Shown piece by piece: positions 1-64,000 of a stretch of 64,000 nt of DNA (position 1 is its first letter; every line of letters starts with the position of its first letter). Source of the DNA: Streptomyces thinghirensis (GTDB lineage: Bacteria > Actinomycetota > Actinomycetia > Streptomycetales > Streptomycetaceae); assembly GCA_021502835.1 (NCBI GenBank), contig JAKFGP010000007.1:1-64000 (forward strand). Reading direction: 5' to 3'. The notes under the pieces were generated by a model. That model was not told where the DNA came from and made no database searches. It saw nothing but the letters and a program-made list of their open reading frames with translations. Both the position numbers and the translations under genes were made by a program.

Positions 1-111
1 CGGTGTACTTCGTTCCGGTTTCGGGTGTTGGGTGTTTAACCCTTGTCCAGGGTTTGTGTAACCTTGTTTTCGCATTTATCGTGAAACGCTTTCGCGTTTT
101 CGTGCGCCGCT

Positions 112-474
112 TCACCCGTCACGCCACCCGCTCGGGACCGGTGGTGAGTTCGGTAGGGTCAGCGTGCCGTCGGGGTTGGCGACGGTGTAGGTGGTGGCCA
201 TCGTCTCGTCCGTGACCACCACCTTCTTCCCGGTCCTCTTCGCCTGGGTGATCGCCCGCCGAGCCCTCGCGTGCGCGGCTGCCACGCGATGTCCGACGAG
301 GATCTCGTCCTTCGACGGCTGGACGGTCCTGCGATCGTCCGGGCGCCGCAGCAGGTGCCGCGCCGGCAGGCAGCAGGCCCCGGCCACGAGCGCGGTCTCG
401 GCGACCAGGAGCAGCGCGACCCCCGGTCGCAAGCGTGCCCTGCGCCGTGGCGCTTGTTGACTGTATGGAGACAC
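112..474 (-). pseudogene. N-terminal fragment of a secreted RHS/wall-type protein
   Basis: An open frame of about 120 codons reads from a GTG at 474. A basic start (QAPRRRARLRPG) leads into a hydrophobic stretch ending in Ala-Cys-Cys, which looks like a signal peptide or anchor. Next comes an Ala/Lys-rich segment with TGKKVVV and then NPDGTLTLPNSPPVP. Actinobacterial RHS and LamG-type exported proteins commonly begin this way (family knowledge). The frame stops soon after this leader, where relatives continue for over a thousand residues, so only the export leader is left. It lies opposite in strand to the large RHS gene at 3.3-6.8 kb and is probably a relic of a second such gene. Confidence 0.5.
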
Positions 475-632
475 GAAAGCGCATGTCCTTCCCTGTGGGA
501 AAATGCGACGCGTGTACGAATAGCGTCTGACGCGCAGGACGCATAGGCACAAGTGAGGCCTGCGGAAAGGCGTTATCGGCCCCGGCTGACCGGCCTCCAG
601 TCGGGTGGCGGGCTGAGCCGGGATGGACGACG

Positions 633-933
633 ATGGACGTTGCGCCCTTGTTGGCGATGGTGGACGGATGTGTTGCCTGGATCGGGTTGGCGCGACGACC
701 AGAGCGTGCGCATGCTCGCGCACCTGATGGATCTGGGTGACGGTGCCATCGCCGTGAACCTGGCGAAGAAGATCCTGCTCGACGCCGGCGGCGCCGTCCC
801 CCGATGCGCAGGCCGCGTGGGCCGAGGCCGGCCTGCCGGATTCCGTGCTGTCTCCGTCGAGCAGTTGCAGCAGGCTCGCGCCGAGCTCAGGGGACGGAGT
901 AGGGGTGGGACGAAGGGCCGGCCGACCTGCTGA
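633..933 (+). CDS. Hypothetical protein, about 100 residues
   Basis: Not recognised. An ATG at 633 opens MDVAPLLAMVDGCVAWIGLA. After an apparent indel the reading continues as a helical, balanced stretch (LAHLMDLGDGAIAVNLAKK), then AWAEAGLPDSVLS and a Gln/Arg-rich end (SVEQLQQARAELRGRSRG) stopping at 933. The composition is not that of a random high-GC frame, which is the main support for a real gene. No motif or neighbour suggests a function. Confidence 0.35.
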
Positions 934-1676
934 GATGGTGACACTCCAGTTCACCTGGCGCATCTGGCCCAACTCGGTCACCTGTGCAGCGCCGGTCTTG
1001 CTCCGACGGTTCGCCGTGGGTCTGTGCCGAGTGGGGTGGTTCCCTCGTTGGGCGGCAGGCGTAGCCCTACCCGGGTCGTTCGTCGGCTGTCCAGGATGGC
1101 GGGCTTGCCCGACCGCGAAGCGGCGCCCTTGGACGTCCTAGAACGGCCGGCGGGCGGCGTGGTGCCCTCCAGTGCCGTCCGACGGGGAGCCGCACCACGA
1201 CTCCACCACCCACGGCCCACACCCGTTGCCCCCCCCTCACCCCCTCCTGCGGGGTGGCCGGGGTGCGGGGCGGGGCCCGCGTCCTCCCTGACCTGGCCTG
1301 TTCTCTCGCTTCGCCAGTCCACGCTGGTGGTGATCGTGCTGACGCATTGTCGGTACCTCCTGCCAGCATGAGCGGATGTGCGGGGGAGCTGTTACGAGGG
1401 GGAGAGCTTGTATGCCTTGGGTGCGGCCGTACGTGCAGCTGCGGCCGGGACCTCGGTTCGCGGGCATTCGGCGGTGGGCTCCCGGGGCGAAACGGGGAAA
1501 CGATGATCTTCGGTGTGGTGGCCTTGGCCAGAGTGGTCGAGTCTGGGCAACAACCTCCTCGCGGAAGCTGAGGGGCTCCCTGCCGCATGCCACGGTCCGT
1601 ACCCGGTACAGTTCGACCAGCACTCCCGCACGCCTGCCCGGACCCTCCACGGTATCCTCCCGATCCGGTGGGAGCG
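934..1676. other. No convincing gene
   Basis: Open frames exist on both strands but are Arg/Pro/Gly-rich and look like high-GC shadows. I see no domain, RNA gene or clear repeat here. Confidence 0.4.
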
Positions 1677-2409
1677 GTGACCCGGCGCCGGCCGCCGGCG
1701 CGGCGGCGGCGTACGGGATTGACAGCCACGAGAGGCAGCAGCAGCGGGACGCGCAGCTGATCGTCTTCGCCGTGGTGGCGGCTGCTGCCATCGGCCTGGT
1801 GGTGATGGTGGTCAACTGCTGTACTGGCGCACTGGTGGAGTTCTTGTCGTGGTCCTGGCTGCTCGCCGGGCCTGGCGGCCGCCTGGAGCGACTACAACCG
1901 GCCGCAGCAGCGGGCCCGGTGGGAGGCCGTGCGGGCGCAGGGCCTGCGCGCTACGATCTGCCGCGCAGCTGGACGCACTGCACCATGCCCGGTTCGAGGA
2001 CGCGATGCGAGACCTGATGAGGCGGGACGGCTGCCAGGAGTTCGCTCAGCGGGTCAAGCGGCCGCTGGCGGTGACCTGGGTGCGGATGTGAAGGGCACGG
2101 ATCCGTTCGCGCGGCGCTGGGTGATCCAGTGCAAGCACCGCCGCAGCGGCGCCCGGGAGCTCGGCCCGGTGGGCACACCGGATCTGCAGGTGCTCAACGG
2201 GACGGCCCGCCAGGTGCACGGGGCGGACGTCGCGGTGATCATCCACGAACGGCCGGGTGACCCGGTCCGGCCGTGGCGCCTTCGCCAAGCAGCAGCGGCT
2301 GCGCGTCGTCGACCGCCAGGCGCTCGCCGTATGGGCGTCGAACTCCCGTCCGCTGTGGGAACTGCTGCGGGCGGTTCCGCCCCCGCGCCGCCCGTCGCCT
2401 TTGAGCTGA
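1677..2409 (+). CDS. Membrane-anchored Mrr-like restriction endonuclease (reconstructed)
   Basis: Reconstructed over several indels from a GTG near 1677 to the TGA at 2407-2409. The N-terminus is Arg-rich and is followed by two hydrophobic helices (LIVFAVVAAAAIGLVVMVV and LVEFLSWSWLLAGLAAA). A basic linker (DYNRPQQRARWEAVRAQG) leads to a catalytic region with FEDAMRDLMRRDGC, then DLGADV and WVIQCKHRR. This is the D...QxK signature of the Mrr-type PD-(D/E)XK fold. A conserved tail (AVIVTNGRVT..A.AFAKQQRLRVVDRQALAVW) also fits the family. Anchored Mrr proteins are widespread in Streptomyces. A role against incoming DNA is plausible but inferred. Confidence 0.7.
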
Positions 2410-2505
2410 GATGCGCGGTGCCGTCGGCGGGCGGAGTCCGGCAGCCGGCCCTGGCCGTTCGGACGGCGGTGATACTTCTCGGCTTCTGTGTACAGCCGAC
2501 AGCCC

Positions 2506-2841
2506 CTACGCCGCCTGGTCCCAGTGATTCGGGAGAGTGTCCTCGTCGGGCGGGCGCTGTGAGAGCCTTCTCGCAGGCGCGCAGGACGGCCCAGGCCAGG
2601 GTGGACGGGCGGGTGAGGTACCAGGGCAGCGGCCAGACGGTGTCCACCACGGTGCCTGGGGTGCGAGGAGCGGGTCGGTGGCGGCGGTGGTCATGCCAGC
2701 CGCGAGGCTCCAGCACAGCAGGCGGCCGGCCCACTGGACGGCGAGGGTGAGCCGGTACGGAACAGAGCAGCGTCGACGGGTGGAGCGGGAGCGGGGCGTG
2801 CCGATCTGCCCAACGCGTTCATCGGTGAACGTCCTTCACAG
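2506..2841 (-). CDS. Hypothetical protein with a hydrophobic N-terminal segment
   Basis: Not recognised. A minus-strand reading begins near FTDERVGQIGTPR and has a hydrophobic stretch (LTLAVQWAGRLLCWSLAAG). It continues through MTTAATDPLLAPQAP and, after an indel, VVDTVWPLPWYLTRPSTLAW and AVLRACEKALTAP, ending in DEDTLPNHWDQAA and a stop at 2506. Trp-, Leu- and Tyr-containing segments are unlike random high-GC frames, so I keep it as a likely small gene. The exact start is unknown. Confidence 0.35.
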
Positions 2842-3340
2842 CAGGGGCGGTTGCCGCGGGCTGGGGGACCACACATACAGGGCGCCGTAAGTGTGCATCC
2901 CATGGAAGCCGAGCGCGCGGGAACATTCCATGTACACCATGCGCTCTGAGACGACTTTCACCCCGGTTCGTTACCCCGTCGCGTGACCGGCGAGGACACC
3001 CGGAGAAGGACGCAGTCCGACGAAAGCTCAAGAAGGCGAGGTCTGAAGACCTGGCCGAAGAGAACTGCCACGACCTGAGCATCCGCGAAATGAGCCGGGT
3101 CGGAGGATTCCGGTCAACGGCGTGACCCTCGGAATCGACAACCCGGAAGCATCAATGCAGCCCAAGATGAGAGGCAACTCACACAATAATAGCCCCATTT
3201 GTTCGCCAGAAGTGGTGGGGGCTGATTTCCGCTCGCATGGATATGCCGTTAGGGGATGCCGGGCCGGGTTTGTGTGCTTCTTGTGACAGCTTGTGCCACT
3301 GGTGACCGCTGGGGTTGCCGGGTCTGACTTCCTGTGGGGG
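2842..3340. other. No confident gene
   Basis: A short Lys/Glu-rich reading (RRKLKKARSEDLAEENCHDL, about 3010-3080, plus strand) ends at a TGA near 3122 and may be the tail of a lost gene. Nothing else can be supported. Confidence 0.3.
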
Positions 3341-3344
3341 AAGC

Positions 3345-6300
3345 TGATGCACTCGCGTGCTGCGCGCACGCCACGTATGGCGTGCCCGGAGAACACACAG
3401 AACCGCTCTCGTCTCGGCGATGCCGCGGCCGCCGGTGGTGATCGCGGCCGCGCCTGGCCGTGGCGGCTGGCCCGAAGCCGGCGCTCCCGGAGCCGGAGGC
3501 CCCTGGACGAGCCGACGAGGTGGAGGCTCCCGCGACGCCGGCCGGCTCGGATCAAGGCGCCGGAGTCGGAGGCAGGAGGCAGACCGTCGGCCGAGGTCGC
3601 GGCGTGGCGGGCGGCGAGAGGCCCGCGCCACGGGCGAGGAGCTGCCAAGAGCTCCACATCCCGCTCGGCGGCTGCTGCGGACGTCGCGGCGGGCCGACTA
3701 CCTGCCCGAGGGGCAGGGCGAGGTGCCCTGGCACCAGATCCTCGACACTCGCCTGAACGACGCGCTCGTCGCGCGCCACGTACATCTCGAACGGCAACCT
3801 GATGCTCGCCGCGACCGACTTCGACATCGCCGGTGTCGGGCAGGAAGCTCCAGCTCACCCGTACCTACAACTCCCTCGAGGCTCCGTGGGGAAGGTGTCG
3901 CAGCGCTGGTGGCAGGGATACGAACGCTACCTCCAGGTGGGCGATGGTGAGGTGGACGTCTTCGACGCCACCGGCAACCCGCCACGCTTCACCGCCAAAG
4001 CCGACGGTGCGTACACCACCCCGGTCGGCTACTCGAAGGACCTGAAGAAGAACGCGGACGGCACCTACACCCTCACCGACCGCAAGTCCGGCACCAAGGA
4101 CACCTACAACGAGCACGGCACCCTCACCAAGGTGACGGACAAGAACGACGGCACGATCACCGTCGACCAGCACGACGAAGGCAGCGACCACAAAGGGCTT
4201 CAAGCTCACCGAGACCCGCTCCGGCCGCTGGATCGACCTGGTCAAGACGGACGCGAGCCAGTGGCGGGCCAAGGACCACACCGGCCGCACCGCCGTCCTC
4301 GACCTCGACGCGGCCGACAACCTGACCAAGGTGACGGACACCGCCGGCAGGAGCCACGCTCTACGAGTACGAGCGGCTCGCGTCCGGGTGACGAAGGTGA
4401 CCACCCCCGAGGGCGCACCGTCACCCTGTTCACCTACGACGGCCACAACCGCGTCACCTCGTGCAACGCGCCACCGGCACTTCGGGCGGCGGTCACACCG
4501 GCCCGACCACTGGCGCTACGACTACACGCGGCCACCCCGGCGGACGCGAGGCACGACGACGAGTCACCGACCCCGACGGCGACGGGGCAGATCTACACGC
4601 ACCAGCGCGGACGGTGAGGTCACTGGGGTCCTGACGCCGCTCGGCCGCTCCCGCCACTCCACCTACAAAGAACCACCTGACCCAGACCGCCGTCGACGCG
4701 GTGGAGCACCGGCACGGGCGGCACCGGCGGCATACCGCTACCTACGGCTGGGACGACCGCAACAGCGCCAGGTCGGCACGGCTGCCGATGGAGCGCCACT
4801 GCCCAGGTCTCCCAGTACCAAGGCCATCGCGGGCACCGACTTGCCCAGCGACATGACCGGCGCCAACGGCCGCAGGGGACACCTTCAAGAAGTACGACAC
4901 CAACGGCAACACACCTGTCGGTCACCACCTCGGGCACCGCGGGCGGAACCCGCGAGTACACCTACAACGATGCCGACCCGACGTTACTGGCGACGGTTTC
5001 GAGGGACCAGCGCTGTACGGCGAAGGACGGCAACGGCAAGGTCACCTCCTTCACCTACGACGACCAGGGCAACCTGATCAGCGTCGAAGCCGCCGGCCCC
5101 GCTGGTGCTAGACGACCTACACCTACGACGCGCTGGGCCGCGTGGAGACGATCAAGGACGGCCGCGGCGGCATCGCCCACCGTCTACGACTACGACTCCC
5201 GCGACCGGGTCCGCGAGGTCTCCTCGACCGGCAACTTCACCGTCACCTACACCTACGACGGTGACGGCAGCAGTGAAATCCCACACCAAACGCGTCGGGC
5301 ACCACAAGGGTGGGACCGACGAGCTAACCGCGAGAAGTGTGCGCACCCTGCAGAACAGCGCCCAGACCGCGCTCCTTTACACCTCCGGCGGCGACGTCGA
5401 GCTACTACACCGACCCGACCGGGACGACGGAGTACACCTGGGACAAGGCCAGCCGCCTCGACCTACCCTGACGGCGCCGGAAGGCAAGAGGACCGACTTC
5501 GACTACAACAACAACGACAAGCGCACCAAGACCGTCTACCCCGGCGGCACCACCCAGACGGTCACCATCGACGAGCAACGGCCGCCCGGAGAAGATCAAG
5601 ACCACCTCCGGCACGCAGACCTTCGTCGACCTGACCTACAGCTACACCAGCGCGGGCAAGGGCTTTACCACCAAGATCCGCACCCGCACCGACAACCTCA
5701 CCAAGTACAAGACCACCTACACCTACGACTCCCCGGAGGATCGCCTCTCCTACGCGCTGGAGGCGGACTCAGCCGGGGCGCGAAAGGCGTCGTGGCTGTA
5801 CCTGCTGGAACAAGGCCGGCAACCTCACCAGCCGAGACGGCGGCAGCAAGAACGCTTTATCCCGGCGGCACGACGTCACCTACAACGACGCCTCCCGAGC
5901 TGACCGGTAGAATGGATCCACCACCGGCTGGTCTTACGAGCAAGCTCGGCAACGAAACCGGCGCAGCCGACAGCACCCCCGCACGGGCGAGATCCTGAGA
6001 CCGACTACAGCCAGCTGTCCGGCATCACCACCGCAACCGGCAAGACCTACGACCTGGCAGTCCACGCCGGCACTACCCAACGCGCGAACACACCAAACTC
6101 GGCTCCACCTGGTTCCACCACACCGCCCTCGGCCTGGCCTCCACCACAACGAACGGCGTCGACACCGGATTCATCCGCGAGACCGGCGGGCACGCTGAAC
6201 TCCATGACGACTCGGGGAAGTCCTACTACTACCTCACCGACGCCACCGGCAACGTCCTCGGCCTCGTCGACGACGCGGGCAAGCGCACGCATACGTACGC

Positions 6301-6806
6301 CTACGGCCCCACCGGCCTCCGCGCACGACGCCGACCGAGGCCGTCCCCCAGCCGTACCGCTACGCCCGGCGCGTACGCCGACCCGACCGGCCTGTACAAG
6401 ATGGGCCACCGCTACTACGACCCCACCCTGGGCCGCTTCACCCAGCCCGACCCGCTCAGGCCAGGAAACCAACCCCTACCTCTACGCCGCCGGTGACCCC
6501 ATCAACAAGACCGATCCCAACGGCCTCTTGGGATGCCCTGGGTGGCTCGAGGACGCTTGCCGCACGGTAGGAGACGGCCTGAACAAGGCGGAGGAAGTCA
6601 CGGCTAAATCCGCGATCGGCCTCGCACTCCTGGCCCGCAGCTTCCGAGAGGACAATCCTGGCTGCCGGAATGCGATCTACACGGGTGCAGCAGGGCTGAC
6701 CGGCATGATGGCCACGCCGTACTCAGGTGGTGCAGCGGTGTTCGCGGCGGGCGGAGGATGGTTCACATACCAGGCTGGCCTAGAAGGGGCAAAAGACTCG
6801 TGCTAG
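3345..6806 (+). CDS. RHS/YD-repeat polymorphic toxin (reconstructed)
   Basis: Reconstructed over many indels; the start is approximate. A Pro/Ala-rich N-terminal region precedes a DUF6531-type entry motif (NGNLMLAATDFDIAG...LTRTYNS, about 3795-3870). A long series of YD repeats follows (YEYGSRVRVTKVTTPEG, YTYDALGRVETIKDG, YDSRDRVREVSSTG and others). The RHS core signature (GHRYYDPTLGRFTQPD, then NPYLYAAGDPINKTDPNG) ends near 6525. RHS proteins form a hollow shell that encloses and self-cleaves a C-terminal toxin tip used in contact-dependent competition. Here the tip is about 90 residues: a Cys-containing helical part (GCPGWLEDACRTV) and a Gly/Ala-rich hydrophobic end (YTGAAGLTGMMATPYSGGAA). 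That suggests a membrane-acting effector rather than a nuclease. The stop overlaps the next gene. Confidence 0.85.
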
Positions 6807-7168
6807 TCGCCAGGCTTCTATGCGCAGGATCCGCCGCATTGTTCGTGGCTACGTCGATACTCGCAACGAACGACTCGATGGCAGCTACATCAACGGCCGT
6901 TTCTACAGGCATCGGAGCCGCTGCGCTTGCAGTCGTGGCCCTCTTGCCCACGCGCATATTGAGCACATTGGGGGGCCCGCTCAACGCGAGCACGTATCGT
7001 GAGCGTCCTAGTCCCTTGTGCTCGCCACCGCAGCGACCGCAAATCTGGCCTATTCGCAGGATCGTGGATTGGATGATTTGCCTCTCTGCCTCAATTGGCG
7101 TAATGACCTGCGCTGTCATTACGCTCAATCAACGCAGCGGCAAAGTCCCTCCTATTCGCCGCACGTAG
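6800..7168 (+). CDS. Three-helix membrane protein, candidate immunity protein
   Basis: A GTG at 6800 lies seven bases before the end of the RHS stop codon, so the gene is probably translationally coupled to the toxin. The 122-residue product has three hydrophobic segments (LVARLLCAGSAALFVATSIL, STGIGAAALAVVALL and DWMICLSASIGVMTCAVITL). Position directly after the tip, small size and membrane nature are what an immunity protein against a membrane-acting tip would look like. No family is recognised, so the immunity role is inferred from context. A strong hairpin follows ten bases after the stop. Confidence 0.55.
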   Translation: MLVARLLCAGSAALFVATSILATNDSMAATSTAVSTGIGAAALAVVALLPTRILSTLGGPLNASTYRERPSPLCSPPQRPQIWPIRRIVDWMICLSASIGVMTCAVITLNQRSGKVPPIRRT

Positions 7169-7178
7169 ACCGCTAATT

Positions 7179-7216
7179 CTGTGTGTTCTGCTTGCCCAGG
7201 CAAGCAGAACACACAG
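7179..7216 (+). terminator. Hairpin terminator after the first toxin module
   Basis: A perfect 18-base inverted repeat (7179-7196 and 7199-7216) with a two-base loop, extendable by three to four further pairs. It closes the RHS/immunity unit. Confidence 0.75.
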
Positions 7217-7273
7217 GATTAGAGCGGCACGCATGACAGCCACGGAGAGGGAATACCGTTTAGCTTCGGCGAA

Positions 7274-7400
7274 ATGAGCATGGGGAACGGGGATCGGGGC
7301 TGCAGTTCTCGGTGTTGGAGTTGCTGCGAGTGCCCTGGGTGTGCGGTGGTGATGAGGCAGCAGGCGAGTTTGAGGAATGCTTCGTGGATGTCGGCTCCTC
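7274..7400 (-). pseudogene. IS5-type transposase C-terminal relic
   Basis: The minus strand reads ADIHEAFLKLACCLIT, matching the extreme C-terminus of IS5-family transposases from actinobacteria (RADIHEAFLxLxCxLI; family knowledge). Only about 40 codons remain. The relic sits inside what looks like the second RHS tip: the plus-strand tip reading (GIGAAVLGVGVAASALGV) meets it and resumes on the other side. Confidence 0.55.
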
Positions 7401-7404
7401 ACTG

Positions 7405-7546
7405 GGGACCCGAAACAGCGTGCATGTTCGGTGCTGGCTTGGCTGGAGCAGCCACAGCGGGCTTGGGCGGAGCGATCGTGGCTGGAGGATGCGCCTTGAT
7501 CGGCTCCTACGTGGGTGACAAGGCGAAGGATACCTACGTGAACTGA
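7405..7546 (+). pseudogene. Spare RHS C-terminal tip 2 (fragment)
   Basis: This codes for a Gly/Ala-rich hydrophobic stretch (ACMFGAGLAGAATAGLGGAI, then GGCALIGSYVGDKAKDTYVN) ending at 7546. It resembles the end of tip 1 in character, with glycine-zipper-like spacing and a polar tail, but has no RHS core in front. It is best read as the remains of a displaced tip. A diffuse hairpin at about 7567-7612 follows. Confidence 0.5.
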
Positions 7547-7615
7547 TCGACTGAACGCAGTACCCCCTGTGCTGCTGTGCCAGCAGAATCTGGCGCAGAG
7601 CACAGCACACATACT

Positions 7616-7726
7616 CTGGCTGCGATTTGGTCTCCCGGCGGTACCACGGGAACTGTTTTGCTTATCGTTGCTATCATCGCGGTGATAGTCGGAATTTACG
7701 TGAGGCGCTCAAAGGGGCGGCGCTGA
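7616..7726 (+). CDS. Small single-pass membrane protein after tip 2
   Basis: A short frame ends at 7726 with PGGTTGTVLLIVAIIAVIVG followed by IYVRRSKGRR. That is one strongly hydrophobic helix and a basic cytoplasmic tail, predicted as a single-pass protein of roughly 35 residues. No standard start codon is visible, so the 5' end is uncertain and may have been lost to an indel. It occupies the slot where an immunity gene for tip 2 would be. Confidence 0.4.
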   Translation: MAAIWSPGGTTGTVLLIVAIIAVIVGIYVRRSKGRR

Positions 7727-7732
7727 CTCACC

Positions 7733-7828
7733 GCAGGTATCGGAGGTAAGACCGGGATCGGCCTTGCCGCTGGTTACACGGCGCTCGACGTCGGGGGCGG
7801 CATCGGAATTTCAGGCAGTTTCCCGTAA
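7733..7828 (+). pseudogene. Spare RHS tip 3, last ~30 residues
   Basis: Reads AGIGGKTGIGLAAGYTALDV then GGGIGISGSFP and a TAA. It is glycine-rich and hydrophobic like the other tips and has no RHS core. It is followed within 12 bases by a separate small membrane-protein gene with a good ribosome binding site. Confidence 0.4.
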
Positions 7829-7840
7829 AGAGGAGTTCGA

Positions 7841-7978
7841 ATGGACACCCTGGCATTCACGCCGATCAACGATTCCATGCTGGCGACCATCATTCTGGGT
7901 GTCGTCGCCGTGGTCGGAGTCGCTGTGGGGACGATGTTCCGCCAGCGGCGTGACGCGAAGAAGAAGGGTGAGAGGTAG
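7841..7978 (+). CDS. Small single-pass membrane protein after tip 3
   Basis: An intact 45-residue gene. ATG at 7841 is preceded by AAAGAGGAG at 7827-7835, a good ribosome binding site. The product starts MDTLAFTPINDSML, has one hydrophobic helix (ATIILGVVAVVGVAVGTMF) and ends in a basic tail (RQRRDAKKKGER). Type and position match the other small proteins placed after each RHS tip, so an immunity role is inferred. It is too small for family assignment by eye. Confidence 0.6.
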   Translation: MDTLAFTPINDSMLATIILGVVAVVGVAVGTMFRQRRDAKKKGER

Positions 7979-7995
7979 AGCGGCGCCGCGTTGGG

Positions 7996-8027
7996 CGGAG
8001 GGCCAGCAATTTGGTGCTGGCCCTCCG
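7996..8027 (+). terminator. Hairpin terminator after tip-3 module
   Basis: Perfect 13-base arms (7996-8008 and 8015-8027) with a six-base loop, 17 bases after the small membrane-protein gene. Confidence 0.75.
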
Positions 8028-8227
8028 TTCGCTTTCTGGAGCGGACCTATCCGCTCACTGATGACGTAGTCGAATTCACTCGTACCTTCGTCGGTGGTGG
8101 GAAGAGCGACCAGCTCGCCGCCTCGGTGTTCCGTTGCTCCCTTGCCAGCGACTACTGAGGTTGAACCCGCAATGTCGTCGGGTTGATCAGGCTCGCGCCG
8201 AGCCGCCACGAACGTTGTCGTCACCGG

Positions 8228-8846
8228 GGTCATTCGCGAGCCGGCGGGCACGCTGAACTCGATGACGACTGGGGAAGTCCCACTACTACCTCACCGACGC
8301 CACCGGCAACGTCCTCGGCCTCGTCGACGACACGGGCAAGCGCACCCACACCTACGCCTACGGCCCCACCGGCCTGCCCCGCACCACGCCGACCGAAGCC
8401 GTCCCCCCAGCCGTACCGCTACGCCGGCGCCTACGCCGACCCGACCGGCCTGTACGAGATGGGCCACCGCTACTACGACCCCACCCTCGGCCGCTTCACC
8501 CAGCTTGACCCGTCGGGGCAGGAAACCAACCCCTACCTCTATGCGGGCGGGGACCCGATCAACAACACGGACCCCAGCGGGTTGTCGTTGATGAGTTTCG
8601 CGAGCAGTGCGATGAAAAAGGTGGGCGTCGCAAGCGAAATCCTGGCGGATTGGGCAGTTCGCGGACCAGGTGTCGAGCGGGCAGTACAAAGAGGCGGCAG
8701 GTACCGCCCCTAGTTTCGCGGCCGACAAAGCCCTCACAGCAGGGTGCACGTATTTCACCGGAGGAGCGGGTGCTGCCCCCTGCGCTGTCGGCGGTATGGC
8801 AGTAGGTGAAGGCGTCAATCGCTTGTACAGCAGTGCTACCAGCTGA
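8228..8846 (+). pseudogene. Orphan RHS core end with tip 4
   Basis: From about 8228 this repeats the end of the RHS core nearly base for base (compare 6170-6525): the YYYLTDATGNVLGLVDD and GHRYYDPTLGRFTQLD segments, then NPYLYAGGDPINNTDPSG. A new tip follows (LSLMSFASSAMKKVGVASEI, then ADKALTAGCTYFTGGAGAAP and GGMAVGEGVNRLYSSATS), stopping at 8846. It has no own start or N-terminal part. This is the usual form of an orphan tip cassette that can recombine onto the main gene through the shared core sequence. Confidence 0.75.
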
Positions 8847-8877
8847 GACAGTTCCGACTAGCTAGGGAGGTATCCCA

Positions 8878-9055
8878 GTGGAGAGCAGCAACGAACGGCA
8901 TCGCCGTCGCATACAAAGGGCCTTGGCGGGTGGCCACCACTTGGGTGATCGTCGCGATCATCGTGCTGGTCGTGGTCTGGGTGATCATGAGCGTCGTCCG
9001 TCGCAACCCGCTCGTAATCCACCTAGCCACCTTCACGCCCGCTCCCAGGACCTGA
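8878..9055 (+). CDS. Small single-pass membrane protein after tip 4
   Basis: GTG at 8878 is preceded by GGGAGG at the right distance. With one indel corrected the product is about 58 residues: a polar basic start (VESSNERHRRRIQRALAG), one hydrophobic helix (TWVIVAIIVLVVVWVIMSVV) and a short tail (RRNPLVIHLATFTPAPRT). It lies directly after tip 4 and before a strong hairpin, as in the other modules. Its role as immunity protein is inferred from the repeated layout. Confidence 0.55.
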
Positions 9056-9086
9056 GTGACTGCGAATGTGGGATGGCTTCCGACCG

Positions 9087-9133
9087 CGCGGTGATCAACC
9101 CTGCCACCAACGTGGGCAGGGCTGATCACCGCG
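9087..9133 (+). terminator. Two-level hairpin terminator after tip-4 module
   Basis: Outer arms CGCGGTGATCA (9087-9097) and TGATCACCGCG (9123-9133) enclose a second complementary pair, CCTGCC and GGGCAGG. It closes the RHS region. Confidence 0.7.
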
Positions 9134-9490
9134 TCGATAATTACATGGCCCGAGCGCTGCCCCGGCTTCCCCCGCCGCGGCTCCAGCCAATTGCAGCATC
9201 GCCTGCCCATACAGGAGGAACTGCGGCTGGGGGACAGCGCATGGATTTCAGCTCATGCGCCGACATCAGATGCCCCGCGCGACCACGCGAGGTCCCATGG
9301 ACTCTCTCGTCCTTTCGGCGTTCTACCGGCGGTAGATCGACAGTATGAGTAGGCCGACGAGCATCAAGACCAGTCCCGAGGCCGGACACGGTCTGATACG
9401 GCAACGGTCTTCGGCATGACTGTTTGTCGGGCTGCTCGCTGGCCTGGGCTTAGATGGGGATCTTGGTGATGTCAGGGCGTAGCGGAGAGG
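9134..9490. other. No confident gene
   Basis: Intergenic. On the minus strand between about 9418 and 9330 a very short hydrophobic reading (GLVLMLVGLLILSIYRR) could be another tiny membrane peptide, but it needs an indel and has no visible ribosome binding site. Confidence 0.3.
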
Positions 9491-9925
9491 CTAGCGAGGT
9501 GCCGCGAGTACGTCCCGGAGTACGTTCGCGAGCGTGACGCGGGCCAGCTCGTGTCTCACGGTCTCCTCGATGCCCTCGTAGATGCTCTGCATTGCCGGCT
9601 GGATGCCGTGACCCACCACGCATCCCTGGTCCGGGGTGGTGCGGTGCATTGCGAACAGCGGGCCCGGTTCCACTGCCTCGTACACGTCGAGCAGGGTCAT
9701 CGACTCCAGCCGGCGTGTCAGCGACCAGCCCGCGCCCAAGCCCCGCCGGGACTCCACGAGCCCGGCCCTGCGCAGTTCGCCGAGCAGCCGTCTGATCACC
9801 ACGGGGTTGGTGTTCGCGCTGGTCGCGATCTGTTCGGAGGTGGCGACCTCATGGCCCTGGCGCTGGTAGAGGCCGATCCAGGCCAGCGCGTGGGCGGCGA
9901 TGGTCAGCCTGCTGTTGGCGCTCAT
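9491..9925 (-). CDS. Rrf2-family transcriptional regulator
   Basis: An intact frame. The start chosen is the ATG at 9925, directly behind GAGGAGGAG; an in-frame ATG at 9955 has no such site. The N-terminal winged helix reads LTIAAHALAWIGLY, then ATSEQIATSANTNPVVIRRL and LRRAGLVESRRG.GAGWSLTR, typical of Rrf2 regulators. C-terminally there is only one Cys (DQGCVVGHG), not the three that bind an iron-sulphur cluster in IscR/NsrR. This is therefore probably a non-cluster member of the family. It is divergent from an SDR oxidoreductase gene, with a palindrome in between, and likely controls both. Confidence 0.85.
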   Translation of the reverse strand: MSANSRLTIAAHALAWIGLYQRQGHEVATSEQIATSANTNPVVIRRLLGELRRAGLVESRRGLGAGWSLTRRLESMTLLDVYEAVEPGPLFAMHRTTPDQGCVVGHGIQPAMQSIYEGIEETVRHELARVTLANVLRDVLAAPR

Positions 9926-9954
9926 GGGCTCCTCCTCTCGGCCACAACACTTCA

Positions 9955-9976
9955 TGTTACGCGCACAGTCGTAACA
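9955..9976. promoter_or_regulatory. Candidate Rrf2 operator
   Basis: Perfect inverted repeat TGTTACG (9955-9961) and CGTAACA (9970-9976), spacer eight bases, in the divergent promoter region. A further GTCGTAACA copy occurs near 10000, so GTCGTAACA is present twice as a direct repeat. Confidence 0.5.
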
Positions 9977-10051
9977 GTGAAGGTTGCAACTGGCTGTCGT
10001 AACAACTAACGTTTCGACTGCCGGAAAGGATCAATCAACGAGGTGAGAAGA

Positions 10052-10806
10052 ATGAGCAAGCCACTCACGGGCAAGGTCGCCCTGGTCACCGGGGGGATCG
10101 CGCGGACTGGGAGCCGCGACCGTACGGCTGCTGGCCGAGCAGGGCGCCGACGTCGCCTTCACCTACGTCAGCTCCGAGAAGCAGGCGCAGGCCGTCGTCG
10201 ACGAGGTGCACGGCAGGGAGCCAAGGCCGTCGCCCTCAAGTCCGACCAGGCGGACACGAGCCGGGCGCCGGCGCTGATCGACGACGTGGTCGCGCACTTC
10301 GGTGGCCTGGACATCCTCGTCAACAACGCGGCGATCTCGGTGGAGCAGGGGCGCACGGTGGACGACCCGGACGGCGACACCGCCGCACTGGACCGGATGC
10401 ACGCCACCAACTACCTCGGCGTGATCGCCGTCATCCGGGCCGCTTCCCGAGTGCTACGCACGGGCGGCCGCATCATCACGGTGAGTTCGGACTGGGCTCC
10501 CGGGTCGGCGTCCCGGGCGTTGCCGACTACTCGGCGACCAAGTCGGGCGTCAGAGGTACACCATGGGGGTCGCACGGGACCTCGGGCCCCGCGACATCAC
10601 GGCCAACGTCGTGGAAGCCGGGCTGATGGACAGCGGCATGCAACCGCCGGACCCCGACACCCTCAAGGCCCTGCTCAGCTCGCTGTCCCTGCAACGCATG
10701 GGGCACCCCGACGAAAATCGCGCGGCGATCGCCTTCCCTGGCGAGCCCCGCCGCGTCGTACGTCACGGGCGCGGTGCTGGACGCCCACGGCGGCTGCAAC
10801 GCCTGA
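10052..10806 (+). CDS. SDR-family NAD(P)-dependent oxidoreductase (reconstructed)
   Basis: ATG at 10052. The Rossmann start MSKPLTGKVALVTGG is followed, after an indel, by GAATVRLLAEQGADVAFTYV. Then come VVAHFGGLDILVNNAAIS (the NNA motif), GGRIITVSSG, the catalytic YSATK (near 10530), and ARDLGPRDITANVVEAG. The end ASYVTGAVLDAHGGCNA is the classical SDR C-terminus. About 250 residues is the normal length. Substrate is unknown. Its position opposite the Rrf2 gene, over a shared palindrome, suggests it is the regulated target, probably responding to an electrophile or redox signal (inference). At least four indels interrupt the frame. Confidence 0.85.
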
Positions 10807-11047
10807 ACCCGAACCCCTGCCGCGCGCCCCAGAAGGACATCGTGTCTTCGGAGGCGTGGCTGTGTCAGTTTTCGCGGATGTCGTTTCGCGCTGACTCCGG
10901 GAGTCGCTTGGCGTACTTTTCCATGATCGATGTCAGTGAGTTTTGATGTCGCGCTCTGGCGGCAACGCTGGGATCGGTTCTGGGCTGTGTGAAGGGATGA
11001 CCGGAAGCCATCTGCTGGGCAAGGCGATCCCGCGTAGGGTTGGATCC

Positions 11048-11585
11048 GTGATCATCTGGCTGAATGGCACCTTCGGTGCGGGCGAGACCACGACCGCGAA
11101 GAGAACTGACCTCTCACATCCCGGACTCCAGGCTCTTCGATGCCGAGAAGGTCGGGGAGATGCTCCTGGCATGTGCTCGGGGTCCCGGAACGTGACTTTC
11201 GGGACTTTCCGCCGTGGCAAGGGACTCGTGGTGGAAACCGCACGGCAGGATTCTCGACTACGTGGGTGGCACCCTGGGTGGTCACCTGGGCGGTGCTGGT
11301 CGAGCGAGTATTGGCGGGAGATCCACGGCGGTTTGACTGAAGCTGGCGTTCCCGTGCACCACTTCCTGCTGGACACGGACCAGGACACGCTGGTTGAACG
11401 TATCGAGACTGACACGCAAGCCTAGAGAGCATCAGTGCCCGCCAGTGGCGCCTTGATCACTTGGACGGGTATCCAGCGCGCCCTGTACTGGCTCCGATCA
11501 GGGGAAGCCCAGGTGATCGACACCACTGATGTTGTTCCCTCCGCGTCGCGGAAGGATCGTCATGGAGAGGGTTCAAGTCGACTGA
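11048..11585 (+). CDS. P-loop kinase-like protein (TmrB/zeta-toxin-like), reconstructed
   Basis: GTG at 11048. It reads VIIWLNGTFGAGETTTAK, then FDAEKVGEML, RDFRDFPPWQ, VVETARRILDYVGGTL, WREIHGGLTEAGVPVHHFLL and DTDQDTLVERI. After more indels it continues as RQWRLDHLDGYPARPV and EAQVIDTTDVVP. This is the order seen in the TmrB-like AAA family (tunicamycin resistance protein and relatives, P-loop kinases of small molecules). The Walker A lysine appears as glutamate (GAGETT in place of GAGKTT), which would kill nucleotide binding if it is not a base-call error. The 3' end meets the IS21 element at about 11555-11585, so the tail may be truncated. Confidence 0.6.
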
Positions 11586-12490
11586 CCTGAGCCGGCGAGT
11601 TATCGAAGGGCGGCTTGTCCTGTAGAGCTGGTTCAGCCAGCCGGCTCGCTCGTTCCCGCCTGGGCTTTTGGTGTGGGCAGAGGCGGTAGGACTCGGTGCC
11701 GGTCTGGATGATGGCACCGTTGAAGGTCAGCCTGTCGACGATGGCCGCGCAGAGTCGCGGATCGGTGAATGTCTTCGTCCGCCCGCACGAAACTCTCGTT
11801 CGAAGCGATAGCTGACGCTCGTTTCTTGCTCCTCGCGCTCGGTAAGAACCTGAAACAGCAAGCTCAGCGCCCCTGCGGTCAAGTTCCATGTAGCCGAGTT
11901 CATCAATGCATAAAAGATCGACACGGCCCGTAGCGGGTGATCGTCTTCGACAACTGCTTCTCGTCGGCGGCTTCGACGAGTTCGTTGACGAGTTTGGTGG
12001 CCAGCACGTGGCGGACGCGGTAGCCGTGCATCGCGGCCTCGGTGCCCAGGGCGATCAGCAGGTGGGACTTGCCCGTACCGGAGTCACCGATCAGGCAGAG
12101 CGGCTCGCCTTTCTCGACCCATTCGCAGGTGGCGAGGGTGTTGACGATAGCCAGGTCGATGTTGGGGTTGGCGTCGAAGTCGAACGCCCGCAGGCTCTTG
12201 TCCCGGGGGAAGGAAGCGGCCTTGATCCTGCGCTCGGACCGCCGGCGGGCCTCGGTCGTCGCCTCGGCCAGCAGCAGTTCGGCGAGGAACGCCCGATACG
12301 ACATCTGGTCGCGTGCGGCGCCTTCGGCGAGGTCGGGGAACTGCTGGCGGATGGTCGGCAGCTTGAGCATGCGGCATGCCTGGTCGATCGATGCGGTGGC
12401 GGCTTCTTCGGTCAGTCCGCGTTTGCGTGTCGCGATCCCTCTTTCTCGCCGGCCGTGCGGCCGTGCCGTTTCAAGGAGCTGGTCGTAGTG
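11560..12490 (-). CDS. istB: IS21 helper ATPase IstB (reconstructed)
   Basis: IstB is the AAA+ ATPase that assists IstA in target selection. The frame carries EEAATASIDQACRMLKLPTI, LAEGAARDQMSYRAFLAELL, the Walker A motif GDSGTGKSHLL (near 12070), and YRVRHVLATKLVNELVEAAD. After indels it continues with a Walker B-like LLCIDELGYMELDRRGAE, LFQVLTEREEQ and KTFTDPRLCAAIVDRLTFNG, stopping at 11560. Length (about 300 residues) and order are those of the family. Its start overlaps the end of istA. Confidence 0.8.
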
Positions 12491-14085
12491 GGCCACCGAC
12501 GGCGGCGGCCGGGTGTCGGGCGGGAGGTGGGACAGCCTCCAGTCGGACAGGAAGGTGACCGTGCCGCCGGTCGCCTCCTGCGGCTGGACGGGATGGGCTC
12601 GGGTGGGCTTCGGCGGCTCCGGTGAAGTTCTCGCCTTCAGCTGCCTTGCGGGCCTCCAGCGCGACGGCGTCCGCGGTCAGGGCGCCGGCTCGGTGGGCCG
12701 CAGCGAGCCCGGCGACGACGTGTTCGTGTTCCATGTGGCGTCCCAGCAGCAGCACCTCGATCAGGGCTCTGGTGCCGGCTGCCTCGCCGTGGGCGGCCCG
12801 GGCCGCGGTCCACCAGGCTTCGTGGACGGGGTGAACTTCCCTGCCGCTTTGGCCTGCTCCAGGGCGGTCGATCCGGGAATGCGCCCGGCTTGCGCAGGAG
12901 TGCTTCCAGGTAGTGGTCCAGGACCAGGCGGGATTCGCCCCGGCCGCTGAGGCGTTCGTGGTGGGCGACCACGGTGCGGCCGTCATAGACGACCAGGTCG
13001 TTGGCGTGCAGCAGCACCCGCAGTTGGCGGCCGATGAAACGGACCGGGACCGAGTAGGAGTTGCAGCGGACGGTGACCTGTCCGAAGCGGTTGACCCAGC
13101 GGAGCGAACCAGCGTCCGGTCTCGAACACCTCGCGGGGCAGGGCCGCAGCAGCGGCTGTTCCTGGGCGAAGTACTCGCCGATGGTGCGGGTCTTCGACCG
13201 CAGGCGGCGGCCTTCGTCGTCCAGGTCCCACTGGTCGACCAGGGCGTTCAGCTCCGTCAGTGAGGCGACCTCGGGGACGGGGACGAAGTGGTTGCGCCGG
13301 TAGTAGCCGATCTGGCCTTCGACGCCGCCCTTCTCGTGGGCGCCTTCGATGCCGGGACGGCAGTAAAAAGCATCGACGCCCCAGTGCGAGCGGAAGGCCG
13401 TCCACCGGTCGTTCTCCACCCGGGCCCTGGACAGGCCCAGGACCCGCTCGACCGCAGCGCGCGGGTTGTCGTAGCGGATGCGACCGCGGGGTATGCCGCC
13501 CAGTATCCGAAAGGCGTGCACGTGCCCTTCGAAGAACGCCTCCTGGCCGCAGGAGGCGAACACCCGGTGCACCGCCTTGCCGGAGTAGGACAGCTGCATG
13601 GAGAACAGGTAGACCTTGGTCATCTTGCCCGCGAGCATGACGTGCACGTCGCCGAAGTCGACCTCCGCCTCGACCCCCGGCAGATGGGTCTGCGGCACGA
13701 ACATCGCATCCGGGCCCACCCCGGCCTGCCGGCGGACCTCCTTGCGGCGGTCCTTCACGTAGACGCGGACCATGGGATACGAGATGTCGTCGGCCGCATG
13801 GTCCTCGACCAGGCGGTCGTAGATGCGCTGGGCGGTGTGCCGCTGCTTGGGCGGAGCATCCAGGTCAGCCAGCAGCATCCCGTCGATCAGCGGTTTGTAG
13901 GGATCGAGTCGGGACTCCTTGCGCCGTTGCTTCTTCCGCGGCTCGGGCCATTGCCCGTCCAGGGCTCGCCGGACCGTTCTCCAGGTCACGTTGTGCGTGC
14001 GCTGAAGTGCCCGCAGCGACATGCCCATCCGGTGATCCCGGCGGATCGCCGCGTACAACTCGACCTTCGACTGCGCGTTACCCAT
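12450..14085 (-). CDS. istA: IS21 transposase IstA
   Basis: The start ATG at 14085 opens MGNAQSKVELYAAIRRDHRM, then a helix-turn-helix (MSLRALQRTHNVTWRTVRRA). The DDE catalytic core follows: GVEAEVDFGDVHVML (first Asp), GGIPRGRIRYDNPRAAVERV (second Asp) and EGAHEKGGVEGQIGYYRRNH (Glu). A C-terminal beta-barrel reads NRFGQVTVRCNSYSVPVRFI. The last ~150 residues need two indel corrections and end in FLSDWRLSHLPPDTRPPPSV. DDE residues are visible, so the element may be active if the indels are only sequencing errors. Confidence 0.85.
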
Positions 14086-14406
14086 GGGGCCCCCAGCGGG
14101 AGAAGCACACCTCACAGTCCCACCGCAAGCCCCCAAGTGACGTCAAAACAAACTGACATCGCAAACTCGGTCAGATGGTGACTCCCACAGTCACATCGAA
14201 ACGGCTCCCCGCAGTCACGCACATAGCCAGGGGCGCGCACCGCCAACGACCCGCGTGTGCGTGAACACGCCTCAAGAAGCCCGGATCGTGATCGTGTTAC
14301 GAGCTCTAAGTGAATTGGATGTTGATCCAGGCGAGCCGAAGATGTCAAATGCATTCTTGGGGTCTTCGCGACAAAGGGTGCAGAGTGGTAGAGAAGATTT
14401 CACCTA

Positions 14407-14464
14407 GGTGAATGATCGCTGAGGGTTCGGCGAGCCCTCGTCGAACCCTCAGCGATCATTCACC
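14407..14464. repeat. Very long hairpin, near-perfect 58-base palindrome
   Basis: Perfect 23-base arms (14407-14429 and 14442-14464) flank a 12-base centre that contains its own small stem (CGAG and CTCG). The palindrome CACCTAGGTG (14401-14410) overlaps its left edge. There is no neighbouring gene end that clearly needs so strong a terminator. It lies between the IS21 end and the excisionase-like gene. Confidence 0.85.
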
Positions 14465-14621
14465 AGTGTCCTTCGAGGGTTCGCAAGAGTCGCAGGCGCT
14501 TCGTCGAGAGGCCCTCTGTTTGGTCCGGCCGGAATTTAGTGCGAACGTTTCATGTGCCACCACGGCGGAATGCCGCTCACGTGGTTCTTTTCTGCCCGCT
14601 TCGAACCGTTCTGGAGTGCAC

Positions 14622-14853
14622 ATGCGTCGAACCAATGCCCATGCGGAAGAAGCCGCCAGTGGGGCGGGGGGCCGTTGCCCCTTGGCGAGCGCGGAGGAGC
14701 TGGCCTTTCCTGGGCGTACCTCTGAATACGGTCTACATATGGAATCACCGACACCAGGGTCCGCGAGCCCACAAGGTCGGCCGCTATTTGCGCTACCGCT
14801 GGTCGGAGGTAGAAGCATGGCTGGAAGCTCAAGCGGTGAATCGCGCGACCTGA
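14622..14853 (+). CDS. Excisionase/MerR-type helix-turn-helix protein
   Basis: ATG at 14622 reads MRRTNAHAEEAASGAGGRCP and LASAEELAF. With one extra C removed near 14708 the reading continues as LGVPLNTVYIWNHRHQGPRA and HKVGRYLRYRWSEVEAWLEA. This is the helix-turn-helix of excisionase-like proteins of actinobacterial integrative elements (about 75 residues). Such proteins bind the attachment site and steer integrase to excision. No integrase follows, so this is probably a remnant of an integrated element whose cargo is the genes to the right (inference). Confidence 0.7.
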
Positions 14854-15012
14854 TCGGCCAAGATTGGCTGGTGCTCTTGTCCTTGGTCGGGCGACAGAAC
14901 CCGGCGTATAGCCCGACTCGCCTGCCGCCACCAGCGGCTTTGCCTTGAGAAAGGCCTCTGGCCTGCGTCGGAGGCTCCTTCTAGTGACGCGCCATCCTAA
15001 ACGGCACGGGAC

Positions 15013-15676
15013 CTACGCCCGGTCGCGCCTGAGAGTCGTCTCGCTGAGCCCGAGGGTCATACTGCCCATGAGCTCACGAGCGAAATCCTCCAGAATCGAG
15101 GGGTTGGTGGCGAGAAACTCCATGACCCGCTCGGTTCGCTGCTCAGGCGAAAGCTCTCTCAGTTCCTGCTGCCATGCCAGGGTGGCAGCACCGCCATCCT
15201 CGACCTCGGCATTCACGATAAGGCTCCAGAGCGCCTGCTGGGCGTCCTCACGAGCGAGCCAAGTCATGAACATCTGCTGAAACTGCTGGCTCGTTACAGT
15301 GACCTTCGGGTCGCTGGGCGCGGTGGCCAGATCTTGGGAAGGCGCGTCCGCCTCGACCCCCGGGACGGCAACAGGAGGTGTCGTCGTGGACCCGGCCCGC
15401 AAGGCCTTCTTCTGGGCTCTGTGGGCCTGTTGCTTCAGCACCAAGGCTTCGCGCTTGGCACGAGGACCGGCGCGGCCCAGGTGTGCCACCAGTGGGCAAC
15501 GCGAGGTTTGCGATTTCTACGAGACCCTCAATGATCTGGACCGTGATGTCAGCCACGGCCTGTTGGCCGGGGGTGAGCTGAGGACGCTGATCCTCCACGT
15601 ACTCGGTGACGTAGACGATCTCGGGCCTGTCTGCGAGACTTGACTCCTTTTCGGCCTTCAGGCGGATCTCGACGTG
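15013..15676 (-). CDS. Hypothetical cargo protein
   Basis: Not recognised. Reconstructed from a possible GTG near 15676: VEIRLKAEKESSLADRPEIV, YVTEYVEDQRPQLTPGQQAV, then TVQIIEGLVEIANLALPTGG. After one indel it reads AKREALVLKQQAHRAQKKAL, a Pro/Ala linker, VTVTSQQFQQMFMTWLARED and QQELRELSPEQRTERVMEFL, ending at 15013. It looks like a soluble, largely helical protein of about 220 residues with a flexible middle. It may be one gene with the frame just upstream. No function can be assigned. Confidence 0.5.
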
Positions 15677-15679
15677 CTC

Positions 15680-16647
15680 CGCCCTTTGTCACTCGTCTTG
15701 GGGAGTGAATCCACGCTTCCAGCCTTCGCTCTTCCGCGAGTCGGCGAGGTGCTCGCCCCTTGGGGATACGAACAACTGCGGGGATCTCGTCGTACTCCTG
15801 GTCCTCGGCCATGCGTCCTCGCCAGTGCTCGGGTCTTCCTCGGCGCTCGGTCGACGAGGAAGACGCGGTGGTAGAACTCACCCATGACTCGTAGCTGCAG
15901 CGTCCGACGATTTGGCAAGTTCGGCGGGCATCGCATCAGCCGCCACGAAGTCGCGGGCCCAAGGTTGTCACCAGTCCTGTTGCCGGATCCGCTCGTCGGA
16001 CACGATCCCGTAGACGTAGCGCCCAGAACGTTCGGGGCATCGTGGAATCTCCGACGGCCCCGCGATCGGCCATGCCTTCCAGGGCTGACCGAGATCTCGT
16101 GCCACCTGCACGTTGCGCCGGCTCTCGACGATCACCAGGGTGTAGTGGTTAGTCCGGTAGGTAAAGGGGCTTGCCGGTCTTCGTGTAGAAGACCTCGCCC
16201 TGCTCCTCGATCCGAGGCCTCGCCGTCTCCATGTTGGGACCGACCGGCACCGGCTCGGGCGGAGGTGGCGAGGGCACTGGATGCCCTGCCTACCGGAGCC
16301 GTTCCTCCGGCGTTGGCTCCCGGCTACTTCGATGCCAGGATGCGCTCCCCGGCACGGTGGTCGAGGTGACTGCCAGCTCTGTTCCGTCCGGCAGCACCCC
16401 ACGGCCAGGCTCTCGGTAGGGCTCCGCTATCTTGATGTCACGCCGCTCATAGCCGAGCCTGCTGGCAACTGACTCCAGGGTCCCCATCTGAATGTTCCCG
16501 ACGTACGACCACTGGTCCTCGCTCGCATCGTCCGAGAACCTTACCGACGCCGACCAGGTAGACCCCGTTCTCGTTCGGGTCGCCGAAGAGCTGCCGCAAG
16601 CGGTCGGGGCCAAAGTCGCCCATCAGTGTATCCGTCCACCCCTGCAT
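15680..16647 (-). CDS. Hypothetical cargo protein, heavily frameshifted
   Basis: Not recognised. Readable pieces in order on the minus strand are MQGWTDTLMGDFGPDRLRQL and FGDPNENGVYLVGVGKVLGR, DDASEDQWSYVGNIQMGTLE, SRLGYERRDIKIAEPYREPG, EEQGEVFYTKTGKPLYLP, NHYTLVIVESRRNVQVARDL and ERSGRYVYGIVSDERIRQQD. Composition and continuity support a real gene of about 300 residues interrupted by several indels. Tyr/Val-rich alternation suggests beta structure. It lies in the cargo between the excisionase-like gene and the nuclease pair, all on one strand. Confidence 0.5.
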
Positions 16648-16680
16648 CGCCGCTGTCAGATTCTCCGTCGATTAATGCGA

Positions 16681-16893
16681 TCACAGTCTCCCTCGCGGCT
16701 GAGTCGCGTGCTGTGCCATACGGGACCCGATCACAGCCACCCAGCTGAGCACCTCGGTGGCTTCCTTGAGTGTGGTTGAGGGCGGCAGCACGAAGCGCGC
16801 GCCGAACTCGACTTCACCGCTGAGCTTGGCTTGCTTCTCGCCGTAGCCAGCGCCAGGAACGCTGGAGCGCCGAGCGCCTGCAGTCTTAGCCAC
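16681..16893 (-). CDS. Small hypothetical protein downstream of the nuclease pair
   Basis: GTG at 16893 is preceded by AAGGATGG. The 70-residue product (VAKTAGARRSSVPGAGYGEK, then VEFGARFVLPPSTTLKEATE and VLSWVAVIGSRMAQ) is basic at the start and helical at the end. It follows the PD-(D/E)XK gene by about 50 bases on the same strand and could be its third operon member. Alternatively this is the true C-terminal end of the nuclease in another frame. Confidence 0.4.
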   Translation of the reverse strand: MAKTAGARRSSVPGAGYGEKQAKLSGEVEFGARFVLPPSTTLKEATEVLSWVAVIGSRMAQHATQPRGRL

Positions 16894-16946
16894 GCCATCC
16901 TTCTCCCACTGCAAGGTCTTGCGCGGCGGATGGTGTCTCCACGGAA

Positions 16947-17807
16947 TCAGTCCTCTTGGGCGAGGTACTCCTGCCAGAAGCAGCGCCAGGTGATCCCAGT
17001 CGAAGGCCTTGGAGGAGGTGACTCGCTGCTGCACAAGGAAGAAGCGGAAGTCGACCCCGCGAAGCCCGCTGCTGTCGACGAGCTTGCCAACCTCCTGAGT
17101 CGGCAAGCCTCGGTGGCGTCCCAACGGACGGTGTAGCCGCTGCCCGGAATCGGGGCGTCCACGATCGCGACGTACAGGCCACCGGAGCCGATCTCCCGGA
17201 TGGCCTTCGATGAGCCGCCGGGCAAGACGACGTTATCGTACATATAGGCAGCACGAAGCCGGAGGGCGAGGTACAGGTCGATATCGTCGATCTGATTCCA
17301 GATGGTGTGGCCATCCACCTCCGGCACCTGGGACTCGATGTGGCTCGTCCAGGCTGTGGCGGTCGTCGCGGCCCACGGTACCGAGGACGAGGCGAAGGGA
17401 GCGATGAGCTCCTCCCAGGTGAGGTTCTGCCAGTCCTGGGCATGGGTGGTGTCGAGACGGATTCGCTGAAGCGAGACCGCCACGAACCGGCAGTCGTCTC
17501 GGTCCTCCTCGGCGACGTATCTGTAGTACCGCTCCAACTGTTCAATTCCGAGGCCGGCAAGCAGCTTCACTTCGAGGACAGCGACAACCTGACCGTTCGC
17601 CTCCACCACCAGGTCGGGGCGATCCGATGCCTTCCGGCCCCGCGACTTCGAGGCCTCCCGACGGATCTGGAGCGGGCCATCAGCGTTGATGCCGAGGACG
17701 GAGCGAGTGATCGCCTGGTCGGCATTCATGAGAGTGGCGAGCAGATCGCTCCACGCGTTCTCGCTGTTGATCGAGAGCAGGAAGCGAAGGTCCGGAAGAC
17801 CGCTCAC
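16947..17807 (-). CDS. PD-(D/E)XK nuclease-like protein
   Basis: ATG at 17807 opens MSGLPDLRFLLSINSENAWS. Around residues 60-85 it has RPDLVVEANGQVVAVLEVKL, i.e. D-X(n)-E-V-K of the PD-(D/E)XK nuclease fold, followed by a Gln/Tyr-rich helix (GIEQLERYYRYVAEED). The C-terminal half (WTSHIESQVPEVDGHTIWNQ, DDIDLYLALRLRAAYMYDNV) is a helical and beta domain I cannot name. The last 60 residues are in an indel-affected frame. It overlaps the GIY-YIG gene upstream by four bases, so both are translated together. This suggests a DNA-cleaving or restriction-type system (inference). Confidence 0.7.
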   Translation of the reverse strand: MSGLPDLRFLLSINSENAWSDLLATLMNADQAITRSVLGINADGPLQIRREASKSRGRKASDRPDLVVEANGQVVAVLEVKLLAGLGIEQLERYYRYVAEEDRDDCRFVAVSLQRIRLDTTHAQDWQNLTWEELIAPFASSSVPWAATTATAWTSHIESQVPEVDGHTIWNQIDDIDLYLALRLRAAYMYDNVVLPGGSSKAIREIGSGGLYVAIVDAPIPGSGYTVRWDATEACRLRRLASSSTAAGFAGSTSASSLCSSESPPPRPSTGITWRCFWQEYLAQED

Positions 17808-18577
17808 TCGCTGCCCTCTCCTAGCTCCGCGTCGATGTTGAGCACGCGGATCCCGGACTGCGACTGCGCGAGGAGTACCGCAGCGTTCTCGGCAAGGCGA
17901 CGGGCGGACTTGAGCCGCAGATCCAGTTCGACATCGTCACCCCAGCGGACTGACGCTGCGATGGCGAATGCGATTGCACCACCGGACTTCAAGTGGCCGA
18001 CGATCTCCTTGTGGATGCGGCGGCTGGTGCGCTGACTAGAGCGATCCGATTTGGCGTTGCGGTAGTTGCTGGCTCGCCTGGCCAGCTCCACGGACTCCCC
18101 GATGTAGAGCACGCGGATGCCGTCGTCGTCCACACCGAAATCGTATCGGTAGAGCCCTGGCGCTCGCGGGAGTCCGGGGAACCTCGGCAGGCCGACTTCG
18201 TCCAGCGTGATCGGGCCCGCGCTCAGCCACGAGAACGCAACGCGGACGTCGAGCGCCTCCAGTCCTCGAGCTGGGACTCTTCGAAGGCCCACGATGAGTC
18301 GCGCCGGTCAACTGCGGGATTGGAGCCGCTCTCGGTGGCCAAGGATCCGGCACCGATCAAGAACCCGAGGTTCTGCAGCCACCGCCGAGAAGGTTGCGAC
18401 TGAAACCGGCTGCGCTTGGCACCTGTCGCAAGGGAGATGACCTGCTTGACCGGCCAATGCACACCATCTACTTCGACCCAGTACTCACGGATCTCCTCGG
18501 GCACGTAGACCAGCGAGACGCCTACGAACAAGCGTGGGCGTCAGCTCGAAGGATTCGCCATCGAGGGTGAACTGCAT
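17804..18577 (-). CDS. GIY-YIG domain protein with N-terminal WPxKQ domain (reconstructed)
   Basis: Reconstructed from the ATG at 18577 (MQFTLDGESFELTPTLV) across two indels. The N-terminal domain contains YWVEVDGVHWPVKQVISLAT and QSQPSRRWLQNLGF. I know this module from several actinobacterial nuclease-associated proteins but cannot name it with certainty. The C-terminal part has PGLYRYDF, RVLYIGES and LARRASNYRN, the GLY...YIG and Arg of the GIY-YIG nuclease fold. RLAENAAVLL further on may supply the metal-binding Glu. It ends inside the start of the PD-(D/E)XK gene. Two nuclease folds in one operon point to a restriction or defence unit (inference). Confidence 0.7.
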
Positions 18578-18589
18578 GGAACGGAGGTT

Positions 18590-18849
18590 AGCCGCAATCG
18601 TGCATGAGTATTCATCAAGTTCGCTGACGGGGACGCTGTGCGTGTGGGGTGCAGCTCTTCCGGGGGGTGAGGTCGCTCCTCCCGGACGACCAGCCTCATC
18701 CCCTGGGCCAGGTGCCCAGGTCGGGCATATCGGTGATTTGCGCGGCCCAGGCGCCGGGCCGTTCGGTGCCGCCGGCGTATTAGGGCCGGCGTCCACGCCT
18801 TCTTAGGAATCTTCAGTACGGCTTGGTGGATGCCGTCGGTGATGGTCAT
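18590..18849 (-). pseudogene. IS1380-type transposase C-terminal piece
   Basis: The minus strand reads DGIHQAVLKIPKKAWTPA, then YAGGTERPGAWAAQITDM and PDLGTWPRG in a shifted frame, then MRLVVREERPHP. This is the C-terminal signature of actinobacterial IS1380 transposases (a W..GMR.IVR.ERPHPGAQL pattern; family knowledge). The rest of the gene is absent here. A matching N-terminal piece on the same strand lies 2.3 kb to the right (21130-21805). Confidence 0.7.
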
Positions 18850-19086
18850 TCCGACGGAATAGGACAGCCACTGCCCATCAGGCGTGGATGCTGCCGCCGG
18901 AGTCGGTGCGGACCAGTGTCTGCCGCCCCAGCCGCAGAGTCTGGAGAGTCGTGCCAGGGCGAGTCGGGCGGTGAGGAATGCTCAGAACCTGTGGATCAGC
19001 TCGGGAGGGCGTACCTTCCCGGGTGATTGATCGATAGGTGACCGAGCAAGGCCGACGTTGCAGCGTCGGTCGGGAAGGCGCGCCCT

Positions 19087-20340
19087 GTGCTCACCGTAGT
19101 CAACGAGGTCGGCAACCACGCGAGACGGCTCTCTGCTGGACGAGATCGTCCGGGAGGGCGCAGGGCGGATGCTGGCCGCCGCTCTGGAAGCAGAAGTCGA
19201 CGCCTATGTTGCCGAGTTGGCCCACGAGCGGGACGACATGGGGCGGCGCCTGGTGGTCCGCAACGGCTACCACCAACCCCGGACGGTCACCACCGCCGCC
19301 GGCGTGATCGAGGTGAAGGCTCCGCGGGTGAAACGACAAGCGCGTCGACGGGACCACCGGCGAACGCAAGCGGTTCTCCTCGGCGATCCTGCCACCCTGG
19401 TGCCGCAAGTCGCCGAAGATTGCCGAGGTGCTGCCGCTGCTCTACCTGCACGGCCTGTCCTCCGGGGACTTCGTGCCCGCGCTGGAACAATTCCTCGGCT
19501 CCTCCGCCGGGCTCTCGTCGGCCACCGTCACCCGGCTGACCACCCAGTGGCAGGCCGACCACGCCGCCTTCCAGGACCGTGACCTGTCCGGCACCGACTA
19601 CGTCTACGTCTGGGTCGACGGCATCCACCTGCGCATACGCCTGGACGAAGCCAAGGCCGCCGTCCTGGTGGTCATCGGCGTGCGCGCGGACGGCACCAAG
19701 GAACTGGTGGCCATGGCCGACGGCTACCGGGAATCGTCCGAGTCGTGGGCCGGGCTGCTGCGGGACTGCGCAAGGCGGGACATGCGCGCGCCCGTGCTGG
19801 CGGTCGGCGATGGCGCTCTCGGGTTCTGGACGGCCCTGCGCGAGGTCTTCCCCACCACCCGCGAGCAGAGGTGCTGGGTTCACAAAACCGCCAATGTCCT
19901 CGACGCCATGCCGAAATCGGCCCAGCCGGCGGCGAAGAAGGCGATCCAGGACATCTACAACGCCGAGGACCGCGAGCACGCCGAGCAGGCGATCAAGACG
20001 TTCACCCAGCTCCACAGTGCGAAGTTCCCCAAGGCCGTCAAGAAGATCACCGACGACCAGGACGTGCTGCTGGAGTTCTACAACTACCCGGCCGAGCACT
20101 GGATCCACCTACGGACCACCAACCCGATCGAGTCGACCTTCGCCACCGTCCGGCTCCGTACCAAGGTCACAGGGGCGCCGGCTCCGCGCCGCCGGCCTGG
20201 CGATGGTGTTCAAGCTCGTCGAGTCGGCCCAGGCACGTTGGCGGGCGGTCAACGGTGCCCACCTCGTGCCGCTCGTCCGCGCCGGAGCCCTCTTCGAACG
20301 CGGCCAGCTCGTCGAGCGCCCCGAAGCGGTGGCCGCGTGA
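19087..20340 (+). CDS. IS256-family (Mutator) transposase
   Basis: GTG at 19087; about 415 residues after three indel corrections. It contains SLLDEIVREGAGRMLAAALE, YVAELAHERDDMGRRLVVRN and GYHQPRTVTTAAGVIEVKAP, then the core LPLLYLHGLSSGDFVPALEQ, DYVYVWVDGIHLRIRL (first Asp), VLAVGDGALGFWTALREVFP (second Asp), REQRCWVHKTANVLDAMPKS and RTTNPIESTFATVRLRTKVT (Glu). These are the IS256 DDE motifs. Terminal repeats were not located. It lies between the two pieces of an IS1380 transposase, so it may have inserted into that element together with the acetyltransferase gene. Confidence 0.9.
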
Positions 20341-20427
20341 AGCGCCCGCCGCGCGGTAAACGAGCTGTCTGTTGGGCGGCTACTGTTGCGCGTCGCCGGC
20401 CAGACTGCGGAAGGTCGGCCGGCGCTA

Positions 20428-21072
20428 CTACGGGTGACCGCGTCGGGTCGAGGGCCCTGCCGGATCCGGTGCTGGGTGCAGGTCCAGCATCATGTCGAGC
20501 GACAGGGAACCGTCCGCCTCGGTGAAGAAGCCGACCGGTTGGAAGCCGTTCTTCTTGTAGTAGCGGATGGCGCGAGGGTTGTCGGCGCGGACGCCGCCCC
20601 ACAGGATGATCCTTGTCCTGCCAAGCAGTCGTGCGACCTCCGTGACAAGCGGGAAGACGAGCGTCCCGACGCCTCGGCCCTGGTAGCCGTCAGCCAGAGT
20701 GGGGCCGAAGCGGCAGTAAGTTGTCTCGGCGAGGCGGATGCCCGCGTCCTGGTAGCGCGCGATGTCCCCAGGAGTCAGAGCGAGGCTGAATTCGAGCAGG
20801 CCGACGATCCTGCCGGACGGCACATCCTCGAGCACCAGCCCGAGCTTGTCGTAGCGCGCGATCGCGTCACACAGCTCCCGGGCGGTCGCAAGGTCGTACC
20901 CGCCGAATGTACTGAAGCGCCTCGATTCGGAGGACAGGGCATCGAGGAACTCGGCCAATTGCCCCGCGTCGACGTGCGTCAGGGGGCGGAGGATGACATC
21001 CGAACCGCCATGAGGTTTCAGGCGGCTTGTCAGGCGAAGGGGATCCTCAGCAATCTCCGTCAGCGTAAGCAC
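20428..21072 (-). CDS. GNAT-family N-acetyltransferase
   Basis: Intact, 214 residues. It begins MLTLTEIAEDPLRLTSRLKP and has the GNAT acetyl-CoA signature GYQGRGVGTLVFPLV near residues 130-145, followed by RADNPRAIRYYKKNGFQPVG, the usual motif B. The N-terminal segment (VILRPLTHVDAGQLAEFLDA) is typical of this fold. The substrate cannot be told. It is one of few uninterrupted genes here and is carried, on the opposite strand to the IS256 transposase, within the disrupted IS1380 element, so it looks like mobile cargo. Confidence 0.85.
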   Translation of the reverse strand: MLTLTEIAEDPLRLTSRLKPHGGSDVILRPLTHVDAGQLAEFLDALSSESRRFSTFGGYDLATARELCDAIARYDKLGLVLEDVPSGRIVGLLEFSLALTPGDIARYQDAGIRLAETTYCRFGPTLADGYQGRGVGTLVFPLVTEVARLLGRTRIILWGGVRADNPRAIRYYKKNGFQPVGFFTEADGSLSLDMMLDLHPAPDPAGPSTRRGHP

Positions 21073-21129
21073 CCCAGCAGCCTCTCTCCGAACCGGCTTC
21101 GAGGAGACAACCTACCGGCTCCCGAGATT

Positions 21130-21805
21130 CCGTAAGAACGATTAATCCTTGCTGGGACGGCACCGTGATCCACAACTCTTGACAATTGCTCTCGGGCGGT
21201 TTCGATGTGGTCCGCGGCGGTGTTGGAGCCTGCGTTGCGGGGCCGCAGCAGGGCGGTTACCGGCTCCCCGGACCCGGCCTGGCCGTGGTCGGCGAACGCG
21301 ACGAGGGGGCGGTGGCCGAAGGTCTTCTTCCGGGGCGCGGTGGTGTCCTGTTTCTCGGAGTGCGCGAGGGATAGCACTCCGCCCATGTCCACGATCACCT
21401 GGCCGTCGGTGGCCGGACTGTTCGCACGGGCCAGCGCGGGCAGAGCTGGATGTTCGGCCCGGTGGCCTCCGATCCCACAGTCTCCCGTGTCATCGGCAGA
21501 CTCGCCGCATCCGGCCCGAAAGCCCACGCGGCGATTCGGGACGCACGTTCCCGAGCACGGGGCGGGTCTGGGAAAAGCATGCCGATGTCGGCCAGACAGC
21601 CCCCGCCGAGTGCGACGGCCAAGGCCACATCCAGCAGGATCTTCCCCGGATCGTGCACGGCCCGCAGCTTGCGCCACGGCGTGAGTGCCACCGATATCGC
21701 GGTGTTCAGAACGGACTTGCGGACCATGTCGGCCAGCAGCAGCGCCCCGGCCTGTGAGTGGAGTGTTTCGCCGTTGTTGAGGGCGAGCTCGGTGATGGCC
21801 GACAA
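21130..21805 (-). pseudogene. IS1380-type transposase N-terminal piece
   Basis: Minus-strand reading over two frames: MSAITELALNNGETLHSQAG, LLADMVRKSVLNTAISVALT, VHDPGKILLDVALAVALGGG, then ATDGQVIVDMGGVLSLAHSE and KTFGHRPLVAFADHGQAGSG, LRPRNAGSNTAADHI. The order (DxGK..LD.A, then D..G.L...H..K, then L R.GNA.SN.A.DHI) is that of IS1380 transposases. It ends at about 21130 where other sequence begins. The C-terminal third is found separately at 18590-18849. Confidence 0.7.
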
Positions 21806-21943
21806 AGTAGAGAAGTCGTATTCTTGCTGTTCAGAAGCGCGTCTCGCCTACGTGACCACCCGTCGGACAACTCGCTTCATGAAAGCGCGAGGTTAGCGGT
21901 CAAACTGTGGGTCGGCGCATAACTGACCAGGAACGGAGACGCC

Positions 21944-22480
21944 GTGACGGACCTCCCCACAGACGGCCAGCCCATCGAAGCTGTGCCGACGGAGTACAGC
22001 GGCACCACCTTCCGTTCCCGGCTCGAAGCCGACTGGGCCCGTACCCTCGATACCCAACGCATCCTCTGGCAGTACGAGCCCGAGCGAGTCATCCTGCCGT
22101 CAGGGGCGCATTATCTGCCGGCCTTCTGGCTGCCCGAGATCGGGACATGGCTTGAGGTCAAGGGACCAGCCACTCCCCGTAAGGAAAGGCCGTCGAGCTG
22201 GGCAAGACGCGCCTGCCGCTGCGACGGCCCCTGCGCCTGTGCGTGGCCCGGTGGCGAGATGGTCCTCCTTGGCTGGGTCCCGGAACGCACCCACGGCGAC
22301 ATCAACGTGGCAGGCAGCCGGTCGGGCTATGCCAGTTGGGCCGCCGCTCACGGGCCCAGCGCGTACTTCGTGTTGTGCCCATGGTGCGGGCTCAGACAGT
22401 GGATCACCCTGCGGCGTCCGTGGAAGTGCGGCGCCTGTTGCCGCGGTCTGGAAAGCGAGGAGCTGTTCCAGCCCCGATGA
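21944..22480 (+). CDS. PD-(D/E)XK-like protein with zinc ribbon, catalytic Asp replaced
   Basis: Intact, 178 residues from ATG 21944. The N-terminal half (YSGTTFRSRLEADWARTLDT, LWQYEPERVILPSGAHYLPA, then FWLPEIGTWLEVKGP) follows a common Streptomyces family with the PD-(D/E)XK fold. There the motif normally reads YLPDFWLPE...W.EVKG. Here the Asp is Ala (YLPAF), while E-V-K is kept, so cleavage may be lost. A short Cys-rich segment (RACRCDGPCACAWPG) precedes GEMVLLGWVPERTHGDINVA. The C-terminus has CPWCGL...WKCGACC, a zinc ribbon. The stop overlaps the start of a possible short frame. Function is unknown; a DNA-related role is inferred. Confidence 0.65.
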   Translation: MTDLPTDGQPIEAVPTEYSGTTFRSRLEADWARTLDTQRILWQYEPERVILPSGAHYLPAFWLPEIGTWLEVKGPATPRKERPSSWARRACRCDGPCACAWPGGEMVLLGWVPERTHGDINVAGSRSGYASWAAAHGPSAYFVLCPWCGLRQWITLRRPWKCGACCRGLESEELFQPR

Positions 22481-22484
22481 CCGT

Positions 22485-22622
22485 GTGCTGCCTTTCGGGA
22501 GCGGCTCGGTATGGTCGCCTGCGGACACGGCGGCCATCCGCAGGGAGATCGCCGAACAGATTGCTGAGGCAGAGGCCGCCGATTCGGGCCACTCTCGCTC
22601 GGAGGCCCCGTACGAAGAGTGA
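22485..22622 (+). CDS. Possible small acidic protein
   Basis: A GTG five bases after the previous stop opens about 45 codons: VLPFGSGSVWSPADTAAIRR, EIAEQIAEAEAADSGHSRSE. The helix-rich acidic composition is unlike the shadows around it. No motif is recognised. It would be co-transcribed with the zinc-ribbon protein. Confidence 0.35.
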   Translation: MLPFGSGSVWSPADTAAIRREIAEQIAEAEAADSGHSRSEAPYEE

Positions 22623-22892
22623 GGGCGCGGGCGCCCACTCGCGGGTGAAGGTCCACTCTCGCCCGGCACCGACTGGGCGCCGTGCTGCCGCTACGAGGCG
22701 GCGACACTTCGACGGCTCCCCCAGGGGCGGTCGGTCGGGGGTGCTGAACCCGGCAGACCTGGAACAGATTGGCGAGCCCTGCGTTTTCAAATCATGGCGG
22801 CTCGAACACAACGGGCCGCTTCCGCCCCTCTCGCTGGCCTGCGTCGAACACATGGGTAGGGTCGCGGTACCTCGAGCTGGAGAGGTAGCCGC

Positions 22893-23219
22893 ATGGACCC
22901 CGAGATCGTGATCGCGCAGACGACCAGTGACGACGAGGAGCAGGCGAAGAACCTCGCCAGAGGCGCTGTTGAGAGCAAACTGGCGGCGGGCGTCCACATC
23001 GATGCGCCCATCACCGCCTTCTACTGGTGGCAGGGGAAGGTCGAGGCGGCAGGGGAGTGGCGGATCTCCTACATGACGTCGGCGGATCGCCTCCCCGCGC
23101 TAGAGGCATGGCTGCACGAGAGGCACCCGTACGACGTCCCCCAGTGGATCACGCTGCCTGTGACCGGAGGGTCGGAGGCGTACCTGTCCTGGGTCGTCGA
23201 CGAGACGCGCCCGGGGTAA
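22893..23219 (+). CDS. cutA: Divalent cation tolerance protein CutA
   Basis: Intact, 108 residues. It shows the CutA pattern throughout: VIAQTTSDDEEQAKNLARGA (TT.... A..LA), VESKLAAGVHIDAPITAFYW (LAA.v.i), WWQGKVEAAGEWRISYMTSA (W.G.....EW.l..KT, here with Met-Thr), ALEAWLHERHPYDVPQWITL (HPY..P.I) and YLSWVVDETRP (YL.W). CutA forms trimers and has been linked to copper tolerance, although its role in most bacteria is unclear. It is separated from the previous gene by about 270 bases without a gene and lies convergent to the XRE regulator. Confidence 0.95.
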   Translation: MDPEIVIAQTTSDDEEQAKNLARGAVESKLAAGVHIDAPITAFYWWQGKVEAAGEWRISYMTSADRLPALEAWLHERHPYDVPQWITLPVTGGSEAYLSWVVDETRPG

Positions 23220-23269
23220 GGGCCCCACTACAGCGCCTCGCTCTCACCGAGCCTGTGCGCTTCGACGCT

Positions 23270-24521
23270 TCACAGCGTCGCGAACGTCAGCAGGTGGCTG
23301 GCCAGGTCATGCTCAGTGTCGGAGAGCCCGGCAGCGATGGCCTGAGCCCGCTGCCGGCCCATGGTGTTGGGCTTCGACTCCGCCGCTGCGGCGAACTGGT
23401 GCGCTACGTAGGCCCCGCGATCTACGTCACCGCCGCGCAGAAGGGCGGACGCCAGGTCACCCAGGACGACCACACCGGACTCGGGTAGTTCACCGCCGAG
23501 GCGCTCGACTGCGGAGTCGGCCGTGGCAGCCAGCTCCTGACGCTTGAGTTCGCCGTAGACCGAGAGGGTTAACGAGTCCATGCGGTATGGCGTCACGAAG
23601 CGGACCCACGCCTGCTCGCTCGTATGGTCGGCGAAGTCATAAGCGAACTCGGCCTGGTCGAGAGCACGAAGGGCGCCAGCGTCATCGCCTGACTGAGCGG
23701 CTTCCTCGGCATACCGGCCCAGAGCCCATGCTGCGGCGGTTGCGTTGCCACGTCCGCGTACGTCCTGAGCTGCCTGCGAAAGCATCTCCAGCGCCTTCGC
23801 TGGGCTGGGGGCACCGTAGCTCGCGTAGCCCAGAGCGAGAGCGCGCAGCGGAGGGTGTCCAGCCTGTTTCGCGCACTCCGAGGTCACCCGTAATAGGAAG
23901 TGGCCTTGTCCTGCTCGCCGAGGTCCCAGGCGACCCACCCAGCAAGAGCGGCAGTCTCCCCGGCCGCGATGGTCAGGGCTCGCTCGTGGGCTCCGGCGCG
24001 GGGAAGGGCTGCGGTGATCGCGTCCAAGTGCGCCTCGACGCGGGACTGCAGGCTGAGCGCACTCTCGTTCAGCTCGTCCACGTGCAACGTGGCCGCATGA
24101 TCAATAAGCACCCCCGCGGACTCAGGGTCGATCTTGGAACCCTTGCTGAGTGCGTACGCCAGCCGGCCCCACGGCTCCGCAGCCGCAGCCGCAGCCGCAC
24201 CGATGACTGCGCCTCCCAGCAGCGTTCGGCGTTTCACGTCGTCCAGGTCCTCCACCTCGGCCTTGTTCTTCTCTCGCCGCCTCGCGCGGGCGGCTCTCGC
24301 CTCGCGCAGTAGCGGCTCTAGCGGACGCCGCAGGCCAAGGCGATGTTCCCCAGGGTGTGGTCCGTCGGAACGTTCGCACCGTTCTCGTACCGGTTCACCT
24401 CTCGGCGGGTCACCGTTGCCCGGCCAGGAAGCGGCGTTGATCCGCCGGCCTGCTCGTCCTGCGTCCGATTCGCGTTACGCCGCAGGTGACGGAGCAGCTC
24501 GGCAAATGGATCCGCTGCCAT
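23270..24521 (-). CDS. XRE-family regulator with TPR-like C-terminus (reconstructed)
   Basis: ATG at 24521: MAADPFAELLRHLRRNANRT, an XRE helix-turn-helix (TVTRREVNRYENGANVPTDH and LGNIALACGV), then an Arg-rich linker. After one indel it reads DVKRRTLLGGAVIGAAAAAA, DHAATLHVDELNESALSLQS and LTIAAGETAALAGWVAWDLG. A second indel leads to TPR-like helices (ALRALALGYASYGAPSPAKA, GNATAAAWALGRYAEEAAQS). About 410 residues, the usual size of the large Streptomyces family of such regulators. It is divergent from the HATPase gene that heads the biosynthetic-type locus, so it is the likely pathway switch. Confidence 0.8.
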
Positions 24522-24573
24522 GAGTCTGACCCCTATCCGTGGAGAAAGCCAATACTCTCCTCAACTCCCCCTG

Positions 24574-24612
24574 ATTTTCCCCCTTGACAAAGATTTCCCC
24601 CTCCGGTTTCCC
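24574..24612. promoter_or_regulatory. Divergent promoter region with TTTCCCC repeats
   Basis: Between the XRE gene and the HATPase gene there are three TTTCCCC direct repeats (about 24574, 24594 and 24606). The first two lie roughly two helix turns apart. A TTGACA at 24584-24589 could be a -35 box. No clear -10 is seen. These repeats are candidates for XRE binding. Confidence 0.35.
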
Positions 24613-24648
24613 CTGTTCCGGATGGCGCAGCCACGGTGCGATGTGCTC

Positions 24649-25168
24649 ATGACCACGCACCGGACAGCAACGCCGTCCCGACCACGGGGCGACGACGGTG
24701 GCGCCCACGTCGTCGACGTCGCGACCGCTCGGTGTCCGCTGGCCTCTCACGTCTTCGAGATGGCCATGGAGCCGGTAGATGTGCACGTCGCTCAAGCGCG
24801 ACGAACGACGGCCACCGTACTGAAGCACTGGTCGTTGCCGGAGACGCCGGCAGAGGACGCCCGGCTCGTCGTCTCGGAGTTGGTGTCCAACGCGATCATC
24901 CACGGTTCCGGGGGACGTCCGACTGCGACTGCGACACGACGAGCACGAGCTTCGAATCCGAGTCACCGACGACAGCCCGGCACCGGCGAGGCGACGACGT
25001 GCAAGCGCCGCCGGCCTCGGCGGTCGAGGGCTGCACCTTGTCGCCTGCTTGTCGCTTCGGTGGGGCGTCGCGGACGGCGGCCGGACGACGTACGCGGTCA
25101 TCCCCACTCTCACGGAGGCACCTCCATGTCGCCGCACAACGCAGTCAAGCACGGAGCCGACGTGTTGA
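24649..25168 (+). CDS. HATPase-domain protein (RsbW-like anti-sigma/switch kinase)
   Basis: ATG at 24649; one indel near 24915. GHKL ATPase signatures are present: N-box ARLVVSELVSNAIIHGSG, G1 box RVTDDSPAPA, G2 box AAGLGGRGLHLV, and then WGVADGGRTTYAVIP, the usual end strand. About 170 residues. Proteins like this in Streptomyces act as anti-sigma factors or as partner ATPases of regulators. Here it is divergent from an XRE regulator and upstream of the enzyme genes, so a regulatory role in the locus is inferred. Confidence 0.8.
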
Positions 25169-25358
25169 GCCTCGTCGCCTTTGATCGGGGGCGAGAGAAG
25201 CACACGGGCGGTGGGGCGCCGACCGCTGGCCTTGACTACCCGAGCTGGTTTCGCACCTCTGCCCCGGTGAAGCGCCAGTCCCGAGCTGGCCAACTCCGAG
25301 GCTTACGCCAGCACTTCTACCGTCAGGCCATCGGCGCGCAGGCCGATCAGCGCTGCGC

Positions 25359-25733
25359 GTGCTGGCGTACAGCCTGGTACCGAGTCCGAGGGTCCGACCT
25401 GACGAGGACTGGGGGACGCTACAGGCTGAGGCCGACCAGCTCGGTTACGCGATCGCCGCCCGGCTCCACGATGTGGCGGTCCCGGTGACCACGACGTACT
25501 TCCCGGCATCCAGTGCGAGCCAGGGCGTCTACACGCCGCCTTGGGATCGACCTGGTTGGCGGGAAGCCGAGCGGCAGCTCCGAGAGGGCTTGGCCGACGG
25601 CGTGCTCGTCCTCGACCGGCACAACATCAGCTCCGATGACGACGAGTACCACGCCGTGGTCAGACACCTGGGCGAGCACTGCCGGGCGTTTCTCCACCTC
25701 GTGATCTCCGAGGAGCCCGTCGCGCCGACTTGA
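25359..25733 (+). CDS. Hypothetical protein, possibly resolvase-like fold
   Basis: GTG at 25359 gives 124 residues: VLAYSLVPSPRVRPDEDWGT, LQAEADQLGYAIAARLHDVA, WREAERQLREGLADGVLVLD, RHNISSDDDEYHAVVRHLGE and HCRAFLHLVI. The pattern of a long helix, then a hydrophobic strand with 'vlDrhnISSdd.EY', then helix and strand recalls the N-terminal catalytic fold of serine recombinases. The serine nucleophile motif is not seen, so this is only a structural guess. The reading can be extended upstream by ~30 codons, so the start is uncertain. Such proteins often sit beside HATPase genes in Streptomyces. Confidence 0.55.
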   Translation: MLAYSLVPSPRVRPDEDWGTLQAEADQLGYAIAARLHDVAVPVTTTYFPASSASQGVYTPPWDRPGWREAERQLREGLADGVLVLDRHNISSDDDEYHAVVRHLGEHCRAFLHLVISEEPVAPT

Positions 25734-25750
25734 AGCGTCCGCTGCGCTGG

Positions 25751-25849
25751 ATGGACAGGAAGGGCTGGGGCTGGCGGCAGATCAGCGCCCAGATCGCCCT
25801 GATCGTCACCGTGAGCGTCGTGCTCGTCTTCACCTTCAAATACACCTGA
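25751..25849 (+). CDS. Small single-pass membrane protein
   Basis: About 32 residues from ATG 25751 (or from a TTG at 25730 overlapping the previous stop): MDRKGWGWRQISAQIALIVT, then VSVVLVFTFKYT. One hydrophobic helix with a basic, Trp-rich cytoplasmic start. It lies 17 bases after the previous gene and 12 before the next, so it is part of the same transcript. Confidence 0.5.
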   Translation: MDRKGWGWRQISAQIALIVTVSVVLVFTFKYT

Positions 25850-25861
25850 CCGAGGGCTGAC

Positions 25862-26115
25862 CATGACTTTCGAGGGACACATCGATCGTGCGCCGCGCCT
25901 CCTGCCGCACCGCGAGCAGGGTGAAGCGCTCCTCGCCATCAGGGAGGCCGCCCTCGGCACCCAGCGAAGAGGGGATCGACCTCTTCGCCGTTCCCGCTGG
26001 TGAGGTTCAGGGGCGTGGCTTCGACCTCTCGCGCTTTCACCGGCTCGCGCGCCTGCCGGCCGTGCCGGACGGATCGACCTCGCCTTCGGCTGACGGCCCG
26101 CCGGGCGCGGCCTGA
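25862..26115 (+). CDS. Hypothetical protein, about 84 residues
   Basis: ATG at 25862: MTFEGHIDRAPRLLPHREQG, EALLAIREAAL. After one indel it reads SEEGIDLFAVPAGEVQGRGF and DLSRFHRLARLPAVPDGSTS to a stop at 26115. Balanced composition supports a gene. No motif recognised. It lies between the small membrane protein and the DUF6082-like gene on the same strand. Confidence 0.5.
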
Positions 26116-26209
26116 CTCTCCTCAAGCGAGCACGGCGGCGACCACCACTGCCCCGGATGCCGCCGCCGGTTGCCACACCGACCCATCCATCCTCGAGTAA
26201 AGGTCGCAG

Positions 26210-26691
26210 ATGAACCGTCCCGTTCTCGCTCTGGCCGCCACCATCGCCCTCGCGTCCGCGTGCACATCGCCCAGCGTCGCCAGCAGCACCGCCAGTCCCT
26301 GGAGTTGGCAGTGCACCAGGCCCACGGCCGCATGCTCGAAGTCGCGACCACACACCCGGACTTGGACCCGATCTGGGTGCGTAACCATCCCGATCACGTC
26401 AAGGACGACGAATCGGGTCCGCTCCTGATGTGCCAGTGGTGGCTTGAGTTCTGGCGCACGGGCCTCAATCTCAGGGTGTTCACGCCCGCCGTCCTGCGGC
26501 AGAACGCGCGGAACTTCATGCAGGACCCGATGGCCCTCAGGGCGTGGGCCCTGACCCGCCACGGGCGTGCTCTGCAGTCCCGAGGGCGATGGGACCGCTT
26601 GCACGTGGCGTTGCTCGACGCGGCGTTCGAGGAGGCCGGCGGTCCGGCCCAGTACCCCGAGTTGGAACTGGCCCCGGCTTCGGCCCTCTGA
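26210..26691 (+). CDS. DUF6082-like membrane protein
   Basis: ATG at 26210 gives MNRPVLALAATIALA, a membrane helix. After an indel near 26262 it reads VHIAQRRQQHRQSLELAVHQ, AHGRMLEVATTHPDLDPIWV, LLMCQWWLEFWRTGLNLRVF, RQNARNFMQDPMALRAWALT and RHGRALQSRGRWDRLHVALL. An N-terminal helix followed by Q.RQ.R.... and an aromatic helical domain is typical of the actinobacterial DUF6082 family, of unknown role. These are often found near regulators and RiPP or secondary-metabolite genes (recollection). About 160 residues. Confidence 0.6.
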
Positions 26692-26722
26692 GGCACGACG
26701 ACACCCTGACGAGAGGACGATC

Positions 26723-27390
26723 ATGACCGTTCCCGCTTGCGGATCGCCACCCGCTCCGGCTGCGCCGAGCGACCACGGGTCGCGCGCTCTTCTCCTCGAC
26801 CTCGACGGGGTCCTCCTCGACACGCGTCCCGTGATGCGGAGGGCGTGGCAGAGGGTCCAGGAGGTCCATGGCGTCGCGCTTCCGTTTCGTGACTACGAGC
26901 GCCACCTGGGTCGCGAGTTCGGGGACATCATGGAGCGCCTGGGCGTGACCGATGCCGAGGCGGTCCGTAGGACGTACGAGGCGGAGTCCGTGTCCACCGC
27001 GCACCTCGCGGAGGAGTTCGCCGGCATCGTCGAGACGCTCCACGCCTTCGTGGCCGCCGACTGGCGGCTGGGCGTCGTGACGTCCAAGCACGTCGACCGG
27101 GCGGCCCCGCCCTCGCGCGCCTCGGGGTGTCCCTTCCGCGACCATCCGCACGCCCCGCCGGCGCGGGCCGGATGAAGCCGGCCCCGGACCCGCTCCTCCT
27201 GGCGCTGGCCGACCTGGAGTCGACCCCGCCTCCGCCGTCTACGTGGGTGACATGGCGGTCGACCAGGAGTCGGCCGCACGCGCCGGCGTCCCCTTAGTGC
27301 ACGCTGGGTGGGGCTACGGGCAGCCGACGGCTCCCGCCCCGGAGACGGTCTCGTCCCCCAGGGAACTGCTGGAGCCTCCTCCCCGCCAAG
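26723..27390 (+). CDS. HAD-superfamily phosphatase (reconstructed)
   Basis: ATG at 26723 behind GAGAGGACGAT. HAD motif I LLLDLDGVLLDTRPVM (nucleophile Asp and acid Asp) lies at residues ~22-37. The helical cap follows: RRAWQRVQEVHGVALPFRDY, FGDIMERLGVTDAEAVRRTY. Motif II is RLGVVTSKHVDRA. After indels comes a motif III Lys (MKPAPDPLLLALADLES) and motif IV VYVGDMAVDQESAARAGVPL. About 215 residues, like phosphoglycolate-phosphatase-type enzymes acting on sugar or nucleotide phosphates. The stop codon is obscured by an indel. In this locus it probably removes a phosphate from a pathway intermediate (inference). Confidence 0.8.
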
Positions 27391-27830
27391 CAGCTCGTCG
27401 AGGGGAGCACGGTGTGGCCCCGCACCACTGGTGGCCTCGGCCTGGTCCGCTCCTCCAACGTCGGGAAGCCGACGTGGATCTCGTCGGAACCGGCGCCCTG
27501 GCGCACGCGCGAACCGACCACATCCACACGACGGACCTTGATGCGACGGCCGTCGACAAAGCAGTTACTGCGCTCCGGCGTCGTAGACGTCATGGAGGCC
27601 GTCGACCGCTACAGCGCCAAGTGGGCCGCCACCCCGGGCGGAGCCGACTGGCTCCACGTTCAGCACGTCCCCGTGCGACGCTTCGTCGCCGAGATCGTGC
27701 GCAAGCTCCTGGCCCTGAACTCCTGGGCACCGTTCGCCTCCGCCCCAGGGCCCCTGATCCGGCCCCCTACGAAGGTCTCGTGGGACTGCGTTCGAGCAGC
27801 TCGCGGGAGTACCTGGCCTACACCGTGACA
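27391..27830 (+). CDS. Unresolved coding region, perhaps N-terminal half of the next protein
   Basis: Coding-like but not recognised. Pieces include LPAKQLVEGSTVWPRTTGGL, GLVRSSNVGKPTWISS, DHIHTTDLDATAVDKAVTAL, VVDVMEAVDRYSAKWAATPG, GADWLHVQHVPVRRFVAEIV and RKLLALNSWAPFASAPG. They lie in different frames and need at least three corrections. No stop is needed between this and the glycosyltransferase-like reading that follows, so the two may form one ~600-residue protein, or a separate ~150-residue gene. Confidence 0.45.
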
Positions 27831-29254
27831 TGGTCCGGCGTCGCGTACCTGCTCGGTGCTGCGGCACCGCACAACCCGACCCGCTCCGCCCAGCTCCGGA
27901 ACCGCGCCCGGACGAGTACGGCGAACACGGAGCCGTGTCCGCTCCCCTGGATCTCGGACGGCAGGACGTTCTGGCGCTGTCGTGGACCTCCCGCCATGCC
28001 GCCACGCTGACCCCCGTTCTCGCCGAGCTGGCGCGAGGCGGGCAGAGGAGCCTCCTGCTCGATCTCGCCACTGATGCCGCCGAGCGATGCAGCGCGGGAC
28101 CGGCAATGGGTTTCGAGCTGCGAGCGGCTCCGAGCAACCTCTTCACCGTCTCCGGCACCGCCGAGGGCCTCCACCGCCCCGACGACGAACACGTCGTCCA
28201 AGTGGAAGGCCACGGCGTCCAACTTGCCCGGCTCGTAAGGCTCTTGTCCGTTCTCTTGGAGACCAGCGGGGCTGCACCCAGCCGTCGTGGCGGACGGTGT
28301 GCGGCGCGAGAGCTGGCTCGACGACATCCTGTCGACCACCCGGCCGCACACCGTCTTGCTGAGCAACGACACCAGCCCACTGGGCGTGCTGGCCGCGCAC
28401 GCCGCCGAGCGGCACGGGCGAACTCGGTGCACGCCCAGCACGGGGCGTGGACGCCGGAATCGGTCGCCTGGCCGGCCCTGCACACGCCGCGACATCATCG
28501 TCATGGGCGAGCGGGACCCGCCCTGGGCCGAGGGTGGGCGCGCCACCCCGAGGCCGAGGTGCACGTCTCGGGCAGCCCCGCTTCGACGTCCTCACCAGCC
28601 TGAGCCGCCAGACACAACCGGCGGTACCTGGAGAACCTGCTCGCTCCGGGGGGCCGACGCGCGCCGACCCGGATCGCGGTGTGGGCCTGCCAGCCCTTCA
28701 ACCCCGATCACCTCAAGTCCCACGCGGACCTCCTCCTGGACGGGCTTGCCGAGGCGGACGGCGACTGGGGGCTCGTCATTGCTCCACACCCGGCGCAGGG
28801 AGCCGACGCCTTCACCGCTCTGGTGAAGCGGGACGCCGGGCCACCCATCGCGGTGGCCGATCCCCGAGTCCGGAGCCCGGGAGCGCTGCCCGCTGGCGCG
28901 GACGTCCTGGCGAGCGCGTACTCGACGTGGGATCGAAGCCGCGCTGCTCGGCATCCCGGTCCTCGAAATCGGCCCGCCGGGCGAACGCACCCTGGGCCTG
29001 ACCAGTCACGGACTGGCGACCCGGTGCGAGGCCGCCGGTGAGGTCGCCGAAGCACTCTCCGGCTTGCGCGCGTGCCCTGCGGCGATCCGCGGGCGGCCCC
29101 GGACGCGGTCTGCCGGTGGCGCGGCGACAGCGCCACTCGGATCGCCCGGCTCATCACCGACCGCGCCACCTCCGGCCCGAGGGCCGACGACTCCACCCAC
29201 CACCATCCGGGCGCCGCTGCGTCGCCCAAGGACGAAGGAGCATCCGTCCGATGA
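27830..29254 (+). CDS. GT-B-type glycosyl/glycerophosphotransferase (reconstructed)
   Basis: Reconstructed across at least four indels. An N-terminal Rossmann half reads DVLALSWTSRHAATLTPVLA and GGQRSLLLDLATDAAERC, then RRESWLDDILSTTRPHTVLL and LGVLAAHAAERHGANSVHAQ, HGAWTPESVAWPAL and RDIIVMGERD. The C-terminal half reads VHVSGQPRFDVLTSLS, WACQPFNPDHLKSHADLLLD, WGLVIAPHPAQGADAFTALV, then ASAYSTCGIEAALLGIPVLE, a donor-binding motif of GT-B enzymes related to CDP-glycerol glycerophosphotransferases and UDP-GlcNAc 2-epimerase-like folds. The TGA at 29252-29254 overlaps the ATG of the thymidylate-synthase-like gene. Likely cytoplasmic transferase of a sugar or polyol unit. The donor is unknown. 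Confidence 0.7.
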
Positions 29255-30197
29255 CATCCCTCATGGCCGACAGCATCGCCGAGCTGTTCTCCGGCGCCGT
29301 CACGCTGGCCAAGTCCGGCGAGAAGATCAGCCCCCGGGGCATGGCCACCCACGAAGTCCGCGATGTGCACCTGCTGCTCACCCAGCCGCGTGCCCGCCTG
29401 CTCTACGCCCCGCCCGCCCGCATCGTGAATCCGGCGTTCGCCGTCGCCGAGACGGTCTGGCACCCGTCCGGCTCCGACGCCCCGTGGATCTTCGACTACA
29501 ACAACCGGCTGCGGCAGTTCGCCGACGAAGGCGTCCTCCTGGGGGCGTATGGCCCCAGGATGCGGAACTGGGCCGGCAAGGTCGACCAGGTCGCCCGCGT
29601 CGTCGAGATCCTCCAGGCCGACCCCGACCCCGGCGCGCCCTGATCCAGCTCTACGATCCGCCCAGGACGCCGCAGGGCACAAGGACGTGCCGTGCACCCT
29701 TGGGTTCCGGTTCCACTGCGCGCCGGCCGCCTGCACATGGCGACCATGATGCGCGGCCAGGACGTATGGATCGGCATGCCGTACGACGTGTTCTTCTACA
29801 CCGTGCTGCACGAGTTGGTCGCCGGATGGCTCGACGCCGAACTCGGCGAGTTTCACCTGCACATCGGCTCGCTGTACATCTACGACGAGCACATCGAGCA
29901 GGCCGACATGCTCACCTCGCTCCCGGCGAGCGAGATCATGCCGGACCTGCGAACACCCTGGAACGGCTTCGGCGGCCTGCTCGACCAGGTCGAGGCCTGT
30001 GACGTGACCGGCCACCCTGGTTGGGACGCGATGGCCGAGACGCTGCGCAGCTACCGGCTGTGGAAGGACGGCAAGCGCGAGCAGGTGTGGCGGGCGGCCG
30101 ACACGATGGACGGGCCCTCGGCCAAGCCCTCACCGCCTGGTACGGAGAGCTGGAGCGGTGCTCGACCACCGCGCGCGCGACGGCAGGGGCAAGGTGA
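29251..30197 (+). CDS. Thymidylate-synthase-family enzyme, predicted cytidylate (hydroxy)methylase
   Basis: ATG 29251 behind AAGGACGAAGGAG. About 310 residues after four one-base corrections in C/G runs. The thymidylate synthase plan is clear: folate/substrate region (VAETVWHPSGSDAPWI and LLGAYGPRMRNW), the nucleophile Cys in HKDVPCTLGFRFH (codon 29693-29695), MATMMRGQDVWIGMPYDVFF and FHLHIGSLYIYDEHIEQ. The Asn that reads the base in thymidylate synthases (LGLPFN) is Asp here (GMPYD, 29785-29787). This is the change found in dCMP hydroxymethylase of phage T4 and in CMP hydroxymethylase MilA, which act on cytosine nucleotides. It therefore probably methylates or hydroxymethylates CMP or dCMP at C5. 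It is followed by a carbamoyltransferase, which could use the new hydroxyl. Confidence 0.85.
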
Positions 30198-30205
30198 CCG
30201 CCGCC

Positions 30206-31924
30206 ATGAAGCGCACCCCTCCGTCGTCCTCGGCCCGTGCTCGTACACTCCACGACCTCGGTCCGCCCTTCTCGTCGACGGTGAACTCGTCGGCTTCGTC
30301 GAGGAGGAACGCCTCTCCGAGCAGAAACACACCAAGCTCTACCCGGCTCGCGCCGTGGGCTGGCTCCTCGACCAGGCCAAGTTGAGCGCCACCGACGTGG
30401 ACGCCGTCGCTTACAACTTCCAGCCCGCCCGCTACCTCGCCGAGTCGCCCGTCGCCCTGCGCATGGCGCCTTCGTCGGCCACGCGCGACCGCAGCTTGGC
30501 TTGCGCCCACGGGTTTGCCAGAGGTCGCCCTGCGCACCCGGCGGCGGCTGCGCGTCCTCGGCAGCCAGTTCCCCGGCCCGCGTCACATCGGTCCTGCACC
30601 ACCGAGCCCACCAGCTCACGGCCTACGCCGCCTCCGGCTGGGACGAAGCGGCCGTACTCGTCGTCGACAGCCTCGGCGAGCGGCAGACCACCACGATCGC
30701 CCACGGCCACGGCGCGTTCAGCACCCCCGCGTCCACACCCTGGAAGCGATCAACGACCCGGCCTCCTCGGCTACGTGTACGGCGCCGTCACCGAGCACCT
30801 GGGCTGGCGGCGGGGCGACGAGGAAGGCACCGTCATGGCGCTGGCCGCCCTCGGCGACCCAGCCCGCTTCCGGCACCTGTTCACCACGGCCGTCCGCACG
30901 ACGGCCACGGGCTTTCGCATCCACCCCGGCTACTTCCCGACGCGCACCCTCACCTCGGGATACCCGAGAACATCCCGGCGGTTCGTCGCCGAGACCTGCC
31001 CCGGAGCGGCACCCGAGCGAGCCGCTCACCGACGTCCACCGAGATCCGGCGGCTGCCCTTCAGGAGCGGGACCGGAGCAAGTGATGGTTCACCTTGCCCG
31101 TCGCGCCTGTGTGCTCACCGGCTCCCGGCGCCTGTGCGTGGGCGGCGGCGCGTCGCCACGAACTGCGTCAGCATCGGGAAGATCATCGAGGCTGACATCT
31201 TCGACGAGGTGTTCGTCCCGCCGGCGCCCGGAGACGCCGGAACCGCCATCGGGGCCAGCTCCTCGCCGTGCATGTCGATGGGCGTAGCCCTCGCCCGGTC
31301 GCCGGCATCGCCCGCCACTGTTACCTCGGCCCTCCTACGAGGACCAGCCCTCGACCTGGCCCCCGGCCCGGCCTCCGCCAGAAGACCCTCGGCATCGAGA
31401 CCGCCGAGTTCCTCGCCGACTAGCCTGCCCACGGGGTGATCGCCGGACTGTTCCAGGGAGGGCTGAGGCCGGGCCGCGCCCTGGGCAAACCGCCTGATCC
31501 TCGCCTCCCGCTGGAGCCCGGCGTCGTCGAGCGGCTCAACGCCACCGTGAAGTTCCGCGAACCGTTCCGGCCCCTTCGCCCCCATGGTCCCGGCCGAGCG
31601 CGCAGCCGGGTTCTTCACCCTCGGCCAGCCGGCCCCGTACATGTCCATGGCCTCCGGGGTGACGGACCTGACGCACGAGCGGGTGCCGGCCATCGTGCAC
31701 GCCAACGGCACCTCCCGCCTGCAGACCGTCACCCGATCGCAGAACCCGTTCATGCACGCGGTGCTGACCGCCTTCGGCCGCCGAACCGGCATCCCCGTGC
31801 TGATCAACACCTCCTCAACGTGAAGGGCAAGCCGATCTGCGGGACACCCGAGATGGCCCTGGACTGCCTGGCCAACTCCGGCCTCGACGCCCTGCTCCTC
31901 GAAGGGCGGTGGATCACCAAATGA
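30206..31924 (+). CDS. O-carbamoyltransferase (NodU/TobZ family)
   Basis: Starts near ATG 30206, nine bases after the previous stop; about 570 residues after corrections. The N-terminal Kae1-like domain reads SALLVDGELVGFVEEERLSE, QKHTKLYPARAVGWLLDQAK, VDAVAYNFQPARYLAESPVA, then HHRAHQLTAYAASGWDEAAV with the metal-binding HxxxH, and LVVDSLGE. The middle reads LGYVYGAVTEHLGWRRGDEE, GTVMALAALGDPARF and RRLCVGGGVATNCV. The C-terminal part has VKFREPFRPFAPMVPAERAA, PVLINTSLNVKGKPICGTPE and LDCLANSGLDALLLEGRWI, the family's usual end. These enzymes make carbamoyl-AMP from carbamoyl phosphate and ATP and transfer it to a hydroxyl of sugars or nucleosides. The stop overlaps the next start (ATGA). 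Confidence 0.9.
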
Positions 31925-32974
31925 AGATCGGATACAGCTCCTGGGGCTTCCTCGGCAACGGCGTCACCGACACCCCCGACGGAGGCCGCAGCCACCGCCG
32001 CCCTTCATCGACGCCCTCCTTGCCCGCGGTCACGAGATCGTCTTCCTCCAGCCCGACCGTGACCGCCTCGAAGCCGATGACGACCTCGGCGGCGCGTACA
32101 CCTTCGACGACGGCCTGCCCGGCATCGACGCTCTGTTCCTGGAGTGGCGCTGGGCGATCCCCGGCCGCAACACCACCGTGTGCGGCAGCGAGGGCACACC
32201 TGCGACCTCCACCGGCAGGCACAGCTCATCAACCACTACACGGCCCGGCACCGGACGCCCACCGTCATCTGGGACAAGGACCGCACCCTGCGCGCCGAGA
32301 GCGTGTGGCGCCGTACAGCCCACACCCGCGTCCAGCGAGGCCGCGCTTGCGCCAACCCCCGAGCACACTCGCTGCTCTTCCCCGTCGCCGAGGACCTCCC
32401 TCGCCCGGGCCGATGCCCTCGCCCCTGGCGGCGCGGCCCCGGGATCTCGCGCTCGGCTACGTGGGCAATCAGTACGACCGCGACGAGTCCTTCGACCGCT
32501 TCTTCGCCCCGGCAGCCGCCCGCGTCGAGCACCTGGTCGCCGGGAAATGGACCAAGACCGGCCGCTGGCCGCGCCGTCCGGTTCGCGGGCCGGATCCCGT
32601 TCGAGGACGCCGCTGGCGTCTACGGCCGGTCCCTGGCCACGGTGCTCATGCTGCCCGAGCGGTACGCCGCCGTCGGGCAGATGACCCAGCGCATCTTCGA
32701 GGCCGTGCTCGCCGGCTGCCTGCCGCTGCGCCCCGGCGGACATCCGCTTCGCCGACCGGTTCGTCCCGAAGGAACTGGTCGTGCGCTCCGGGACGACGTC
32801 CTCGAACGCCTCTCCTACCTGAGCGAAATCGCCGGCACTGAGCAGCACGCCGCCCTGAGCGCCGCATGTGTGGACCGCCTGCGTCTGTTCGGCCTGTGCA
32901 AGCAGGTCAACACCCTGGAGTCCGTCCTGCACGGCCTCCTCCAGACCACGGTGACCGAGCGGGGAGCTGCCTGA
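31921..32974 (+). CDS. Glycosyltransferase, CgeB-like (reconstructed)
   Basis: ATG 31921 overlaps the carbamoyltransferase stop. MKIGYSSWGFLGNGVTDTPD is a nucleotide-sugar-transferase-like first strand with glycine loop. Then FIDALLARGHEIVFLQPDRD, GIDALFLEWRWAIPGRN and TPTVIWDKDRTLRAESVW. After indels it reads DLALGYVGNQYDRDESFDRF, GRIPFEDAAGVYGRSLATVL, MTQRIFEAVLAGCLPL and FADRFVPKELVVRSGDD. The order and the 'Y..s...l......... .r.FEa...G.lpl' pattern match GT-B transferases of the CgeB/DUF3880 type. About 350 residues, cytoplasmic. Probably adds a sugar to the pathway product; donor and acceptor are unknown. Confidence 0.75.
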
Positions 32975-33005
32975 TGCAGACCGCTCGATCGACCACGGCG
33001 CGCGG

Positions 33006-33030
33006 ATCCTCCGGGCGCGTCCCGGAGGAT
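33006..33030 (+). terminator. Hairpin between the two halves of the cluster
   Basis: Perfect ATCCTCCGGG and CCCGGAGGAT arms (33006-33015, 33021-33030), five-base loop, in the only sizeable gap (95 bases) among the enzyme genes. It may be a terminator or attenuator. A TACGCT at about 33054 just before the next ATG (33070) could be a -10 box giving a nearly leaderless transcript. Confidence 0.5.
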
Positions 33031-33069
33031 GGTCCGCCGGACACCCGAACCTCTCTACGCTGGAGCACC

Positions 33070-33633
33070 ATGAAGAAGGTCGCCATCGTCGGCTGCGGAG
33101 GCAGCGGCAAATCCCACGTGGCCCGCGAATTGGTCGGATCTCTCGACGCCCCGGTGACGCACCTGGACGCCGCGTTCTACGACGACGAGTGGAACGCGTT
33201 GCCCATGGACAGTTCACCGACGTCCAGCGCGAGCTGGTGGCCCGCGAACAGCGCGGTGGGTGATCGACGGCAACTACAACTCGACGCTGCAGGTGCGGCT
33301 CGAAGCCTGCGACACGGTGGTCCTGATGGACGTGTCGATCATGGCGGGCGCATGTAGCCGGGATCTTCTCAAGGCAGATCCGGCACAGGGCCGGGCACAA
33401 GGGCAACGGGGTGCACAACTCGCATCCACTGGGGCGTGATCGCGTACAAGTCGCCACGTACCGGCGCAAGATGCGGCCCCGCGTGATGGCGAAGATCGGC
33501 GTCGGGCTCCGGCACCGACGTGGTGCTGCTGGCCAACCGGCGTCAGATCTGCGCGCCGCTGGCTGCGGAGGGTCGCCGCCGAGCAGTCCCGACCGGTCCA
33601 GTGCGCCGCCCCCGGCCAGGGGTGGTGGCATGA
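33070..33633 (+). CDS. P-loop NMP-kinase-like protein (FlaR/adenylate-kinase-like)
   Basis: ATG 33070: MKKVAIVGCGGSGKSHVARE, with Walker A GCGGSGKS, then LDAPVTHLDAAFYDDEWNAL. After an indel it reads QRELVAREQRWVIDGNYNST, LQVRLEACDTVVLMDVSIMA, IRHRAGHKG and VIAYVATYRRKMRPRV, ending in TGA 33631-33633. This is the adenylate-kinase-like family annotated as topology modulation protein FlaR, with the typical W.IDGNY motif. Such small kinases phosphorylate nucleotides or related small molecules. Within this cluster, phosphorylation of a modified nucleotide is a reasonable inference. The stop overlaps the methyltransferase start. Confidence 0.8.
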
Positions 33634-34480
33634 ACGAGCCCAACCCGTTCCTGGACCCCGCCCGACAGTCGGAGCTGTGCGGACCACGCCTCTCGGCTGG
33701 CCGGGGCGCACCAGCGCCCTGATGCGCGCCAGGACCGCCGGCCACCCGGTGCCCGAGACGATCGTCAGCCTGGTGCAGACCCACCACGCCCGGCCCAACC
33801 GGCTCGGCGTGGTGCTCGCACATCGGCTGCGGTCGCGGCACGAGCAGCCTCGTCATCGCCGAGCAGCTCCGGCCCGAGCGCGTCGTGGGCCTGGACGCCG
33901 CCCCCTCCTGCTCGCCCAGGCCCGCGAGCGCGCCAGACCTGCCCGACGGCACGGTGGACTTCGTCGAAGGCGACTTCCACGACCCTCCCTGCCCGACGGG
34001 TCGAGCGACATCGTCGTCGCGGCGTTCTGCCTCTACCACTCGCCGAGCCCCCAGGACGTCGTCGGGCAGATCGCCAGAGTCCTCGCCCCCGGTGGTGTGG
34101 CCGTGCTCGTCACCAAGGGCCTCGACAGCTACCGGGAGATGGACCATCTGGTCGCCTCCGCCGGCCTCGATCCGCGTGCCGCCCAGCACGAGAGCCTCTA
34201 CACCGCAGCCCACAGCGGCAACCTCGCCGACCTGGCCGCCTCCTCGCTCGACGTGATCGCCGTCCTGGACGAGGAGCACGTCTTCACCTACGACGGCCAC
34301 GATCACACGGTGCAGTACCTGGCCACCAACCCCAAGTACGACTTGGCGCCGGGCCTGTACGGCAACCCCGGTGCCCTGGCGGCGACCCTGCACGAGTTCC
34401 TTCCCGACCAGCCGCTGACCACCCGGTCCCGGATCACCTTCGTCGTCGCCCAGCCGAAGGGAGGAGGAGAGCCGACATGA
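33630..34480 (+). CDS. SAM-dependent methyltransferase (class I), reconstructed
   Basis: ATG 33630 overlaps the previous stop. After an N-terminal helix (RTSALMRARTAGHPVPETIV, SLVQTHHARPNRLGVVL) comes the SAM motif region, reconstructed as DIGCGRGTSSLVIAEQLRPE, RVVGLDAAPSLLAQARERAR, VDFVEGDFHDLPLPDGSSDI, VVAAFCLYHSPSPQDVVGQI and ARVLAPGGVAVLVTKG. These are motifs I, II, post-I and the 'LaPGG' loop of class I enzymes. The C-terminal part (YDGHDHTVQYLATNPKYDLA, LYGNPGALAATLHEFLPD) should bind the acceptor, which is unknown. About 275 residues. TGA 34478-34480 overlaps the next ATG. Confidence 0.85.
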
Positions 34481-35247
34481 GCCCCGCCTCGTTCTCCAAG
34501 CACTACCCGGAACCGGAGCGCGCGGCGGGGGGCGGTGCGCCACTACCGGTGGCTCACCGCGCACGCCAAGCCGCTGCGACAGCCGGCCCTCCACACTGCC
34601 GGACCGCGGTTCCTGACGTTCGAACGGATCGAGGGCCGCCCGTGCGTCCCGAAGACCTCCCGCGCGTGGCGCGGACCTGCTCGGCCACGCCCGCGGTGCC
34701 GCCTGGTCGAGCGACCTGCACTCCGCGTCGCTGGACACCCCGCACCACTTCGAGAGGACGGTTGCTCCTCTCGACGACTACCTCGGTCCCCGGACGATCG
34801 CTCTACGACGCCGCCACGAGCAGGGCTACCTGCCGAACAAGACGGCCCTGCACGCGATGCTCGGCCTGCTGCAGGCGACCGCCGAGGGCCCGTGCGCCTT
34901 CTACAAGGACAGCAATCCTCGGAACTTCATCATCTACCAGCACGCAGGACATCGTCGCCGTCGACACCGACGACCTGTCCCTCGCCCCGATGGGCTACGA
35001 CCTCGCCAAGCTCGTCGCGGCGCTCCACCTGACCTACGGGCCGCTCACGGACCAAGCCGTCACCTACCGCCCTGCTCGCGTACAACGCGGCAGCCCGACC
35101 TACGACGCCCGGCTGGGCACGACGGACCGGGGCCAGCTCGACAGCTTCCTGGGCCTGCACGCCGTGCTCACCGCCCCGTCGCGTGGCGGCCGCAACGGCT
35201 ACCACTACAGCCTGCCCCTCCGTTTCATGCACCGAGGAGCCTCGCGA
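34477..35247 (+). CDS. APH/choline-kinase-like phosphotransferase 1 (reconstructed)
   Basis: ATG 34477 overlaps the methyltransferase stop. MSPASFSKHYPEPERAAAEV then RHYRWLTAHAKPLRQPALHT, GPRFLTFERIEGRPVRPEDL and PRVADLLGHAHGAAWSSDLH. The N-lobe therefore seems short, lacking an obvious ATP lysine. The catalytic loop is read as CAFYKDSNPRNFIIYQ (Brenner-type D....N), then DIVAVDTDDLSLAPMGYDLA for the metal-binding Asp and KLVAALHLTYGPLTDQAVT. The family phosphorylates small molecules such as aminoglycosides, choline or sugars. About 255 residues; the stop is lost in an indel before the histidine phosphatase. Substrate unknown. Confidence 0.65.
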
Positions 35248-35891
35248 TCACCACCGAACTCGTCTTCGTCCGGCACGGCCAGGCCCAGTGCAACGCCGAC
35301 GGCCTGGTCGGAGGCCCACGCACCTGTACCGGCCTGACCAACCTCGGATATGCCCAGGCCGAACAGGCTGCACGCCGCCGCCACCGAGCACCTGAAGAAG
35401 CCGTTCGACGTCATCTACACGGGCCCGCGGATCCGTCTCGTCCAGACCGGCGAGATCATCGCCCAGACGCTCCAGATCCCCGTGCACCACGACGACCGAC
35501 TCGACGGCCCGGTCCACGGCGACGCCGACGGCCGGCCGTGGGACGCGGTGAAGACGGCCGCCGATGGCGGGCCCGCACGCCCACCCTGATACGCCCTGGG
35601 CCAACGGCTCTGACACCTGGAACGGGTTCCTGAAGCGCGCCAGTAGGAACCTGAGCCAGCTCATCGAAGGAGAACCACGGCAAGCGCGTCGTCTTCGCGC
35701 GCCACGGGGGAGACGGTGATCACCGCACACACCCTGCTGCTCGGCATCCCGATCGGCTCGCCCGCGGGATTCACAACCACACCCACCTATCACCTCGCTG
35801 GCAGCACCACCGCAACCGCCTGGGCCAGACCCGCTAGATGCTCGACCGGCACAACGACACCGAGCACCTCAGCCTCCTACGCATGGGCTGA
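35247..35891 (+). CDS. Histidine phosphatase (phosphoglycerate-mutase-like), reconstructed
   Basis: Start codon not clear because of an indel; the reading is ITTELVFVRHGQAQCNADGL with catalytic RHG. Then TGLTNLGYAQAEQAARRL, KPFDVIYTGPRIRLVQTGEI (the S/T-x-R-R..QTa helix), IAQTLQIPVHHDDRL, SDTWNGFLKRASRNLSQLI and KRVVFARHGETVITAHTLLL with the second His. The end, RWQHHRNRLGQTR and LDRHNDTEHLSLLRMG, is in a shifted frame with one in-frame TAG that is probably an error for Trp. These enzymes remove phosphate from sugars or nucleotides. With the HAD enzyme it makes a second phosphatase in the pathway. Confidence 0.75.
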
Positions 35892-35896
35892 CCCCG

Positions 35897-36725
35897 TGAT
35901 CGCGACCTGCGCGACCCTCGGATGGCCGACGCACCTCCTCCTCGGCGCAGTCGACATCGCAGCGGACCCCGCGCTCCGCCCCGCGTCGTGCGCCTGGTGG
36001 CCGGCGACGGGCGTCAGTTCATCGCGAAGCAGCACGCGGAGGAGACCGGTACGCCGGAGAACTCCACGCCTACGGGGCGTGGGTCACTCATCTGACCGGA
36101 CATGCACCGGTGGTGGTCGGCCGGGACAACGCCACCCGCACCCTGTTGCTCACCGCGCTCGCAGGCGACCGCGCATGCCCCCGGGCTCGCCCGAGGAGGA
36201 GCTGGCCCACCACGAGGCCGGGCACGTGTTGAACAAGCAGCGCACCGGCCACGGCCATGCCCAGGGCGGTGCCGTCGGCGCCTCGCTCGCCGAGCGGTTC
36301 CAGGAGTGGATCGACCGGGCAGTCCACGCCGACCTGCTCGATGCCGCCGAGGAGAACCTGCTGAAGCACCACTGGTCATCCTGGGCACCAGCCACATGGA
36401 CAGCGCGATCTGCCACCTCGACTACCAGCCGCGCAACTGGCTGCTCGGCGACACCTTCGGCATCTACGACTTCGAGCGCATGCGACGCGGGACGCCCGGG
36501 TCCGCGACTTCGCCCCTGGGCGCTCAATTCCGACGCTGGCAGGCCGCACCCCACCTCCGCACCGCCTTCACTCGCGGCTACGGGACGCTCGCCCACCGAC
36601 GCCGAACGCCGCCTCCTGGAGTCCTTCGGCGCCATCGAGGTGGCCACAGCCCTGGTCAAGGGCCACCAGGAGAACGACGCCGCGCTCAGCGCGCACGGAG
36701 AACCGTCCTGTCCCGGCTCACCTGA
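35897..36725 (+). CDS. Aminoglycoside-phosphotransferase-like kinase 2 (reconstructed)
   Basis: Start uncertain (GTG 35897 or ATG 35922). It reads VVRLVAGDGRQFIAKQHAEE with the ATP-binding Lys, LHAYGAWVTHLTGHAPVVVG, TRTLLLTALAGDRA and EEELAHHEAGHVLNKLH. Then RFQEWIDRAVHADLLDAAEE, the catalytic loop HMDSAICHLDYQPRNWLL (HxDxxxxN), and GIYDFERMR for the metal site. The end is DAERRLLESFGAIEVATALV, stopping at 36725. All APH hallmarks are present, unlike the first phosphotransferase. It could activate a sugar or nucleoside in the pathway or give self-resistance to its product (both inference). Confidence 0.8.
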
Positions 36726-36761
36726 CTAGCCCTCTTAGACGACACCACTCTGGAGATCTCC

Positions 36762-37759
36762 GTGCCACAGCACGAGCTAGCCCCCGACCAACGCTTCGCC
36801 CCGACGGGCCGTGGTGACCGGCTCCGCCGGATTCATCGGCTCCCACCTCGCCCACGCCCTCGTCCAGGCCGGCACCACCGTGATTGGCGTGGACCGGCGA
36901 GACCCGTCTACCGACCCGACGGCCGCCGCCAACCTCGCCGCGCCTCTGGTCGCCCGGGATACTACACGTCATGGCCGACCTCCTCCACTGCGCGATCGAC
37001 CCGCTCCTGATCGACGCCGACACCGTCTTCCACCTCGCCGGCATCCTCGGCGTACGGCCCTCGTGGGGACCGCAGTTCGGCGACTACCTCGCGTCCAACG
37101 TGCTGGCCACCCACCGCGTCCTCGAAGCCTCCACCCGGATCGGCGTATCCCGGCTAGTCGTAGCCTCCTCCTCCCAGCGTCTACGGTCCGACCGACGGCG
37201 ATGCAAGTCGCGAGACCGACCGCCCCACCCCGCTTCCCCGTACGCCGTGACCAAGCTGGCCGAGGAGCAGCTCTGTTTCGCCTACGCCGAGCGCCCCGTC
37301 GGCCCCAGCGTGGTCGCCCTGCGGTACTTCACCGTCTACGGCCCCCGGCAGCGTGCCGACATGTTCACCCACCGCGCCCTGTACGCCGCCCTGACCGGAC
37401 AACCCCTGCGCCTTTACGGAGGCGGTCACCAGCGCCGCGACTTTACCTACATCGACGACGTGGTCGCCGCCATGATCGCCGCCGGCGACCATCCCGAACG
37501 CGCACGGCACCATCAACGTCGGCGGTAGCTCGAACGCGTCCCTGCTGGACGTGATCAACATCGCCAACAGCCTCACCGGCCGCGAGATCCAGCTCCACCA
37601 GGACCACGCGCGCAACGAGGCGTCCTCCTCACGCGTGCCGACCCCGGCCGTGCGGGAGAGGTCCTCGGCTGGCAGCCGCGCGTCGACCTCCACAGCGGAC
37701 TGCGCGCTCACATGCAGGCGCTGGCCTCCCCGGTGCCGGACTGCAGCCGTGCCGCCTAG
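36762..37759 (+). CDS. NAD-dependent sugar-nucleotide epimerase/dehydratase
   Basis: GTG 36762. After an indel it reads AVVTGSAGFIGSHLAHALVQ with the Gly motif TGxxGFIGSH, AGTTVIGVDRRDPSTDPT, DTVFHLAGILGVRPSWGPQF and YLASNVLATHRVLEASTRIG, VSRLVVASSSS. Then VYGPTDGDAS, SPYAVTKLAEEQLCFAYAER with the catalytic YxxxK, VALRYFTVYGPRQRADMFTH, LYGGGHQRRDFTYIDDVVAA and TINVGGSSNASLLDVINIAN. This is the extended SDR family of UDP-glucose 4-epimerase and NDP-sugar 4,6-dehydratases. About 320 residues. It would shape the sugar used by the locus glycosyltransferases. The exact reaction cannot be read from sequence. Confidence 0.9.
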
Positions 37760-37790
37760 GCGCACCCGTCGGATCACGAGAGGAGTGCTC

Positions 37791-38916
37791 ATGGAGACCC
37801 CCGAGCGAGCGCGGCTGGACGCCTTCTTCCGAAGGATCACCGCGCAGTTCCCCGCTGGCCAGGCGATCACGACGTTGGTCATCACGCACCTGCTCCAGGA
37901 ACGACCTGCTGTTCTGCGCGCCATGACCGCGGTGTCCACGATCGGCGCCGTCCTCCCCAAGCCCCGGTCGATCCACCAGCCGACCCTCGACACCGTCCGC
38001 CGCACCCTGCCGGTCCACGACCTGAGCCGCGAGCGGTTCACCGACGAGACCCAGGCCCTGCACTACCTGGAAGACACGGCCGGCGGCCAGGACGTCGTCC
38101 TGGTCGACATCGGCGGCTATTTCTGCAGCCAGCCTCGACACCCTCGTGGACAAATTCTCCGGCCGCATCCTCGGCGTCGTCGAGGACACCGAGAACGGAC
38201 ACCAGCGGTGCGCGGCCCTCGGCTCGCTCCCATGCCCGGTCGTGTCCGTGGCCCGCTCACCGCTCAAGGACTGCGAGGACCACCTCGTCGGCCGGTCCAT
38301 CGTGTTCTCTACCAGACGCCCTCGTCCGCGCCCGCCGGGGACATCCTCACGAGCCGCACCGCCTGCATCATCGGCTTCGGCAAGATCAGTCGCTCGATTG
38401 CGCAGACCCTACGTGCCCAGGACCTGCGCGTCACCGTGTACGACAACGACGCGGTCAAGCGGGTACAGGCGCACGCCCTCGGCTTCCATACCAGCGCGTC
38501 CACCACCGGGCCGTCCACGACGCGGATCTCGTCCTGTGCGCCACCGGCAATCTCGCCCTCCGGCACGAGAGATTCGCCGCCCTGCAGCAACGGCGCGTAC
38601 CTCAGATCGGTGACCTCCTCCGAGGACGAAGCTCGAACTCGGCAGCCTCGACGACCTCTACGAACGTCAACCCGTCGGACCCCAGTTGACCCGGTATGAG
38701 GTCACCGGCCACTACTTCTACGTTCTCGCCGACGGCGGTGCCGTCAACTTCGTGCACGGCGCCGCCGTCGGCACCTACATCCACCTCGTCCAGGCCGAGA
38801 TACTCGCCGCCACCGCCACACTCAGCCACGCGCGACTCCAGCCCGGACTGCGTGAGATGCCGGCAGCCGACCGCGACACCATCGCCAGAACCTGGCTCCG
38901 CCACTTCGAAAGGTGA
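37791..38916 (+). CDS. AdoHcy-hydrolase-like NAD-binding protein (reconstructed)
   Basis: ATG 37791 behind GAGAGGAG. METPERARLDAFFRRITAQF, TTLVITHLLQERPAVLRAMT, TETQ-like DETQALHYLEDTAGGQDVV and LVDIGGYF. Then TLVDKFSGRILGVVEDTENG, CPVVSVARSPLKDCEDHLVG, a Rossmann motif TACIIGFGKISRSIAQTLRA, QDLRVTVYDNDAVKRVQAHA, DADLVLCATGN, ALQNGAYLASVTSSEDEL and HYFYVLADGGAVNFVHGAAV. The layout resembles S-adenosylhomocysteine hydrolase (NAD-bound oxidation of a ribose 3'-OH), but at ~375 residues it is shorter and the His/Asp substrate motifs are not obvious. Oxidation or dehydration of a nucleoside sugar is an attractive inference. TGA overlaps the Nudix start. Confidence 0.7.
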
Positions 38917-39472
38917 CCCCGTTGCCTCCCTCCACCGAACACGTCCGTGCCGTCACGGAGGCGTACCTCGCCCGCCACCCGAACGAGCGCGCCTCCCCTA
39001 CGATGCTGTTCGCCGTGCTCGCGGGCGCGGACGATCCCACCAGCCGCAAGACCTTCCCCGCCCACGTGACCGGCAGCGCCATCGTCATCAACGGTGAACG
39101 GCACGTGCTCCACATCCTGCACAAGGCGTCCGGGAAACTCCGGCGCCCGGCGGGCACAACGAACCGTCCGACCAGCGCCTGCGCGACGCCGCCCTGCGCG
39201 AACTGCACGAGGAGGCGCCGGCATCCCGCCGAGCGCCGTGGTTCCCCTCGCCGGCCACGAGGACACTCCTCGACATCGACGTGCACGCGATCGACGCGAA
39301 CCCGTCGAAGAACGAGCCGGCCCACCACCACGTGGACTTCGCTGGGCCTTCCACCTCGGGGCCGATCACGCGGTGACGCTGCAGGAGGAGGGAGGTCGAT
39401 GGCTACCAGTGGCGGCCGTTCGCGACCACCGCCTCACCCACCGTCCGCGCCAAGCTCGCCCAGCTCACCTGA
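38913..39472 (+). CDS. Nudix hydrolase
   Basis: GTG 38913 overlaps the previous stop (GTGA). MTPLPPSTEHVRAVTEAYLA, RHPNERASPTMLFAVLAGAD, HVTGSAIVINGERHVLHILH, then the Nudix box read across one indel as GGHNEPSDQRL and AALRELHEEAGI. It is followed by DIDVHAIDANPSKNEPAHHH, VDFRWAFHLGADHAV and VDGYQWRPFATT. The GGH.EP.D variant box is known from the subgroup that often acts on nucleoside diphosphate derivatives. About 185 residues. It could clean up activated sugar nucleotides or convert a pathway intermediate to the monophosphate. Confidence 0.85.
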
Positions 39473-39505
39473 AGCCCCCCGAACCCGACCACCAGGAGGG
39501 ACGTC

Positions 39506-40281
39506 GTGGCCGCCACCACAGCCCGACCGACCGACGCCGAACGGCGCCGGCACATCGCCGTCATACCCTGCCGCTGGGGTGCCTCCCGCTTCCCCGGCAA
39601 ACCACTGGCCCTCCTCGGCGGCAAGCCGCTGCTCTGGCACGTCCACCAGCGCTGTCTGGAGGCCAAACGCCTGCAGGGGCCGTCGTCGCAGCGGACGACG
39701 AACGCATCGAAGCAGCGTGCCGCGAACTCGGCATCGACAGCATCCGCACCGGGGAGCACCTCACCGGCACCGACCGCGTCGCGGAGGTCGCCGAACGTCT
39801 ACCAGCCGACGGATACATCAACGTGCAGGGCGACGAGCCGTTCATCTCGCCGACCGCCATCAACGACGTCTCCGAGGCCCTGGAATTCACTCCGCCCGGC
39901 ATCTTCGCCGTGAACGCCTACACCGAGCTGGTCGACGTCGGCGCCGTCCTGGACCACAACGTCGTCAAGGTCGTCGTCACGGCCCGCAGCGAGGCCGTCA
40001 TGTTCTCGCGCCAGCCCATCCCGTACCCAAGGGGCGACCGGCCGAAGTACCTGCGTCAACTCCGGGCCTCTACGGCTTCACAGGCAAGGCTCTCCAACAC
40101 TTCCGTCAGCTCCGGCAAGGGCCCTGGAGCGTGCCGAAGGAGTAGAGATGCTGCGTTTCGTCAAACACGGCCACGCCGTGCAGATGGTCCCTGTCCTGGA
40201 CGACGGTGTAGCGGTAGACACCCCTGGAGGACCTGACGCGAGCCGAGCGCTTCCTCGATCAGCTCGACGGAGCGGTTCATA
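39506..40281 (+). CDS. CMP-KDO-synthetase-like cytidylyltransferase (reconstructed)
   Basis: GTG 39506 behind AGGAGGG. VAATTARPTDAERRRHIAVI then PCRWGASRFPGKPLALLGGK with the nucleotide-binding P.R..ASRfPGKpL loop. After an indel, VVAADDERIEAACRELGIDS, HLTGTDRVAEVAERL, YINVQGDEPFISPTAINDVS, VKVVVTARSEAVMFSRQPIP, YPRGDRPKYLRQL, LYGFTGKALQHFRQL and VDTPEDLTRAERFL, all in KdsB order. KdsB joins CTP and KDO to CMP-KDO, a Gram-negative LPS precursor. A Streptomyces homologue must serve another 2-keto-3-deoxy acid or sugar. No KDO-8-phosphate synthase is seen here. The end is approximate. Confidence 0.85.
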
Positions 40282-40446
40282 GGCGTGGGACTGCACGGCC
40301 TATCTGCACGATGGGACGAAATCACCTCATCCGCGACTCGTGCCTAATCTTCGGAAAGCCCCCGTTCTCACTCTTAGCGAACAGCAGCTCCGGGGCTTGC
40401 CTGCTCATAGCCAGAGCCGCCTCACTCACCAAAGCTGCGCCTCGGG

Positions 40447-41250
40447 CTACTTCAGGACGGGAAGCGAGGTCAGACCGCGTACAAGACGGGCGTGCCGCCA
40501 CTGAAGCTGGTCGGGCGGCACGGCGAGCGGAGGCCCGGGAACCGTGTCAGTACCGCGCGCAGCGCGATTTCTGCCTCGGCCTTGGCCAGGGGAGCGCCGA
40601 CGCAGCGGTGGATACCGTGCCCGAAGGCGAGGTGGCCGGCAGCGTCCCGGTTCGCATCGAGCTGGTCCGGTGACGGAACCGTTCGGGTCGCGGTTGGCGG
40701 CTCCGAGGACGACCAGGACCGGTGCGCTTTCGGAATGTCGGCGCCGCCGAGTGTGACGGCCTCGGTGGTGTACCGGAAGGTAGCCGTGCTGACGGGGAGT
40801 CGAATCGAAGCAGCTCATCCAGCACCGTAGGGATGTCGTCCGGGTTCTGGCGGAGGCGGTCGAGTTCGGCCGGGTGCTGGAGCAGGGACAGGGTTGCGTT
40901 GCCGAGGAAGTTGGTGGTGGCCTCGTGGCCGGCCACGAGCAGGAGCACCGCGAGAGAGACCAGTTCCTCCTCCGCTGAGCCGGTCGTCGCCGTCGCGAGC
41001 CGAGATGAGGAGGTCGAGGAGCGATTTGCCGGGGTGTCGGCGCTTGGCGGCGATGAGGGTCTGTCATGTAGTCGGCTGGGGAGTGCGAGGGCCGCGTCGA
41101 TGACCCTGGCTGTCCGGCCGCGAACAGTTCGCCGGACCAGCGCTGGATGTCGGGCCGGTCTTCATCCGGTACTCCGAGCAGTTCGCAGATCACGATGACG
41201 GTAGCGGGACGGCCAAGCCGGTCACGAAGTCGAAAAGCTCAGCGCAGGCG
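40447..41250 (-). pseudogene. Cytochrome P450, N-terminally truncated
   Basis: The minus strand reads ELFDFVTGLAVPLP, VTVICELLGVPDEDRPDIQR, WSGELFAAG, then LLLVAGHEATTNFLGNATLS (I helix, AGxxxT), PAELDRLRQNPDDIPTVLDE and LLRFDS. The heme loop is LAFGHGIHRCVGAPLAKAEA (FGxGxHxCxG), and the end is FPGLRLAVPPDQLQWRH. It stops at 40447. Upstream of about 41250 the first ~130 residues are missing and unrelated sequence begins, so this is a broken gene, although the remaining frames also carry indels. It is convergent with the cytidylyltransferase gene and marks the right edge of the cluster. Confidence 0.75.
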
Positions 41251-41439
41251 AACTAGGCGAGTAGGGCTCGCCCCTATGGACGTGCGGGGCGGGCGGGTCG
41301 CGGGTGGCGAGAGTGGCGGCGAGTCGCTGCCTGAGCTGCTGCGATCGTGGCGGCGGCGGGTGAATCCCGATGAGATCCCCGGGCTTCCTTACTTGTCGTC
41401 GAGCAGTCCCGACGCTTCCGCCTCGTCGGGCATTCCTTC

Positions 41440-41700
41440 CAGTCGTCGGGCCTGGTCGATCACGGTGTTCACCATGTTCAGGCTCGAAGCGCTGAGACCG
41501 TTCGCGCGCAGGGCGACCCGGCGCGAACTCAACCCGGTCGAACTGCTGTGGTCGGCCATCAAGGCCCGCGAGTTGGCCCACCTCGCCGGCGACCACCTCG
41601 CCGATGTCGCCGATGCCGCCGAACGCGGCATCCACCGAGTCTGCTCCAGCGAGCAACTATGTAGACGACGTAGACGAGAGCGAATAGCGCAGCCTGCCGC
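41440..41700 (+). pseudogene. IS630-type transposase C-terminal relic
   Basis: Reads ELNPVELLWSAIKARELAHL, then AGDHLADVADAAERGIHRVC. This is the C-terminal DDE region of IS630-family transposases (…LNPvE.lWs.lK…). Less than a quarter of the gene remains. A short upstream stretch at 41330-41390 (LRSWRRRVNPDEIPGL) looks like the start of an XRE regulator, so several relics are joined here next to the truncated P450. Confidence 0.6.
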
Positions 41701-41817
41701 CGCCACCCGCAACCCGACCCGGATGCTGTCGCGCCGAGTCGCCAGGCCCCGGATCCCGCCTTCGTAACGGATCCGCCTGGAACGTGATCGGCTACAACGA
41801 GCCGCTGCTGGACTGGT

Positions 41818-42676
41818 TCACGGCTCGACAGGTTCAGAGTCGGTTTCCATCAGCACGATCACCCGGAGGAGATCAGTCCAGAAACCGCTGCAGCACCTCG
41901 TCCATCTACCGTGCTGTTCGCCTACGAGCAGCTGACAGCCCGTTCTCCGCAGGTCAGGGGCGCCAGCGATGTGCGTACCCTTCCTCAGCGGTCCGCCGAG
42001 CAGGTCGAGTACCTCCTCAGCCGCAGTCGCCAGCGGAGTGTGATCGGCGTGTTCTGCCAAAAGCTTGATGGCTGTCCAGCAGCGCTTCCCCCGCACCGGG
42101 TCCGCGCTGAGCAGTCTGCGGGGCAACCACTTGCCGATGCCCGTCCAGGCGCCGTGGTAGGCAGTGAGCAGGTGTGCCGCTTCGCGCACGGTGAAGTCGG
42201 CGAGGGAGAGCTGTTATACCGATTGGCCGACGGGGTATCGACCAAGTCGTCCATGAAGCAGGTCAGGCCGTAGCGGCCTCGTTCCCATTCCGCCGGCGTG
42301 AGCGGCGGAGGACCGCCCGCGAGCACTGCCCGGCCCGTTCGCGCGCACGGGAAAGATCGCCGTGCGGGTCCATCAACGGCAAGCCCTGGTCGTAGATGAA
42401 CAGGACCGTGCCACGACGGCGGGATCTGTCCCACTCGAAAAATTCCGGTATGTCCGCGAGAGTGTTCAGGAACAGCTCAGCCAGGCGGCCCTCATGGCGT
42501 ACTACCTCACGGCGGCTGATGTCCGAGTCCGGCAAGAGGATAGCCACGTCCAAGTCGCTGGTTGCAGTGGCACGGCCCTGAGCAACCGATCCCCCCAGCA
42601 TGGCACCCAGAGCGTCCGGGAAGCGGGCCATGACCAAACGCAGAGCCTGAGCAGCAAGAGTTCCTTGATCATGCAT
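41818..42676 (-). CDS. Nucleotidyltransferase-domain protein (reconstructed)
   Basis: ATG 42676: MHDQGTLAAQALRLVMARFP, DALGAMLGGSVAQGRATATS and DLDVAILLPDSDISRRE, i.e. GGS..xG.....SDxD of the DNA polymerase beta-like nucleotidyltransferase fold. Then EGRLAELFLNTLADIPEFFE, GTVLFIYDQGLPLMDPHG and YGLTCFMDDLVDTP. The C-terminal helical part is MREAAHLLTAYHGAWTGIGK, WLPRRLLSA and TAIKLLAEHADHTPLATAAE, stopping near 41818. About 285 residues. The family includes aminoglycoside and tRNA/RNA nucleotidyltransferases and MNT antitoxins. The target here is unknown. Confidence 0.7.
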
Positions 42677-42830
42677 GGGCGCTCATCGTGCCATCCGCGA
42701 AGAACGCACGCCAGGGGCCGAGGCATACGCTCTGGTCCCGTAGTTCAGAGAACACCCCGCTGTCCGAGCCCTTCTTGAACTCGATTTTACCGACCGCAGG
42801 AGCTCGGATACCGGCTCTGAACTGCGACAT
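42669..42830 (-). CDS. Small protein, possibly a DUF397 relic
   Basis: 53 codons from ATG 42830: MSQFRAGIRAPAVGKIEFKK, GSDSGVFSELRDQSVCLGPW, RAFFADGTMSAHA. The end 'RD.......PWRAF.A' recalls the C-terminus of DUF397 proteins that accompany XRE regulators, but the rest does not fit well. Its stop lies inside the start of the nucleotidyltransferase gene (8-base overlap), which supports translation. Confidence 0.35.
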   Translation of the reverse strand: MSQFRAGIRAPAVGKIEFKKGSDSGVFSELRDQSVCLGPWRAFFADGTMSAHA

Positions 42831-43181
42831 CACGGAGACTACATGTCGGTGACGACGAATCAGCGCAGACCGTGTCACCCATTCGTGTGCTTCACTGCGG
42901 TGCCTCGTCGACTGGTGTGTCTGCCCCTGCCGAATTGTCCGAGTCCCGCCAATCGCTGGCCCGATCCGCGCATGCACTCTTTTACACCGACCTGCGGGTG
43001 ACCGTCCATGCCAGAGGACCAGATGCAGGCCCGACGGCACCGCTTCTCGCTACCCCAGGTGTGTACCAGCCATGCTTCGGCCATGACTGCGGCTCCAATG
43101 GAACGCCCAATGCCTCCCTCAATCCCTCAATCCAAGATAGAAAGGACAGCACGGGATCTTTAACTTCTCACGTGATGTGCC
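42831..43181. other. No confident gene
   Basis: Intergenic region between two minus-strand nucleotidyltransferase-like genes. Base composition is visibly lower in GC than the flanks. No gene or repeat can be supported. Confidence 0.4.
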
Positions 43182-44320
43182 CTACGACGCGCGCACAACT
43201 TCCGGAGGAGTCACACAGAAATCCTGCGCCCCTCTGCAGAAGTCCCTGACATACGGCGAAAAGTCTCGCCGGTGCGGATGCAGGATCTCATGTGGTGAAA
43301 GGAAACCTCTCCCCTCGACGTTCCTGCGGAGGATTGAGTTCAACTGGTCAGCGCATTCGCGCAGTATCGAGGTCACCGCAGGGGATGATTGAAGAACCTC
43401 TATGCGAGGGAAGGAGAGAACGGACGAAGCGTCCCAGATACATGCCGTCCGAAAGCCTACGGAAGGGCACCCTGATATCGGCACTCAGTTCTCCGATTCG
43501 GGTTTTGCGAACTTCTCGCGAGACAGTGGCGCCGGAGAGTGAAATCCATCTCTCATCGCGCAGTTTACCTGGCCCCCGCGCGCTGAGAGGCACGGCCCGG
43601 ATGGTCAAGGCGACAGATGTCGCATCGACGTCGAATGGTAGGATAAGGCGTCTGAGATCCGCGATGGAGCATAAGTGGATACTGACGTCATACCGGCCGG
43701 CGCTCCCCAGTCGGCGCATATTCGATCACCTTGCGGTGTTCGTGAGGCAACTACCATGAGGTCGGCCGTATGACCATGGCCCGCCGACTCGACAGCCTCC
43801 TCTAGTTCAGTCATGGACGGGCCGTCGACGATCTCAGAAAATCAAGTTCAGCCAATCGTGAGAATATTCCGAAAAATTCATCCCGGTTCTGCATAACGGC
43901 TATTATGTCCACGTCGGACGGGCGCAGGTTGGCCCGTTGTTGGCGGACGGAGAAGAATCTTCCGTATGACATGGAGCCAGCGAGCAGAAAGGCTTCGTTC
44001 CGACCTTCGAAAGCGGCGGACAGCGCCGCGACGTCGCGGCATCTCCGCAGGCTTTCCACCGTCACCTGCACTGCGGGGTTCCGGGCCCACGCCTCCACGG
44101 CGGCGCCGACGCTTTTCCCCGTGCGGGCTGCAGACCAGAACCCCTCCCGGAATTCGGCGTGGCAGGTTTCTTCGGCCTCCGACGAAACGCCGTACACCGT
44201 CCACGCACAGGCAGCGAACTCTTCCAGACGCACAGGTGGAGGTCGCCTGTCCCGGGAGTGGGAGTCCGAGAGGCCGGCAGCTCTCTCACCAAGTTCTCGC
44301 CACCCAAATATCTCTGACAC
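43182..44320 (-). CDS. Nucleotidyltransferase-like protein (reconstructed)
   Basis: GTG 44320 with GGAAGG upstream. VSEIFGWRELGERAAGLSDS, PVRLEEFAACAWTVYGVSSE and CHAEFREGFWSAARTGKSVG, then VESLRRCRDVAALSAAFEGR and NEAFLLAGSMSYGRFFSVRQ with NLRPSDVDIIAVMQNRDEFF: a GS...G............SDxD motif of the nucleotidyltransferase fold. After indels it continues SMTELEEAVESAGHGHTADL, IADLRRLILPFDVDATSVAL, ADIRVPFRRLSDGMYLGRFV and ILRECADQLNSILRRNVEGR, ending at 43182. About 375 residues. Lower GC than neighbours suggests recent transfer. It is divergent from the methyltransferase gene. The function is unknown. Confidence 0.55.
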
Positions 44321-44428
44321 CTGCCGGCCTTCCCTTGGTCGCGCGCCGCTCGACTGCCGTATTGACTGCCACAAAATACCGTGTCTATTCTTGCCGGGAT
44401 GCCACGAAAGCTGAGGGGATTCGGGAAT

Positions 44429-45225
44429 ATGCCGCGTTCGGATGAAGACATTGCCAACCAGCCCCGCTGGGACGAGGCGGCCGCTCTGCATCTGGAATCG
44501 CCTTTTTACGCCGTACAGGAGGTGATATCCGGAGAATCAAGCCTTTCATCCATCGACAGCGATCTCCTGACTGCTTTCGGTGGGCGGTGCCTGCACCCGA
44601 TGTGCCATATCGGGACCGACACCGTGAGCATCGCCAGAACCTTTTCCCAGGCAGTCGGATTCGACTACTCGGAAAAAGCTGTGCGCATTGCGAGACAAAT
44701 TTCGGACCGGGCCAACTCGCCTCACTGCGCTTTCATGGTGGGAGACGTGACAAACATGCCGCTGTCGCCTTCTTCATTCGATGTCGTCTTCCTCAACTGG
44801 GGCTCGCTGGTCTGGATCTTCGAGCTGCCGCCCGTTCTGCGCGAGCTGCGGCGGATACTGCGACCCGGCGGTCATCTCATCATCGTTGACCAGCACCCCG
44901 CGTCCCTGACGTTCCGACGCGGCGTACCTCCTTCTGTCATGGTGCCAACCGAAGACTACTTCGGCGAGCGGAAGATCACAGTCGAGCGGAAAGACTATGC
45001 CGAACGCAAGGCCGATATCAAGTACACGACGGTGATCGAAGCACGTCATACCATGGCGGAGATTCTCAATCCGTACTCACAGAATTCCGTCTCGTTGAAT
45101 TCCAAGAATACGATTCGCTGAGTTGGCAGGCATATTCGAACATGGTGGTGTCCGGGCGTCGACTATGGAAACGGAAGAACTGTCCGGTGCCACTGAGTTT
45201 CTCCGTTGTCGCACAGCGGAGGTAA
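44429..45225 (+). CDS. SAM-dependent methyltransferase (class I)
   Basis: ATG 44429, ten bases after GAGGGG (ATG 44399 is an alternative). MPRSDEDIANQPRWDEAAAL, HLESPFYAVQEVISGESSLS, then HPMCHIGTDTVSIARTFSQA (motif I without the usual GxGxG), VGFDYSEKAVRIARQISDRA, CAFMVGDVTNMPLSPSSFDV, VFLNWGSLVWIFELPPVLRE and LRRILRPGGHLIIVDQHPAS. One indel near 45085 hides the true end, LTEFRLVEFQEYDSLSWQAY and PLSFSVVAQRR, the normal end of this family (polar-aromatic 'LPLSFS.. R'). About 265 residues. Acceptor unknown. GC is lower than in the core genome. Confidence 0.85.
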
Positions 45226-45278
45226 GAGCCAGGACCCGCAAGGTGTCGTCATCCATGCGCGGCGCCGTCAGCCGGATG

Positions 45279-47647
45279 TCAGGCGCTGAGTCGTGCACGG
45301 GTCTTCTGGGTCTCGGGATGGGCTTCACCCAGCACCCCAATGCGTTCCTCCAACACCGCACGGTATTCGGTTTCGGCGGCGGCCAGGTTGCCCTGCTGGG
45401 CGAGAACCCAGGCGAGATCGTGACGCGTCCACAGCGTATGCGGATGGCTCGCGCCCAACACCCTGGTCCGCTCGGCCAGCACGGCCTGGTACTCCGCCTC
45501 GGCCTCATCACCGACGAGGCTTCCACGCCGGACGAGAACCCGCAGCAGAGCGTGCCGCGCGCCCAACGTGTCCGGATGTGATTCGCCCAGGACATGGGCG
45601 CGCTCCTCCAGCAACGTACGGTATTCGGCTTCGGCGGCGGCCAGGTTGCCCTGCTGGGCGAGAACCCAGGCGAGATCGTGACGCGTCCACAGCGTATGCG
45701 GATGGCTCGCGCCCAACACCCTGGTCCGCTCGGCCAGCACGGCCCGGTACTCCGCCTCGGCCTCATCACCGACGAGGCTTCCACGCCGGACGAGAACCAG
45801 CGCGAGATCATGACGCGTCCACAGCGTATGCGGATGGCTCGCGCCCAACACCCTGGTCCGCTCCTCCAGCACCGCACGGTACTCCGCTTCGGCGGCCGGC
45901 AGGTCCCCCTTCTGTGCGAGCAACCAGGCCAAGGCATGGCGTGTGCGCAGGGTCTCGAGGTGCATCGGGCCCAGCACGCGCGACCGGTCATCGAGGACCA
46001 GTCGGTACTCCTTCTCGCCGGCGCCGGGATCACCGCCCCTGTCCTTCAGTCGGGCCGCCTGGTAACGGAACTGGAGAACACATGGATGAGTTGTCGGTAA
46101 GTGGCCCCGCAACGGCTCCGCGTCCTTCCTCAGCCGGGCGGCCTGCTCCAGACTTCCGGTCGACAGGGCGTAGTCCATGCAAGCCGCGACACCTTCGAAC
46201 AAGTCGGTAACTGCCGCCTCCTCAAGTCGGTCGCCGAGCGTTTGCGCAAGCGTACTCAGGCGCGTCGCATGCGAAAGGAGGTTGCTCCAGACCCTCCATT
46301 CGTCGGTGTTCCGCGAGTCTCGCCCCCGGACGGCGGAGGCCAGGCCATGCAGCCCCAGCTCGACGTACAAGCCGCGCTCGCCGTCCGCGTCCACCGACGC
46401 GCGCATTGTTTCGCCGATCACAGGGTGTACCACCAGCGAATAATCCGAAACCGGCGATCCCTCATTCGGAGAATTCTTGAGCAGCAGCCCGAAGTCCGCG
46501 AGGCTGTCGATGGTTCTCTGGATGTCGTCGGTCGACTCGAACGCGAACAGAGGCGACCGCCTCAGCATGTCGGGGTCGATCATCAGCACGTACGGGATGT
46601 CCACGTCGGCGAAGTGCGAGAAGAGACGTATGAGTGCGCGGGCATTCGTGACCCCCTGCTCACCGAGAAGGTCCAGGCTGATTTCCCAGGTGTTGGTGAC
46701 GCGCACACTATGCTGGGCGGACCCGGTGCCGACGGGGCTGTCCAGCAGCTCTCCGAATCGCTCGTTCAGGGCCGCCCGATACGTGTTGAAGGTGTCGGGA
46801 GCGGAAGTACCGGGCCAGGGAGCGGATGCCCCGTACCCGGGCGAGGTACAGACCGGCTTGGTGCAGCACGAGTGGCATGCGCCCCAGACGGTCAGCGAGT
46901 CTCTCGGCGTCCTCCTGGGTGCCCGCCCCCAGACCGGCACGGTCTCGCAGGATCTGCGCCGCTTGTTCCGTCGTCAGTTCGCGCAGGGCATGCCGGTGCC
47001 ATTCGCCCCACATTTCCGAGTTCCCGTTCCGGCTGGTCACGAGAACCCTGCCATGCGGTTGAGGGGTCCTTATCCAGCCGTTTCCATCGCCTACGGATCC
47101 GCCCGGCAGGGCCAGGATCCTCGTGTCGTCGGCGCCGTCAATCACGACGAACCAGGGGCGCGGGTGGACAGCGAGGAGTTCCCAGACAAGCTCCGGGGGC
47201 GTCGCCGTCGTGGCCGGACCAGGCCAGCCGCACCCTCTCCGGAGAAGCCCCCAGCCGCAGGGCCAACGCCCTCATGCCCGCGCTGAGTGCCGAGTAGTCT
47301 GCGGCGGAGATCCACCACACGTCGAAGCCACGGCCGCGCGCCTGAGCGGCCAGGTCGATGGCCGCGGTCGTTTTGCCGTACCCGCCGGCTGCGTACACCA
47401 CGTGAACGGATCCCGGCTCGCTCTCCAGAATGGACTTCAACAGCGAAGAGCGACCGCGCACCGGAAATCCGGTCCGGCGCGGAGTGATGGACACCGGGCC
47501 AGCGAGTCCTGGATCGTCCTGGTGGACATGAGTGATGAACTGGTCGCGGTGCGCGATGTACACGTCGTTGGCGGCGTTGACCTGGTCCGGTCTCTGCGGC
47601 GGGACCCGGGGACCGCCCCGGGGACCATCCGCGGAACCGGGGATCAC
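45279..47647 (-). CDS. NB-ARC/STAND ATPase with tetratricopeptide repeats
   Basis: GTG 47647 overlaps the tyrA stop (GTGA). VNAANDVYIAHRDQFITHVH leads to the NB-ARC module FPVRGRSSLLKSILESEPGS, VHVVYAAGGYGKTTAAIDLA (Walker A GGYGKTT), FDVWWISAADYSALSAGMRA, PWFVVIDGADD (Walker B) and GRVLVTSRNG. Then LADRLGRMPLVLHQAGLYLA and a helical linker. The C-terminal half is five to six TPR units of 42-44 residues (EAEYRAVLEERTRVLGASHP, HTLWTRHDLAWVLAQQGNLA). About 790 residues. STAND proteins are signalling switches; some are antiphage sensors. It replaces cmk/der, which I would expect after tyrA in Streptomyces. Confidence 0.85.
45362..45800. repeat. 258-base tandem duplication of two TPR units
   Basis: Bases 45362-45542 and 45620-45800 are nearly identical, with only a handful of differences, at an offset of 258 bases (86 codons, two TPR units). 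The repeated unit encodes WTRHDLAWVLAQQGNLAAAE and its partner TPR. This explains the coding repeat; it is not a CRISPR array. Confidence 0.85.
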
Positions 47648-48739
47648 TGCCGGATCGCCCAGCCCCGCTCCTTGAGGGCCGCCGCCAGCACCGGAGCGGC
47701 CTTCGGCTCGACCATGAGCTGCATCAGGCCGGCCTGCTGTCCGGTCGCGTGCTCGATCCGTACGTCCTCGATGTTGACCCCGGCCCATCCCGCGTCCGCG
47801 AAGATGCGGGCCAGCTGGCCGGGCTGGTCGTCGATGAGGACCGCGACGGTCTCGTAGACGCGGGGTGCGCTGCCGTGCTTGCCCGGCACCCGCACCTGCC
47901 CGGCGTTGCCCCCGCCGCAGCACCTCCGCGATGCCGGTGCCGCCCTCGCGGCGCTTGTCCTCGTCGGAGGACTGCAGGGCGCGCAGGGCCCGCACCGTCT
48001 CCTCCAGGTCGGCGGCGACGTCGGTGAGCAGGTCGGCGACCGGCCCGGGGTTGGCGGAGAGGATGTCGATCCACATCCGGGGGTCGGAGGCGGCGATCCG
48101 GGTCACGTCGCGGATGCCCTGCCCGCACAAGCCGTACGGCGGCCTCCTCGGCGTGCTCCAGCCGGGCGGCGACCATGCTGGAGACCAGGTGGGGCATGTG
48201 CGAGACGAGGGGCCGCGGCGCGGTCGTGGGCGTCCGCGTCCATCACCACGGGCACCGCGCGGCAGTGCGAGACCAGCTCCAGGGCGAGGTTCAGCACCTC
48301 GGTGTCGGTGTCCCGGGTCGGGGTCAGCACCCACGGACGGCCTTCGAAGAGGTCGCCGGTGGCGGCCAGCGGCCCGGACTTCTCGCGGCCGGACATGGGA
48401 TGCGGTGCCGATGTACGCCGCGAGGTCGAGCCCCCGCGCCTCCAGCTCGCGCACGCGCCCACCGCCCTTGACGCTGGCCACGTCGATGTACCCGCGGGCG
48501 GCGCCCCGCTTCCCATGACATCGGCGAGCACGTCGGCCACCAGGGCCGGCGGGGCGGCGACGATCGCGAGGTCGACCGGCCCGTCCGGGGCCTCGTCGGT
48601 GCCGGCGCCCAGTGCGGCGGCCGTACGGACCTGCTCGGGGTCGCGGTCGGCCAGGTGGACGGTGACGCCCCGCTGGGTCAGGGCGAGGGCGGCGGAGGTC
48701 CCGATGAGGCCGGTGCCGATGACGGGGTGCGGTTCTCAC
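47644..48739 (-). CDS. tyrA: Prephenate dehydrogenase
   Basis: GTG 48739 overlaps the aroH stop. It begins VRTAPVIGTGLIGTSAALAL (Rossmann GxGxxG), TQRGVTVHLADRDPEQVRTA, DLAIVAAPPALVADVLADVM, GYIDVASVKGG, HPMSGREKSGPLAATGDLFE, GRPWVLTPTRDTDTEVLNLA, then AVRLCGQGIRDVTRIAASDP and RMWIDILSANPGPVADLLTD. A C-terminal ACT domain (VAVLIDDQPGQLARIFADAG, WAGVNIEDVRIEHATGQQAG) probably gives tyrosine feedback. About 365 residues. It oxidises prephenate to 4-hydroxyphenylpyruvate in tyrosine synthesis. At least five indels interrupt it, which is unlikely to be real for a biosynthetic core gene. Confidence 0.9.
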
Positions 48740-49098
48740 TGGGCGATGTCCTTGCGCAGGGCCGCGGGCGGCGCCGAGGTAGACGTGGGCGATCTCGGCG
48801 CGGGGCCGGTCGGACTCGATGTGGGCGAGGACCCGGACGACGTGGGGCATGGCGCCCTCGATGTCCAGTTCCTGGGCGCAGATCACGGCACGTCGGTGAT
48901 GCCGAGCTTGCGGGCGGCGGCGGCCGGGAAGTCGCTGTGCAGGTCGGGCGTCGCCGTGAACCAGATGCTGATCAGGTCGTCGCCGGTCAGGTCGTTGCGC
49001 TCCAGGACGGCGGTCAGCAGTGCCGCGACCTGCTCGTCCATGTGCCCGGCCTCGTCCCGCTCCAGTTGGACGGCGCCCCGGACCGCTCGTACCGCCAC
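48736..49098 (-). CDS. aroH: Chorismate mutase, AroH type
   Basis: ATG 49098: MAVRAVRGAVQLERDEAGHM, DEQVAALLTAVLERNDLTGD, DLISIWFTATPDLHSDFPAA, AARKLGITDVPVICAQELDI, EGAMPHVVRVLAHIESDRPR and AEIAHVYLGAARALRKDIAQ. This is the trimeric AroH class with the RGA...., F..T.DL.. and C.qE motifs. About 120 residues. It converts chorismate to prephenate, the substrate of the overlapping tyrA product. Two indels. It is divergent from the Rieske protein gene. Confidence 0.9.
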
Positions 49099-49234
49099 GG
49101 CGATGCTCCTTGCTGACGTGCGTATCGGTTGTTGGTCCGTCCAGCCCTAGTCAGCCCGCCGCGTACAGGCCCGGGGCGCCCGTCTCCTGGAGACGCTGGC
49201 CCCGGCCGGAACCCCCCTTCCCCGGAGCTGCGAC

Positions 49235-49634
49235 ATGACCACACCCCGACCCGCCGTACGGTCCTCCTCTGCACGGGCGCCGCCGCGCTCTCCGTGGGCT
49301 GCGGCGGCGGGGACGGCGACGGCGGCGATCCTCGGCCGCCTCGGCGGGACAGGAGCTGGCGCCGACGAGCGACATCCCGGTCGGCGGCGGCAAGATCTTC
49401 GCGGACCGCAAGATCGTGGTGACGCAGCCGGAACAGGGCGAGTTCAAGGCCTTCTCGGCGGTCTCACCCACAGAACTGCCTCGTGTCGGATGTGCGGGAC
49501 GAGTTCCATCGACTGCGCCTGCCACGGCAGCAGGTTCAGCATCACCGACGGCGCGGTGGAGCAGGGGCCGGCGACCGGCGCCGCTGCCGGAGGAGCGGAT
49601 CGCGGTGGACGGAGATTCGGTCCGGCTGGCGTGA
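49235..49634 (+). CDS. Exported Rieske [2Fe-2S] protein (reconstructed)
   Basis: ATG 49235. The leader reads MTTPDPTRRTVLLCTGAAAL then SVGCGGGDGDGG, a twin-Arg/lipoprotein-type signal with a Cys.  Then GQELAPTSDIPVGGGKIFAD, RKIVVTQPEQGEFKAFSAV, a first cluster segment that indels obscure but resembles CTHQNCLVSDV, and IDCACHGSRFSITDGAVEQG (second C..H), PATAPLPEERIAVDGDSVRL. The two halves of the Rieske CxH...CxxH motif are therefore visible. About 140 residues. It probably works in electron transfer on the outer face of the membrane. Confidence 0.8.
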
Positions 49635-49655
49635 GCCGCCCGCGTACGCTCGGGC

Positions 49656-50340
49656 ATGGAACCCGAGACCCTGGTACGCGACCACCGTTTACGCCTGTGT
49701 CATGGGTTCGCGCGCCTTCGGTCTGGCGACGGAGGACAGCGACACCGACCGCCGGGGCGTGTTCCTCGCTCCGACCGAGCTGTTCTGGCGCTTCGAGAAG
49801 CCGCCGACGCACGTAGAGGGTCCCGCGCAGGAGCAGTTCAGCTGGGAGCTGGAGCGCTTCTGCGAGCTGGCCCTGCGCGCGAACCCGAACATCCTGGAGT
49901 GCCTGCACTCCCCGCTCGTGGAATCCGTGGACGACACGGGCCGCGAACTGCTCGCCCTGCGCGAGGCGTTCCTCTCGCGCCGGGCCCTGAGACGTTCACC
50001 CGCTAGCCCGACCAGCGCCGCAAGCTGGACGCCGACGTGCGCGTCCACGGCACTCCGCGCTGGAAGCACGCGATGCACCTGCTGCGGCTGCTGGCCTCCG
50101 CCCGGGACCTGCTGCGCACGGGCGTCCTGACCATCGACGTCGGCGACCGCAGGAGTCGCTGCTCGCCGTGAAGCGCGCACGGCAGAGTGCCCTGGCCGGA
50201 GGTGGGGCGCGGATGAACCGCCTGACGGCGGAGGGCGAGGAAGGCCGCCGCGAGCGAAGCCCGCGCTGCCGGCCGAACCGGACCGGCGCCGTGTCGAGAG
50301 ACTTCACCTCGTCCGCGTCCGGCGGACCTCAGCGCTCGCA
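49656..50340 (+). CDS. RlaP-type nucleotidyltransferase A (reconstructed)
   Basis: ATG 49656. MEPETLVRDHTVYACVMGSR, AFGLATEDSDTDRRGVFLAP (GSR.fGLAt.dSDtDrRGvf, the RlaP/PF10127 motif), ELFWRFEKPPTHVEGPAQEQ, FSWELERFCELALRANPNIL and ECLHSPLVESVDDTGRELLA. Then RKLDADVRVHGTPRWKHAMH, LLRLLASARDLLRTGVLTID and VGDRRESLLAVKRGTVPW. The last part is indel-damaged and ends near 50340, where it meets its paralogue head-on. RlaP proteins belong to DNA-polymerase-beta-like nucleotidyltransferases linked by genomic context to RNA repair; the biochemical role is not established. Confidence 0.8.
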
Positions 50341-51094
50341 GCCGGATCCGTACGACGAAGTCGTGCAGGGCGTCGTACGCGGTGGGGGGCGTCGGGCAGC
50401 GCTGACCGCCGCCTGCGCCTCGTCGGAGTACGCCGTACAGCCGCTCCACGTCGGCGCGCACGCGCGCGTGGTCGACGCCGGCGTCCCCGTGCCTCGCCCG
50501 CGCTCCGCCTTGGCGGCGATCAGCTCGGGCAGGTAGTCCCGGGGCGGCGTCGACCTCCCCGAGGAGCGTGGGCGGAATGGGGCTGCACCTCGCCGCCGCG
50601 CATCAGGTGGATACCGGTGAGCAGCACCCGGAAGAGGTGTGCAGCGGCGGCTTCCAGCTCACCCGGTCTTCTCGAACAGCCGCCACTGAGTGGTCGCGAA
50701 ACCCCGGTAGTGGTGGGCGTGGTGGCCAGTGAGGACGCCCGGCGCGGCGCGGCCAGCTCCCGGTGCGCCTCGGTGGTGTGCACGACCAGCGGGGACAGCA
50801 ACTGCTCCAGCACATAGCCGTTGCGCCGCAGCATCAGCCGTACGAACTTGCGCAGGTCGTGCGTGACCAGGTCCATCTCGACGCCGTCCGGTCCCACATC
50901 CGCGACCTAGTCTCCTCCGGCTCGCGCAGCCCGGCCAGGTCGGCGGCGGGCAGCAGGTGCACGCCGCGCAGGTCGACGTCCGAGTCACGGGACGGGAAGC
51001 CGTAGAGGTGGGCGCCGGAGACGGTGGCGAACAGCACCGGGAAGGGCTGCTCGGCCACCACCGAAGCCAGGTCGGTATCCAGGGCGTCGATCAT
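50330..51094 (-). CDS. RlaP-type nucleotidyltransferase B (reconstructed)
   Basis: ATG 51094 overlaps the ADP-ribosylglycohydrolase stop (ATGA). MIDALDTDLASVVAEQPFPV, LFATVSGAHLYGFPSRDSDV and DLRGVHLLPAADLAGLREPE (SG.hlYGFps.dSDvDLRGvh). Then EMDLVTHDLRKFVRLMLRRN, GYVLEQLLSPLVVHTTEAHR, HHAHHYRGFATTQWRLFEKT, TFRVLLTGIHLMRGGEVQPH, RADVERLYGVLRRG and AYDALHDFVVRIRL. About 250 residues. It shares the fold and motif with the convergent gene, so these are diverged paralogues. Its coupling to ADP-ribosylglycohydrolase suggests a joint role in removing nucleotide or ADP-ribose marks. Confidence 0.8.
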
Positions 51095-52132
51095 GTGCTC
51101 AAGCTGTCCCAGAGCGCTCCGAGGGCCAGCAGGTCGCCCCGGTACTCGATGCGGTCAGCCCCCTCGGCGGGCCAGACGTCGGCGCCCAGGTGAGCGCCGC
51201 GAAGGCGCCCGCGGGGCAGAGCGATGGAGTCGGAGTCGCCGGCGGTGCAGGCGCCGCTGGCGCACAGGGCGGTCAGCGGCTCGTCGACGAAGAGCAGGAA
51301 GGCAGAGCAGCCCGGCCGCCATCGCCTCCTCGGCGATCCAGCCCTCGCCCACCGCGGGCCACGGGTCGGTCTCGGGCGAGACGGGTGCGCGCCGCCTCCT
51401 GGAGCCGGTCGAGTATCGCCAGGCGCTCGTCCCAGCACGCCGGGCGATGAAGTGCTCGGGCGTGGAGTCCTGGGCGCGGGTCCACAGGTCGCCGAGCCAG
51501 CGCTCGTGGTAGCGGGTGCGGTTGTCGTAGGCGTACGACCACGGCAGCCCGACCAGTCCCCGTCGGCTCCGCTCCCTCGGCGAGCAGCCGCACGGCGTGT
51601 GCGGTGAGGTCGAGGGCGGCGAGCGCGGTGGGGTGCCCGTGGGTGAGCGCGGACGCAGCTGGGCGGCGCCCGCGCGCTGTTCGTCGCTGAGACCGGGCGC
51701 GAGACCGACCGGCGCGACGCGCATGTTGGCGCCGCAGCGCCCGGTGGATCTGGGAGGCGTCCTGCCGGGGCGATCAGGGCGCTCCAGGAGATCGCAGGCC
51801 GTGAGGGCAGGTGTGCCCGGGGCCCGGTTGTTCTCCCGGCGACCGGTTCCAGGCGATGAACTCCTGCCGTACGGGCTCCGCCATCGCCTCGGGCGCGAGG
51901 ACGCCGCGCCATCCATGGCCGTCCGCAGCCCCTTCCCCAGCGCCAGCGTCATCTGGGTGTCGTCGGTGACGATCGCGGGCCGGGGCAGTTCCATCTCCCG
52001 CCAGGGGCCGCACTTGGCGAGGATCGACGGGACGTCGTTGAACTCGGTCGGGAAGCCGAGCGCGTCGCCGAGGGCGAGGCCGGTGAGGGGCCCGGTGGCG
52101 GCGCGCTTGGCGGTGACGGTGGTCGTGGTCAT
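51091..52132 (-). CDS. ADP-ribosylglycohydrolase family protein (reconstructed)
   Basis: ATG 52132 overlaps the Nudix stop. MTTTTVTAKRAATGPLTGLA then LGDALGFPTEFNDVPSILAK, CGPWREMELPRPAIVTDDTQ and MTLALGKGLRTAMDG (the G.alGDalG and TDDT motifs that bind magnesium). In shifted frames follow YAYDNRTRYHERWLGDLWTR, ETDPWPAVGEGWIAEEAMAA and ACTAGDSDSIA with the second magnesium site GDxDS. The end is EYRGDLLALGALWDSLST. About 345 residues. It removes ADP-ribose from proteins or nucleic acids. Operon: Nudix, this gene, RlaP B, all joined by ATGA overlaps. Confidence 0.85.
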
Positions 52133-52870
52133 ACAGGGCGTCCTTCCCGAGGGTGCGAACCGAGGCGGGTGCAGAGGTGGTAGCCGGGCCGGTGCGTACA
52201 GCGCGGCCGGTTTACCTCGGCCGCCGGTGAGGCAGGCGGCGCCCGGGACGAGTTCGACGAAGCCCGGGGTGGCAGAAGACAACTCGCGGCGGAAGTTGGG
52301 CCGGTCCAGGGTCGTGCCCACACCGTCTCGCAGACCTGCTGCAACTCGCCGAGCGTGAACTCGGCCGGGCGAAGAAGGCGGTGGCCAGGCGGAGTGTACT
52401 CCCAGCTTGGCGCCGACGCGTTCCCGGGCGTCGGCGCCAGGATCCGGTCGTGGTCGAAGAGCGAGGTCGCGGGCCTCGTCGTACGGCACCCGGCGGGCCT
52501 CGGCGGCGTCACCTGCCGCCGTGCGATTTCGGGAGGAGTCGGGCAGCAGGGCGGCGAACGCGACCGACACGACCCGCATCCGGGGAATCGCGGCCGAGGT
52601 TCGCTGTAGGTGGCAGCTGCTCCAGGTGCAGCGCGCTCACGTCAACCCAGGCCGGTCTCCTCGGCCAGCTCCCGGCGGGCCGCCGCTGCTCCGCCGACTC
52701 GTCCGGCAGCAGAAAGCCGCCGGGCGGTGCCCGGCGGCCGGCGTACGGCTCCCTGTACCCGCTCGACGAGCAGCACGTGCAGCGCGTCCGCGCGGGGCGT
52801 GCGGGAGGCGGCGAGGTCGACGGTGACGGCAGAAGGGTTCGAAGGCGTGTTTGTCGTAGCCGTGCAACAC
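52129..52870 (-). CDS. Nudix hydrolase with NrtR-like winged-helix end
   Basis: Start taken as GTG 52870, nine bases after AAGGGG. VLHGYDKHAFEPFAVTVDLA, DALHVLLVER, PPGGFLLPDESAEAAARREL, AEETGLDVSALHLEQL (Nudix box), RDSPDAGVVSVAFAALLPD, then the C-terminal domain LGELQQVCETVWGTTLDRPN and FRRELSSATPGFVELVPGAA with LTGGRGKPAALYR. This second domain is the winged helix found in NrtR, where a degenerate Nudix domain senses ADP-ribose or NAD intermediates and the wing binds DNA. A palindrome lies 17 bases before the start, so autoregulation of the operon is likely. Several indels. Confidence 0.8.
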
Positions 52871-52886
52871 GGGCGGCCACCCCTTA

Positions 52887-52903
52887 ATAGTCAGGACGAC
52901 TAT
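52887..52903. promoter_or_regulatory. Palindromic candidate operator of the Nudix operon
   Basis: ATAGTC (52887-52892), five-base spacer AGGAC, GACTAT (52898-52903), perfect arms, immediately upstream of the ribosome binding site of the Nudix/winged-helix gene. It is AT-rich in a GC-rich setting. A protein bound here would block the operon's transcription start or translation. Confidence 0.5.
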
Positions 52904-52959
52904 AAAGGGGGTGGCCGACCCATCCCCAACCCCGCGGCGCCTGAGCGCCTGGGGCACAG

Positions 52960-54117
52960 ACCTCCTGCATCAGCATCCCGACCTCCGTGTTGGACGGCCG
53001 GCGCGGACCAGCCCGACTTCTGGTCGCCCAGGGTGATCGGGCCGAAGGCGGTGCGCACCAGCTTGTCGACGGGGAAGCCCGCCTCCGCGAGCACATCCGG
53101 CGGACGATGTGCTTGCGACCCTCGTGGAGGGTGACCTCGACCAGATGGATTCTTTCCGGTCTGCTCGACGACGCCCAGGTGGTCCGCGCGCGCGTACCCG
53201 TCCTCCAGCTGGATGCCGTCACTTGAGGCGCTTGCCGAGGGTCGCGCGGGATCAGGCCCACGATGTGCCGCGAGGTAGGTCTTCTTCACGCCGTACCGGG
53301 GGTGGGTCAGGCGGTGCCGCCAGCTCGCCGTGGTTGGTGAGCGGGATCACGCCGCTCGGTCTCGGTGTCGGAGCCGTCCGACGTGGAAGAGCCGGGTCTC
53401 GCGGTTGGTGACGTAGTCACCGAGGGCACCACCGACCGTCCGGGTCCTCCATGGTGGGTGGCGACACCGGCGGGCTTGTTGAGCGAGAAGAACTGGTACG
53501 ACTGCGTGGCCACGGTCAGTCCGTCGACGCCTGACCTCGTCCTTCTCCGGGTCGACCCGCCTGCCCTGCTCCAGCACGATCTCACCGTTGATCTCGACCC
53601 GGAGCCTGCTCGATCCAGCTCCTCGCAGGGCCGCCGGGAGCCGTAGCCCGCGCGCGCGCGGGACCTTCTGCAGCCGCTCGCCCTCCTGCTCGGCGCCAGG
53701 GAAGATCTTAGCCCCGGGGGGCTTGACGTCCTTCTTGCCCGCGCAGCCGCTCGCGGTTGCGCTCCTCGGCACGTGCCTCGTACTCGCGGGACGTGGCCGG
53801 GACCGAGCGCCCCCGCTGCGGGGCTTCTTCGGCCCGCCCGCCCGCGCCGCCGCGGGGCCGCCGGGCCGCGGCCCGACTTCCGAGGCCCTCGTGGGTGGCG
53901 CCGGGACCCACGTCGTAGCGCCGCTCCTCGGGGCGCGGGTTCTTCGGACGGCCGCCCTGCTTGTTGTCGCGGTTGCCACCGGCGCGGCGGGGATTGCCGT
54001 TGCTCCCGCAGCGGGGAGTTACCGCGGCCACCGCTGCTCCCGCCGCGGCCGCCGCTGTTGTCCACCGGCTCCCGCCGTTGGTTTCCGCTGACTGTTCCTG
54101 CCGCTGCTGCTTCGCAT
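52960..54117 (-). CDS. rluB: 23S rRNA pseudouridine synthase, RluB/RsuA type (reconstructed)
   Basis: ATG 54117 shares one base with the scpB stop. A long Arg/Gly/Pro-rich low-complexity N-terminal extension (about 130 residues) is followed by the S4 domain (ERLQKVLARAGYGSRRACEE, LIEQGRVEINGEIVLEQGRR). The catalytic domain reads YQFFSLNKPAGVVATMEDP, ETRLFHVGRLDTETEGVIPL (catalytic Asp in GRLD), LTNHGELAHRLTHPRYGVKK, TYLAAI, EVTLHEGRKHIVRRMLAEAG and DKLVRTAFGPITLGD. It makes pseudouridine in 23S rRNA. The end is indel-affected. A short hairpin (GGCGC/GCGCC, 52936-52949) follows. Confidence 0.85.
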
Positions 54118-54778
54118 CAAAGTTCCGTCTTGTCGTCTGCGTCCTCGGAATCCGGGGCGTCCCGGATCGAACGACGGGACCCCCTTCCAGTGTCTCGGCC
54201 TCGATCGCCGCCGCCTCCGGGGAGGGCGCGAGCTCGGAGGGCGCTCGTCCAGGCCCGCGCAGGCCCATCCGCTCCAGGAAGTAGTTCGTCGTCACGTACG
54301 GGATCCGCACCTGTTTCGGGTTCCGTGCCCGCCTCCTCCACCCAGGCCCCGCTGGAGGAGGGGTGCGCATCACGCCGTCACAGTTCACGCGCGCGCACGC
54401 TGGGACGCGGCCGCGGCTGACCGGCTGGCGGTAGGCGACCACGGCGAGGGTCTCCAGCGCGGCCTGGGTGAGGCGGGCGTGCTGGCCGTCCAGGACGAAA
54501 CCCTCGACGGCCGCGGCGTACTCGGGGCGGCTGTAGAAGCGCCAGCCGCCCGCGGTCAGGCGCAGCTCGAAGCCGCGGCCCTGGACCGTGTACTCGTCGG
54601 CCAGCTCGCGCAGCGCGTCGGCGATCTGCCGCCGGGGCCGCTGGAGTATCCGGGCGGGGTGTTCCTCGGTCGCGGGCTCGTCGACGACCATGAGGGACGG
54701 CTTCGAGGGCGGGCTTGAGTTCGAGGCCGGCGACGGCCTCCCTGGCCCGCCCACGGCCTCCGTGGTCTCCTCACTCAC
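54117..54778 (-). CDS. scpB: Segregation and condensation protein B
   Basis: GTG 54778 overlaps the scpA stop. LMVVDEPATEEHLARILQRP, RRQIADALRELADEYTVQGR, GFELRLTAGGWRFYSRPEYA, AAVEGFVLDGQHARLTQAAL, ETLAVVAYRQPVSRGRVSAV, RGVNCDGVMRTLLQRGLVEE, VPYVTTNYFLERMGLRG and an acidic tail DSEDADDKTEL. This is the winged-helix kleisin partner that with ScpA and SMC condenses the chromosome. About 220 residues. The ALETLAVVAYRQP helix is diagnostic. Several indels. Confidence 0.9.
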
Positions 54779-55922
54779 GCCTTCCGCTCCTCCTCGGTCT
54801 TCTCCGGCGGCCGGTCGAACTCGTCAGTCCACCGGCTCGGTGTCCGCGCCCCCCGCCCGTCCAGCGCACCAGCGGGTCACCGAGCGCGGTCTCCTGGTCA
54901 GCTCGACGGCCTTCTCCCGATAGAGCTCCAGCAGGGCGAGGAAGCGGGCGACGACGGTCAGCGTGTCCTCGGTGTCCTCGACCAGGGGCGGAAACTCGCC
55001 TGTCCCAGCTCCTTCAGGCGGGCGACGACGATCCCGGCCTGCTCCTGGACGCTGACCAGGGGCGCGTGGATGTGCTCGACGTAGACCTGCGGCCCAGGCT
55101 TGGGCTGCATCGCCTTGACGGCGAGCTTGGCGAAGCCCTCCGGCCCGATGCTGATGACGACCTCGGGCAGCAGCTCGGCGTGGTGGGGCTCCAGCCCGAC
55201 GGTACGGGGGTAGCGGCGGGCCTCGGCCTTCGAGCCGTTCGTTGAAGATCTCCGCGATCTGTTTGTACGCGCGGTACTGCGGCAGCCGCGCGGAAGAGCA
55301 GGTCGCGGGCCTCCAGCAGCGCCGGGTCGGCCTCGTCCTCGACCTCGGCGGCGGGCAGCAGCCGGGCCGCCTTCAGGTCGAGCAGCGTGGCCGCGACCAC
55401 CAGGACTCGGTCGTCTCATCGAGGTCCCAGTCCGGCCCCATCGCCCTGATGTGGGCCATGAACTCGTCGGTCACCTTGGAGAGCGCGACCTCGGTGACGT
55501 CCATCTTGTGCCTGGAGATCAACTGGAGGAGCAGATCGACGGTCCCTCGAAGTTGGCGAGCCGCACCTTGAAGACACCGTCGCCACCGTCATCGTGCGGG
55601 CCCTCGGGGAGCGCGTGGGTGGACTGCTCCGCCGCCGCGGCGGCGGCTGCGGGGCGGTCTGCGGACGAGGGCCCGTCCGGGCTTGCTGGCGCGACCCGGG
55701 CACCGGTCCGTGGTGCGGCTTCCGACGCCGGGGTTCGCGGCGGCTCCTCGGAGGCGCCGCCCGCACGACTATCGCGGGCTCGGGGCCGGACGGCACCGGC
55801 TCAGGCGCCCCGGGCGTCTCGGGGAGCGGCGGAACCGGCGGAGCCGCCCGCTCCCCGGACTTCGCCCCAGCGCACGCCGACGGCCGGCGTGGGCGCCGGG
55901 GCGGGGGCGTCGTTCGAGTCAT
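54775..55922 (-). CDS. scpA: Segregation and condensation protein A (kleisin)
   Basis: Start near 55922 with a long Pro/Ala-rich N-terminal region (about 100 residues, indel-affected). The conserved part begins FKVRLANFEGPFDLLLQLIS, RHKMDVTEVALSKVTDEFMA, HIRAMGPDWDLDETTEFLVV, AATLLDLKAARLLPAAEVED, ARLLQYRAYKQIAEIFNERL, then GPEGFAKLAVKAMQPKPKPQ, VYVEHIHAPLVSVQEQAGIV and FLALLELYREKAVELDQETA. ScpA bridges SMC heads. The F.GPfDLLL.LI opening and LLELyr end identify it. The GTGA overlap with scpB implies coupling. Confidence 0.9.
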
Positions 55923-55940
55923 GGCCCCCGCAGGCTACCG

Positions 55941-56453
55941 CTAGCGCCCGCGCAGCCGTCGTACGAGGATGCTGGCGTCCCCGCGGGTCTCCAGATCGGC
56001 GAGGACCACGGCGACCGCCTCGCGGACGATGCGGCGCGGTCGACGGCCAGTCCGTGCTTCGCCCGGAGCACCAGGCGGGCGTGCTCCAGGTCCATCAGCT
56101 CCTCGGCGGAGACGTACACGGTGATCTTCTCGTCGTGGCGCTCACGGCCGCTGGGGCGGCGCGAGGGGACCGCCCACGCTTGCGCGGCTGGGCGGCGGCA
56201 GAACAACTTCCTGCGCGCCCACGCCCGGCACGCGAGCCCCGCGCCAGGCGCTCCGCGCCCGGCTGCGCGACTCGCCCGCCGAGCCCGGTTCCGCGTCCGC
56301 CGCGCCGTGCTCCGCGCCCTCGCCGTCACCGCCCTGCGCGGGCACCGACTGCGGTGCGTCCTCGGCGGCGGCCTGGTCGCTCTCCCCCGCCGGCGCCGGC
56401 GCCCGGGCCTCGCCGTTGGCCAGTCGCCGCGGAGAGGACGCCTGGAGCCCCAT
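55941..56453 (-). CDS. Conserved hypothetical protein between parA and scpA
   Basis: ATG 56453: MGLQASSPRRLANGEARAPA, an acidic Ala/Glu-rich disordered half, then a conserved C-terminus RHDEKITVYVSAEELMDLEH, ARLVLRAKHGLAVDRGRIVR, EAVAVVLADLETRGDASILV, RRLRGR. The strand EKITVYVS followed by two helices is like a ribbon-helix-helix DNA-binding domain. About 170 residues. It lies between parA and scpA, all on one strand, which suggests a chromosome-maintenance role (inference). Confidence 0.7.
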
Positions 56454-56493
56454 CCCCCTGTCGTACGGAAGAGTTCGTCGGCCCCCGGCGAAC

Positions 56494-57516
56494 TCACTCG
56501 GCGTGACACCGGGCGAGCACCTCCCTGGCGAGCTGGCGGTAGGCGGCGGCACCGACGGAGTTGGAGGCGTACGTGGTGATCGGCTCACCGGCGACCGTGG
56601 TCTCCGGGAAGCGGACCGTACGTCCGATGACCGTGTGGTAGACGTGATCGTCGAACGCCTCGACGACACGCGCGAGCACCTCACGGCTGCGGACCGTGCG
56701 CGAGTCGTACATCGTGGCGAGGATGCCGTCGAGCTCCAGGTCGGGGTTGAGCCGCTCCTGGACCTTCTCGATCGTCTCGGTCAGCAGCCGCACCGCGCAG
56801 CGCGAGAACTCGCACTCCAGCGGCACGATCACCTTGTGCGCGGCCGTCAGCGCGTTGACCGTGAGCAGGCCGAGCGAGGGCTGGCAGTCGATCGCGATGT
56901 AGTCGTAGTCGTCCATCAGCGCTTCAGCGCCCGCTGCAGCGTGGACTCGCGCGCGACCTCCACTCACCAGCTGCACCTCGGCCGCCGACAGGTCGATGTT
57001 GCTGGGCAGCAGGTCCATGTTGGGGACGCGGTCTTCAGCAGCACCTCGTCGGCCGCCATGCCCGCTCCATGAGCGGGTTGTAGACGGTGAGGTCGAGCTC
57101 CATCGGGTTGACGCCGAGACCGACCGAGAGCGCGCCCTGCGGGTCGGAGTCCACGAGCAGCACCCCGGCGCCCGTACTCGGCGAGCGCGGCACCCAGGTT
57201 GATGGTCGACGTGGTCTTGCCGACGCCGCCCTTCTGGTTGCACATCGCGACGATCTTCGCGGGGCCGTGCTCGGTCGGTGGGCCCGGGATCGGGAAGTAG
57301 GGCAGCGGGCACGTCCGGTCAGGTCCGATGCGCTACGGCGCTGGCGGGCCGCGTCGGGCGCGAGCGTGGCGGCGTACTCGAAGATCGGGCTCGTACTCCG
57401 CGTCCGGGTCGTAGAAGTGCCCCTCGGGCAGTTCGTCGTAGTCGGCGAAGTGGTTGCGGGACGCGCCACTTCCGTTGCCGGCCCTTGGCGTTCACGTGTT
57501 GGCCATCCATACTCAT
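56494..57516 (-). CDS. parA: ParA/Soj-family ATPase (orphan)
   Basis: ATG 57516 (a second ATG lies two codons in). MSMDGQHVNAKGRQR, then an acidic Tyr/Asp-rich tail reconstructed as NHFADYDELPEGHFYDPDAE, then AKIVAMCNQKGGVGKTTSTI (deviant Walker A KGGVGKTT), NLGAALAEYGRR, VDSDPQGALSVGLGVNPMEL, PNMDLLPSNIDLSAAEVQLV, DDYDYIAIDCQPSLGLLTVN, ALTAAHKVIVPLECEF, VQERLNPDLELDGILATMYD and HTVIGRTVRFPETTVAGEPI. About 340 residues. It is a ParA-like ATPase next to scpAB, without a parB gene here, so it is not the origin partition pair. Its partner is unknown. Confidence 0.9.
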
Positions 57517-57939
57517 GTGTGCTGTCTGAGTTGCCTGCGGACTCTGGTGGGCTGCGAAGGCTGCGTACAGCGACGGAGCCGACAGCCCTCGAGACGCCCG
57601 GGGCCAGGTGGGCCCGTGCAGGCGTTCCTGGTTGACCACCCCCGGGAGTAAATGTCGACTCATTCACAAGTCGTCTTACCTCCTTGGTGACCAGGGAAAC
57701 TTCTAGAACAGGTCAGCGTGGCCACCGTGCCGACATTCCGGCGACTCTATGGCGTGTCGGGCGTCCGCAGCAGCACAATCCGCCGGACCCGGCCCGATGT
57801 GCTCGCTTGTAGAGCATCCCACCTCTGGCGCTCAAGGGCGTACGGCCGTCGCACAGCAGGTTTCACCGGTGCGCGAATCGGTTGAAGCGTTACGTTCGAG
57901 GCGAGTTGGCCGAGAATCGCAAAGTGACCACACACACCT
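57517..57939. other. Leader region of parA, no gene seen
   Basis: About 420 bases between the parA start and the ald terminator. GC is lower near 57640-57720 (GTCGACTCATTCACAAG and an AGGAG-like stretch), where a parA promoter may lie. Short frames are not convincing. Confidence 0.45.
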
Positions 57940-57968
57940 GGCCGGACCTTGTCGGGCAAGGTCCGGCC
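57940..57968 (-). terminator. Terminator after ald
   Basis: Perfect 12-base arms GGCCGGACCTTG (57940-57951) and CAAGGTCCGGCC (57957-57968) with a five-base loop, extended outwards by CCACAC/GTGTGG. It lies 54 bases downstream of the ald stop on the minus strand. Confidence 0.8.
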
Positions 57969-58021
57969 GGGCGTGTGGGGTTGACGACGACTGCTGACGT
58001 ATCGCCTTTCCGGTTGGTGAC

Positions 58022-59149
58022 TTAGCCGAGCAGGGTGGCCGGGTCGACGTACTCCAGACCGTGCGCCTCGGCGACCTCGCGGTAGACGACCTTGCCGTCA
58101 TGCGTGTTGGAGACCCTTGGCGAGGGCGGGGTCGCGGCGCAGCGCCTCGACCCAGCCACGGTTCGCCAGCTCCACGATGTACGGCAGCGTGGCGTTGGTG
58201 AGGGCGTTGGTGGAGGTGTTCGGCACCGCGCCCGGCATGTTGGCGACGCGATGAAGACCGAGTTGTGGACCTTGAAGGTCGGCTCGGCGTGCGTGGTCGG
58301 GTGCGAATCCTCGAAGCAGCCGCCCTGGTCGATCGCGATGTCGACAAGGACACTGCCCGGCTTCATCCGGGAGACCAGCTCGTTGGTGACCAGCTTCGGG
58401 GCCTTGGCGCCCGGGATGAGCACCGCGCCGATGACCGGGTCGGCGTCGACGACTGCCTTCTCCAGCTCGGGAGTTGGACATGACGGCCTTGTACCTTGAA
58501 TTTTGAAGATCTTGTCGGCCTCGCGCAGCTTGTTGATGTCGCGGTCGAGCAGGGGGTACGTCGAAGCCCGCGCCTACGGCGATCTGCGTGGCGTTCCAGC
58601 CGGAGACGCCACCGCCGATGACGACGGCCTTGGCCGGGGTCACGCCGGGCACACCACCCCGAAGCTGCACGCGGCCGCCGTTGGGGGCCATCGGGTGGTA
58701 GGCGCCGACCTGGGGGCCAGCCGGGCCGCGACCTCGGACATCGGGGCCAGCAGCGGCAGCGCGCGGCTGGGCAGCTCGACGGTCTCGTAGGCGATCGCGG
58801 TGGTGCCGGACTCGACAGGCGCGTCCATTGCTGCACTCCTTGGAGGCGGCCAGGTGCAGGTAGGTGAAGGCGTCTGGTCCTTGCGGAGGCGGTGGTACTC
58901 CTCCGCGATGGGCTCCTTGACCTTCAGCACCAGGTCGGCGGTGGCCCAGACCTCGTCGGCGGTGTCGAGTATCCGCGCGCCGGCGGCGGCGGTACTCGGC
59001 GTCCGGGATGGAGGGCCGACGCCGGCCTCGCGCTCGATGACGACCTGGTGACCGTGGCGCACCAGCTCGTGCACGCCGGCAGGGTGATGGCCACCCGGAA
59101 CTCCGTTATTCTTGACCTCGCGGGGGATACCGACCTTCACGTCGATCAC
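58022..59149 (-). CDS. ald: Alanine dehydrogenase
   Basis: GTG 59149: VIDVKVGIPREVKNN, an indel, VAITPAGVHELVRHGHQVVI, EREAGVGS, ARILDTADEVWATADLVLKV and KEPIAEEYHRLRKDQTLFTY. Then GTTAIAYETVELPSRALPLL, APMSEVAARLAPQVGAYHPM, GVPGVTPAKAVVIGGGVSGW (Rossmann GGGVSG), NATQIAVGAGFDVTLLDRDI, MLIPGAKAPKLVTNELVSRM, PGSVLVDIAIDQGGCFEDSH and MPGAVPNTSTNALTNATLPY. About 370 residues, the usual length. It reversibly deaminates L-alanine to pyruvate with NAD and matters for nitrogen use and development. Many indels. Confidence 0.95.
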
Positions 59150-59289
59150 GGTCCATCGGCTCCAGAGGGTTGGGCTATTTCTACACATACCCGCGTACAC
59201 GTGGGCACAACGGGAGAGACCGCAAGAACGTGCAGCAGAGCCAGTCTAATGAAGGTGTTCCGCTGTCCAGCCTTTCAAAGCATCAATCT

Positions 59290-61325
59290 TCAGACGATGC
59301 GCTGCGGATTTCGCAGGCCCTCGGCGGGATCTTCCCTCAGCATGCGATCCGCAGCGCTCCGCTGCAGGCCGGCAGCGGTGGGATCGCCGAGGTGGTCGAG
59401 TGTGTCCGCCAGCCGCAGGTGCAGGCGCGGCCTGGAGGCGGACGTCCTCGGCCCGGCGGGCCACTCGACGGCCTCCTGGCAGGTGCCTGGCGACTCCTCG
59501 GGGCGTCCGGCGTACTCCTGCACGCGGGCCAGCTCGCTCCAACGCCCGCGCGTGCGCGGGCCACGTCGCCCGCCTTGCGGTACCCGGCGACCGCTGGCGC
59601 GCCAGCCCCGCTGCGCCTCGCCGTAGCGGCCTGCGTAGGTGTGGGCGGTGGCGAGCCGGCCGTAGACGCGGGCGGCGTCGGCGCGCTCGGCCCGGGCGAG
59701 GCGCTGGGCGAGCGCCCGGCCGAACCAGTCGGCGGCCCGGTCGTAGTCGCCGAGCTCCAGATGGGCGCCGCCTACGGATTCCATCGCGCGGCCGGTCGCG
59801 TACGGGTCGTTCGCCTCGCGTCCGGCGTCCAGCGCGGCCCGGTAGCGCACCAGGGCCTCGGCGGTGCGGCCGGTACGGGCGTCCAGGTCGGCCAGGTTCA
59901 GCAGGGCCGCCGCCTTCTCCCAGGAGCAGCTCGCGGCGCTCGGCCACGTCGAGGACGAGGCGGTGGATGGCCGTACAGGTCCGGGCGCCGCCGCCTCGGT
60001 GCCGAAGTGGGCCACCATGGTCCGCACCAGCTGGGACATCAGCCTGCGGGCGAGGGTGTCCAGCTCCCCGTCGGCGACCGCGAGCCGCGCCGCGGCCAGC
60101 AGGGCGGGCCGGCGGACCCGCAGCCACTCGGCGGCGGCCCTCGGGTGGGGAAAGCGCAGGGCCCGCGGCATGCCGAGGGGCTTCTCGCGGGCCTGCGGGC
60201 TGTCGGTCTCGGTGACCGCCCGGCAGGACTGGAGCAGCCGCACCGTCCGCTCCAGCATGCGGGCGCGGGCGAGCTGCAGCTCGGCCGGGCGGTCGTGGGT
60301 CTCGGCGAGAGCCCGCAGCAGGGCGTGCAGGCAGCCGGGGACCTCGTACTCCGGGCAGCGGCGGGTCGACCGCCCGCAGCACGCCGAGGGCGACGAAGTC
60401 GTCCAGGGTGGTGCGAGCGCCGTTGACCGAGCAGCCGGCGAGCGCGGACGCGGTGTGCGGGTCGACCAGGCCGGCCGGGGCGAGGGAGAGCAGGCGCAGT
60501 ATCCGGGCGGCGGGGCTGGGCGGGGACGCGTAGGCGGAGGCGGAAGACGCGGCTGAGGGCGGTGCCCTCGTCACCCTCCGCGTGCACCTGCTTGGCGAGG
60601 TCGGCGACGGCCGCCTGGGGCCGGGCGGCGAGGCCAGCCGCCGGCCAGGGTCAGCGCGGCGGGCTGGGCCTGGCAGACCTCGACCAGGTGTTCGGCGGCC
60701 CGTGGGTCGACGGTGATGCGGACCGAGCCGGTGTGCCCGGGACAGCAGCTCCACGGCCGACTTGGTGTCCAGGCCGCCCAGCGTGCACGGGCGGACGTCG
60801 GCGATACCGGTCAGCGGGCCCTCGGCGACGACGACGGCCAGAGCAGTCCGGGGTGTCCGGCAGCAGGGCGTCGACCTGCTCGGTGTCGGCCGCGTCGTCG
60901 AGCAGGAGCAGGACCTTGCGGTCGGCGAGGGCGGTGCGGAGCGCCTCGGTGAGGTCGTCCTCGTCGGCCCCGGGCGGGTTGGGGCGGTCCAGCTCGCTCA
61001 GCAGTTCCCGGGCGAGCCGCCCGACGGGCACGCGCGTGCCGTCCGGTTCGCTCAGCCGGGCGCGCAGCACGCCGTCGGGGTAACCGTCAGCGACCTGGGC
61101 GGCCAGCTCCTCGGCGAGCGCGGTACGGCCCGAACCGGGCCGGCCCGGCGATGAGCAGCACGCGCGCGCGGGGTGCCTTGCGGCCGGAGAGGGTGTCCAG
61201 GCCCGCGCGCTCGATGTCGGCGCGCAGCTCCTTCCAGCTCCCGGGTGCGGCCCAGGAACCGACTCTCCTCAGCGAGGGTCCTCCGACAGCCGTACGCCGT
61301 CCGTGTCCACCGCCTGATCCGTCAC
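59290..61325 (-). CDS. STAND-type ATPase with TPR repeats (AfsR-like without DNA-binding end)
   Basis: GTG 61325. VTDQAVDTDGVRLSEDP, ELKELRADIERAGLDTLSGR, KAPRARVLLIAGRPGSGRTA (Walker A GRPGSGRTA), LAEELAAQVADGYPDGVLRA, RLSEPDGTRVPVGRLARELL, ALADRKVLLLLDDAADTEQV (Walker B), LEVCQAQPAALTLAGGWLAA, then winged-helix-like ILRLLSLAPAGLVDPHTASA. The C-terminal TPRs (AALLNLADLDARTGRTAEAL, VRYRAALDAGREANDPYATG, RAMESVGGAHLELGDYDRAA) run to 59290. About 675 residues. The Walker A Lys is Arg, seen in some members. Likely a regulatory switch; in Streptomyces it sits between ald and the Nudix gene. Confidence 0.85.
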
Positions 61326-61490
61326 GGGCCACACTCCCGATCCCACCGCACGCCGGCGCCCGCCAGGGCCCGGTTCGGGCGTTTCCAGAGCCTAGTTCAC
61401 GCTCTGCTACGTTCCCTGCGGAGCGCGGCGGGCACATCCCTCGATCGGATCAACCGATGGTCACACCACGGCGGGCGAGGAGAGTGGTTC

Positions 61491-62127
61491 TCAGGCCTCG
61501 AACGGCCGCGCCGCCACGGCGCCTGAGCCGGGCGGAGCGCGTCGAGCCCGTCGCCCTGCTCCGCCGCGACCAGCGAGAGCACGCCCACGACCAGGCAGTT
61601 GTTGTGCAGCTCGCCCGCGAGCACGCCCCGGACCAGGTCCGCCACGGGCACCCGGGCCAGCTCCATGTCGGCCTCTTCGTCCTCGACCTCGAAGCGCTCG
61701 CCCTCGGCCTCCGACAGGTTCCGGGCGAGGAAGATCCGCACGGCCTCGTCGCAGCCACCGGGGGTGGTGTAGACGTCGGTCAGCACCCCGCCAGTCCTCG
61801 GCCTTGACGTGCGCCCTCCTCGTACAGCTCGCGCTGGGCGGCGTGCAGCGGGTTCTCGCCGGGGACGTCGAGCAGACCGGCCGGAATCTCCCACAGCTTC
61901 TCCGCACGGGGTGCCGGTACTGCCGGATGACCAGGGCGCGTCCCTGGTCGTCCAGGGCGAGGACGGCCACGGAGCCGGGGTGGACCTGGTAGTCGCGGGT
62001 CACCACGGAGCCGTCGGGCATGACCACGTCGTCCGTGCGGACGGAGGTCTTCTTCCCCCCGGAAGGGCGTCTCGGTGCCCCGGACCTCCCACTCCTCGGG
62101 GATGTCCTTGATCGTGCTGCCCGTCAT
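61491..62127 (-). CDS. Nudix hydrolase, ADP-ribose pyrophosphatase type
   Basis: ATG 62127: [100 protein letters not shown] and [12 protein letters not shown]. The Nudix box is [22 protein letters not shown]. It ends [20 protein letters not shown]. About 210 residues. The 'qyRhpv...wEiPAGl.d.gE.p..aA.REL.EE' form is that of ADP-ribose pyrophosphatases, which split ADP-ribose to AMP and ribose-5-phosphate. It is just downstream of pyrG on the same strand. Confidence 0.9.
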
Positions 62128-62216
62128 GCCTGACCTGCGCCCTTCCAGACGTAGCGCGAAAAGCCGGGGCCCGCGCCGTTGAATGCGCGCGCCCCGGCCA
62201 CCGTACAACTGGTGTG

Positions 62217-63885
<1,669 letters not shown>

Positions 63886-64000
63886 GGCCAAGGGGGCTCC
63901 CGTGGTCGCGGTCTGGGGTGCGGTGCGCTCGTCGTCCGACCCGGTCGTACCGGGTTGTCGTCGGTGGCGCCGTCGCTGCGGTTCCGGGGTTTTTCTCCCA

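What the first reader, a model, noticed from the sequence alone, without database searches (positions are those of the whole stretch)
26723..40281. Undescribed-looking cluster for a carbamoylated, C5-modified cytidine or CMP-sugar product
Seen: a same-strand run of enzyme genes with ATGA/GTGA overlaps at 29251, 31921, 33630, 34477 and 38913. It combines a cytidylate-type thymidylate-synthase homologue, O-carbamoyltransferase, two GT-B transferases, NMP-kinase-like P-loop protein, methyltransferase, two APH-like kinases, two phosphatases, sugar-nucleotide epimerase, AdoHcy-hydrolase-like enzyme, Nudix and a CMP-KDO-synthetase-like enzyme. Known: MilA-like enzymes give 5-hydroxymethyl-CMP, carbamoyltransferases cap hydroxyls in nucleoside antibiotics, and KdsB makes CMP-ulosonates. 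Inferred: the product is a 5-(carbamoyloxymethyl)- or 5-methyl-cytidine joined to an unusual sugar, or a CMP-sugar for a modified surface glycan. I do not recognise a characterised cluster with this set.
Basis: partly seen in the sequence, partly recalled or inferred. Interest (0 to 1): 0.93.

Follow-up and report, generated by a model that had tools for sequence, protein, structure and literature searches.

The report
Conserved cytidine-sugar biosynthesis cluster, actinobacteria
Up to fourteen enzyme genes lie together in the same order in many streptomycetes, and a shorter core of them in many other actinobacteria; together they are predicted to make a small molecule built on cytidine that likely carries an acidic sugar and a carbamoyl group, a product for which my limited literature search found no description.

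Summary
The run of genes is real. The window's DNA is error-ridden (145 indels in 13.6 kb against a close intact relative), yet it aligns in one piece with an intact cluster in Streptomyces sp. SID9727. The genes travel together: TS homologue then carbamoyltransferase in 79 of 80 loci; TS-CarbT-GT-P-loop in order in 74 of 80, from 21 named genera. In 295 Streptomyces genomes the core glycosyltransferase occurs in 22, all among the 23 with the TS homologue.

The set has modules. A core would make and decorate a C5-modified cytidylate: TS homologue with the cytosine-selecting Asp in 75 of 75, carbamoyltransferase, a GT whose nearest solved fold is T4 beta-glucosyltransferase, and a UDP-glucuronate-type epimerase. 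A streptomycete add-on (HAD, second GT-B, CMP-KDO-synthetase homologue) is mostly present or absent as a whole. AHCY-like plus Nudix is a second option.

I found no characterised cluster with this set within the searches named. The product, and the atoms bearing sugar and carbamoyl, are inferred.

The parts
22893..23219 (+). CutA homologue, same place as in L001 (flank, probably not part of the pathway)
   Evidence: tblastn 95% over 108 aa; CutA1 in L001
23270..24413 (-). NsdA-family TPR-like regulator, divergent, upstream (candidate regulator)
   Evidence: tblastn with the L011 protein, 88-97% in three frames; the L011 protein passes NF053720 NsdA_fam_reg, 114.9 vs 75 bits
26210..26691 (+). 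DUF6082 protein directly upstream
   Evidence: Pfam DUF6082 42.3 bits; 97% to L001
26723..27411 (+). HAD-type phosphatase, first gene of the cluster (230 aa in L001; end approximate)
   Evidence: HAD_2 4.9e-11; L001 ORF 7468-8160 with DLDG motif
27412..29254 (+). GT615, second GT-B protein (accessory module)
   Evidence: tblastn; AlphaFold model of the L001 protein, pLDDT 83.4, C-terminal part GT-B like UDP-GlcNAc 2-epimerases
29251..30209 (+). Thymidylate-synthase homologue, cytosine type
   Evidence: tblastn 87% to L001 over residues 1-290; best PDB relative MilA CMP 5-hydroxymethylase
30206..31924 (+). O-carbamoyltransferase
   Evidence: Carbam_trans_N/C; PDB novobiocin-type, GdmN, TobZ
31921..32974 (+). 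GTB, GT-B glycosyltransferase of the core
   Evidence: Glyco_trans_1_2; model of the L001 protein, pLDDT 92.3; T4 beta-glucosyltransferase top fold match
33070..33600 (+). P-loop nucleotide-kinase-like protein (end approximate)
   Evidence: tblastn; NF005994 158.5 bits, below its cut-off 215
33630..34480 (+). SAM-dependent methyltransferase
   Evidence: Methyltransf_11/25
34477..35245 (+). APH1, weakly APH-like kinase (end approximate)
   Evidence: PF01636 24.2 bits vs cut-off 23.2; tblastn
35241..35895 (+). Histidine phosphatase (ends approximate)
   Evidence: His_Phos_1
35890..36729 (+). APH2, APH-like kinase (start approximate)
   Evidence: PF01636 7e-15 in L001; tblastn
36763..37759 (+). 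Sugar-nucleotide epimerase, UDP-glucuronate 4-epimerase type
   Evidence: PF01370; MoeE5 best PDB relative
37791..38916 (+). AdoHcy-hydrolase-like protein (optional module)
   Evidence: AdoHcyase_NAD, 20.8 bits in the window piece (cut-off 27), 62.1 in L001; PDB relatives
38913..39474 (+). Nudix hydrolase (optional module)
   Evidence: PF00293 in L001; tblastn
39506..40282 (+). CMP-KDO-synthetase homologue (accessory module), last gene of the cluster
   Evidence: CTP_transf_3 5.9e-18; L001 protein passes NF003952, 227.1 vs 193 bits

Best explanation
This is a conserved actinobacterial gene cluster that is predicted to build a small molecule from a C5-hydroxymethylated cytidylate, likely joined to a galacturonic-acid-type sugar and capped with a carbamoyl group. 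Shown: the genes, their families, their fixed order, their co-occurrence and their modules. Inferred steps: (1) the TS homologue would turn CMP or dCMP into its 5-hydroxymethyl form (cytosine choice is backed by the conserved Asp; ribose or deoxyribose is open). (2) The epimerase would turn UDP-glucuronate into UDP-galacturonate. (3) The core GT-B enzyme would put this sugar on the nucleotide, most likely on the new 5-hydroxymethyl group, as T4 beta-glucosyltransferase does on DNA. (4) The carbamoyltransferase would carbamoylate a hydroxyl, most likely of that sugar, and the methyltransferase would methylate. (5) The P-loop and APH-like kinases and the two phosphatases would add and remove phosphates, one of them perhaps to keep the product harmless inside the cell. 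(6) In streptomycetes the HAD, KdsB-like and second GT-B proteins would activate a further acidic sugar with CTP and attach it; the AHCY-like and Nudix pair would act on a nucleoside part.
Against: No product is known. MilA's ribose markers are not met. T4 BGT leads the best other GT-B row by only 1.3 Z, and a profile comparison with T4 BGT gives probability 11% (E 0.0028), so the acceptor is a guess. PDB relatives of the carbamoyltransferase are the decarbamoylnovobiocin enzyme, GdmN, TobZ and one more carbamoyltransferase; the 12 phage rows shown of 135 are 27-30% identical: this does not tell base from sugar. The AHCY-like protein differs from true SAH hydrolases in two stretches that I recall as part of the active site and is far below the SAH-hydrolase cut-off. 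KdsB is missing in 8 of 23 TS-bearing genomes and occurs in 5 genomes without TS, 4 of these truncated pieces; HAD and GT615 occur without KdsB in 8 of 80 loci. No gene is conserved after the cluster, so no exporter or resistance gene is either. No KDO-8-P synthase passes its cut-off in 20 genomes, so the acid that KdsB would activate is unknown; a NeuB homologue is in 19 of 20. Only one of the five KdsB-type NCBIfam models matched is passed.
Confidence: 0.5

Rival explanations
1. The carbamoyl group sits directly on the 5-hydroxymethyl group: TS homologue and carbamoyltransferase together give 5-carbamoyloxymethyl-(d)CMP, and the glycosyltransferases attach sugars elsewhere on the nucleoside.
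For: TS and CarbT overlap by 4 bases in L001 and are neighbours in 79/80 loci; such a pair makes 5-carbamoyloxymethylcytosine in phages (PMC8670742).
Against: The core GT-B enzyme, next in the operon, most resembles an enzyme that uses the same hydroxymethyl group; solved relatives of CarbT act on other hydroxyls (substrates recalled).
Confidence: 0.25
2. The cluster makes a CMP-activated sugar for a surface glycan.
For: A CMP-KDO-synthetase homologue that passes one KdsB-type NCBIfam cut-off, a second GT-B protein weakly like surface-carbohydrate proteins (18.2 bits vs cut-off 125), an epimerase.
Against: KdsB, HAD and GT615 are an optional module (29 of 80 loci lack all three); among upstream families found in 11 or more loci the tested representatives are TPR/HTH, CutA, ATPase, DUF6082 and TrmO-like, and nothing is conserved downstream; it does not explain the TS homologue.
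Confidence: 0.08
3. The product is a modified (d)CTP that enters nucleic acid or blocks phage polymerases: TS homologue, NMP-kinase-like P-loop protein and T4-BGT-like GT copy the T4 hydroxymethylcytosine route.
For: Deoxy-type residue pair (Ser+Arg) in 26 of 75 TS homologues; T4 BGT as best fold match; kinase-like P-loop gene in 74/80 loci.
Against: No polymerase or nuclease family among the 14 proteins; no PADLOC match for the 10 proteins tested; no phage hit for GTB; two phosphatases would fit a released nucleoside (inference).
Confidence: 0.1
4. Unrelated genes happen to lie together, or the cluster is a decayed remnant in this strain.
For: 13 of 14 genes are split between frames in the window; KdsB remnants occur in cluster-less genomes.
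Against: Order conserved in 74/80 loci; open in L001 and relatives; insertions and deletions are about equal in number in the alignment, as raw-read errors would be.
Confidence: 0.02

Closest known systems
Mildiomycin and bacimethrin pathways (MilA, BcmA)
   Same: TS homologue with the cytosine-type Asp; MilA is its nearest solved relative
   Different: No nucleosidase family (MilB's kind of activity) among the 14 L001 proteins by Pfam; MilA ribose markers replaced; carbamoyltransferase, epimerase, two GT-B and KdsB-like proteins present (which of these the mil cluster lacks is recalled)
Phage 5-hydroxymethylcytosine carbamoyltransferase pair (PMC8670742)
   Same: TS homologue and carbamoyltransferase together; Asp at the cytosine position
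   Different: Here a 14-gene bacterial cluster with sugar enzymes; phage carbamoyltransferases listed are 27-30% identical
T4 hydroxymethylcytosine glucosylation (gp42, beta-gt)
   Same: Hydroxymethylase homologue plus a GT-B enzyme whose nearest solved fold is T4 BGT; in T4 the two genes are neighbours too
   Different: No DNA-replication genes; carbamoyl, methyl and phosphate chemistry; UDP-uronate supply instead of UDP-glucose (inferred)
Moenomycin sugar unit (MoeE5; the carbamoyl and methyl steps are recalled)
   Same: UDP-glucuronate 4-epimerase homologue, carbamoyltransferase and methyltransferase in one cluster
   Different: Nucleotide instead of phosphoglycolipid; no prenyl enzyme among the 14
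Polyoxin (PMC4029187, seen only in a search listing)
   Same: A nucleoside pathway with TS-like and carbamoyl enzymes (recalled)
   Different: Peptidyl nucleoside; no set of this kind (recalled)

Membership tests
MilA-type CMP 5-hydroxymethylase | Asp at MilA position 186 (cytosine) | tested here: met
   75 of 75 TS homologues over 250 aa; criterion from PMC5175136
MilA-type CMP 5-hydroxymethylase | Lys133 and Ala176 (ribose preference) | tested here: not met
   Arg in 75/75; Gly 48, Ser 26, Ala 1
MilA-type CMP 5-hydroxymethylase | Catalytic Cys, Glu and ribose-binding His, Tyr | tested here: met
   Cys 75/75, Glu 74 (one gap), His 75/75, Tyr 74/75
Mildiomycin-type cluster | hmCMP N-glycosidase (MilB) | tested here: not met
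   No nucleosidase family among the 14 L001 proteins, Pfam E<=0.01; the rest of the genome was not searched for one
Phage 5hmC carbamoyltransferase system | TS homologue with Asp and carbamoyltransferase side by side | tested here: met
   79/80 loci; Asp 75/75
Phage 5hmC carbamoyltransferase system | Carbamoylation of 5-hydroxymethylcytosine | not testable with these tools
   Needs an assay
T4 BGT | Fold of T4 beta-glucosyltransferase | tested here: inconclusive
UDP-glucuronate 4-epimerase | Similarity to a characterised enzyme (MoeE5) and the carboxylate-binding Arg | tested here: met
   237.6 bits to MoeE5, named UGAepi in PMC7984243; aligned Arg in at least 95% of 54, its numbering resting on 6zl6 being the B. 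cereus enzyme (recalled)
CMP-KDO synthetase (KdsB) | Passes a curated KdsB-type model | tested here: met
   NF003952 227.1 vs 193; but below NF009905 (230.4 vs 255), NF003950 (182.4 vs 234), NF003948 (144 vs 281) and TIGR00466 (126.9 vs 155.2)
KDO pathway | KDO-8-phosphate synthase in the same genome | tested here: not met
   0 of 20 genomes over the cut-off, 1 of 20 with a weak match
S-adenosylhomocysteine hydrolase | Passes TIGR00936 | tested here: not met
   84 bits vs cut-off 497.6
Anti-phage defence systems in PADLOC | Any model match | tested here: not met
   0 matches at E<=0.001 for 10 of the 14 proteins; HAD, MT, HisP and Epim not submitted

The most novel reading that the evidence does not exclude
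Actinobacteria run a T4-phage-like hydroxymethylcytosine glycosylation on free nucleotides as a small-molecule pathway: (d)CMP is hydroxymethylated, uronosylated at the new hydroxyl, carbamoylated and methylated, and in streptomycetes capped by a second, CMP-activated acidic sugar. It would be a new class of conserved 5-hydroxymethylcytidine glycosides, with 5-hydroxymethyl-dCMP as entry point in part of the family.
Probability: 0.3. Interest if true: 0.82.

Novelty: new variant of a known kind. Interest (0 to 1): 0.64.

Why it matters
A cluster whose four core genes keep their order in loci from 21 named genera and whose TS homologue is in 23 of 295 sampled Streptomyces genomes, with no product known to me, is a good target: several core steps rest on families with a worked-out assay. 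If the inferred route holds, it links phage DNA base modification, nucleoside antibiotics and uronic-acid glycosylation in one pathway and gives a set of enzymes that modify free cytidine nucleotides.

Tried and rejected
A home-made codon-based gene finder found no training set in the window; frames were read as stop-to-stop pieces instead. The gene caller used on the relatives misplaces some starts (it cut HAD in L001 from 230 to 193 aa; corrected), so presence was counted by tblastn, not by its gene list.

Surface glycan: the upstream families found in 11 or more loci are two TPR/HTH regulators, CutA, an ATPase domain, DUF6082 and a TrmO-like protein by their tested representatives; of 20 downstream stretches, no family beyond the cluster recurs in more than 3. 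KDO: no KdsA over cut-off. Defence system: no PADLOC match for 10 proteins. Phage origin of the core GT: no phage match even at E 0.1. TS homologues on plasmids of Geobacillus, Streptococcus salivarius, Agrobacterium and Arthrobacter lie in other operons and were not pursued.

Literature: 10 searches of the held open-access library. CMP hydroxymethylase with carbamoyltransferase gave 0 papers, hydroxymethyl-CMP with carbamoyltransferase, gene cluster and Streptomyces gave 0, and the six-term search gave 0. Subscription papers, preprints and MIBiG/antiSMASH were not searched, so 'no description found' is limited to this. Papers: PMC8670742 passages and sections 11-12; PMC5175136, PMC12338863, PMC7984243, PMC3814723 passages; PMC4029187 and all others search listing only. 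PMC3814723 only calls MoeE5 an epimerase.

Fold search caveats: the first 182 residues of GT615 were barely tested. Families not listed there are not excluded. Genus-wide searches scored only the best 4-9 first-look candidates per genome. Some matches there are partial: GTB in G002 covers 172 of 348 positions; GTB in G132 and GT615 in G104, G132 and G165 come in two pieces.

From recall and no call: the HP motif as a mark of CMP-sugar transferases, SAH-hydrolase active-site stretches, 6zl6 as the B. cereus UDP-glucuronate 4-epimerase, the carbamoyl and methyl steps of moenomycin, substrates of NovN, GdmN and TobZ, kinase/phosphatase self-protection.


Full report
Observation. The window is streptomycete-like DNA (all 12 plasmid records that match window 22000-46000 are Streptomyces; ScpB and CTP synthase reading frames in the window, suggest a chromosome). 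13 of the 14 cluster genes are split between frames. One blastn alignment of 13,610 columns at 91.6% covers the cluster against L001 (Streptomyces sp. SID9727) up to the end of the stored locus inside KdsB, with 145 indels, 113 of them one base long, against three one-base indels and one of four bases between L002 and L001. The breaks are therefore best read as sequencing errors, not as decay.

Anatomy in the intact relative L001: HAD 7468-8160, GT615 8157-10004, TS 10001-10951, CarbT 10948-12678, GTB 12675-13727, P-loop 13824-14333, MT 14365-15213, APH1 15210-15956, HisP 15965-16621, APH2 16618-17454, Epim 17490-18488, AHCY 18520-19641, Nudix 19638-20198, KdsB from 20232 (complete in L097). 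Seven junctions overlap by four bases. KdsB is the last conserved gene: in 20 downstream stretches fetched from cluster-bearing genomes, families beyond the cluster occur in at most 3. Upstream lie DUF6082 (14 loci) or an ATPase-domain protein (16 loci) and a divergent regulator (family F014 in 24 loci or F017 in 14, never both); the F017 member of L011 passes the NsdA-family cut-off.

Do the genes travel together? The 80 best of 147 confirmed TS-family loci in GTDB species genomes come from 23 named genera plus one unnamed actinobacterium. By tblastn with L001 proteins at E 1e-6 on the same strand: HAD 50, GT615 51, TS 80, CarbT 79, GTB 79, P-loop 74, MT 71, APH1 73, HisP 61, APH2 60, Epim 74, AHCY 37, Nudix 32, KdsB 42 of 80; all 14 in 30. 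Some loci end at a contig or flank end, so the lower counts are minima. TS, CarbT, GTB, P-loop lie in this order in 74; the six others are L022, L035, L039, L042, L060 and L064. These loci were chosen by TS, so an independent test was made: in 295 Streptomyces genomes TS occurs in 23 (E<1e-100; next best 4e-46), GTB in 22, all inside those 23, GT615 in the same 23 plus fragments in 2 others, KdsB in 20, 15 of them inside. Four of the five KdsB outside are N-terminally cut pieces, and one of these (L119) shares five downstream genes with L001's genome, which looks like a scar of cluster loss.

Modules. HAD, GT615 and KdsB are all present in 42 and all absent in 29 of 80; 8 have HAD and GT615 only, 1 GT615 only. 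Genome-wide over 15 genomes, GT615 is in 4 and a strong KdsB in 3 of these 4. HisP and APH2 go together (60 both, 19 neither, 1 HisP only), AHCY and Nudix mostly (32 both, 5 AHCY only, 43 neither). The epimerase lies upstream of TS in 23 loci, none with GT615, and downstream in 51, 46 of them with GT615.

TS homologue. Best solved relative MilA, 117.7 bits, then true TS at 80.5. With the criteria of the MilA paper: cytosine Asp 75/75, catalytic Cys 75/75, but Arg for Lys133 in 75/75 and Gly/Ser/Ala 48/26/1 for Ala176. The Ser+Arg form, the deoxy-type pair, is mostly outside Streptomyces (3 of its 26 bearers are titled Streptomyces: L055, L056, L069). So cytosine is well backed, ribose is not. 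The Asp alone does not separate methylation from hydroxymethylation (PMC8670742, section 11: an Asn-to-Asp change in a TS gives 5-methyl-dCMP); hydroxymethyl is preferred here because of MilA and because a carbamoyltransferase needs an acceptor (inference).

Sugar. The epimerase is nearest to MoeE5 (237.6 bits), a UDP-glucuronate 4-epimerase (PMC7984243), then to 6zl6, which I recall as the B. cereus enzyme. The Arg that binds the UDP-GalA carboxylate there is kept. By NCBIfam its best model is galE, below cut-off (122.8 vs 262.3). A UDP-glucose dehydrogenase homologue follows APH2 within 70 bases in L059, L074 and L076. This points to a uronic acid. The core GT model (pLDDT 92.3) has T4 beta-glucosyltransferase as first match in both aligners, though the best other GT-B enzyme follows within 1.3 Z, and the sequence-profile link is weak.

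Carbamoyl. PDB relatives are the decarbamoylnovobiocin enzyme, GdmN, TobZ and one more carbamoyltransferase. In phages, a carbamoyltransferase encoded on a contig with a TS homologue modifies 5-hydroxymethylcytosine in DNA, RNA and free triphosphates. Base or sugar as acceptor cannot be told from sequence here.

Verdict. A real, conserved, apparently uncharacterised pathway for a C5-modified, glycosylated, carbamoylated cytidine nucleotide or nucleoside. The pathway claim is strong, the chemistry is inferred, the product unknown.

Noticed in passing
L119 10814-11419, L120 9332-9877, L122 9125-9415, L123 9239-9520: N-terminally cut KdsB pieces in Streptomyces genomes without the rest of the cluster; L119 shares five downstream genes with L001's genome, a likely scar of cluster loss.
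   Followed up: partly
L093 5489-16802, L094 7505-18286: Plasmids of Geobacillus thermodenitrificans and Streptococcus salivarius carry operons with TS homologue(s), an AAA-ATPase gene, a phosphotransferase, PqqD, QueA-like, CYTH and ABC-transporter genes (annotations): another undescribed-looking TS-based pathway.
   Followed up: no
L095 8974-11970, L096 8989-12011: In Agrobacterium and Arthrobacter plasmids a TS homologue overlaps a hypothetical gene that faces an ImmA/IrrE metallo-peptidase gene (annotations); same arrangement in two phyla, homology of the hypothetical genes not tested.
   Followed up: no
window 23270-24413; L011 4009-5292: Divergent NsdA-family TPR regulator next to the cluster; other relatives carry a second regulator family (F014) at that side, never both among the 80 loci.
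   Followed up: partly
L057 13684-14526, L069 11086-11931, L078 8113-8970, L070 15841-16875: Lineage-specific additions: a radical SAM protein after GTB in three loci (two tested by Pfam) and a sulfotransferase after APH1 in L070.
   Followed up: no
window 12640-14142 (-), 19428-20522 (+): Mu-type and Mutator-type transposase reading frames upstream of the cluster.
   Followed up: no
window 16950-17936 (-), 45282-46940 (-): A PD-(D/E)XK nuclease-family protein and a long TPR-repeat protein.
   Followed up: no
L027 4657-5112 (-): A TrmO-like (tRNA methyltransferase O N-terminal domain) gene upstream of the cluster in 11 of 80 loci (family F019).
   Followed up: no
window 26700-40282: Unpolished sequence: 145 indels in 13.6 kb against L001, about as many insertions as deletions.
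   Followed up: yes
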